A stretch of DNA of 39,826 bases from a candidate division FCPU426 bacterium (lineage in GTDB: Bacteria > Oederibacteriota > JAUXIB01). Below the pieces are notes generated by a model. It was not told the DNA's origin, did not search any database, and saw only the letters and a list, made by a program, of their open reading frames with translations. The stretch is taken from contig JAUXIB010000004.1 of assembly GCA_030621225.1 (NCBI GenBank), forward strand, positions 1 to 39,826, written 5' to 3'. Positions 1 to 39,826 of the stretch are shown here, piece by piece. A program made the position numbers and the translations under genes. Numbering within the stretch: position 1 is the first letter of the stretch; every line of letters starts with the position of its first letter.

Positions 1-7
1 GCAGCGA

Positions 8-343
8 GCGCCACCAGCCGTAGGCTGGTCAGTAGTGGCGTCCCTCTGCGGGCGCCACCAGCCGTAGGCTGGTCAGTAGTGGCGTCCCTCTGCGGGCGCC
101 ACCAGCCGCGGGCTGGTCAGTAGTGGCGTCCCTCTGCGGGCGCCACCAGCCGTAGGCTGGACAGTTAGTAGTGGCGTCCCTCTGTGGGCGCCACCAGCCG
201 CGGGCTGGACAGTCAGTAGTGGCGTCCCTCTGCGGGCGCCACCAGCCGCGGGCTGGACAGTTAGTAGTGGCGTCCCTCTGTGGGCGCCACCAGCCGTAGG
301 CTGGTCAGTAGGCTGGTCAGTAGGCTGGTCAGTGGTCAGTAGT
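8..343. repeat. Tandem palindromic repeat array (three 44-bp units, then three 48-bp units, then a partial unit with 12-bp sub-repeats)
   Basis: Unit gcgccaccagccgtaggctggtcagtagtggcgtccctctgcgg starts at 8, 52, 96, 140, 188, 236, 284; terminal taggctggtcag x3; each unit contains CCAGCC-N3-GGCTGG inside CGCCAC...GTGGCG. Confidence 0.95.
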
Positions 344-360
344 TAAGAAAGGAAACAACC

Positions 361-1353
361 ATGAAGAAAATACTAGTAACCGGCGGTGCTGGCTATATAG
401 GCAGCCATACCGTAAGAGAACTACTTGATAACGGGTACGAGGTAGTTGTCTACGATAACCTTGAGTCCGGTCATAAAGAAGCGGTAGCTAAAGCTAAATT
501 GATCGAGGGCGAGCTGGCTGACTCCGGTAAGTTGCAGGCGGCGCTTGAGGGGATAGACGCGGTTGTTCATTTTGCGGCCTATATATATGTAGACGAATCA
601 GTAGCTGAGCCGGCTAAATATTACCGTAATAATTTCAGTAACGGCCTGGTCTTGCTGGAGGCGATGCGGCAGGCAGGGGTGAAGAAAATAGTTTTTTCTT
701 CTACTGCCGCGGTTTATGGTGAGCCAACGGAAATACCGGTAAAGGAAAGCTCTCCCACCCAGCCGATCAATCCATACGGACATTCTAAGTTGATGTTTGA
801 GCAGGCACTGGACTGGTGTTGCCGCGCTTATGAGATGCACGGCATCAGCTTGCGCTATTTCAACGCCAGTGGCGCGCACAAAAGTGGTGAATTGGGGGAC
901 GCTCACCTGGTGCAGGCGCATTTGGGTACCGCGGCGATCAAGGCCGCCTTGGGTGAACTATCGGAACTAAAGATATTTGGCACGGACTGGGATACTGCCG
1001 ATGGTACTTGTACCCGCGATTACATCCACGTCTCCGACCTGGCCCGCGCGCATATTCTGGCCCTGGAAAAGATCGAGGAGGGGGAGCCGCACCGTGTCTA
1101 TAACTTGGGCACCGGTAAAGGGGTATCGGTAAAAGAAGTGCTGGCTGCTACCAAGAAAGTTAGCGGTGCTGATTTCAAGGTAACGGAAACCGGCCGCCGC
1201 GCCGGAGACCCGCAAGCGCTTATTGCCAACGTGGACAAAGCACGCCGGGAGCTGGGCTTTGAGACCACCGAGAGCGACATCGAGCATATCATCGAGACGG
1301 CCCTGCGCTGGCATCAGCGGCATCCGAAGGGATTTAGCGGCGGTAGCTCGTAG
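361..1353 (+). CDS. galE: UDP-glucose 4-epimerase
   Basis: GGAGYIGSH Rossmann motif, YGHSK (YxxxK) catalytic motif, extended SDR epimerase pattern over full length. Confidence 0.96.
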   Translation: MKKILVTGGAGYIGSHTVRELLDNGYEVVVYDNLESGHKEAVAKAKLIEGELADSGKLQAALEGIDAVVHFAAYIYVDESVAEPAKYYRNNFSNGLVLLEAMRQAGVKKIVFSSTAAVYGEPTEIPVKESSPTQPINPYGHSKLMFEQALDWCCRAYEMHGISLRYFNASGAHKSGELGDAHLVQAHLGTAAIKAALGELSELKIFGTDWDTADGTCTRDYIHVSDLARAHILALEKIEEGEPHRVYNLGTGKGVSVKEVLAATKKVSGADFKVTETGRRAGDPQALIANVDKARRELGFETTESDIEHIIETALRWHQRHPKGFSGGSS

Positions 1354-1536
1354 CTCGTTGCTTCCCGGGTTAGCTACCCGTGTCCCGTGTCCTGTGTACC
1401 GTGTACTAATTGTTTACGACCTACGACATCCTAAATGCGATATCCATGATAAAGTTTGGCAGGTTTAGAAGGTTAAAGGTTGTTTGCTTAGTAGTGCGTT
1501 TTGCTAAATTCAGAAGCAGAACGAGCTACGAGCTAC
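1343..1536. repeat. 194-bp element bounded by 17-bp perfect inverted repeats, overlapping the galE stop
   Basis: GTAGCTCGTAGCTCGTT (1343-1359) and AACGAGCTACGAGCTAC (1520-1536) are exact reverse complements. Confidence 0.7.
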
Positions 1537-1578
1537 TAACTGCGAGCTACAAGAACGGACGCAACGCCACACACGATA

Positions 1579-2232
1579 ATGGATACACAATACAAAGACT
1601 TAATAGCAATCGCCCGCAAATATTTTAAAGGCGCCCGTGGCAGCCACGGCTGGGATCATGTGGTCAGGGTCTGCGGGCTCTGCGAGGGTATAGGCAAGAA
1701 GGAAGGCGCGGATATGTCTATTCTGATGCCGGCGGCTATTCTCCATGATATCGGCCGTCAGGCCCAGGATGAAGCCAATGGCAAACTGTGTCACGCTGAG
1801 CTGGGCGCGAAGCTGGCTAGGCGCATACTAAACCAATCGAAGATTAGAGAGAGACTTGCCCTGAGTAAGGCCGAAGGCCGCATCGAAGGGGTGGTGGAAT
1901 GCATAAGGACGCACCGCTTTCGGGACAAGAAAGCGCCGGTGAGCATAGAGGCCAAGGTGCTTTTCGATGCGGACAAGATAGATTCCCTGGGTGCGGTGGG
2001 CGTGGGCCGGGCCTTTCTTTTTGCCGGCGAGGTCGGCGCGCGCCTGGTGAACAGTGATAAGCTTAAAGACACACGTTCTTATTCACGGGAAGATACCGCT
2101 TATCGGGAATATATGGTAAAACTCCGCAAACTTCCGGCAAGGATACGCACCAAGACCGGGAAAGCCATCGCCCGTCATCGGGCCAAAGTAATGCGGCAGT
2201 TCTTTAAGGAGTTTATGCAGGAAACGAGATGA
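1579..2232 (+). CDS. HD-domain phosphohydrolase-like protein
   Basis: SHGWDHVVRV...AAILHDIGR HD-motif arrangement. Confidence 0.9.
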   Translation: MDTQYKDLIAIARKYFKGARGSHGWDHVVRVCGLCEGIGKKEGADMSILMPAAILHDIGRQAQDEANGKLCHAELGAKLARRILNQSKIRERLALSKAEGRIEGVVECIRTHRFRDKKAPVSIEAKVLFDADKIDSLGAVGVGRAFLFAGEVGARLVNSDKLKDTRSYSREDTAYREYMVKLRKLPARIRTKTGKAIARHRAKVMRQFFKEFMQETR

Positions 2233-2246
2233 TTTAACCGTTCTTC

Positions 2247-2335
2247 ACACCCGGTGTGCATGTCGTTGGCTCACCGGGTGTGAAGAGGTTGCGGTAATAA
2301 GAAGCCACGCTGTACAAGTTTTAGCAACCCCAGAG
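2247..2335. repeat. Interspersed palindromic repeat, short (unfilled) copy
   Basis: cacccggtgtgcatgtcgttggctcaccgggtgtgaagaggttgcggtaataagaagccacgctgtacaagttttagcaacccc; longer copies at 2961 and 5463. Confidence 0.85.
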
Positions 2336-2430
2336 GTGTGGGACACTTCGAATGTGACAACGTGCTGGTGATATGATACACTTTAATTGGTGGTTACTTC
2401 ACAAGATCTGTCGTACATAGGACATAACAA

Positions 2431-2724
2431 ATGAGATTCGAGTGGGACAGGAAGAAGACAGATTCCAATATAAGAAAGCATGGTATTTCATTCGAACAGG
2501 CGGCATTTATTTTCGCGGATAAAAATTCTTTGTCGCTATATGATAAGGAGCGTTCCCGAGAAGAAGAGAGATGGATTACTATGGGCCTATCTCCCAAAGC
2601 CGGAATAATTGTGGTCGCGCATACGTATAGAAAAAAGGACAAGCAAGAGTTTGTAAGGATAATCTCCGCGCGCAAAGCTACTAAAAAGGAGATCAACCAG
2701 TATCGCGGTAAGAAAAAGGGATGA
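2431..2724 (+). CDS. brnT: BrnT-family toxin
   Basis: FEWDRKKTDSNIRKHGISFEQAAFIFAD...RIISARKATKKEINQY is the typical BrnT pattern; followed by a small antitoxin-like ORF. Confidence 0.88.
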   Translation: MRFEWDRKKTDSNIRKHGISFEQAAFIFADKNSLSLYDKERSREEERWITMGLSPKAGIIVVAHTYRKKDKQEFVRIISARKATKKEINQYRGKKKG

Positions 2725-2728
2725 GAAA

Positions 2729-2938
2729 ATGAAAAAAGAATATGATTTCTCGAAAGCAACGAGGGGCAGGTTCTATCAAGCAATAGGAAACTTGGAGCTG
2801 CCGGTCTATCTTGATAAAAAGATTGGCAAGTTCTATGCGGAGGTCGCAATTAGGCGGAAGACCGAGCTCAGAAAGGTCGTTAATATCATTCTGAAAAAAG
2901 AAATGAAAAGCCAAGAGGAGATCGGCGTTAAAAAGTGA
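2729..2938 (+). CDS. BrnA/CopG-like antitoxin
   Basis: 69 aa, starts MKKEYDFSKATRGRF, 4 bp after the BrnT stop. Confidence 0.75.
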   Translation: MKKEYDFSKATRGRFYQAIGNLELPVYLDKKIGKFYAEVAIRRKTELRKVVNIILKKEMKSQEEIGVKK

Positions 2939-2960
2939 CCATTGTGCTAGGTTAAGGGGG

Positions 2961-3150
2961 CACACCCGGTGTGCAGGTCGTTGGCTCACCGGGTGTGGGA
3001 AGGTTGCGGTAATAAGAAGCCACGCTATAAGAATTCTCTGGCTAACGCCCGTGTCTTCTTGTCCCGATTAGGTTTGGGTATTTTGGCTTGCGGGATAACG
3101 CTGTACGCTCTACGCTATACAAGTTTTGGCACCCCCAGAGGTTGCCGGGG
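2961..3150. repeat. Interspersed palindromic repeat, long (filled) copy
   Basis: Same frame as 2247-2335 plus internal ataagaattctctggctaacgcccgtgtcttcttgtcccga... segment. Confidence 0.85.
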
Positions 3151-3168
3151 TTTTAATAAGGAGGGGGT

Positions 3169-4092
3169 ATGAAACGTTTTTTCGCGGCGATTTTGGTCTT
3201 CTCTCTTTCCATATGTATGCTTTCTGCTGATCCGTGGCCCACAAGCGCTACCATTGGAATAGGTTCGCACGCTCCATACAGCATATATTTTAATGGCACG
3301 CTCGTTGTGGAGATGCTGCGTGAAGGTACGGGAGAAAGCACTACTCACAAACATCCGGTTCCCCTGGAACTATTGGCAGAGGGAAAGAACGTTCTTTGCA
3401 TTAAGACAGCGAACAAAAAAGGGGCGGTCGGGGATTACCAGTTGGTTTCCTATGTGTTTATATTGAATCTTGATTCCGATAAGAGAAAAGTGGTACACGT
3501 CGATGGCGCCGGGAAGATCATGACGCTATATACGGATGGTAGCCGCGAGCCGGCCCCGGACCAGCAGGGGAGGAAATGGAACGAGCTCTCTTTTGTGCCA
3601 TTAGGGAAAGCCGGCTGGGCGGAGCCGAAATTCAAACATGCTACTGGTGGTCTGGGGGTGCATTCAGTAATGTTGGGGCGCACGCGCGTACCGTTTGTTA
3701 TGGTTGCCGAGAAGGGAAAACTGAAGACCAAGACGGATAGCTACTATTATCGCCATACATTCGATCTGCGTGAAGTACCTGCAAATCTGCCGGAATATAG
3801 TTCGAGCAGGCGGAGACAAAAGACGCCAACCCGTTCGCACAGTAATCAGTTGATCCAGCAGGCCGCGAGTATGAAAACACGGGAAGATGTCACTGCCTAC
3901 GTGAGGAAACTCAAAGCCGCCACGGGCGGCGACCCCGAGAATCTGAAACTGTATGAGTTTCTTGGTTATTATTATTTGTACCTCGGCGATAAGAAAAGCG
4001 CGCGGGAAGCTTACGTGAGATACCTGAAACACGACCCGGGGAATAAGGAAATAGAGAAGCTGCTCAATGGTGATTCGTTACGTGTGGAATGA
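3169..4092 (+). CDS. Secreted protein with C-terminal TPR-like repeat
   Basis: N-terminal signal peptide MKRFFAAILVFSLSICMLSA; C-terminal LYEFLGYYYLYLGDKKSAREAYVRYLKHDPGNKE; resembles 31375-32229. Confidence 0.75.
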   Translation: MKRFFAAILVFSLSICMLSADPWPTSATIGIGSHAPYSIYFNGTLVVEMLREGTGESTTHKHPVPLELLAEGKNVLCIKTANKKGAVGDYQLVSYVFILNLDSDKRKVVHVDGAGKIMTLYTDGSREPAPDQQGRKWNELSFVPLGKAGWAEPKFKHATGGLGVHSVMLGRTRVPFVMVAEKGKLKTKTDSYYYRHTFDLREVPANLPEYSSSRRRQKTPTRSHSNQLIQQAASMKTREDVTAYVRKLKAATGGDPENLKLYEFLGYYYLYLGDKKSAREAYVRYLKHDPGNKEIEKLLNGDSLRVE

Positions 4093-4100
4093 GTTGCGTT

Positions 4101-4130
4101 TAACCTCTGGGTTGTCAACCCCAGAGGTTA
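4101..4130. terminator. Repeat hairpin (possible terminator) downstream of the secreted TPR gene
   Basis: TAACCTCTGG-N10-CCAGAGGTTA; same family at 5418, 36021, 36721. No strong T-tract. Confidence 0.5.
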
Positions 4131-4154
4131 CGGGAACCGCCAGGGCAGGTGAAA

Positions 4155-4209
4155 GCCGCTTGACAAGTTATTATCGTTATAGTATGATATCGATAATAAG
4201 GCAAGCGGC
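4155..4209 (+). promoter_or_regulatory. Promoter embedded in a nested palindrome upstream of the Fic gene
   Basis: TTGACA (4160-4165), 17-nt spacer, TATGAT (4183-4188), within GCCGCTTG...CAAGCGGC and TTATTATCG...CGATAATAA arms. Confidence 0.8.
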
Positions 4210-4236
4210 TGTTTTCGTTGCTAAAAAGAGAAGAAA

Positions 4237-5388
4237 ATGATGATACAAAGGAGAAAACCTTCTGGACAGAAAAAGCGGTGCCAGGGCGGCTACCTGGCCT
4301 TCATCCCCGACCCCTTGCCGCCGGTGCTGGAGTGGTCGCGGCGCCTGACGCGTGTCCTTTCGGACGCCGACCGCTTGGTCGGCCGGTTGGCGGGCGAGGG
4401 AAGGCGTCTGCCCAATCCACATTTACTGATGCGCCCCTTCCTGCGGCGGGAGGCGGTCCTCTCCAGTCGCATCGAGGGAACGCAGGCCACGCTGGGAGAA
4501 CTGCTGGCTGCGGAGGCGGGCGCCTCGGTGGAAAGAAGCGGCGCGGACCTGCGCGAGGTAGGCAACTATGTTGCCGCTCTGGAATACGGTATCAAGCGGC
4601 TCAAGACGTTACCGCTCTCGCTGCGGCTGGTAAGAGAGCTCCATAGGAAACTGATGAAGGGCGTGAGGGGAGGGGTTGTGACGCCGGGAGAGTTTCGCCG
4701 CACTCAGAACTGGATTGGGGAGCAAGGCTGCACGCTGGAAAATGCTTCCTATGTCCCGCCGCCGCCGGATGAACTGATCTGTTGTCTGGGCGACTGGGAA
4801 AAATTTCTGCATGACAGGACGCTGCCGCCGTTGGTGCAGATAGCGCTGGCCCACTATCAATTTGAGGCGATACATCCTTTTCTGGACGGGAATGGACGCG
4901 TAGGGCGGTTGTTGGTGACTCTTTTCCTGGTCGAAAGGGACATTCTGCCAACTCCGCTCTTATACCTCAGCGCTTTTTTTGAGGCCACACGACGGGAATA
5001 CTACGAACGACTGGGCGGGGTGAGCAGTCGAGGAGAATGGTTGCCTTGGCTGGAATATTTTCTCAATGGGGTGGCACGCCAATCGGAGGATGCGTTACAG
5101 CGGGCGGAGCAGATCAATAAACTACTGCTGGCGTGGCGGCAGGCCGCGGTCGGCTTGAGATCGCGAACGCCGGCACTTCTGCTGGATATGGTGGCGGCGA
5201 ACCCGTTCCTGACCGTTAAAAATGCCGCCGAGAAGATCGGTATCGCCTTCACCACGGCGCAAAGGGCGATGCGGAAGTTGGAAAAGCTATCTATCCTGCG
5301 CGAGGTGAGCGAGGCGAAACGTGGCCGCATCTATTGCGCACGGCAGATCCTGGAGATCCTGGAGCGTCCGGCGCGGTTGTCACCTTAG
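4237..5388 (+). CDS. Fic family protein with C-terminal winged-HTH-like region
   Basis: HPFLDGNGRVGRLL Fic motif; SRIEGTQATLGELL Fic_N-type segment; C-terminal TVKNAAEKIGIAFTTAQRAMRKLEKLSILRE HTH. Confidence 0.95.
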   Translation: MMIQRRKPSGQKKRCQGGYLAFIPDPLPPVLEWSRRLTRVLSDADRLVGRLAGEGRRLPNPHLLMRPFLRREAVLSSRIEGTQATLGELLAAEAGASVERSGADLREVGNYVAALEYGIKRLKTLPLSLRLVRELHRKLMKGVRGGVVTPGEFRRTQNWIGEQGCTLENASYVPPPPDELICCLGDWEKFLHDRTLPPLVQIALAHYQFEAIHPFLDGNGRVGRLLVTLFLVERDILPTPLLYLSAFFEATRREYYERLGGVSSRGEWLPWLEYFLNGVARQSEDALQRAEQINKLLLAWRQAAVGLRSRTPALLLDMVAANPFLTVKNAAEKIGIAFTTAQRAMRKLEKLSILREVSEAKRGRIYCARQILEILERPARLSP

Positions 5389-5417
5389 GCGGCGATGTGT
5401 TTTTGTGTGATGACGTT

Positions 5418-5447
5418 TAACCTCTGGGGTGTCAACCCCAGAGGTTA
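5418..5447. terminator. Repeat hairpin (possible terminator) downstream of fic
   Basis: TAACCTCTGGGG-N6-CCCCAGAGGTTA, 12-bp perfect arms. Confidence 0.5.
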
Positions 5448-5462
5448 TGGAAAGTCTCTCTG

Positions 5463-5650
5463 TCACACCCGGTGTGCATGTCGTTGGCTCACCGGGTGTG
5501 AAAAGGTTGCGGTAATAAGAAGCTACGCTATAAGAATTCTCTGGCTAACGCCCGTGTCTTCTTGTCCCGATTAGGTTTGGGTATTTTGGCTTGCGGGATA
5601 ACGCTGTACGCTCTACAAGTTTTGGCACCCCCCAGAGGTTTACGGGGACG
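5463..5650. repeat. Interspersed palindromic repeat, long (filled) copy
   Basis: Near-identical to 2961-3150. Confidence 0.85.
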
Positions 5651-5956
5651 TTATTGCCTGGGTTGAACCTTGACCGAGAGTTTTAAACCAAAAGAGGTGA
5701 GTATTTTATCCAAGCTTTTCAACTCCGGATTTCCTTTGCCTGAAAATACTTTGTAGAGGCCGGCTCGCGAACAGCCAACTTCCCTTGAAAGGCGAGAGAT
5801 TCCTCCCTGTGCCTGGGCTACTTTACGTAATGCTTTGCAAAATATCCGGTAATCGCCGTCTTCCCAAATCGCTTCCAGGTAAGCTGCCGCCTCCTTGGGA
5901 TCCTTGAGTGATTCCAAAAGCCATTCGTTATAATCGCCGGACCTAACCATTTTCAT
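5651..5956 (-). CDS. HTH antitoxin (HigA-like addiction-module antidote)
   Basis: KVAQAQGGISRLSREVGCSRAGLYKVFSGKGNPELKSLDKILTSFGLKLSVK. Confidence 0.88.
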   Translation of the reverse strand: MKMVRSGDYNEWLLESLKDPKEAAAYLEAIWEDGDYRIFCKALRKVAQAQGGISRLSREVGCSRAGLYKVFSGKGNPELKSLDKILTSFGLKLSVKVQPRQ

Positions 5957-6299
5957 TCCCCCTTTTTTGGTAATCTTTCCAATACTGTATCGCTAATTTT
6001 ATGTCTTTGTTTTGGCTTCCCTTCGTTCCGCCACATAGAAGTAAAACTATAATCCGATCGATGTTGCTAAAGTACACGCGATAGCCAGCCCCGTAATGGA
6101 TCCTTAATTCATAAACCCCCTCACCAACAGACTTCGCGTCACCAAAATTGCCCCGCTCGACTCGTTCCAATCTTCCCTTTATCTTGGCTCGTCCCTTGTG
6201 GTCGCTAAGTGTCTCCAGCCATTCCGGGAAGGGACTGCGACCACCCTTGGTCTTGTAGTATCTGATATGTTTTTGTTGCTCTCTCATACTAGTGTACAC
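5943..6299 (-). CDS. RelE/HigB-like addiction-module killer protein
   Basis: FPEWLETLSDHKGRAKIKGRLERVERGNFGDAKSVGEGVYELRIHYGAGYRVYF; overlaps the antitoxin start. ATG at 6287 is an alternative to the upstream GTG. Confidence 0.88.
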   Translation of the reverse strand: MYTSMREQQKHIRYYKTKGGRSPFPEWLETLSDHKGRAKIKGRLERVERGNFGDAKSVGEGVYELRIHYGAGYRVYFSNIDRIIVLLLCGGTKGSQNKDIKLAIQYWKDYQKRGNENG

Positions 6300-6369
6300 T
6301 ATAGTTTACATATCGTCAAGGGCCACGGGGGTTTTTCTTTGTGGCTTCATACAATTATATTAGCATTCA

Positions 6370-6444
6370 CCCCTGACAAAAATGGGTAAGCGCGGTAAAA
6401 TAGTTTGAGTATTTAAAGTGACCCCCCCCATTTTTGTCAGGGGG
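6370..6444. repeat. 17-bp inverted repeat CCCCTGACAAAAATGGG / CCCATTTTTGTCAGGGG
   Basis: Left arm 6370-6386, right arm up to about 6443; the right-arm motif recurs next to other elements in the window. Confidence 0.75.
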
Positions 6445-6640
6445 CGATGTTAACATGGTATTGGGGGCTCCGGACGCCGGAGGCGTCCCCGTGGTTCCCT
6501 ACCGTCGGATATTATGAGAGGGAATCACCGTACGTGCCGTGCATGTCCTTCATAGCTGGCGTTTTCGTCGGTTGAAGTAATGCAGAAGAAAACGCTAACG
6601 AAGAAGGACGAAACACAAACAAGGGGGAATGAGGGACGGG
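6421..6640 (+). repeat. Structured interspersed element, copy 1 (three consecutive hairpins)
   Basis: Hairpins GGACGCC-GGA-GGCGTCC (6472-6488), GTGGTTCCCT...AGGGAATCAC (6491-6528), GCGTTTTC...GAAAACGC (6559-6595). Confidence 0.85.
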
Positions 6641-6686
6641 GCGTAGTTGATCAGGCAACTCATCAAGAAAAAGAATAGCAGAAATT

Positions 6687-8159
6687 ATGAAATCAATTTC
6701 CAAGTCAAAATATATCTCCGGGCTTAAGTGCCCCAAGCTGCTCTGGTACCTATACAACGCCAAGGATGAAATCCCTGCTTTCGACGCGGCGACCGAGGCC
6801 AGGTTCGCTGGCGGCCATGAAATAGGCGAATGGGCGAAGAAGCTCTACCCAGGCGGCATTGAGGTGGCCTACGATCCTGATAGTTACGAGGCGATGATCA
6901 AGCAGACGAAAGAGCTCTTGCCCCAGCGGATACCAATATTCGAGGCGACACTTGAGCATCGGGGCGCCTTCGCCCGGGCGGACGTACTTGTCCCGGTGGG
7001 CGAGGATCAGTGGGATATGATAGAGGTGAAGTCCTCTACCAAGGTGAAAGACTATCACTATGACGATATGGCGGTGCAGGCATATATCTTCAAGGGCGAA
7101 GGGCTGAAGATAAGGAAGTGCATGTTAGCGTGTGTGAATAATCAATACGTGCGTCAGGGTGATATCGATCCGGCACAACTGCTCAAGCAAGAAGAGCTGA
7201 CCGAGGCGGTTGAGGAGAAGCTTGCCGGGGTTGCGGATAAGCTCAAAGAAATGCAGGAGATCATCAAGCTGAAGAAGTGCCCGGACACTAAGATCGGCAA
7301 ACACTGCGATATGTTTCATAGCTGCCAGATGGAAGAGGTCTGCTGGGGCTTTCTGCCCAAGCATAATGTCTTTACCCTGCGGAGCATCGGGGCAAAAGCA
7401 TACGAGCTCTTTGAGCAGGGGGTGCTGGATGTCGCTGATATTCCCGAGGAATTCTCGCTTAGCGATAAGCAGCAGATCCAGTTAGCAGCGATACGCAGCG
7501 GCCAGGCCCAGGTGGACAAGCTGGGATTACAGGAGTTCTTGGGGCAGCTAAAATATCCGCTCTATTTTTTGGATTTTGAAACGGTCTGGCCGCCGCTGCC
7601 GCTGTTCGATGGGGTTCGTCCCTACCAGCAGATCCCTTTTCAGTTCTCGTTGCATGTCCGTGAGAGCGAGGGCGCTGAGCTTCGACATCATTCCTATCTG
7701 GCAGAGGGCGGGGACGATCCAAGACAGGAACTGGCTGAGAAGCTGAAACCGCTGATGGGGGATAAGGGTTCTGTACTCGCGTTCAACGCCCGGTTTGAAT
7801 GCTCCCGCTTGCAGGAACTGGGTGAAGCTTATCCCGAATACGCGGCCTGGGTGGAAACGATCCTGGCCCGGGTGGTGGATTTGATCGTGCCCTTTAGAAA
7901 ATTTCATTATTATCACGCTTGCCAACTTGGTTATGCTTCGCTCAAGAATATTCTGCCCGCTTTCGATAAAAAAGCTTACCAGGATATGGCTATTGCTGAT
8001 GGTGGTACCGCTAGTAGTGAGTACGCTCGTGTGACGTATGGTGATGATGTTGCTCAGGAAGACCGTGCCAAGGTTCGCGAAGATTTGGAGGCCTACTGCG
8101 CACTTGATACGTTGGCTATGGTACGACTGCTGGATGGTTTGCAGGAACTTGTAAAGTAG
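6687..8159 (+). CDS. DUF2779-type protein (RecB-like nuclease region plus RNase H-like C-terminus)
   Basis: MKSISKSKYISGLKCPKLLWY start; IEVKSSTKV PD-(D/E)XK-like motif; Cys cluster; YFLDFETVWPPLPLF and CALDTLAMVRLL RNase H-like motifs. Confidence 0.85.
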   Translation: MKSISKSKYISGLKCPKLLWYLYNAKDEIPAFDAATEARFAGGHEIGEWAKKLYPGGIEVAYDPDSYEAMIKQTKELLPQRIPIFEATLEHRGAFARADVLVPVGEDQWDMIEVKSSTKVKDYHYDDMAVQAYIFKGEGLKIRKCMLACVNNQYVRQGDIDPAQLLKQEELTEAVEEKLAGVADKLKEMQEIIKLKKCPDTKIGKHCDMFHSCQMEEVCWGFLPKHNVFTLRSIGAKAYELFEQGVLDVADIPEEFSLSDKQQIQLAAIRSGQAQVDKLGLQEFLGQLKYPLYFLDFETVWPPLPLFDGVRPYQQIPFQFSLHVRESEGAELRHHSYLAEGGDDPRQELAEKLKPLMGDKGSVLAFNARFECSRLQELGEAYPEYAAWVETILARVVDLIVPFRKFHYYHACQLGYASLKNILPAFDKKAYQDMAIADGGTASSEYARVTYGDDVAQEDRAKVREDLEAYCALDTLAMVRLLDGLQELVK

Positions 8160-8220
8160 CTGCCCTTCTTTTTTCTCCAAAAGTGCCATGTTTTGACTGT
8201 TCTGCTGATGCAAGTATTCC

Positions 8221-8864
8221 AGACGTAGGGGCGGCTCGCGAGCCGCCTAAGGGTATGATGACGAACCAAGCGGTGGAAAATATTACCGTAGGGGAGGGGC
8301 GGAGTTTACCCGACATAGCCTTGGCGACGGCGGGCGCCCTCCCCCATGCCTCGAAGAGGCATGGCCAAGAGGGGGTGATTCGCTAGGAACAGATTGCCTG
8401 CTAGTAGGGCCGTGGGCTAGGATGAGGGCGAAGATGGGAGTTGTCCATTTTTGCCTGCCCTGCGAAGCGCGCGCTTTCATCGACTGAAGTAATGAACGGG
8501 AAAGCGTGAACGAAGAAGGGTCAGGGGGCGATGTTAATATGTTATTAGGGCTCCGGACGCCGGAGGCGTCCCCGTGGTTCCCTACCGTCGGATATTATGG
8601 GAGGGAATCACCAGTAGGGGCCGCACAAAACACAAACAAGGGGTGAGGTTACGTGTCGCGGGGGAGGCATGTCTTTTTTTTGTCTAATTTTTCTTGAAGA
8701 TGTAGTTTATATCTGGCACAATTGCTTTAACAATTGAGGGGCGGTAGGGGGAGCGAGGGCCTTTTCGCTTACCAATATCTGTGGGTGCGGTCTTGGCGTA
8801 AATGTCAAATATCACTTGTCCATCGTAGTCTAGCCGAAGACGGAAGACCTGGCCCCGTCATCTT
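8221..8864 (+). repeat. Long non-coding repeat block A (includes structured element copy 2)
   Basis: Shares with 12722-13324 atgatgacg..caagcggt..gaaaatattaccgtagggg, CATGCCTCGAAGAGGCATG, the GGACGCC/GGCGTCC element and ...gaagacggaagacctggccccgtcatctt. Confidence 0.9.
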
Positions 8865-9170
8865 ATTTAATCAGGAAATATACCGGAAACGCCGATAAAG
8901 GGGATCGGAAGAATATTCAAAATAAGTAGCTATAAAACGGTGTCATCGATGATAGTTCGAGACGAGAAGGAGTTAATGAAGGACGAAAAGGGTTAAAAGG
9001 ATCAAATCTCGATTGAATGATATAATTAATAAACGGTAAATACGGAATGCGAAGACCCCGTTTTTTTGCAAGGAAAGCATTCAGGTTCGGGGCAAGCGGA
9101 TGACGTATGTACTGCGCCTCAGGGTGGACGAAGAAGCGAAAGGGGAATAAAAAGGGGGGAGAGGAACGGT

Positions 9171-10541
9171 ATGAGCGATATCGGTCGCAACGACCCGTGC
9201 CCGTGCAACAGCGGCAAGAAATACAAAAAGTGCTGTTTGCTCAAGAAAGAGGGCGCTAGGGATGGTCTTTTCTTGTGGAAGCGGGCGGACGCGAGGGTGA
9301 TCGGCGAAGGGGTCAAGTTGTCGGAGAAGATGTTTATGGACGAAATGGCAGCCCTTCATCTCCTGTATTGGGGAAAGGAGGAGAATGGCGTCGCGTACGG
9401 CTCCGAGGAAAGCGAGCGTATGCAATTCATTGAATGGTTGGTACATGACCACCGTCAGGCCGAAGGTGGCCCGACGGCTATGGAGAATGTACTGAAGGAC
9501 AAGGGCCTGGGTGATTTGGAACGGCGGATAGCGGAGGCGAGGACGCAGGCGACGATGTCAGTTTACCAGGTAACGGGGATTTTTCCCGAGGAAGGGCTGG
9601 AACTGGAAGATATCTTTAGCCGAAAAAAAGTCATCGTAAAAGATAAGCTGGCCTCTCGCTCGGTGCAGAAAGGAGTGCTTATCCCGTGTCGAATATTCCC
9701 CGCGGGGGAACACAACTTTGTGTCGGGTGCAGTCTTCGCCATCTCTCCCGCCGAGCGACACGTGGTGGACGAGTACTTGGAGGGAGGCTACCGGAATTTC
9801 AAGAAGAAAGTTGATAAGAAGACATCCTTCGGAGATTTTCTGCGCCGTAAGGCGCACCTCTTCGGCGGCCTTCGCGTGGCAGTGGAGCGTTTTCGTGAGG
9901 AGAACCTGTTTCCCAGGGCTCTCGTAAACCATGACGGCGAGAAGCTGGAGCCCAGCAAGGCGGTCTACAGGGTCGTGGACGCAGGGAAGGTTGCGGACGA
10001 ACTCAGGGAATTGAAAGAAATGGACGAGATGGAGAAGGGCGAGAGGTTCATCTGGAACAACGCGAAGAGTAACCTTCTCCTGGGGAACATTGAGCTAAAG
10101 GAGGGGACGCTGAGCCTGGAGTGCAATTCAAAAGAGCGACTTGCCAGGGGCAAGAAGCTGTTGAAGGGGATCAGCGGCCTTAAGCATAAGGTGGGCGTGC
10201 TCGAGTCAATGAAGTCCTTGTTGGAAAGTGTCAAGGCAGGCGTGATTGCCGGCAAGAGGAAGGACGAGGAAAAAAACGATCCGCCGGAGTTGGCGGCGGT
10301 AAAAAAACGCCTGCTATTGGAGCACAAGCAGGAATACTATGAAGAAAAATGGTTAAAAAACGAGGTGCTCGCCCTCGATGGCATGATGCCGCTGTTAGCG
10401 GCCAAGGACCCAAAGATGCGGCGGCGTCTCATCGACCTTCTGCGCCAGCTGGAGTTCATGGAGGGTGGCGACAGTGACCCAGAGGGGCCCCGCTATGATT
10501 TCAATTGCCTCAGGGTGAAGCTGGGACTGAAGGAAGAGTAA
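9171..10541 (+). CDS. SEC-C motif protein of unknown function
   Basis: MSDIGRNDPCPCNSGKKYKKCCLLK SEC-C motif at N-terminus; ORF opens at 9066 but ATG 9171 precedes the motif and has a purine-rich upstream. Confidence 0.85.
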   Translation: MSDIGRNDPCPCNSGKKYKKCCLLKKEGARDGLFLWKRADARVIGEGVKLSEKMFMDEMAALHLLYWGKEENGVAYGSEESERMQFIEWLVHDHRQAEGGPTAMENVLKDKGLGDLERRIAEARTQATMSVYQVTGIFPEEGLELEDIFSRKKVIVKDKLASRSVQKGVLIPCRIFPAGEHNFVSGAVFAISPAERHVVDEYLEGGYRNFKKKVDKKTSFGDFLRRKAHLFGGLRVAVERFREENLFPRALVNHDGEKLEPSKAVYRVVDAGKVADELRELKEMDEMEKGERFIWNNAKSNLLLGNIELKEGTLSLECNSKERLARGKKLLKGISGLKHKVGVLESMKSLLESVKAGVIAGKRKDEEKNDPPELAAVKKRLLLEHKQEYYEEKWLKNEVLALDGMMPLLAAKDPKMRRRLIDLLRQLEFMEGGDSDPEGPRYDFNCLRVKLGLKEE

Positions 10542-10547
10542 GGGAAC

Positions 10548-10853
10548 TTGGGGATTACTGCGCGTGCCAATGAAAAAAGTTATCAGCGATCTTGCGGTAT
10601 GAAAACAATAAGTTGCGCGTGCATTATAGTCCCCCATTCGCATCAAATGAAGGGACAGTGTCTTCCTACTTCGCTGAAGCTTCGTAGGACAGGAGAATTG
10701 TGGCATGCGAAAGGTGAAAAAATTCTCGATTCTAGACGCGGTCCCATCATTAAGCCGACGGATTACGCATCGTGGGAGAAGGCGATTGAGTCCATTGATT
10801 CGGACAATGACGCTTTTATAGACGAGTGTCTAGATGGTAAGTTTGAGGGCTGA
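10548..10853 (+). pseudogene. Probable gene remnant fused to an inserted palindromic repeat
   Basis: N-terminal half is encoded by repeat DNA (cgtaggacaggagaat...ctagacgcggtccc family); C-terminal IKPTDYASWEKAIESIDSDNDAFIDECLDGKFEG looks like the real coding remnant. Confidence 0.45.
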
Positions 10854-11033
10854 TACGTAGTTTTGATCCCACCGAGTCTTATTGTATTCGCCTCTTCCAC
10901 CATAGCCTGAGAATTCCGGAGCAAATCGTCCACCTTGCTTATCTCGGTATTAGCAATCCAAAAGTGATATACTACAGGGCAATTAAATGTGCCCCTTGGA
11001 GGCTAGCTTAATTTTATTGAGCGGTAGCGGCTT

Positions 11034-12509
11034 ATGGAGAAGATCCCGGTTACAATAGATAAGTCTCACCTGATTACTATCGGCGAGCGTCTTTATACGG
11101 AAAGCGTAGAGTTACTGCGCGAACTGGTGAATAACGCCTATGACGCCGACGCCAGCGAGGTGAAGATAGAGATATCCGGCGGCAGGGTGGTGGTGGAAGA
11201 CGACGGCTCTGGCATGGATCTCGAGGGCCTCAGGCAGTATTTTAATATTGGTTCGACCTTCAAGCGCGAGCACCCGAAAAGCCCGCGTTTTGGCCGGGCG
11301 AGGATCGGCGAGTTTGGCATCGGCAAGTTCTCGGTGCTCTCGGCCTGCGAGCGTTTCGAGGTATTCAGCAGGCGGGGCGCTTTCGCCGGCACGATCATAT
11401 TTGATAAAAAGGATTGGAATGCTAACGCCGAAGAATGGCAATTGCCCCTGCGGCGTGAGGAGGCGGTAGTGGGGCAGGCCAATGGTTCGCGGGTGGTCTT
11501 GGAGGGCTTGCGCAAGGAATTCGACTTGGAGACAGTAGAGAGAAGGCTGATAGAGACTCTGCCGCTGAAGGCGCCGGAGTTCGCTGTCTTTCTCAACGGC
11601 AAGAAGCTTGTGCCGCGCGCCGTGAGCGGTCGGAAGATCCCTTTTCTGGACGGCACGGATTACGGCGTGGTACACGGTGAGGTGGTGATCCTGCCCGCGT
11701 CGCGGGCCACGCATGGGGAGGCAGGCATTCTGTTGCGGGTTAAAGGGGTGGCGGTGCGCAGGTTTCCCTTTGGCATGGAGCCGGATATTTTACAGCGAGT
11801 GAGTGGCGAGGTTAACGCCGACTTTTTGCCGCTGACCACCGACCGGAACGACGTGATCCGGGACAGCCCGGAGTTCGCGGCGCTGGGCAAGGTGATGGAG
11901 CGGGTGATGGTGCGAGTGAGAGGAGAACTGGATAGCCAGTATGATCGCAAGGAGAACACGCGGATAAAACGCGCTTTGAAGGAGGTGTCAGCAAAAATAG
12001 AAGCGGCCCTGACGAGAAACAGGGACTGGTGCCCACCGGGGCTCTTGCCGCTTGGTGATGGGACTGGCGGAAAAGACATGGCGGCGGTTCCGGGCAAGTC
12101 GGGAGCGAGTGCTGCCGGCGATGAGGGTAAAGCGGCGGAAGAAAAGGCGGAAAAGAAACCGGGGAAGAAAAAGAAAAGACGCCCGCGCCTGAGAAGACTG
12201 ACGCCGAGCGCGATGGTGAAGAAGATGAAGATTGGTCAGATGAACCTGGCCTTGGTGATGGACCATTATGGGTCGGAAGGACCGGAATCGTTCTTGGAGG
12301 GCGATATAATCTATATCAACCGTGATCACCCTCTCTACCAGCGGGAGGCGCGGAACCGCGAACGCCATATTATTAACATTGCCCGCCTCATCTGCCAGGA
12401 GATATCGCTGATGTCAAAGCCGAGGAACCCACGCCATGCCTACGAGCGGCAGTCGAAGCTGATGAAGGACGCCTTTATAAGCGCCAAGAAACCAGCGGAT
12501 GGGGCTTGA
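11034..12509 (+). CDS. GHKL (HSP90/MutL-like) ATPase-domain protein
   Basis: LRELVNNAYDADAS (N box), VEDDGSGMD (G1), GEFGIGKFSVL (G2); lysine/arginine-rich linker to a C-terminal domain. Confidence 0.88.
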   Translation: MEKIPVTIDKSHLITIGERLYTESVELLRELVNNAYDADASEVKIEISGGRVVVEDDGSGMDLEGLRQYFNIGSTFKREHPKSPRFGRARIGEFGIGKFSVLSACERFEVFSRRGAFAGTIIFDKKDWNANAEEWQLPLRREEAVVGQANGSRVVLEGLRKEFDLETVERRLIETLPLKAPEFAVFLNGKKLVPRAVSGRKIPFLDGTDYGVVHGEVVILPASRATHGEAGILLRVKGVAVRRFPFGMEPDILQRVSGEVNADFLPLTTDRNDVIRDSPEFAALGKVMERVMVRVRGELDSQYDRKENTRIKRALKEVSAKIEAALTRNRDWCPPGLLPLGDGTGGKDMAAVPGKSGASAAGDEGKAAEEKAEKKPGKKKKRRPRLRRLTPSAMVKKMKIGQMNLALVMDHYGSEGPESFLEGDIIYINRDHPLYQREARNRERHIINIARLICQEISLMSKPRNPRHAYERQSKLMKDAFISAKKPADGA

Positions 12510-12573
12510 GGGTTGATTAAGGGGTAGAAGGACAAGAGGCTACGTAGGACAGGCAAGCTTCGTAGGACAAGTA

Positions 12574-12712
12574 GCTAGACAAGTTAACTGGTAGTAACAA
12601 GGGTGTTCTCGGCGAGCACCTTTTGTTTTAGGCGCGTTCTGCTACATTCATTCCGAAGAGCCTTTCTGTACATTTTTCTTTTGGTAACCCCCCTATTTTT
12701 GCCTGCCCTGCG
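12574..12712 (+). repeat. Terminator-bearing repeat, copy 1
   Basis: caagttaactggtagtaacaagggtgttctcggcgagcaccttttgttttaggcgcgttctgc; hairpin GGTGTTC/GAGCACC then T-rich. Confidence 0.8.
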
Positions 12713-12721
12713 TAGCGCCTT

Positions 12722-13324
12722 GTGTTACACCTCTGGGGTATGATGACGGATCAAGCGGTAGAAAATATTACCGTAGGGGAGGGCCTCTGCGCCCTCCCCC
12801 ATGCCTCGAAGAGGCATGGCCAAGAGGGGGGCGAAGATGGGAGATGCCCATTTTTGCTTGCCCTTCGTAGCCCCTGCGGCTGCTTGTTAGCAGACAAGCG
12901 CAGGGGCGGAGTAGGGTCAGGAGGGCGATGATAATATGTTATTTGGGGCTCCGGACGCCGGAGGCGTCCCCGTGGTTCCCTACCGTCGGATATTATGAGA
13001 GGGAATCACCGTACGGGCAGCGCATGTCCTTCATAGCTGGCGTTTTCGTCGGTTGAAGTAATGCAGAAGAAAACGCTAACGAAGAAGGACAAAACACAAA
13101 CAAGGGGCGAGGTTACGTGTCACGGGGGAGTTATAGCTTTTTTGTCTAATTTTTCTTGAAGATATAATTTACATCTGGCACAATTGCTTTAACAATTGAG
13201 GGGCGGTGGGGTAGCGGGGGCTTTTCGCTTACCAATATCTGCGGGTGCGGTTTTGGCGTAAATGTCAAATGTCACTTGTCCGTCGTAGTCTAGCCGAAGA
13301 CGGAAGACCTGGCCCCGTCATCTT
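12722..13324 (+). repeat. Long non-coding repeat block B (includes structured element copy 3)
   Basis: Copy of 8221-8864 with module differences. Confidence 0.9.
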
Positions 13325-13419
13325 GGGCCGGATCATATTCGCGGGGATAAGGGACAGCTCTTGGTCGCCAAGGCTAGCGAGCAGCTGAAGGTGACCCTAG
13401 AACCTACAGGAGAAATACT

Positions 13420-14715
13420 ATGTTTAACCCTTTTGGTAAATACTTCAGGGATTTGAAGGCAAAGGATCTGGAGATTCTCAAGGACAAGCAAGTAGCTGAG
13501 GGATGGCATGTTGAATACAAGGAAAGCAGACAGAAGGCGGAGAAAGTTGCCAAGTCTGTCTCATCGTTTGCCAACTCGCGAGGAGGAATATATTTTGTGG
13601 GCATTCAGGCCGATGATGATAACCGGTGTAAGAAAGTAGTCGGTGTTGAGGACTCGCCGGATGTGATAAGGGACTGCGTTAAAGGGCACATACAGCCTTT
13701 CCCATATTTCGAGACATTCGCTGTGAAACTAGTCAACAATATGAAAGTTCTAATAGTGGTAGTGCCAGAGAGCAAGACTCCTCCGCATATTCATTCTGAC
13801 GGAAGAATCTACGTTCGACAAGAAGCGGCTTCGGATCCTGTCTTTCAGAGTGATAGACATGTTATTGATGGTCTATATTCTAGGGCAGAATCGTGGCGGA
13901 AGGATCTTCAGGACTTCAGAACAATGGACTACGAATTATGCCAAGGGGAGAGCAATCAGCCCTATCTTCAGATCTTCATGAATACGGTGCCATATAAGCA
14001 TTTCATGATGAGCGACCTGTTTAAGGGCGAAGAGATAACGAAAATGCTAGCCCATTTTCACAAAGGCTATGAGATATCAGAAACGATAGATGGTAAGAAC
14101 GTGCCTTTCAGGGGGAATATCACATTAGATACCGTGAATACTTACCACAATAGTGTGGCTTTGAGGTATTTGAACGGAAGCGACATTTCTCGCAATGGAT
14201 TGACGGTAGAGGTGGATATTCATGGCAACACAAAGGTGCTTCTGCCTTTGGAATACACAACCTATGATAATCTTGAGAAGGAGGACGAGCTGTTCCAGCG
14301 TTACCATATTAAGTTAAGCAAATCGAACTTGGTTGCCGTGGATACCATAAAGTTCATCAACGTGAAAACACTATACGGTGCAATACTGGGACTGTTTGTG
14401 AAGGTCTCGAAGTACCTGAAAGACAGAGGCTATGAAGATACTCTAGAGGTAAAGATGAGATTGAGTGATTCGTGGCGAACGACGCTATACTGCGCCAGCG
14501 AAACATTTGTGTTCTATATAGAAGAGTGGGGAGTCCCTATCTGTATGAAGAATGACCAGTATTTTCCGGAATATGATCTTATCGTCAAGTTATCAGAGCT
14601 GAAGGCGAAGCCCATCACTCAGACTGCCCTTCTTTTTGCCCCGGTGGCCTCAGCGTTGGGCATGACAGGTTCCATAGCTACTCAAGCTGTGATTCAGACG
14701 CTTGCGAAGAAATAG
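13420..14715 (+). CDS. AlbA_2 / Schlafen-type putative DNA-binding domain protein
   Basis: EGWHVEYKESRQKAEKVAKSVSSFANSRGGIYFVGIQAD...HSDGRIYVRQEAASDPV. Confidence 0.85.
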   Translation: MFNPFGKYFRDLKAKDLEILKDKQVAEGWHVEYKESRQKAEKVAKSVSSFANSRGGIYFVGIQADDDNRCKKVVGVEDSPDVIRDCVKGHIQPFPYFETFAVKLVNNMKVLIVVVPESKTPPHIHSDGRIYVRQEAASDPVFQSDRHVIDGLYSRAESWRKDLQDFRTMDYELCQGESNQPYLQIFMNTVPYKHFMMSDLFKGEEITKMLAHFHKGYEISETIDGKNVPFRGNITLDTVNTYHNSVALRYLNGSDISRNGLTVEVDIHGNTKVLLPLEYTTYDNLEKEDELFQRYHIKLSKSNLVAVDTIKFINVKTLYGAILGLFVKVSKYLKDRGYEDTLEVKMRLSDSWRTTLYCASETFVFYIEEWGVPICMKNDQYFPEYDLIVKLSELKAKPITQTALLFAPVASALGMTGSIATQAVIQTLAKK

Positions 14716-14799
14716 GTGAACAGAAAGAGGGGGTCACTTATGAAAAAGCATGTCAAGCACGAAATGACGAAGGAATAGAGGAAGAGGGAACAGGCTTAA

Positions 14800-14960
14800 G
14801 CTAGGCAAGTTGACTTGTAGTAACAAAGGTGCTCTCGGTGAGGACCTTTTATTTTAGGCGCATTCTGCCATATTCATCCCAAAGATCTTTCCTATATCTT
14901 TTTTCATCTTTTTTTCAGCAAACCCCCATTTTGGTCAGGGGGAGGTGCTACGATAGTTAG
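14800..14960 (+). repeat. Terminator-bearing repeat, copy 2
   Basis: caagttgacttgtagtaacaaaggtgctctcggtgaggaccttttattttaggcgcattctgcc...cccccattttggtcaggggg. Confidence 0.8.
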
Positions 14961-14979
14961 GTAAAGAAAGGAGGATGAT

Positions 14980-15855
14980 ATGGAGCGAATGCACTTGAAC
15001 CAGCAGGGATCCTTTGATAGTCTTATTGAGGAAAGAGTGTTTGAATTAAGGAGAATGCGGATGAAGAAGTGGATTAATGGAATTCATTGTGGAGATTGTC
15101 TCGAGCTAATGAGGAAGATGCCCGAGAAGTGTATAGACCTGGTCGTTACGTCACCCCCCTATAATTTAAGAAACTCAACGGGGAATGGTATGAAGGACGG
15201 TCGTGGAGGTAAATGGGAAAAAGCCAGGTTGATAAACGGTTATGAAGAGCATGACGACAAAATGCCGCATGATAAATATGTGAGCTGGCAGAGAGATTGT
15301 CTAGCAGAAATGATGCGTCTGCTTAAGGATGATGGAGCTATATTTTATAACCACAAATGGCGTGTCCAGAAGGGAAAGTTGCAAGACAGACAGGACATTG
15401 TTGGTGATTATCCCGTTAGGCAGATAATTATCTGGCAGCGCAATGGCGGGATCAACTTTAATGCTGGATATTTCCTGCCTACATATGAGGTGATTTATCT
15501 AATAGCCAAACCAAAGTTTAGGCTCGCAAAAGGAGCAAATAAAATTGGTGATGTATGGTCAATACCTCAAGAAATGAATAATGAACACCCCGCTCCTTTT
15601 CCGGTGGAATTGATAGAAAGATGTATTGGCTCTACTAAGGCGAAGATCGTTTTAGATCCGTTTATGGGAAGTGGGACGACCGCTGTAGCGGCAGTTAATC
15701 TTGGCAGAAAATGGATTGGTTTTGATCTTTCTAAAACTTACTGCAAAATGGCGATGGAGCGTTTGGCAGAGAAGAAAGGATTAAATGATTCGCCATCTAA
15801 AGAAGTCCGAGCTAGAAGTAAAGTTAAAGGAAGTCATCGGCTTAGGTTGGCATGA
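14980..15855 (+). CDS. Type II DNA methyltransferase, beta class (likely N4-cytosine)
   Basis: DLVVTSPPYNL (motif IV) N-terminal to DPFMGSGTT (motif I); RBS aaaggagg upstream; overlaps the endonuclease ORF. Confidence 0.92.
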   Translation: MERMHLNQQGSFDSLIEERVFELRRMRMKKWINGIHCGDCLELMRKMPEKCIDLVVTSPPYNLRNSTGNGMKDGRGGKWEKARLINGYEEHDDKMPHDKYVSWQRDCLAEMMRLLKDDGAIFYNHKWRVQKGKLQDRQDIVGDYPVRQIIIWQRNGGINFNAGYFLPTYEVIYLIAKPKFRLAKGANKIGDVWSIPQEMNNEHPAPFPVELIERCIGSTKAKIVLDPFMGSGTTAVAAVNLGRKWIGFDLSKTYCKMAMERLAEKKGLNDSPSKEVRARSKVKGSHRLRLA

Positions 15856-16561
15856 TGTTTCAAGGTTTTCTGGCTCGGGAAGAGCGGGGGTCTTGTTAGA
15901 ACATTTGCTGGGTATTGAGGGGGGGAATTATGATTTACCAGACGCAGTTGGACACGAACTTAAGACGTCTCTTTCCTCCACTACGTTGGTTACGTTATTT
16001 CATAAGGATCCTAAGCCGCGAAAACCAAGTGTGGTTAAAGCACTCGTCGATGGTTTTGGCTGGGAGCCAACTCACAAAGACAAGTATCCGAGTGGAACTT
16101 TAAGCTTTAGGCACACGATTCACGGCAAGTCAGATAGAGGGTTCTCAGTTATTGTCGATGATGAGAAGATATCCATTGCTTTTCGTCCAGAGGATGTAGA
16201 CGCGAAGCACCGCGAATGGTTGGATTTAGTGTATAAAAGAACGAAGGGTCGTCTTGACCCATGTCCATACTGGACTGTCGACGAGATAGTATCCGCAGCA
16301 TCCTCGAAGTTGAGAAACTGTATTTTTGTAAAAGCAGTACAAGATAAGCCACAGAAGATGGTGAAGTATACAAACGCGTATTTTCTTGCTAACTTTAAGC
16401 CTATGTTCTTCCTTAAGTGTATCAAGGAAGGAAGGGTAGCCATTGACTTTGATGCAAGAACGAAAGGCAAAACAGTGAGAAACCACGGAACGAAATTTAG
16501 GATAAAAGAAGAGTATTGGCCGCACTTGTTTGAGAGTCAAGAGGAGCTGACCATACCTTAG
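15785..16561 (+). CDS. MvaI/BcnI-like type II restriction endonuclease
   Basis: GRAGVLLEHLLGIEGGNYDLPDAVGHELKTS (D...ExK); overlaps the methyltransferase 3' end by 71 nt. Confidence 0.8.
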   Translation: MIRHLKKSELEVKLKEVIGLGWHDVSRFSGSGRAGVLLEHLLGIEGGNYDLPDAVGHELKTSLSSTTLVTLFHKDPKPRKPSVVKALVDGFGWEPTHKDKYPSGTLSFRHTIHGKSDRGFSVIVDDEKISIAFRPEDVDAKHREWLDLVYKRTKGRLDPCPYWTVDEIVSAASSKLRNCIFVKAVQDKPQKMVKYTNAYFLANFKPMFFLKCIKEGRVAIDFDARTKGKTVRNHGTKFRIKEEYWPHLFESQEELTIP

Positions 16562-16707
16562 GGGGTGGGTGGCGCAGTGAATTCATCTAGTTTTGTAGGC
16601 ACCTTGTCCTGAGAAAACTATTTTGGGGTGATAAACGGACCGCGTCTTCCTCCTCCGTTTTACTACGGCGCGACTGGAGAATTATGACATATTAAGGAGC
16701 TTATTGA

Positions 16708-17619
16708 ATGTCCCTCGAAGCATCCCGCGAAATCCAAATCCGTATGAAAGCCTTCGCTTGGCTCAAGGAGAGAGCTATTGGGAATGAGGGCGTTTTTCAT
16801 TCCAGCGAGCTCAACGATTTCAAGGTTGATGGGAAGAGGATTACTCTAAAGGGATCAAGAGGGATATGGCAGCCCAAAGGTTGGGAGCTGCCGATTTCGA
16901 TTACCACCGCGGCAGATGGACCCTATGAGGATGTTGTCTCGGATGACGGTTTGATTCTTTACAAGTATCAAGGAACGAATGCCCAGCAGTGGGACAACGT
17001 TGGTCTGCGCAAAGCGATGCAGCAGCATGTTCCACTGATATACTTCCACGGTATTTCCCGAGTGAAGGGAAGACATGTCGCGATTTGGCCGGTGTTTATT
17101 GTGGGGGATGATCCTGCGAGCTTAACCTTCACAGTTGCTGCTGATGATATGTCAGCGCTGGATCAGGCGACTGAGAATGGTTTTGCTGAAGAGAACACTG
17201 GACGTCGGCAATACATCACAGCTACCGTGCGGCAACGCTTGCACCAACGCTCTTTCCGTATTCGTGTTCTGGATGCTTACCGCGAACGCTGTTCCCTGTG
17301 CAACCTAAGACATCCGGAGCTCCTTGACGCAGCACATATCATCCCTGACGGCCAACCAGGAGGCGATCCGATAGTTCCAAACGGTCTGTCCCTTTGCAAA
17401 ATTCACCACGCTGCCTTTGACAGAAACTTCTTGGGCATTACTCCTGACTATAATATTGATGTCCGAGCGGATATCCTGAAAGAGAATGACGGTCCCATGC
17501 TCCAGCACGGGCTGAAAGAACTGCATGAGAAGAAAATTATTCTGCCTAGGCGGAAGGATGATAGACCTAAGCCGGAGTTGCTTGAGAGAAGGTATGCAGA
17601 GTATAAACAAGTTGGATGA
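16708..17619 (+). CDS. HNH endonuclease with N-terminal SRA/PUA-like domain
   Basis: RIKLKG-like N-domain SITTAADGPYEDVVSDDGLILYKYQG; HNH CSLCNLRHPELLDAAHIIPDGQPGGDPIVPNGLSLCKIHHAAFD. Confidence 0.88.
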   Translation: MSLEASREIQIRMKAFAWLKERAIGNEGVFHSSELNDFKVDGKRITLKGSRGIWQPKGWELPISITTAADGPYEDVVSDDGLILYKYQGTNAQQWDNVGLRKAMQQHVPLIYFHGISRVKGRHVAIWPVFIVGDDPASLTFTVAADDMSALDQATENGFAEENTGRRQYITATVRQRLHQRSFRIRVLDAYRERCSLCNLRHPELLDAAHIIPDGQPGGDPIVPNGLSLCKIHHAAFDRNFLGITPDYNIDVRADILKENDGPMLQHGLKELHEKKIILPRRKDDRPKPELLERRYAEYKQVG

Positions 17620-17945
17620 AGGACGAAAGGGTTAAAAGGATCGAATCTCAATCGAATCTCGATTGAATGATATAATTAATAAGAATCCCCGGGCTAACAC
17701 CCGCGGTATTCTTGTCCCGAACGGTCGCCGGCAGGCGACCACAAGTTTTTCCTCCTTCGAATATGAAAAAGAAAAGCTTCTATTGCGTCCGCTTCCTCCT
17801 ACGCTAACCTACTTCGCACTTCGTGCTACGAAGGTCAGGAAGCTATGGAGGACAAGAAAGCGAACGATATATAACGCTTCCTCCACGAGCTTACGCTCGT
17901 GGTATTCGTGCGCAACGGAATAAACGGTAAATGCGGAGACTTGAC
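17615..17945. mobile_element. Repeat with a 236-bp insertion flanked by 5-bp direct repeats (AATAA)
   Basis: Uninterrupted relative at 8973-9045 (gattgaatgatataattaataaacggtaaat); filled site has 17683-17918 inserted between AATAA copies at 17678-17682 and 17919-17923. Confidence 0.75.
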
Positions 17946-18007
17946 CCTGACCCTCGGAGTATACGTTGGTGAATGAGCGGATAGACAAGTAGCGGGGAGA
18001 AAGCAGA

Positions 18008-19144
18008 ATGGACTATGGACGAGGTCTGAACGATAGACTGTCTTTGTGCCTGGATAAGTTCAGTATATTCGTAGAGAAGGAAAACGGTACGCCGCTAGAA
18101 CAATTCAGTTCCCATCGTTATGTAGTTGAATATGAGAACTACAAGACGATACTTCGGCTGGACGCCAGGGATAAATTGCTGTATTGGCAGTGGGAAAGTG
18201 AGTCTTTCGGAAGTGGTTTGATTCTCGAGAATCTTATAGGTGCAATTGAAATAGACGAGAACAATTTCTTCCGATGGAGGGAGAAGCGCGTTGGGCTCAA
18301 GGGGATAGCTCATCGAAGGTTGGTTGAGCTGAGAGGGGGATCGGATGACCTAGCAGAATTCGAAAAGAAGACATACCTATTCTTCAAAGATGAATGTTCG
18401 CATAAACATTACTTTGACTATCTAGTGGAGACTATCGGTAGGAAGTACTCGCTACTAGCATATATCTTCTTTCTCAAGGATTCTGAAAAGTACCTCCCGA
18501 TTTCTACCACTAACTTTGATAGACTTTTCATTGATCTTGACGTACCTATCACGACCAACAGAAATTGTTCGTGGGAGAACTACCAGGAGTTTCTCGGGTT
18601 CATAGCTCATGTGAGGGAGTTTTTGGGCACAAAAGGCCGTGGTGAGATATCTCTACTTGATGCGCACTCCTTCTGTTGGATTCTCACAAAGCAAATGAGG
18701 AAAAAGGCCGAAGAGCTGCCGTTTCTCAAGGGAGCGATGGGTGCGGGGACCGGGGAGAACCGAATATCTACAACCACTGCAAGAATAGGACAGGATCGTT
18801 TTCGAAAGCACCTGATCGCTCTGTGGGGCGAGAAATGCTCGATATCAGACTACGATAATCTGAAGTTCCTTACTGCGTGTCATATAAAGCCTTGGAATGA
18901 TTCAACTAGTGAGGAGAAGGGTGATCCCGACAATGGACTTCTGCTTACCCCGTGTTACCATGAACTGTTTGATAAGGGCTACATAAGCTTCGATGATGAT
19001 GGAGGAATAGTGCTGTCGAAGAAACTGATGACAGATGATGTGGACTCGCTGAGCATTGATAAGTCTGCGAAGTTGAGACAGGAACTGACGATTGACCAAA
19101 AGCGTTACCTTGAATTCCATAGAGAGAACATATATAAGTCCTAG
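18008..19144 (+). CDS. HNH_2-type endonuclease
   Basis: RFRKHLIALWGEKCSISDYDNLKFLTACHIKPWNDSTSEEKGDPDNGLLLTPCYHELFDKGYISFDDDG. Confidence 0.85.
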   Translation: MDYGRGLNDRLSLCLDKFSIFVEKENGTPLEQFSSHRYVVEYENYKTILRLDARDKLLYWQWESESFGSGLILENLIGAIEIDENNFFRWREKRVGLKGIAHRRLVELRGGSDDLAEFEKKTYLFFKDECSHKHYFDYLVETIGRKYSLLAYIFFLKDSEKYLPISTTNFDRLFIDLDVPITTNRNCSWENYQEFLGFIAHVREFLGTKGRGEISLLDAHSFCWILTKQMRKKAEELPFLKGAMGAGTGENRISTTTARIGQDRFRKHLIALWGEKCSISDYDNLKFLTACHIKPWNDSTSEEKGDPDNGLLLTPCYHELFDKGYISFDDDGGIVLSKKLMTDDVDSLSIDKSAKLRQELTIDQKRYLEFHRENIYKS

Positions 19145-19163
19145 CGAATAGTGACTGAGCTTT

Positions 19164-20156
19164 ATGCCTACTAGTAGATATAGAAAACTATCAGACTTCA
19201 TTCGCAACCAGATGCGGATGTCGCATGTCTATCAGCCGGTAATGCTGATTGAGTTGTTGAAGCATGAGGGCAAGGCTTCGGTGCGGCAGATTGCCAAGGC
19301 GTTATCGGGGCAGGATCTCTCTCAGATTGAATACTACGAGCAAATTACCAAGAATATGGTGGGTCGGGTGCTTACTAAGAATCGGGGGATCACTGATAAG
19401 CAAGAGAACAACTACCACATAAAGGGTTTTGACCAGCTCTCGCCGGCTGAGATCAAGCAGTTGGTTGAGTTATCGATGCAGCGCTTGGATGAATACGTGG
19501 CCAAGCGAGGCAAGGACATCTGGTCGCACCGGCGCAAGTCGAGCGGCTACATATCTGGAACCAAGCGTTATGAAGTGTTAAAGAGAGCCAAGTTTTGCTG
19601 TGAACTGTGTGGCATCTCTGCTCGCAAAAAGGCGTTGGAGGTGGATCACATTGTGCCGCGAAGCAAGCAGGGATCCGATGATATCTCGAATCTTCAAGCG
19701 TTGTGTTACAGCTGTAATGCCATGAAGCAGAATCGGGACGACACCGACTTTCGTGGCATCGAAAGACGCTACAAGGAAAGAACTCCCGGCTGTGTCTTTT
19801 GCGACCTGCCCAAAAAGCGGATCATTGGCGAGAACGAACTGTGCTTAGCAATGCGTGATAAATATCCAGTGACCGAGTTACATTCGTTAGTTATTCCCAA
19901 ACGGCATGTGCGCGAATACTTTGGATTATTCCAGCCGGAGCTAAATGCAGTTAACTCCTTGTTGGTAGAACTGAAGAAAGATATCGCGAAGCGTGATGAT
20001 ACAGTGACTGGCTTTAATATTGGGGCAAACTCTGGGCCTGATGCCGGGCAGACCATTTTTCACTGTCACATCCATCTGATTCCAAGAAGGAAGGGCGATG
20101 TAAAGAATCCGCGCGGGGGAGTGAGGGGAGTGATTCCGGAGAAGCAAGGGTATTAG
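19164..20156 (+). CDS. HNH endonuclease - HIT hydrolase fusion protein
   Basis: HNH: CELCGISARKKALEVDHIVPRSKQGSDDISNLQALCYSCN; HIT: GFNIGANSGPDAGQTIFHCHIHLIPRRKGD. Confidence 0.92.
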   Translation: MPTSRYRKLSDFIRNQMRMSHVYQPVMLIELLKHEGKASVRQIAKALSGQDLSQIEYYEQITKNMVGRVLTKNRGITDKQENNYHIKGFDQLSPAEIKQLVELSMQRLDEYVAKRGKDIWSHRRKSSGYISGTKRYEVLKRAKFCCELCGISARKKALEVDHIVPRSKQGSDDISNLQALCYSCNAMKQNRDDTDFRGIERRYKERTPGCVFCDLPKKRIIGENELCLAMRDKYPVTELHSLVIPKRHVREYFGLFQPELNAVNSLLVELKKDIAKRDDTVTGFNIGANSGPDAGQTIFHCHIHLIPRRKGDVKNPRGGVRGVIPEKQGY

Positions 20157-20237
20157 TGTAAGTAGTGTGTGATGAAAAAGTCGCAATTCTAGACGCGGTC
20201 CCTTAATTTTATACGTAGAGGAGCACCACTGCGTGCT

Positions 20238-20270
20238 CCCCCATGCCTCAAAGAGGCATGGCTAAGGGTG
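20238..20270 (+). repeat. CATGCCTC-N3-GAGGCATG hairpin repeat
   Basis: ccccatgcctcaaagaggcatgg; same element in 8338-8378 and 12791-12830. Confidence 0.75.
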
Positions 20271-20484
20271 AGTTTTTTCGATTGAACACGTAGGGGCAGC
20301 CCATGCCTGTCACACCTGCGAAAGCATGTCCTCATGAAAACGGGGATAGGTGTCCAATACAAAAGGGGAGGGTGTGGGTGAAGGAAGCCAGGAGTGGGGG
20401 TGAAGAAGGGCGTGCAATAAATGTCAGAGGTGGGGCGAAGGGGACAAGTCTAAAACTGTCTATCGACTAAATTAAGGAGGCACC

Positions 20485-21081
20485 ATGGCAAGAAGCGGAA
20501 CGACAGTGCCGCAGGAGATCAAGATTGCTCGGATCAACAATGAATGGAGCATGTCGTGGAATCACATCGGCAATATCAGCACGGTCTTTTGGGGGATATT
20601 TGCGGCTCAGGTAGTGATCAACGGGGCCATTGTTTTCAAATTTGACGATCTCAATGCCACAGCTGCCAGCTTCTGGTTGCTTCTCTTCAACATACTCGTG
20701 GCCCTTCATTACCAAAGGGAGCATTGGGCCAGAATGAGAATAATTAATCATATCTGTGGACTGAGAAAGGCACTAAAGTTGCCGGATGATGAAGAAAAAT
20801 TGTTGTTTTTTAACTCCTTGAGAGTTCCCAAACCCCGTTTCGATAAGGTTCATGCCTATTTTATCTCGTTGCACCTGCTATTTATCGCCATACCGTTCTA
20901 TCTTTTTTGTTGCGAGACGGTGGCAACGGGAAAAATGGTGTACAGTTGCGCCAACCTTGCGTCTCCCAAAGGTTTGACAGCTTTTGCCATTTTTGTTGGC
21001 GCAGCTATCTGGTATGGCTATGACGATGCCAAGAGCAGGGACAATATCGCGAAGCACTGGAAAGAGCGGAAGGAGGGGTAA
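20485..21081 (+). CDS. Predicted multi-pass membrane protein, first gene of the OLD operon
   Basis: About four hydrophobic segments (TVFWGIFAAQVVINGAIVF, SFWLLLFNILVALHY, YFISLHLLFIAIPFYLFC, LTAFAIFVGAAIWYGY). Confidence 0.75.
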   Translation: MARSGTTVPQEIKIARINNEWSMSWNHIGNISTVFWGIFAAQVVINGAIVFKFDDLNATAASFWLLLFNILVALHYQREHWARMRIINHICGLRKALKLPDDEEKLLFFNSLRVPKPRFDKVHAYFISLHLLFIAIPFYLFCCETVATGKMVYSCANLASPKGLTAFAIFVGAAIWYGYDDAKSRDNIAKHWKERKEG

Positions 21082-21083
21082 TT

Positions 21084-22553
21084 ATGAGAATATCTGCGTC
21101 TGATTTGTACTCTTTCCAAAAACCATCAAAATGCTCTCTCCGCGTCTACCTCCGGCATATAGGTGAACCACAATTAGATTCTGGTCCTTTCGAGCAGGTG
21201 CTCCAGCGTTTTGGGATAGAGCACGAAAAAAAGCATCTTGATTCTTTGGGGGACTTCGTTGATCTAAGCGAGGAATTCAATCCCGAACTCAGGACCAGGG
21301 AAGAGGTCGAGAAAAAATCTGCGGTTATCTATCAGCCAAACATGGGCGTGAATGAGACCGTTGGTGGTACTGCTTGCGAGGTAGTGGGGCGTCCCGATTA
21401 CTTCCTTCTGGATGGAGATGAGTATGTGATTCGCGATTCGAAAATATCGAGGCGAATCAATGATAGGGACCATCCTGAAATAATCAATCAACTGAATGTT
21501 TATGGCTGGTTATTCAATAAGACATTTGGCAAGCCACCTAAGCGGTTGGAAGTACACAATGGGCTAAATGAGATAGTTCCCGTCGACTATGCGGGGGATG
21601 AAAAAGTTGCAGAAAATCTCAAGAGCATTTTAACTATAAAGCTATCTGAAGAAGAGCCGTTTGAACCAGTGGGCTGGTCAAAGTGCAATGGGTGTGCGTT
21701 TAGGGATAAGTGTTGGCCTGAAGCTGAAGCGAGAAAAGATGTAGCTATGGTTGCTGATCTGGATCAGGGCATTGTTAGAGCATTGCGCGGTGAGAGTATT
21801 GTTACCGTCAGTGAGTTCGTAGATAAGTATGACGAGAATAGTTTGGCTGAATTGCAGAGACCCTGGGGACAGAGGACACAACGGGTTGGAAAGTCGGCTA
21901 CTAAAATCATGCCGCTTGCCAGGGCAATGGCTAGCGGGAAAGAAATACTGATTCAGAAACCTGACATTCCACAACATGAGAATTATGTGATGTTTGATTT
22001 AGAGGGATTGCCGCCTCACCTTGATGAGTTAGAAAAGATATACCTGTGGGGGATGCAAGTCTTTGGCGAAAAGCCATCGGATTTTATTCCGGCAACGGCA
22101 GACTTTGGCGAAGAGGGGGATGAGCAAGGGTGGAATGACTTTCTGGCTAAAGCTAAAAAGATATTTGATGAATATGGGGATATACGATTCGTTCACTGGG
22201 CCACGTATGAAAAGACCTATGTGAAGAAATACATTGAAAGATACGGGGATTCTAATGATGTTGGGGCAAAGGTGTTAGAAAGTCTGTTGGATTTACTGCC
22301 TATTGCAAAAAGCTCGATAGCTTTGCCTCTGCCGAGTTATAGTTTAAAAGTGGTAGAGAAATACAGGGATGTTGGATTCAAACGCTCGATGGCTGAATCA
22401 GATGGCGAGTGGTCAATTGCTAAGTACATCGAGGCGACGGAGACAAATGATCCCAAGAAACGAGAGGAGGTGATGAATGAGATACTGAAATATAACGAGG
22501 AGGATTTGTTGGCTACTTGGGCAGTGTTTGAATGGTTAAACAGTAAACGATAA
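21084..22553 (+). CDS. TM0106-type RecB-like nuclease with RNase H-like C-terminus
   Basis: MRISASDLYSFQKPSKCSLRVYLRHIG; YVIRDSKISRR; CNGCAFRDKCWPEA Cys cluster; YVMFDLEGLPPHLDELEKIYLWGMQ RNase H-like motif; EEDLLATWAVFEWL. Confidence 0.82.
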   Translation: MRISASDLYSFQKPSKCSLRVYLRHIGEPQLDSGPFEQVLQRFGIEHEKKHLDSLGDFVDLSEEFNPELRTREEVEKKSAVIYQPNMGVNETVGGTACEVVGRPDYFLLDGDEYVIRDSKISRRINDRDHPEIINQLNVYGWLFNKTFGKPPKRLEVHNGLNEIVPVDYAGDEKVAENLKSILTIKLSEEEPFEPVGWSKCNGCAFRDKCWPEAEARKDVAMVADLDQGIVRALRGESIVTVSEFVDKYDENSLAELQRPWGQRTQRVGKSATKIMPLARAMASGKEILIQKPDIPQHENYVMFDLEGLPPHLDELEKIYLWGMQVFGEKPSDFIPATADFGEEGDEQGWNDFLAKAKKIFDEYGDIRFVHWATYEKTYVKKYIERYGDSNDVGAKVLESLLDLLPIAKSSIALPLPSYSLKVVEKYRDVGFKRSMAESDGEWSIAKYIEATETNDPKKREEVMNEILKYNEEDLLATWAVFEWLNSKR

Positions 22554-22563
22554 AGGGGGAATA

Positions 22564-22752
22564 ATGCCAAGTGTTAATTCAAGTGTGTTTAGTTCTATCG
22601 ATTACGATCAAGAAACAAAGACGTTGGTAATGACATTCAAACACGGGAAGGAATATCCGATTTATAACTTTCCCGAAAATGTCTATAAAGAATGGATGGC
22701 CGCTGATTCCTTGGGGAGATATTTTAATGATAATATCAAGGACAAGTACTAG
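22564..22752 (+). CDS. KTSC domain protein
   Basis: 62 aa; MPSVNSSVFSSIDYDQETKTLVMTFKHGKEYPIYNFPENVYKEWMAADSLGRYFNDNIKDKY. Confidence 0.88.
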   Translation: MPSVNSSVFSSIDYDQETKTLVMTFKHGKEYPIYNFPENVYKEWMAADSLGRYFNDNIKDKY

Positions 22753-22755
22753 ACA

Positions 22756-24783
22756 ATGATTATCAAATCAATCCGCGCGAAGAATTTTCGATCCATCAAA
22801 GACGCAACGCTCATATGCGAGAATCTGTCTGTATTGGTAGGAGGGAATGGTGCAGGTAAATCTTCTTTCTTCAAAGCTATTGAAGTATTCTATAATCCTT
22901 CAACAGTAATTACTGAGGATGATTATCATAATAAAAAGTTGGACGAAGAAATAGCGATTTCAATAACGTTTACTGAATTGACAAAGTCAGAATTGGATGT
23001 GCATTCAGCGTATGTTGATGAGAAGGTGCTTACTGTTGAGTATATAGTTAAGTGGGATGGCAGAAAGGCAATAGGGAAGTATCATGGTGCCACTCTTAGA
23101 AACGGAGAATTCGCGGTTGTAAGAGAGGCTTTAGAATTATCAGACAGGGGAGCTACCGCTAAGAAGGAATATAGCTTTTTGCGGGGAAAGGAGAAATACA
23201 GCAGTCTACCCGCCTATGGCTCTAAGGGAGCGACCGAAGAAGCTCTTGTAGCGTGGGAAAAAGAACATCCGGGTGAATGTATAAGAATGCGTGATGCCGG
23301 ACAGTATTTCGGTTTTAAGGAAGTGGGGCAGGGGAAATTAGAGAAGCACACCAAATTTATTCTCATTCCTGCTGTCAGAGATGCTTCCGATGATGCGGAA
23401 GAGGGACGAGATTCATATCTATCAGAATTAATGGAATTGCTAGTAAGAAGCGCCATATCGAATCGAAAAGAGTTTCGGGATTTTAGGGAACGAGCGAAGG
23501 AAGAGTATAGTAATATAATGAACCCCGAAAACATCAAAGAACTTGATGAATTATCTTCCACTATGACCGAAACCTTGCAGACGTTTGTTAAGAACGCAGA
23601 AGTGGATCTATCGTGGCGGGACTTACCGGAGCCGACTTTTCCTTTACCACAAGCAGATATGAGACTGGTCGAGGATGACTATAAGGCTACCGTGACACGA
23701 GTTGGACATGGCCTACAACGAGCGCTTATCTTTACTATTTTTCAGCATCTTGCAATGGCACAAGAAAACAAAGTTATTGAAACCGTGGAGGCACAGGGAG
23801 AAGGCGAAGGAAACGATGAAGAGCTCGGGCAGCCAAATCTGATAATTGCAATTGAAGAGCCAGAGCTATATCAGCACCCCAGTCGCCAACGTCACTTATC
23901 AGATATTCTTTCACAAATAGCTAAAGGAACAATACCAGGTGTGGCGAAAAAAACTCAAATTCTATATAGCACACATTCCCCTTTGTTTGTGGGAATGGAT
24001 AGAATTAATCAGGTCAGACTGATCAAGAAGAGTAAGATGGATAATAGTTCGATCAAACAGACAACAGTAGCTCAGATAGACGTGGACGCGATAGCCGAAA
24101 AATTATGGGAGCTGAATGGAGCTTTGGGAGAAAAATATACAGCTGAAAGTGTGCTTGCGCGTCTTGGAACGATTATGACACCTATGATGAATGAAGGTTT
24201 CTTTGCTAATGTTATTGTGCTTGTGGAGGGCGAAGGAGACAAAGCTGTCTTGCATGGAATAGCAAAGGTTAAGAAAATAGATTTTGAGGAGCAGGGAGTA
24301 TCTGTCATTCCTTGTATGGGGAAAACCAATATTGATAGGCCATACCTAATCTTCAAGAAATTTGGAATAGATGTATTTATAATGTGGGACGGCGATTACG
24401 GCAAAGGTCAGGAAGGGGAGGGATGCGAGAAGTGCGGCAGGGGGAAAAGCAAGGCCGCAAATCCTTCCGAAAACAGGCGCATCCTTGCAATGTTAGGTCG
24501 AACGGAGCAAGATTGGCCAGATGAAGTAACTGAAGAACATGCTTGCCTAAAGGTGGATCTGGAGACAACCATAAAAGAGGAAATAGGCGAGGATGAATTT
24601 GCGAAAAGTCTTTCTGAGTGCTGTGAAGAATTTGGCATGAAGAAGAGATATGCTCTAAAAAATCCATATGTTATTGAGAGCATTGTGGGAACGAACAGAG
24701 AAAAGGGCCGAATTTGCTCTACACTTGAAAAAGTAGTTGATAAAGTTATTGCTATGAAAAACCGAAAAGATCGTGATTGTTGA
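22756..24783 (+). CDS. OLD-family ATP-dependent endonuclease (ABC-type ATPase + TOPRIM)
   Basis: Walker A GGNGAGKSS, IIAIEEPELYQHP Walker B, YSTHSPLF H-loop, TOPRIM VIVLVEGEGDKAVL and MWDGDYG. Confidence 0.93.
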   Translation: MIIKSIRAKNFRSIKDATLICENLSVLVGGNGAGKSSFFKAIEVFYNPSTVITEDDYHNKKLDEEIAISITFTELTKSELDVHSAYVDEKVLTVEYIVKWDGRKAIGKYHGATLRNGEFAVVREALELSDRGATAKKEYSFLRGKEKYSSLPAYGSKGATEEALVAWEKEHPGECIRMRDAGQYFGFKEVGQGKLEKHTKFILIPAVRDASDDAEEGRDSYLSELMELLVRSAISNRKEFRDFRERAKEEYSNIMNPENIKELDELSSTMTETLQTFVKNAEVDLSWRDLPEPTFPLPQADMRLVEDDYKATVTRVGHGLQRALIFTIFQHLAMAQENKVIETVEAQGEGEGNDEELGQPNLIIAIEEPELYQHPSRQRHLSDILSQIAKGTIPGVAKKTQILYSTHSPLFVGMDRINQVRLIKKSKMDNSSIKQTTVAQIDVDAIAEKLWELNGALGEKYTAESVLARLGTIMTPMMNEGFFANVIVLVEGEGDKAVLHGIAKVKKIDFEEQGVSVIPCMGKTNIDRPYLIFKKFGIDVFIMWDGDYGKGQEGEGCEKCGRGKSKAANPSENRRILAMLGRTEQDWPDEVTEEHACLKVDLETTIKEEIGEDEFAKSLSECCEEFGMKKRYALKNPYVIESIVGTNREKGRICSTLEKVVDKVIAMKNRKDRDC

Positions 24784-24787
24784 AATC

Positions 24788-24873
24788 CGGAGGGTTGGCC
24801 GAGTGGTCTAAGGCGGCGACTTTATAAGTCGTTGGGCAGAAGTGCTCCGGGGGTTCGAATCCCTCACCCTCGG
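24788..24873 (+). tRNA. Class II (Ser-like) tRNA-like gene, apparent anticodon UAU
   Basis: GGAGGGTTGGCCGAGTGGTCTAAGGC D arm, anticodon arm GCGAC-TTTATAA-GTCGT, variable arm GGGCA-GAAG-TGCTC, T arm GGGGG-TTCGAAT-CCCTC; CCA not encoded; acceptor position 1 mismatched. Confidence 0.75.
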
Positions 24874-25059
24874 ATCTAATGAAGGGACCGAGGTTTAGTG
24901 GGGCGAGGATCATACTTGACTTGATAAAAACATTCTTGAAGTGCCCGTTTTTGTCCGGTGCTCGTGTTAGTATAGTTCATAGTTTAGATGATTGCGTTAA
25001 GGTCTTAGTCGTCGACACAAAGAGTGGAGTAACTCATCAATCTCAGATATAATGAAGCC

Positions 25060-26454
25060 ATGAGTGGAACCGTAGCCGACAAGAAGAGATTACTGAAAGT
25101 AACCGCTGCCAATCTTAAGCGAGGCAAGTTGAGCATAACCGGGAATTATGACTTTTTCCCGGCAAGATCCCTCAGGATTCATCTTAAGGGATTGGATGAT
25201 ACTATTACGACCCATGTAAGCCATGGTCCGAATGGGAAACCTGATGGATATCTTGATGGTACGGAATGGGTGCGGCGCTTCTATGAATATCATAAGATTA
25301 GAACAGGGGACATCCTCGCTCTTGAAAAAAACGGCAATGGCACTTATCGATTGTATTCCTTTGAGGCAAAGCCGGAGAGACATGGCGATTGGCATCGATT
25401 CGTACACAAGCCTTTGCGGGGCAAGGGTCCCACGATATTAGAGCTCTTTGCGGGATGTGGTGGATTGATCCAGGGCTTTAAGAGAGCAGGTTTCAGAACT
25501 GTGTTAGCAAACGAATGGGATGCGTCTGCCGCAGAAACAATCAGAGCTAACCTAACGGAAAGAGTGGCGCAATGCGCCGTGCAGGAGATAAAGAAGTTTC
25601 CCTCTGTTGATGTTGTGGCCGGCGGACCGCCGTGCCAAGGTTTTAGCAATCTTGGGGAGAGAGTGCCCTGTGATCCTCGACGACAACTATGGCGACATTT
25701 TATGAGAGCGGTTGGAGAAGCGAGTCCCAGGGCTTTTGTGATGGAGAACGTCCCGCCGCTTCTTTCGTCTCAGGAATACGTTGAGATAAAGAAGATAGCT
25801 ACTGAGCTAGGATACAACGTGGCGGGAAAGATACTGAACACTGCTGATTATGGTGTGCCACAAGTTAGAAAACGGACGATAATCATAGGATTGCAGGAGG
25901 GCACTCCGTCGTTCCCCGAGCCTACACATGTGAATCCAGCCAAGAAAGACCTCTTGAATAGCGAACTTCCCCCGTGGCAAACTGTCAGAGATGCCATCGG
26001 CGATCTTCCCTTTGAACCGGACGGTAGAAATTGGCATATTGGACGAAATCCTACCGATAAATCCAAGAAGAGATATAGGTGCATACCCGCAGGAGGTAAT
26101 CGATGGGATCTTCCGAGACATTTGATGCCCGACTGCTGGAAAAGAAAGACGAAAGGCGGAACGGATCTTTTTGGTCGCTTGTGGTGGGATCGTCCCTCGG
26201 TAACGATACGGACGGAGTTTTACAAACCGGAAAAGGGAAGATACTTGCACCCTGAAGCTCATCGACCGATCACTCATCGTGAAGCCGCGAGATTGCAGGG
26301 GTTCCCGGATGACTTTGATTTTAAGGGTAGTAAGATTAAAGTTGGAATTCAAATTGGTAATGCAGTTCCCCCTCTTTTAGCAGAGGCAATCGCCAAACAT
26401 GTCGCTAAGTTGATTGCAGTAAGGAAGCCTGCCGAGTTGGTTGCATCAGGATAA
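25060..26454 (+). CDS. DNA (cytosine-5) methyltransferase with N-terminal putative DNA-recognition domain
   Basis: Motifs I ILELFAGCGGLIQGF, IV GGPPCQGFSN, VI MENVP, VIII VRKRTIIIG, IX REAARLQGFPDDF, X QIGNAVPPLLA. Confidence 0.95.
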   Translation: MSGTVADKKRLLKVTAANLKRGKLSITGNYDFFPARSLRIHLKGLDDTITTHVSHGPNGKPDGYLDGTEWVRRFYEYHKIRTGDILALEKNGNGTYRLYSFEAKPERHGDWHRFVHKPLRGKGPTILELFAGCGGLIQGFKRAGFRTVLANEWDASAAETIRANLTERVAQCAVQEIKKFPSVDVVAGGPPCQGFSNLGERVPCDPRRQLWRHFMRAVGEASPRAFVMENVPPLLSSQEYVEIKKIATELGYNVAGKILNTADYGVPQVRKRTIIIGLQEGTPSFPEPTHVNPAKKDLLNSELPPWQTVRDAIGDLPFEPDGRNWHIGRNPTDKSKKRYRCIPAGGNRWDLPRHLMPDCWKRKTKGGTDLFGRLWWDRPSVTIRTEFYKPEKGRYLHPEAHRPITHREAARLQGFPDDFDFKGSKIKVGIQIGNAVPPLLAEAIAKHVAKLIAVRKPAELVASG

Positions 26455-26470
26455 ACAATAAGATTACGCG

Positions 26471-27451
26471 ATGGCAAAAAGGCGGCCCCAAAAAGGTGTA
26501 AACGAGCTGATTGCGTATATTGACCGAGAGTTGAGAAAATTCGGCAAAGTGCGTAAGGGTGTTTCTCTGCGAAATAATGTAATTGCCTTGGCGAGGTTGC
26601 GCCAAGCGTTAGATGATCTTGGAGTTAGTACGTTGGCGGAAGGTGGGATATCCGCCAAAGGAGCAAGAGAGCGAATAAAGTTATACATGCGCGAGTATGT
26701 CGGTGAAGTTATTGAGAGCGTTGAGCTTGAGGTAGTCACGGGTATCTCAGAATATGCGCGAAGAATTCGAGAACTTAGGGTTCAATTCGGCTATCATATA
26801 GCATCCGGGGCTTCCCCTGATCCGCATTCCGAGGTGGATCTACGACCGGATCAATACATTCTTGTTGATGGGGAACCTGATCAGGATGCAGCGCGGAGGT
26901 GGGGGATAGTCAACAGAATTAGGCGAGGCAAAGGCGGCAGCAAAGATAAAATTCTACAGTTTTTGAAAGAGAATGTTGGAAAAGTTGTTACGACGGAAGA
27001 ACTTGCCTACGTTGCTAATAAAGTCAAAAATTACCCTCGCCGAATCAGAGAGCTCAGAACCGAAAGTGGTTATTCGATAGCTACCAGGTTAACCGGACGC
27101 CCGGATCTAAAAGTTGGCCAGTATGTATTGCTGTCCGCCGAGAGAATCGCCGAACCGCACGATAGACAAATCCCTGATGAAATACAAAAGACTGTATATG
27201 AACGAGATAAAAGTAAATGTAAAGTTTGTGGGTGGACTCAAGACCGCTGGTCCAAAAGAGATCCAAGAATACTTGAACTTCACCACTTGGAACACCATAA
27301 GGAAAAAGGTTCCAATAGGGAGGAAAACTTGACGGTCATCTGCAGTAAGTGCCACGATGAAGTACATTCGGGGAAACACAGAGGTGTTGTCGACAAGATA
27401 AAGAAAGCACTATGTCGGACGTATTCTCGAAGAAAAAAAGATCGGAGATAA
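26471..27451 (+). CDS. HNH restriction endonuclease with two N-terminal repeats
   Basis: HNH CKVCGWTQDRWSKRDPRILELHHLEHHKEKGSNREENLTVICSKCHDEVH; repeated ARRIRELRVQFGYHIA / PRRIRELRTESGYSIA. Confidence 0.88.
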   Translation: MAKRRPQKGVNELIAYIDRELRKFGKVRKGVSLRNNVIALARLRQALDDLGVSTLAEGGISAKGARERIKLYMREYVGEVIESVELEVVTGISEYARRIRELRVQFGYHIASGASPDPHSEVDLRPDQYILVDGEPDQDAARRWGIVNRIRRGKGGSKDKILQFLKENVGKVVTTEELAYVANKVKNYPRRIRELRTESGYSIATRLTGRPDLKVGQYVLLSAERIAEPHDRQIPDEIQKTVYERDKSKCKVCGWTQDRWSKRDPRILELHHLEHHKEKGSNREENLTVICSKCHDEVHSGKHRGVVDKIKKALCRTYSRRKKDRR

Positions 27452-27506
27452 TGAGTCGCATCCGCGGCCCGGGCACTAAGCCGGGGGCGAGGGTCATACC
27501 TTCGAT

Positions 27507-27590
27507 GGTCAAGTTAACTTGTAACAACAAAGGTGCTCTCGGAGAGCACCTTTTGTTTTAGGCGCATTCTGCCATATTCATCCCTGAGCA
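27507..27590 (+). repeat. Terminator-bearing repeat, copy 3
   Basis: caagttaacttgtaacaacaaaggtgctctcggagagcaccttttgttttaggcgcattctgccatattcatccc. Confidence 0.85.
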
Positions 27591-27745
27591 TTTTATGTTT
27601 CGCTTAAATCGGGAAGAAACCACGGCTTTGAGATGCCAATCTGGCATCTCAAAGAAAGGCAGAGGCGGGCGAAGTCTCTGGAATGTTTCACATTGCGTAT
27701 TTTGGCCTAGCTGTGATGTCCAAGAGTCGTAGAAGCGAGATAGCC
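27583..27745 (+). pseudogene. Decayed ORF6N-domain gene fragment
   Basis: PEHFMFRLNREETTALRCQSGISKKGRGGRS aligns with PEDFMFELTKDEARVLRSHFATSKKGRGGRR of the 36953 gene, then after a frameshift FGLAVMSKSRRSEIA versus QGVAMLSTVLKSEQAI. Confidence 0.75.
27626..27654. repeat. Coding-register palindrome in the ORF6N relic
   Basis: CTTTGAGATGCCA-ATC-TGGCATCTCAAAG, 13-bp perfect arms. Confidence 0.9.
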
Positions 27746-27895
27746 AAGGGTGCAGCGCTCAAGAGATGGAGTAAGCGATCAGAGGCAAAAAAGCGCAATC
27801 TATCCCGCAGAATATCGCTGGATTCCCGCCAAGAGAAAAGCCATAGCCAGGAAGGTGGCTATGGCCGATGGAAAAACGCCAAATAGATAGTATGG

Positions 27896-28270
27896 TTACC
27901 GCATGTAGGAAGACGCTATGTTACTGTCCCACAGTGGAATCGTGTAGAATTCTTCCCACCTCTTTTCCTTGCACAATGCAAATACCGATTGAGCAGCCCT
28001 CTCTTTGAACCACCTCTTTGCCTGCATTCGGGCTTCTTTCTGCTTAACCTTCTGTTTCATTTCTGCCATGAACTCGCTAAGGTGCACTACGGTAAGCCCC
28101 ACCATTCTCTTTGATTTGACTTCATAGTGGAACGCCATGAATTCGTCAACTTCCCTGGTGGCGATTGGATAGTTTATTTTAGAAATTCGGGTAGTCATTG
28201 TGTTTGATTTATGGTCTATCCGAATGGTTATGTATTCTTTCCCTATCTTTTTCCTTACTACCGTTGCCAT
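27896..28270 (-). CDS. Hypothetical protein, second gene of an overlapping pair
   Basis: 124-aa ORF overlapping the upstream ORF by 13 nt on the minus strand. Confidence 0.6.
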   Translation of the reverse strand: MATVVRKKIGKEYITIRIDHKSNTMTTRISKINYPIATREVDEFMAFHYEVKSKRMVGLTVVHLSEFMAEMKQKVKQKEARMQAKRWFKERAAQSVFALCKEKRWEEFYTIPLWDSNIASSYMR

Positions 28271-28611
28271 ATTATCTTTCCTCCTGGCTTTTGCCCCGGA
28301 ACATTATAGAACGAATCTATTTTCCACCCGCCGCCTCGCAGGGAGCAAATAACTATAAGATATCTGTCTTGAGTGCCTAACCCCTCCCGCTCCTCGGGGG
28401 TCAATTTAACATAGAACCTATGTGCGCCAAATCGGTCTTTATCGACAAAAACCGGTTCTGTGATTGCCCTCTGGGCTATCCCTCCCGCTGGATATCCGGG
28501 GTGAACCCTAAGGACGTGGTAATGATATACTTCTTTGGAACACTCTACTTTGTTGCCCAATACATCATCGGACGTAAAGGCAACGCCCCGTTTTTTTTTG
28601 TTTCGTGCCAC
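28258..28611 (-). CDS. Hypothetical protein, first gene of an overlapping pair
   Basis: 117-aa ORF with coding-like composition; overlaps 27896-28270. Confidence 0.6.
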   Translation of the reverse strand: MARNKKKRGVAFTSDDVLGNKVECSKEVYHYHVLRVHPGYPAGGIAQRAITEPVFVDKDRFGAHRFYVKLTPEEREGLGTQDRYLIVICSLRGGGWKIDSFYNVPGQKPGGKIIWQR

Positions 28612-28790
28612 GATGCCCCGCTCTCCGCAATAACCAGAGGCACCAAGGCCTATATATAATATCGGCTATTCTAGCGGAACCATTAGTGTATTAACGGCTT
28701 CATCCTCTGCTTCAAAGAATATTCATTCTACGAGACGGGCAATACACTGTCAAGCATATTATGTGCGCGCAATGAACACTTGGTTAAAAA

Positions 28791-28970
28791 AGGAAGGGAC
28801 CGCGTCTTCCTCCTCCGCACCTTCGGTGCTACGGCGAGACCAGCCTTCGCCACAGCTTCCGCCGTCGCTCTCCGAGCTATGGCGAGACAAGTCGGCTTGG
28901 CAGACAGGAGAACCCTTCGACTATCTCAGGGCAGGTTGTGACTTTTTGGTGATACCATCTGTAGTCTGCT
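28791..28970. repeat. Interspersed repeat gggaccgcgtct... (long form)
   Basis: gggaccgcgtcttcctcctccgcaccttcggtgctacggcgagac...ggttgtgactttttggtgat; related sequence at 10616-10750, 16637-16690, 20170-20205. Confidence 0.7.
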
Positions 28971-28988
28971 GTATGTTTTCCTCTATGC

Positions 28989-29780
28989 CTACTCCCACTC
29001 CTCCCAATCCGCATTCAAGCCGGCAATCACATTCAGCAGCTCATCTTTTTCCATGCAGTGCGTACTCTTGACCCGGCCGCCGAGGTCACTCATCTTGGCG
29101 AGGCGGCAGTTGATCAGGTTCTCTTTCTTGTCGTGGCTGATGGTCAGGCGGAAGAAGCAGTGCTTGTTCTTGCTCAGGTGGAACTTGCCCTCAGCAGAGG
29201 TGAGCTTGATGCCGTCGTAGTCTTCCAGGTCAAACTCTACTTTGCAGGTGTGCTTGCCGACCGGCAGGCCCGAGACCAGGTTATAGACGAACATGCCCAG
29301 GTTGGCTTCAGAGAATTTTCGTCTGTATTTTCCGTCGATTACTAGTTGAGCATGTTCGGCGAGGAACTTCTTGAAGTCCTTGGGGGTCTGCAGAGTGAAC
29401 AGAATGGCCATACCGCCCGCGCTCTTCTCCTTTTTGAGCTCGACTTTTTTTACTTTTCCGACCAGGACAACGTGGTAGACGCCCTTGTCATCGTAGCCTA
29501 TCTTCTTGACCTTATAGCCGGGCAAAAGCACTGCTTCGGCCTGGGATTCGATGTAGTCGAATTCGACCTGGAAGTCTTTCACCTCGGTCTGCGATTTGAT
29601 CGCCACGCCGGCCTTCTCGATCGCTTTGCGCTTGGCGTCCATTAGCGCTTCCTGGTAGTCCTTTTGCTCACCGTCATCTTGGGCGTTGCTGATGCCTTCC
29701 TCGAAGACATCGATCGCCTGAGCGGAGAGGAAGAGCGGGAGGAAGAGGATGGTTGTCAGGCAGAGCAGTAGTTTCTTCAT
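28989..29780 (-). CDS. Secreted protein, LPP20/FlgT-N-like domain
   Basis: Signal peptide MKKLLLCLTTILFLPLFLSAQ; YQEALMDAKRKAIEKAGVAIKSQTEVKDF; start trimmed from 29864 to ATG 29780. Confidence 0.7.
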   Translation of the reverse strand: MKKLLLCLTTILFLPLFLSAQAIDVFEEGISNAQDDGEQKDYQEALMDAKRKAIEKAGVAIKSQTEVKDFQVEFDYIESQAEAVLLPGYKVKKIGYDDKGVYHVVLVGKVKKVELKKEKSAGGMAILFTLQTPKDFKKFLAEHAQLVIDGKYRRKFSEANLGMFVYNLVSGLPVGKHTCKVEFDLEDYDGIKLTSAEGKFHLSKNKHCFFRLTISHDKKENLINCRLAKMSDLGGRVKSTHCMEKDELLNVIAGLNADWEEWE

Positions 29781-29924
29781 TATCGGGGCTCCTTTGGTTT
29801 GGAAGAAAGATATCATTCGTGTAAAAAAAAGGCAAGCATTACCCTGCAATGCACCTCCCCACATTCTGCTTGACCCCCCGAGCTGATTCTGCCAAAATCA
29901 CCTCAACAAAAGGAGCAAAATAAA

Positions 29925-30359
29925 ATGGAGATAGAATTCACGAAGCAGCAGTACAAGGTCTTGGCGCAGATGCTCTTTCTTGGGCGTTGGATGAGCCACT
30001 CGTACAAGGTTGAAGAGGACAAGAGTCCGTTTGAGGCGCTCGAACAGCACGTTCTTTCGCATGCTGAGAAGTTTGGCATGAAGGGGGTGCAGTTCAGTAA
30101 GGAATCGGGCAAGTATTACACGGACGGGGAATTTGAGGATGCGCAGGTGGAGGATTACGTGTACGCTTATGATGACTATAACTTCTGGGAGGAGCTATTC
30201 GGACGCTTGGCGGACAGAGACTTCATACGCAAGTATGGCGTGAAAGCTATCGGCGAGATGCCTGTGGAAGAACGTATCAAGAAGCGTCACCCGTTTGATG
30301 AGCAGTACGCCGACGAGGTGGAAAAGCATGGTCTGGAAAGGTTTGCCGTAAAAAAGTAA
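29925..30359 (+). CDS. Conserved hypothetical protein
   Basis: 144-aa ORF, RBS-like aaggagca upstream, adjacent to the TPR gene. Confidence 0.75.
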   Translation: MEIEFTKQQYKVLAQMLFLGRWMSHSYKVEEDKSPFEALEQHVLSHAEKFGMKGVQFSKESGKYYTDGEFEDAQVEDYVYAYDDYNFWEELFGRLADRDFIRKYGVKAIGEMPVEERIKKRHPFDEQYADEVEKHGLERFAVKK

Positions 30360-30374
30360 CGAAACGAGGTATCG

Positions 30375-31244
30375 ATGAGCAAGAAAAAACGCAAAGCGGG
30401 CCCGAAGAAAAAAAAGAAAGCACTTGAGAAAGGAAAAAAGCAGCCTCTTGACATGAAGCTTATGGAACGTTTATTACGCGAGAAGCCTACGGGCGAGAAG
30501 AATACCGCGTTGCGTAAAGCGCAGGAGCTGATCGACGACGCCTGGGAGATTGTTGACCCCGGGGAACGCGCCAAGATGGCGCTCGACGCACTGCGCATTT
30601 CCCGCGACTGTGTGGACGCTTTCGTTATCCTGGCCCAGGATGTTGCTGCTACGGATAAGCAGGCTGGCGAGTTCTATAGGATGGGTGTGGAGCAGGGTGA
30701 GAAAGCTCTGGGTGAGAAATACTTCAGTGATAACGCCGGTCATTTCTGGGGATTACACGAGACGCGTCCTTATATGCGTGCGCGCGTTGGCCTGGCCCAG
30801 TGTCTCTGGCAGGAAGGACAGCGGGATGAGTGTATAGAACATTGCCGAGAAATGCTCAAGTTGAATCCCGGCGACAACCAGGGCATCCGTTACCTGTTGA
30901 TGCCGTACCTTCTGGAGAAGGGCCGGGATGGCGAAGCGCGCGAACTGATGATCCAATACGGAAACGAACCGTCGGCGTCCTGGTCCTACAGCGCCGTTCT
31001 CCTCGCCTTTAGGAAAGAAGGGGCCTCCGCTGATTCCAATGGGTTGTTGGACAGGGCGATAAAGGTCAATCCCCATGTTCCCGATTTCCTATTGGGGCGA
31101 AAGAAGATGCCCGAAGAACTGCCGGGTTTCTATTCTCCTCACGAGGAAAGCGAAGCCGTCTTTTATGTCTCCGGGAACGAGTCGGCTTGGAAAAAGACAT
31201 CGGGCGCTTTGGACTGGCTCAAGCGGTGTGAGGGTCAGGAATAG
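30375..31244 (+). CDS. TPR-like (ST7-like) protein
   Basis: ALDALRISRDCVDAFVILAQDVA...YMRARVGLAQCLWQEGQRDECIEHCREMLKLNPGDNQGIRYLLMPYLLEKGR. Confidence 0.75.
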   Translation: MSKKKRKAGPKKKKKALEKGKKQPLDMKLMERLLREKPTGEKNTALRKAQELIDDAWEIVDPGERAKMALDALRISRDCVDAFVILAQDVAATDKQAGEFYRMGVEQGEKALGEKYFSDNAGHFWGLHETRPYMRARVGLAQCLWQEGQRDECIEHCREMLKLNPGDNQGIRYLLMPYLLEKGRDGEARELMIQYGNEPSASWSYSAVLLAFRKEGASADSNGLLDRAIKVNPHVPDFLLGRKKMPEELPGFYSPHEESEAVFYVSGNESAWKKTSGALDWLKRCEGQE

Positions 31245-31374
31245 GGGACAGGCATTTGATATTTCGCCAATAGCGCAGTCCGGGGGGGCAACGATAAGTA
31301 ACAACGCTTGGGAGCCCCTTGATTTTCCTATCTCAACTTGTTAAAATCCCCTTGATACTTACACTCAGGGGGAT

Positions 31375-32229
31375 ATGATGCAAAGAAGGTTCCTGCTATT
31401 CACTCTATTGCTTCTTTTATCCAGCTTTCTCTTTGCCAAAAAGCATTTCGCCTTTATCGATTACGCCGGTAAGGGAGGATTCAAGATATACGCGAATGGG
31501 TACATAATATCTTCTTTCGAGGATAGTGTCCGGCATAGTCACCAACACTATATCCCTCGCCAGTACCTGGACAAGCAGAACGTGATCGCGGTGGTGCTAA
31601 ATACTGATAGCTATGCCGCGGTCACCGAGATGTCGTTCTACTGCGAGGTGACGATACGTGATTCGGACAAAACCAGTACAGAGGACTTGGTGTGGGTCTA
31701 CTGCACTACCAAGGGCAAGCAACCACCCGTGGACGCGCAAGGGAAGAACTGGAAGGAGCAGAACTATAAACCGGACACAGCCAAGGGGTGGAGTGATAGC
31801 CCGGCTGTATTCAAAGGGAAGGTAGGCGGAACAAAGATGCGCCCTTTCGTGTCTTGTAACAAGCGTGGGCAGTCGGGCACGGTAGATGATGTCTATTATT
31901 TTCGTATCCCTTTCGAGGTATCTGACAAGACGCTCGAACAGGCCGATAAGTGGAAGGGCTCGGCCAGGGGTGATCGTGAGAAGAAGAGGGTCGGCGAATT
32001 TCGAATTGCAGGCACGGAGCGCGCGAACGCGGGTAATTACGAAGGCGCGTTGATATGTTTTCTGCTTTCAGATGAGATGGTGCCGGGTGATCCCGAGGTG
32101 CTTAAATCCGCAGCAGGATGCTTCATCATGCTGGGCGACAAACGCCGCGGCCGCAAGCTCTACGAACAAGCGCTGGAGTTGAATCCGGATGATAAGGAAT
32201 TGAGGAAGTACTTGGAGACGTTAGACTAG
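31375..32229 (+). CDS. Secreted protein with C-terminal TPR, divergent paralogue of 3169-4092
   Basis: Signal peptide; FKIYANG, PPVDAQGKNWKEQNYKP, VYYFRIPFEV match the paralogue; C-terminal TPR. Confidence 0.75.
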   Translation: MMQRRFLLFTLLLLLSSFLFAKKHFAFIDYAGKGGFKIYANGYIISSFEDSVRHSHQHYIPRQYLDKQNVIAVVLNTDSYAAVTEMSFYCEVTIRDSDKTSTEDLVWVYCTTKGKQPPVDAQGKNWKEQNYKPDTAKGWSDSPAVFKGKVGGTKMRPFVSCNKRGQSGTVDDVYYFRIPFEVSDKTLEQADKWKGSARGDREKKRVGEFRIAGTERANAGNYEGALICFLLSDEMVPGDPEVLKSAAGCFIMLGDKRRGRKLYEQALELNPDDKELRKYLETLD

Positions 32230-32297
32230 GCGATGAGGGGGCAAGCCACGAACCATTAGTATATTTATTTACTTTTTTTTATGTGCACGGCGCCTAC

Positions 32298-32400
32298 TGG
32301 TGATTCCCTCCCATAATATCCGACGGTAGGGAAACACGGGGACGCCTCCGGCGTCCGGAGCCCCAATACCATATTAACATCGCCACCTGACAAAAACGGG
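32298..32400 (-). repeat. Structured interspersed element, copy 4
   Basis: Reverse complement of ggcgatgttaatatggtattggggctccggacgccggaggcgtccccgtgtttccctaccgtcggatattatgggagggaatcacc. Confidence 0.9.
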
Positions 32401-32492
32401 CCGTGCCCTGCACCCGAGTATCGCGAGTGGTACAGGGTGTGTGCGGTAAAATATCTTTATTGTTTAAACATTGCTCCTCATTCTTCCCACGC

Positions 32493-32560
32493 ATTTTGGT
32501 ATTGACGGTTCCAAATATCATTGAAAAATGTAATTGCGTATTCCAGCATGCTACACTTCT
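32493..32560 (+). pseudogene. Orphan promoter/start relic of a DUF4143-type ATPase gene
   Basis: gcattttggtattgacggttccaaatatcattgaaaaatgtaattgcgtattccagcatg versus gcattttggtgttgacaactccaaatatcaatgtaaaatggaatcatgtattccagaatg at 37583-37642. Confidence 0.65.
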
Positions 32561-32691
32561 CGGTGGCTGGAATTTTTTTCCGCTGAACAGATGATAGCCG
32601 GATTATTTTCAGTAACCTTTTCTGTGGTTACGCGTCTTATATAGTAAGGGCATACTAGGCAACTGGCGGGAGCACGATAGGGAGGTGTCGG

Positions 32692-33456
32692 ATGAAGGGA
32701 ACGATGGTAGTGATGCTGGCGGCGATTTTGCTGTTGCCGGCGCTGAACGCTGAGCCGGCGGACGAAGCTGAGGCCCTGCAGGAACGCGTCAACGGAGCCG
32801 AGGGCTACAGCAAAGCGGAGAAAGAGCAGCTCAAGGAGATGGCGCGGAGTTGTCGGCAGGACGGTACGGGAGATGGTGCGGGTAAGATGACGCAGCAGCG
32901 CCAGCGCGCCAAGCGCATGGAGCAGCGTATGCTAAGGAACAAGTTGCGCGAAGGTATGGCCAAGGGCGCGGAGGTGAAGAAAATTAAAAAGGCTATGGAA
33001 CGGAGCCGTTCCCGCTTGCGTTATTCAAAGAGCGTGACCGACCGGTTCGGCGGCGCCGATGAGGGGGAAAAGATCCGTTGCCGTCAGCGCATCGCGGCGA
33101 TGATGGAGCGGGGCTTCAGCAAAGAGGAGATCGATGGCCTGGCGCGCGAAGCTAAGCGGCAGAAAAAAGCGGCAAAGGTTTTTGGAGATTGCCTGGCGAC
33201 CGCGGATGAATTGCAGGGAAAGGGCATGAGCAAGAAGAACGCGCTTGCCGCCGGCAAGGACGTCGCTACCGGCAAGAGGACACGTGCCCAGGCCAGGCAG
33301 CGCTGGCAAAAGCGCCATCAGCAGGGAGCCGGTGAGCGGGACAAGGGAGATGGGCTGGAGGACGAAGACGAACGGTCCGGCTCTCTTGATCAGGAACGCG
33401 GTACCGCGGCGGGCGGTGGAAAAGGCGGTGGTGACGGTCGACGAGGAGGAAAGTAA
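32692..33456 (+). CDS. Secreted charged helical protein of unknown function
   Basis: Signal peptide MKGTMVVMLAAILLLPALNA; 5 bp upstream of the sigma-factor start. Confidence 0.7.
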   Translation: MKGTMVVMLAAILLLPALNAEPADEAEALQERVNGAEGYSKAEKEQLKEMARSCRQDGTGDGAGKMTQQRQRAKRMEQRMLRNKLREGMAKGAEVKKIKKAMERSRSRLRYSKSVTDRFGGADEGEKIRCRQRIAAMMERGFSKEEIDGLAREAKRQKKAAKVFGDCLATADELQGKGMSKKNALAAGKDVATGKRTRAQARQRWQKRHQQGAGERDKGDGLEDEDERSGSLDQERGTAAGGGKGGGDGRRGGK

Positions 33457-33460
33457 GGGA

Positions 33461-34093
33461 TTGGTCACAGCGAATAACAGCGTATGCGGAGAAACGGCGG
33501 CTTGCGTCCCGGGCGGGACGCAACTCGTCGATCTCCATCAAATTGACAAGTGCTTGGCGGGCGAGCGTGAAGCGTTTGGGGAGTTGGTGCGTAAGTATCA
33601 GGAAGTGGTATACCGCTTCAGCTACCGCATCTGTGGTTCGAGAGAGCAGGCCGAGGACATCACGCAGGAGAGTTTTGTCCGGGCTTATCAAAGACTGTCT
33701 TCTTTGCGGCGTAAAGCTGCTTTCAAGAGCTGGCTGTTCCGCATTGCGCTCAATTTATGCCGAGACTCTTTTGCGGGCAGGAACGCCGTGGCCCGTTATG
33801 AAACGCCGTTGGAATCTGTGGCGGATGGTCTAGCGACCGCTGATCCGGGGTTTGACCCCGAGAAGAGCTATCTAATGCGGGTGGCCAGGAAAGTGGTGTG
33901 GGAAGCCTTGGACAGGTTGAGCACGGATGAACGGGCGTTGTTCATTATGAAATACGTCGAAGGGATGAGCTATACGGAGCTAAAAGAGGTTAGCGGCGCG
34001 CTCACCATTGGATTACTGAAAGTGCGTCTCTATCGCACGCGCGAGAAGTTAAGCGGTTATTTGGGTAAGAATTGGGGAGGAGGCGATGAGTAA
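33461..34093 (+). CDS. ECF-type RNA polymerase sigma factor
   Basis: FGELVRKYQEVVYRFSYRICGSREQAEDITQESFVRAYQRLSSLR sigma-2; sigma-4-like C-terminus; TTG start with aggagga RBS, ORF opens at 33245. Confidence 0.88.
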   Translation: MVTANNSVCGETAACVPGGTQLVDLHQIDKCLAGEREAFGELVRKYQEVVYRFSYRICGSREQAEDITQESFVRAYQRLSSLRRKAAFKSWLFRIALNLCRDSFAGRNAVARYETPLESVADGLATADPGFDPEKSYLMRVARKVVWEALDRLSTDERALFIMKYVEGMSYTELKEVSGALTIGLLKVRLYRTREKLSGYLGKNWGGGDE

Positions 34094-34592
34094 GAAAAGC
34101 GAAGAACAAGCGGGCAGGGTAGGCAGGCTGATCTCCGGGGAGAGCGTGCCGCCGCATTCGCCCGGGCTCGAGGCACGGATCATGCAGCGAATAGCAGACG
34201 TAGAAGCGGCAGGGGAAAGAGCTCCCAGCTGGCGGCGTCCGGTGGCCCGCTGGAGCGCCGCGGCAGCTTTGCTCGTGGTGGGCATCGCTGCTTACCTGAT
34301 GCTGTTGGAGCGTCCACACTTAGGCAATATCCCCGCGGCGGGGATGATCGAAGCACGTTTTGTTTATCCCGATCTGAAGGCGGAATCCGTGCTGATCGCC
34401 GGTGATTTCACGGATTGGCAAAAGGTCGCTATGGAGCGCCGGGAGAGCGGTTGGTCCTTCCGCCTGCCTTTACAGGCGGGGGAAACTTACCGCTATGTCT
34501 TTCTCGTGGACGGAGCATGTGTGGAGGACCCCGCTGCCACGGTGGTGGTGAAGGATGATTTTGGCTGCGATAACAACTTGATCTCTCTCTAA
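34086..34592 (+). CDS. Putative anti-sigma factor with periplasmic CBM48/AMPK-like domain
   Basis: One TM segment (SAAAALLVVGIAAYLMLL); VLIAGDFTDWQKVAMERRESGWSFRLPLQAGETYRYVFLVDGACVEDP; overlaps the sigma gene. Confidence 0.8.
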   Translation: MSKKSEEQAGRVGRLISGESVPPHSPGLEARIMQRIADVEAAGERAPSWRRPVARWSAAAALLVVGIAAYLMLLERPHLGNIPAAGMIEARFVYPDLKAESVLIAGDFTDWQKVAMERRESGWSFRLPLQAGETYRYVFLVDGACVEDPAATVVVKDDFGCDNNLISL

Positions 34593-34612
34593 AAGCTTTT
34601 TTACCAGCCTCT

Positions 34613-35842
34613 ATGCGCAAAAGCTTTATTCGTTCGCTGCAAATACTGGGGGCGCTGATGATCTGGGCGCAAGGTCTGAGTGCCGCCTGGCCGGATTCCC
34701 TGTTTTATCTGGAACCGAGGTTTGGCTTTAGCACCTCTCCTCTCTCCAGCCCGGCGAGCGCGCTGGGGGAGATTGATGGCGCTTCCGTCTTTGGCGGGGC
34801 GGCTATCGTTTACAATACAGTTCCCTTTTCCGGCGCGAGATTGGATGCTGGGGTTGAGCATACCCAGTACGATTCCGATTACGGTTGCTTGGACGACCTC
34901 TGGCTGGGACTGCGCAGCAGGCACGGTGATGAGGAGCTTGGTTTTTTAATGGGCGGCTCCGTTGGCAGTACCTTCTCCGGCAGATACGATTCAGAGGAGA
35001 AATATGACGCCAGGCTCTTCGGGGAACTGCTCTTCGACCCCGAGAATTCCCCGGAGGAGCTGAGTTATTATTGCGGCTTGTCTTTTCTCATCAGGCATTA
35101 TCCGCATCGCGAGTTGGTTGACGGAGATCAGCAACTGGACACAGGGCCCGGCTTTTGGCTGGGGGTGGACTATGAGCAGGAGGAAGCGCTTACGGGGGGC
35201 GTATACGAGTTTGCCAAGCTGATCTCTAACGATGAGTATTACGAATACGCGCAGCACTCGTTGGGCGTCTATCATCGCCGATTTTTCGGCGAAGACTGGT
35301 CGCTGCACGGCGCTTATAACCTGGGCATTCTGCCTTACCGTACCGAGGTGTTTACCAAACGCGGCGGCCAACGGCAAGCGCTGTCAGCGGATTTTTCGCA
35401 TGACTTGTCGTTGTCCCTACGCTACAGGTTGAAGCCGGAGTTAGTGATCAAGGCCGAGGCTGATTACAACAGTTTCCATTATACTATGAGCGATGTTCAT
35501 TATGACCAGGTCGAATTCCAAGTGGGCCTGTCCCATAGTTTCCGCTTGCGGTGCGCCGAAAAGGATGCGGGCCTGGCGCCGCGGATGTCCGGAAACAAGG
35601 CGACCTTTAACTATTGGGGACAGGACGCGGAGAAAGTATCGCTGTATTCAAGTTTCAATGATTGGCAGGAAATCGAATTCGATAAGCGAGCTGCGGGTGA
35701 ATTCAGGCTACGCTTAGAGTTGCCCGAGGGCACGCATTCCTATTACTATCTGGTGGATGGTGAGCGCGTTTTGCCGCCAGGGGCTTTTGCCTATGTAGAG
35801 GACGATTTTGGCGGTAGACAGGCGGTGATAAGCGCGCCCTGA
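34613..35842 (+). CDS. Outer-membrane beta-barrel-like protein with C-terminal CBM48-like domain
   Basis: Alternating-hydrophobicity strands; C-terminal VSLYSSFNDWQEIEFDKRAAGEFRLRLELPEGTHSYYYLVDGERVLPP. Confidence 0.75.
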   Translation: MRKSFIRSLQILGALMIWAQGLSAAWPDSLFYLEPRFGFSTSPLSSPASALGEIDGASVFGGAAIVYNTVPFSGARLDAGVEHTQYDSDYGCLDDLWLGLRSRHGDEELGFLMGGSVGSTFSGRYDSEEKYDARLFGELLFDPENSPEELSYYCGLSFLIRHYPHRELVDGDQQLDTGPGFWLGVDYEQEEALTGGVYEFAKLISNDEYYEYAQHSLGVYHRRFFGEDWSLHGAYNLGILPYRTEVFTKRGGQRQALSADFSHDLSLSLRYRLKPELVIKAEADYNSFHYTMSDVHYDQVEFQVGLSHSFRLRCAEKDAGLAPRMSGNKATFNYWGQDAEKVSLYSSFNDWQEIEFDKRAAGEFRLRLELPEGTHSYYYLVDGERVLPPGAFAYVEDDFGGRQAVISAP

Positions 35843-36020
35843 GCGGGGACGATCCGGATTGGTGCGACACGGTACTGTGCCCCCACGTGTCGTGCCTTGG
35901 GGAAGGACTTGTACAAGTCCTTCCCCTATTTTTTCTGCGATGAGCGGGTTGACGAGGGGACTGCGGAATGGGGGGGCAGGTCTCCGCATTCCGCATTGAG
36001 GTCTTGGCATAGGATGATGA

Positions 36021-36058
36021 CGTTCAACCTCTGGGGTTGACACCCCAGAGGTTGAACG
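36021..36058. terminator. Repeat hairpin with 16-bp perfect arms
   Basis: CGTTCAACCTCTGGGG-TTGACA-CCCCAGAGGTTGAACG. Confidence 0.6.
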
Positions 36059-36062
36059 GCGC

Positions 36063-36224
36063 TAGACAAGTTAACTTGTAGCAATAAAGGTGCTCTCGGT
36101 GAGCACCTTTTGTTTTAGGCGCATTTCGCTACATTTACCCCAAAAATCCTTTCTGTATCTTTTTTCATCTTTCTTTTGGCAAACCCCCGTTTTTGTCAGG
36201 GGGTGGTGGTAGGATAAATTAAGG
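36063..36224 (+). repeat. Terminator-bearing repeat, copy 4
   Basis: gacaagttaacttgtagcaataaaggtgctctcggtgagcaccttttgttttaggcgcatttcgc...cccccgtttttgtcaggggg. Confidence 0.85.
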
Positions 36225-36255
36225 GGTTATTCAGTATAAACAAAAGGAGAGACCA

Positions 36256-36723
36256 ATGAGCGACAAAGCGGCATCAAAATGTTGGATCTGCGAAGAAGTC
36301 TACAAGCGGCAGCGGAATGGCGCGGGGCAATGCCTCGCCTGCGGTAACTGGTTCTGTGGCGAGGAACACGGTTTGATTGACTATCACGGGGAGGATTATT
36401 GTATTTCTTGTTATTGGACTCTTCTAAGCACGGGGGATATCTCACCAAGAACTGATGTGAAGAAGGCCCAGGCGGCAGAGGAAGAGGAATGCTGGATATG
36501 CCGCGAGGTTTTAGCGCGCGAGCGGAAAGGCGATGTGAAGTGCGCAAAGTGCGGCAGAAATTGTTGTGGTGCCGAACACGTTGACTTTGACGCCAAGGAC
36601 GATGATTTTTGTCTCTCGTGCCACTTTGATGAGACCGGCGGCCCCTTCAAGGGTGATTTCTACGTTCTCACAGAGAACGGGGAAATCCCGATCCCCGGTC
36701 CACGAAGTAAAACTAACGTTTAA
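36256..36723 (+). CDS. Tandem zinc-finger protein (two treble-clef/RING-like cysteine clusters)
   Basis: CWICEEV...CLACGNWFCGEEH...CISCYW and CWICREV...CAKCGRNCCGAEH...CLSCHF. Confidence 0.8.
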   Translation: MSDKAASKCWICEEVYKRQRNGAGQCLACGNWFCGEEHGLIDYHGEDYCISCYWTLLSTGDISPRTDVKKAQAAEEEECWICREVLARERKGDVKCAKCGRNCCGAEHVDFDAKDDDFCLSCHFDETGGPFKGDFYVLTENGEIPIPGPRSKTNV

Positions 36724-36784
36724 CCTCTGGGGTGTTAACCCCGGGGTTAGGGTCCACAGGTGAGTTATTCAAAATAGTTTTCCT

Positions 36785-36862
36785 GACCCCCATTTTTGCC
36801 TGCCCTTCGTAGCTCCTGCGTCTGCTTGTCAGCAGATAAGCGCAGGGGCGGAGTAGGGTCAG
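36785..36862. repeat. Nested hairpin module inserted in a TTTTTG|TCAGG-type element
   Basis: atttttgCCTGCCCTtcgtagctCCTGCGtctgcttgtcagcagataagCGCAGGggcggagtAGGGTCAGG. Confidence 0.75.
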
Positions 36863-36952
36863 GCTTGTCTTGCCGTAGTCTCTGACGACGGCTGAGGGTG
36901 ATGGTAATATAGACTCAGGGGCAGGGAAGATGTTTTAGTAAAGGGGGAGAAT

Positions 36953-37471
36953 ATGAATAGAGAGATCATTCCGAGGGAGACTATTGAGAGAAGAATATTC
37001 TTAATCCGTGGCAAAAAGGTGATGCTGGACAGTGATTTGGCCGAGTTATATAGCGTGCCTACGAAACGGCTTAATGAGCAAGTTCGTCGCAATAGTGTTA
37101 GGTTCCCGGAGGACTTTATGTTCGAATTGACAAAAGATGAAGCGAGAGTTTTGAGGTCGCATTTTGCGACCTCAAAGAAAGGGCGTGGAGGTAGGCGCTA
37201 CAGGCCTTACGCATTCACAGAACAAGGTGTAGCTATGTTATCGACTGTTTTGAAAAGCGAGCAAGCGATAAAGATCAATATTGAGATCATGCGTGCCTTT
37301 GTGCAGTTACGGTACTTGCTTTCATCTAACGCTGACCTTAAACGCAAAGTCGAGGCGATAGAGTTAAAATATGATGCTCAATTCGCAATAGTGTTCGATG
37401 AACTTCGCCACTTGAAAGTTCCGCCTCTTCGCAAGAAACGACCTATTGGTTTTCGCTCATCTGGAGAGTGA
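36953..37471 (+). CDS. ORF6N domain protein
   Basis: IERRIFLIRGKKVMLDSDLAELYSVPTKRLNEQVRRNSVRFPEDFMFELT...YRPYAFTEQGVAMLSTVL. Confidence 0.94.
   Translation: MNREIIPRETIERRIFLIRGKKVMLDSDLAELYSVPTKRLNEQVRRNSVRFPEDFMFELTKDEARVLRSHFATSKKGRGGRRYRPYAFTEQGVAMLSTVLKSEQAIKINIEIMRAFVQLRYLLSSNADLKRKVEAIELKYDAQFAIVFDELRHLKVPPLRKKRPIGFRSSGE
37150..37176. repeat. Palindrome inside the ORF6N coding sequence
   Basis: TTTGAGGTCGCA-TTT-TGCGACCTCAAA, 12-bp perfect arms. Confidence 0.92.
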
Positions 37472-37593
37472 AACGATGTATAGGGGCCAGGTCCCCGTAC
37501 CACTCGTTCTCTCGGGTTCAGGGCAAGCCCCGAACCACTCATGCTAATGCCTTCGGGTTCAGGGCAAGCTTTTCTGTTCTGTGCATTTTGGTG

Positions 37594-37621
37594 TTGACAA
37601 CTCCAAATATCAATGTAAAAT
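37594..37621 (+). promoter_or_regulatory. Promoter of DUF4143 ATPase gene, likely leaderless transcript
   Basis: TTGACA (37594), 16-nt spacer, TAAAAT (37616-37621); ATG at 37628. Confidence 0.75.
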
Positions 37622-37627
37622 GGAATC

Positions 37628-38767
37628 ATGTATTCCAGAATGATAAAGGCGCCCAGGGGCAAGAGTTTCTTTCTCTTCGGGCCCCGCGGCACGGGGAAGA
37701 CCACTTGGGTCAAGGCTAATTTTCCGAAGGCGCTCTACCTGGACCTATTGGAAGCGAGGCTTTTCAACGACCTGCTTGCCGATCCACAGCGGCTGGATGG
37801 GCTCATCCCCAGGGGGTTCAGCGATTGGATCGTTATCGACGAGATACAGCGGGTGCCGGAACTCTTGAACGAGGTGCACCGGCTGATAGAGAGGGATGGA
37901 TACCGCTTTGTGCTCACCGGTTCAAGCCCGCGCGCGATAAGACGCAAAGGCGTAAACTTACTGGCCGGTCGCGCTCTGTCGTATCATTTATTTCCGCTCA
38001 CTGCCGGGGAACTCGGCAAAGATTTTAACCTAGACCATTCGCTGATCTACGGCCAGTTGCCCAGCGCTTATCGGGAAAAGGACCCGGCAGCCTACCTGGA
38101 GAGTTACCTTCAGACCTATCTGGAGGAGGAGATACGGCAGGAGGGGCTTACCAGGAACCTGGGAGCTTTCTCCCGCTTTTTGGAGGCGGCCAGCTTATCG
38201 CAGGCCTCGGTCTTGAGCGTATCCGCGATCGCGCGTGACTGCAGCGTCGAGCGAAAAGTGGTGGAAAATTACTTTGCTATCCTGGAAGATCTACGCATTG
38301 CCTATCGGCTTCCTGCCTTCACCAAGCGGGCCAAACGACGACTGGCAGTCCATCCCAAGTTTTATTTTTTTGATGTTGGCCTTTACCGGACATTAAGACC
38401 GAAGGGACCGCTTGACCTGCCGGAAGAGATAGGGGGCCATGCCTTTGAGACGCTGTTCATGCAAGAACTTATGGCAGTTAACGCCTACCTGCGTCTGGGG
38501 TATAATCTGTACTACTGGCGGACAGCCACCAATGCCGAGGTGGATTTTGTGCTCTACGGCGCCAAGGGCATCAAGGCTTTCGAGGTCAAGCGGACGGGTA
38601 AGATCACCGGCTCGATGCTGCGGGGATTAAAACTGCTGGCCGAGGATTACCCCGCCGCCAGGTTGTATTTCATCTACGGCGGCAAGCGGCGCATGCGTGA
38701 GGGGGAGATAGAGATTCTGCCTGTCAAGCAGGCCCTGCGGGAGTTGCCCGAGATACTGCGGCAGTAG
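37628..38767 (+). CDS. AAA ATPase with DUF4143-type C-terminal domain
   Basis: FFLFGPRGTGKTTWVKA Walker A; WIVIDEIQRVPELL; RFVLTGSSPR; C-terminal HAFETLFMQELMAV...YYWRTATNAEVDFVLYG. Confidence 0.95.
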   Translation: MYSRMIKAPRGKSFFLFGPRGTGKTTWVKANFPKALYLDLLEARLFNDLLADPQRLDGLIPRGFSDWIVIDEIQRVPELLNEVHRLIERDGYRFVLTGSSPRAIRRKGVNLLAGRALSYHLFPLTAGELGKDFNLDHSLIYGQLPSAYREKDPAAYLESYLQTYLEEEIRQEGLTRNLGAFSRFLEAASLSQASVLSVSAIARDCSVERKVVENYFAILEDLRIAYRLPAFTKRAKRRLAVHPKFYFFDVGLYRTLRPKGPLDLPEEIGGHAFETLFMQELMAVNAYLRLGYNLYYWRTATNAEVDFVLYGAKGIKAFEVKRTGKITGSMLRGLKLLAEDYPAARLYFIYGGKRRMREGEIEILPVKQALRELPEILRQ

Positions 38768-38919
38768 CACGTGAAAAGATCGCTACCTGACCCGACTACG
38801 CTTTTCTTGACTTTCTTCCGTCAATCTGGGACAATCCTGCCGATAAAGAAGAAGGACCTGACGAAAAAAACGCAGAAGAGAATAAGTAGCAGCGGGCATA
38901 AAAATGAGGAAACGAGATA

Positions 38920-39159
38920 ATGCCAATATTCGCCTACGAGTGTAAGAAGTGCGGTAATAAGTTCGAGCTGTTGGTCGGGGTGGGCGCGGACAGCCGGGAG
39001 CCGGAGTGCGCCAAGTGCGGCAGTAAGCAGTTGCAGAAGCTGTTGAGTAGCTTTGCCGTTGCCAGTTCATCGCGGACAGAAGCGCCGGCCTGTGGTCTGG
39101 AGGGCGGTTCTTGTCCGGGCTTTGATCCTTCCTCGTGCGGCGGCTGTAATCGCCGCTAG
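38920..39159 (+). CDS. FmdB-family zinc ribbon protein
   Basis: MPIFAYECKKCGNKFELL...EPECAKCGSKQLQKLLSSFAV. Confidence 0.93.
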   Translation: MPIFAYECKKCGNKFELLVGVGADSREPECAKCGSKQLQKLLSSFAVASSSRTEAPACGLEGGSCPGFDPSSCGGCNRR

Positions 39160-39289
39160 TCTTTGTCTCTTGCTTAAGAGTATCTGAAAACTTTTTACCA
39201 CGACGACACGACGTTAACGGCTTTTTTGGTAACGGCACTTATCACAGCCGCCAGAGTGTATACTGTTAACTAAATACTTAACTTTTTGC

Positions 39290-39491
39290 TTGACATCTGA
39301 AATAGCTATGTTAGAGTATACATATGAAAAGAGCCTGCGCTGTGCGCGGTGAGTTGAGGGAGGCGAGTTAGCAACTGAGAATAGGCGCTTAATGTATGGG
39401 ATCAGCAGAAGCGAGGCCCGTAGAAGGCGTCAAATTGGATCAGCGAACTGCATCCTCCCACGACCCGCGGCAACTGCGGGTTCTTTTTTTT
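39290..39491 (+). ncRNA. Candidate small RNA or leader transcript (promoter-like to intrinsic terminator)
   Basis: TTGACA at 39290 with TAGAGT 16 nt downstream; terminator ACCCGC-GGCAACT-GCGGGT-TC-T8 at 39463-39491; GGGAGG/CCTCCC long-range pairing; no good ORF. Confidence 0.45.
39462..39491 (+). terminator. Intrinsic terminator
   Basis: ACCCGCGGCAACTGCGGGTTCTTTTTTTT. Confidence 0.85.
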
Positions 39492-39560
39492 AAAACAAGG
39501 TTTATCTTCAAGCGGGGTGCATGGCCACCCCCCTCTTCGTCGCTTTGCTCCTGGTCTCCG

Positions 39561-39616
39561 ATGTCTTCCTTTTCCATATTCGATGGAGGGAAGACATGGG
39601 GTCGCCTTTGGCGACC
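39561..39616 (-). repeat. Structured interspersed element, divergent copy 5
   Basis: Minus strand: GGTCGCC-AAA-GGCGACC then ATGTCTTCC...GGAAGACAT; same layout as copies 1-4. Confidence 0.7.
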
Positions 39617-39744
39617 GGAGCCCTTCAAGGGGGGAGAGGAACGGCCGGGGATTATTGTAGGCGGGTTCTTTTTATTTAAAGAAGGTTTGTTTTCAAGCGG
39701 GGTGCAGGTCCCAGGCAAAGTTAGCTATTGAATGCCTATCCAAT

Positions 39745-39820
39745 CCACCGACTTTAGTCGGTGGTGGGGTATGGGGGCGAAGGCCCCACACCAATTATTG
39801 TCCACCAACGAAGTTGGTGG
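39745..39820. repeat. Cluster of three hairpins
   Basis: CCACCGACT-TT-AGTCGGTGG, GGGGC-GAAG-GCCCC, CCACCAAC-GAA-GTTGGTGG. Confidence 0.85.
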
Positions 39821-39826
39821 TAGTAT

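What the first reader, a model, noticed from the sequence alone, without database searches (positions are those of the whole stretch)
20485..24783. Candidate undescribed defence operon: membrane protein + TM0106/RecB-like nuclease + KTSC + OLD ATPase/TOPRIM
Four genes on one strand with gaps of 2, 10 and 3 bp, in a defence island between two R-M systems. The OLD protein keeps Walker A (GGNGAGKSS), EEPELYQHP, the THSP H-loop and TOPRIM acidic residues (EGEGD, DGD). The partner is a RecB-like/RNase H-like protein with a Cas4-like cysteine cluster, not a UvrD helicase as in Gabija or a reverse transcriptase as in retrons. A 62-aa KTSC protein and a roughly 4-TM protein complete the cassette. I know of no characterised system with this gene set. 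The defence role is inferred from gene content and context.
Basis: partly seen in the sequence, partly recalled or inferred. Interest (0 to 1): 0.85.

Follow-up and report, generated by a model that had tools for sequence, protein, structure and literature searches.

The report
KTSC–OLD nuclease pair in defence island
The four neighbouring genes are really there, but comparison with other genomes shows that only the last two, a tiny KTSC protein and an OLD-type ATPase-nuclease, recur as a pair (in other bacteria and in one archaeon), so this is probably a little-noticed two-gene variant of a known family of anti-virus nucleases rather than a new four-gene system.

Summary
The four same-strand ORFs, their gaps (2, 10, 3 bp) and motifs are confirmed: a 4-TM orphan, a TM0106-type nuclease, a 62-aa KTSC protein and a 675-aa OLD ATPase-TOPRIM. 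Their grouping as one four-part system is not supported. Nuclease relatives (42-57% identity) in four genomes of the phylum have no OLD or KTSC beside them (two of these genes are split at contig ends). The membrane protein has no detectable relative. The KTSC–OLD half is recurrent: KTSC lies directly upstream of OLD in the two closest OLD relatives (45-46%) and again before a very divergent OLD in Haloferax and three Streptomyces plasmids. In the three genomes counted, the only KTSC is the one beside OLD. Upstream partners differ each time (TM0106; RmuC inside an Hma/DUF499 locus; a helicase-nuclease), so KTSC–OLD behaves like a mobile two-gene module. KTSC also follows HerA in SIR2–HerA loci and is fused to a HerA in the PDB. 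No paper found in the searched library describes KTSC–OLD. Most likely: a class 1-like OLD nuclease with a KTSC adaptor or regulator. Defence is inferred. A tRNA-Ser-like gene with a UAU anticodon starts 5 nt after OLD and is unexplained.

The parts
22564..22752 (+). KTSC-domain protein (62 aa), proposed adaptor or regulator; core part
   Evidence: PF13619 1.4e-19; directly upstream of OLD in L019, L046, L096, L097, L101 and L102; the only KTSC in its genome
22756..24783 (+). OLD-family ABC ATPase + TOPRIM nuclease (675 aa), catalytic motifs intact; core part
   Evidence: PF13175, PF20469; PADLOC Old 172 bits; best PDB sequence and fold match 6p74, T. scotoductus OLD; clade 97/97 with L019, L046, L024, L025, L057
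21084..22553 (+). TM0106-family RecB/Cas4-like + RNase H/DEDD-like nuclease; same apparent transcript, linkage to OLD not conserved
   Evidence: TIGR03491 133.9 bits; relatives without OLD/KTSC in G014, G015, G017, G019
20485..21081 (+). 198-aa protein with four predicted TM helices, orphan; first gene of the apparent transcript
   Evidence: no Pfam, PADLOC or NCBIfam family; no relative in 45 phylum genomes, viral contigs or plasmids; hydropathy
24788..24874 (+). tRNA-Ser-like (class II) tRNA gene with UAU anticodon, starting 5 nt after the OLD stop; relation unknown
   Evidence: ARAGORN; Rfam tRNA 49.8 bits; nearest relatives are tRNA-Ser

Best explanation
The functional unit is a two-gene KTSC-OLD module, sitting in a defence island behind two unrelated accessory genes (an orphan 4-TM protein and a TM0106 nuclease). 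OLD is an ABC ATPase that controls a TOPRIM nuclease (motifs shown; activity inferred from the family). The small KTSC protein, made just before OLD and probably coupled to it in translation, is proposed to bind nucleic acid and/or the ATPase and so tie nuclease activation to an infection-specific nucleic-acid or ATPase state (inferred). On infection OLD would then cut DNA, as T. scotoductus OLD and GajA do, or less likely tRNA, as AriB of PARIS does, stopping the phage or the infected cell (inferred). The module moves between defence loci as an add-on effector.
For: KTSC immediately upstream of OLD, same strand, gaps 3, 5 and 12 bp in window, L019 (Verrucomicrobia MAG) and L046; these are the closest OLD relatives found (45-46%). 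One KTSC per genome in each, and it is that one. Same gene order with a very divergent OLD-TOPRIM in Haloferax (L096) and three Streptomyces plasmids (L097, L101, L102), gaps 51-52 bp. Different upstream partners in each of the three close loci: TM0106; HmaA helicase + RmuC with HmaB/HmaC downstream; an AAA_11/12 helicase + MTES_1575 nuclease. KTSC follows the HerA-type ATPase in SIR2-HerA loci (L085, L086, L095 by domain; L089, L090 by annotation) and is the C-terminal domain of a solved HerA, 8wiv. OLD-TOPRIM genes are reported as auxiliary effectors in BREX/DUF499 systems (PMC12839542).
Against: No function was tested. The close group rests on three loci, and three other members of the same OLD clade (L024, L025, L057) have no KTSC; L057 has an NYN protein there instead. 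OLDs of the second lineage also occur without a detectable KTSC (L098, L099, L100). Grouping of the three KTSC-linked OLDs is only 77/93. Single-gene (class 1) OLDs work without a partner, so KTSC may be dispensable. KTSC also occurs without any ATPase directly beside it (L082, L087, L091-L093).
Confidence: 0.55

Rival explanations
1. All four genes form one multi-subunit defence system: the membrane protein senses or executes at the membrane, and the TM0106 nuclease and OLD act together on phage DNA.
For: Tight spacing (2, 10, 3 bp), one strand, separate Shine-Dalgarno sequences, no more terminator-like sites than chance. In each of the three closest KTSC-OLD loci a nuclease-type gene stands upstream (TM0106, RmuC, MTES_1575).
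Against: No second locus with TM0106 or the membrane protein beside OLD or KTSC in 45 phylum genomes, 338 genomes of the Verrucomicrobia MAG's phylum, plasmids or viral contigs; one Mesorhizobium plasmid has a TM0106-type protein near a KTSC gene but on the opposite strand. Closest nuclease relatives stand among YceG, EngA, glycogen debranching enzyme and GGDEF genes. GC3 drops from 0.57/0.46 to 0.44/0.38 between the two halves.
Confidence: 0.13
2. OLD is an ordinary class 1 OLD that acts alone; KTSC is a passenger with its own nucleic-acid function and the gene order is incidental.
For: Class 1 OLDs are defined as single genes (PMC10568477); PADLOC's best model is Old and the fold match is T. 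scotoductus OLD; clade members without KTSC exist.
Against: Same order and orientation in two OLD lineages from several phyla and one archaeon, near-zero spacing in one lineage, and one KTSC per genome in the three genomes counted.
Confidence: 0.2
3. The cassette is not antiviral: OLD and the RecB-like nuclease serve DNA repair or chromosome functions, as the class 5 OLD Cran1 does in Sulfolobales.
For: Cran1 is a class 5 OLD with a membrane-protein neighbour and no apparent antiviral role (PMC12796447); TM0106 relatives stand among housekeeping genes.
Against: Sparse distribution of this OLD (2 of 45 phylum genomes), R-M genes on both sides, and relatives inside Hma-type defence loci and on plasmids.
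Confidence: 0.12

Closest known systems
Class 1 OLD nucleases (T. scotoductus OLD 6p74, P2 Old)
   Same: ABC ATPase + TOPRIM in one chain; best sequence and fold match in the PDB; motifs intact
   Different: Class 1 is defined by single genes; this one has a recurrent KTSC gene directly upstream
Gabija (class 2 OLD, GajA-GajB)
   Same: OLD-type ATPase-TOPRIM protein; GajA is the next-best fold match
   Different: No UvrD-like helicase beside it; KTSC instead
SIR2-HerA(-KTSC) loci and the HerA-KTSC chain of PDB 8wiv
   Same: A small KTSC gene directly beside the ATPase gene, or fused to it; HerA-KTSC coupling noted in PMC9503650
   Different: ATPase is HerA, effector SIR2 or an endoDNase; here the ATPase and nuclease are one OLD chain
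OLD-TOPRIM auxiliary effectors in BREX and DUF499 (Hma-type) loci (PMC12839542)
   Same: L019 and L057, relatives of the window OLD, stand between helicase and DUF1156 methylase genes of such loci
   Different: The window has no DUF499 or DUF1156 gene around OLD; KTSC is not mentioned in that paper
PARIS (AriA-AriB)
   Same: OLD-type ATPase coupled to a TOPRIM nuclease
   Different: In PARIS the two are separate proteins; here one chain
TM0106 family RecB-like nucleases (TIGR03491)
   Same: The window nuclease is a full-length member
   Different: Plasmid members examined are about 1,100-aa proteins; this one is 489 aa and lacks their C-terminal half

Membership tests
OLD family (any class) | N-terminal ABC ATPase with Walker A/B and H-loop, C-terminal TOPRIM with acidic residues | tested here: met
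   AlphaFold model mean pLDDT 78 with 6p74 as best PDB match
Class 1 OLD | Encoded as a single gene without conserved partner | tested here: not met
   KTSC directly upstream in window, L019 and L046, and in a second OLD lineage
Class 1 OLD | No helical insert in the TOPRIM domain | tested here: inconclusive
   best fold match is class 1 TsOLD, but residues 551-567 of the model are below pLDDT 50
Class 2 OLD (Gabija) | Adjacent UvrD/PcrA/Rep-like helicase gene | tested here: not met
   neighbours are KTSC, TM0106 nuclease, HNH proteins, tRNA and C5-MTase
Class 3 OLD (retron Eco8 type) | Adjacent reverse transcriptase and msr-msd RNA | tested here: not met
   no RT among neighbouring genes; no retron RNA in Rfam search of 18000-28000; NF038234 54.9 bits against a cut-off of 250
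Class 4 OLD (PARIS) | ATPase and TOPRIM as separate proteins | tested here: not met
   both domains in one 675-aa chain
Class 5 OLD (Cran1) | Sulfolobales clade in an operon with one membrane protein, cell-cycle role | not tested
   a membrane protein is present three genes upstream of OLD, but no Cran1 sequence was compared; description from PMC12796447
KTSC family | PF13619 domain of about 58 residues | tested here: met
   70 bits against a cut-off of 25
TM0106 family RecB-like nuclease | Full-length match above the TIGR03491 cut-off | tested here: met
   133.9 bits, residues 5-485 over model 3-462
OLD accessory of an Hma/DUF499 system | HmaA helicase, DUF1156 MTase and DUF499 ATPase around OLD | tested here: not met
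   absent among the annotated genes at 13420-27451
Antiphage defence system | Protects cells from phage | not testable with these tools
   needs an experiment

The most novel reading that the evidence does not exclude
KTSC-OLD is a separate, undescribed class of OLD system found in bacteria and archaea, in which KTSC is a required nucleic-acid-sensing subunit shared by OLD-, HerA- and perhaps E1-based defences; in this genome it has further recruited a TM0106 nuclease and a membrane protein, and the adjacent odd tRNA is its target, decoy or immunity element.
Probability: 0.12. Interest if true: 0.75.

Novelty: new variant of a known kind. Interest (0 to 1): 0.45.

Why it matters
What activates OLD nucleases, and what class 1-type OLDs need to work, are open questions in the field (PMC10568477). 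A recurrent 60-70-aa partner that also accompanies HerA ATPases would give a small, testable regulator common to otherwise unrelated ATPase-based defences. It would also let genome scans tell a KTSC-linked OLD from a single-gene OLD.

Tried and rejected
Four-gene co-occurrence: searched and not found. The search for the nuclease in the Verrucomicrobia MAG's phylum had no positive control, so its empty result is weak. The membrane protein model is unusable (pLDDT 50), so its fold was not searched. PADLOC DruK and AriA matches are generic nuclease/ATPase similarity and are not evidence for Druantia or PARIS. The tRNA as integration site: no second copy of its 3' end in the window, left open. Papers on KTSC: 13 hold the word, no title or abstract among them concerns OLD; the two passages read call KTSC DNA-binding (PMC9503650) or RNA-binding (PMC7824862).
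Full report
Observation. The four ORFs are at the stated coordinates on the + strand with gaps of 2, 10 and 3 bp. Families: none for the 198-aa four-helix protein; TIGR03491 (TM0106) for the 489-aa nuclease; KTSC for the 62-aa protein; AAA_15 plus OLD-like_TOPRIM for the 675-aa protein. Catalytic motifs of both enzymes are intact. OLD has no clear Shine-Dalgarno and starts 3 bp after KTSC, so translational coupling is likely. The 328 bp before the first gene and the tRNA plus 185 bp after the last one mark off the cassette. Flanking R-M genes are real: an MTase overlapping an MvaI/BcnI-type enzyme at 14980-16561, and a C5-MTase with an HNH protein at 25060-27451.

Setting. The window is one whole 39.8-kb contig of a 2.6-Mb assembly of 266 contigs, 90% complete. 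Its phylum is represented here by 45 genomes.

The nuclease. In the phylum, five genomes including this one carry a close TM0106 relative. In G017 and G019 it stands whole among a subtilase, YceG, EngA and glycogen-debranching genes; in G014 and G015 it is split at contig ends, with no OLD or KTSC on the sides seen. No relative was found in 338 genomes of the Verrucomicrobia MAG's phylum, though that search had no positive control. The three plasmid members read are longer proteins of about 1,100 aa, next to WYL regulators, SbcCD-type or methylase genes. Nothing links this nuclease to OLD except position in the window.

The membrane protein has no relative in the phylum genomes, plasmids or viral contigs, and its model is poor.

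The OLD protein. In 45 phylum genomes only one other relative was found (34%, G039, beside methylases). Closest relatives are L046 (G214, same phylum as L019) and L019, a Verrucomicrobia MAG, at 45-46%; then viral contigs L024 and L025 and G894 (L057) at 40-42%. These six, with the window, form a clade at 97/97. By fold the best solved match is class 1 T. scotoductus OLD, then GajA and retron Eco8.

KTSC-OLD linkage. In L019 a KTSC gene ends 5 bp before OLD. In L046 ORF picking first hid it behind a longer false ORF; a profile search showed a KTSC gene ending 12 bp before OLD. Each of these three genomes has exactly one KTSC, and it is this one; KTSC is rare, present in 1 of 14 control genomes. 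The three were chosen through OLD, so this is evidence of linkage within this OLD group, not a frequency for OLDs at large. L024, L025 and L057 lack KTSC.

An independent recurrence came from the KTSC side. Among plasmid KTSC genes (136 records), 15 neighbourhoods were read. Haloferax L096 has KTSC 52 bp before a divergent OLD-TOPRIM protein. Its relatives in Streptomyces plasmids L097, L101 and L102 have KTSC 51-52 bp upstream too, while L098-L100 do not. So the order KTSC then OLD occurs in at least two distant OLD lineages.

KTSC beyond OLD. KTSC directly follows the HerA-type ATPase gene in SIR2-HerA loci on five plasmids (L085, L086, L089, L090, L095; HerA domain checked in three), follows a ThiF/E1 gene with an E2 gene in Halorubrum (L083), and forms the C-terminal residues 628-692 of a HerA-type chain in PDB 8wiv. 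HerA-KTSC coupling has been noted in passing (PMC9503650). In at least five other cases no ATPase partner was next to it.

Modularity. The gene upstream of KTSC-OLD is unrelated in each of the three close loci: TM0106 nuclease here, RmuC within an Hma-type locus in L019 (HmaA, HmaB, HmaC by PADLOC), and a 1,703-aa helicase with an MTES_1575 nuclease domain in L046. That OLD-TOPRIM genes serve as auxiliary effectors in BREX and DUF499 loci is published (PMC12839542). All three upstream genes are nuclease-type, which may be chance in defence islands, and is the best remaining argument for a functional link to the nuclease.

Mechanism. Shown: an intact ATPase and TOPRIM site, a recurrent KTSC gene before it, occurrence in differing loci. 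Inferred: nuclease activity, KTSC as adaptor or regulator, defence. I favour DNA cleavage because the nearest solved relatives cut DNA (PMC10568477); tRNA cleavage as by AriB (PMC12409363, abstract) cannot be excluded.

Verdict. The cassette is real as a gene cluster. As a four-part system it is unsupported. As a KTSC-OLD two-gene module it is a new variant of the OLD kind, with moderate interest.

Noticed in passing
24788-24874 (+): Class II tRNA gene whose nearest relatives in the phylum are tRNA-Ser (about 72-76%), but with a UAU anticodon (AUA codon) and a mismatched second acceptor pair, starting 5 nt after the OLD stop. No tRNA near OLD in the other loci checked. Unexplained.
   Followed up: partly
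6687-8159 (+): A second Cas4-like nuclease with a DUF2779 domain, stand-alone, of the same general build as the TM0106 nuclease but not clearly related by BLASTP.
   Followed up: partly
19164-20156 (+): Protein combining an HNH nuclease domain with a C-terminal HIT domain, directly downstream (19 bp) of another HNH_2 protein at 18008-19144.
   Followed up: no
L095:622-7207: Mesorhizobium plasmid with SIR2-HerA-KTSC and a TM0106-family protein on the opposite strand next to it.
   Followed up: no
L083:1681-4713: Haloarchaeal E2 - ThiF (E1-like) - KTSC gene cluster; annotations of two further plasmids show KTSC overlapping ThiF.
   Followed up: no
L057:6457-8989: Hma-type locus in which an NYN-domain protein takes the KTSC position before the OLD gene.
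   Followed up: no
4237-5388 (+): Fic protein with a strong PADLOC SoFic match (391 bits), a known single-gene defence protein, in the same contig.
   Followed up: no
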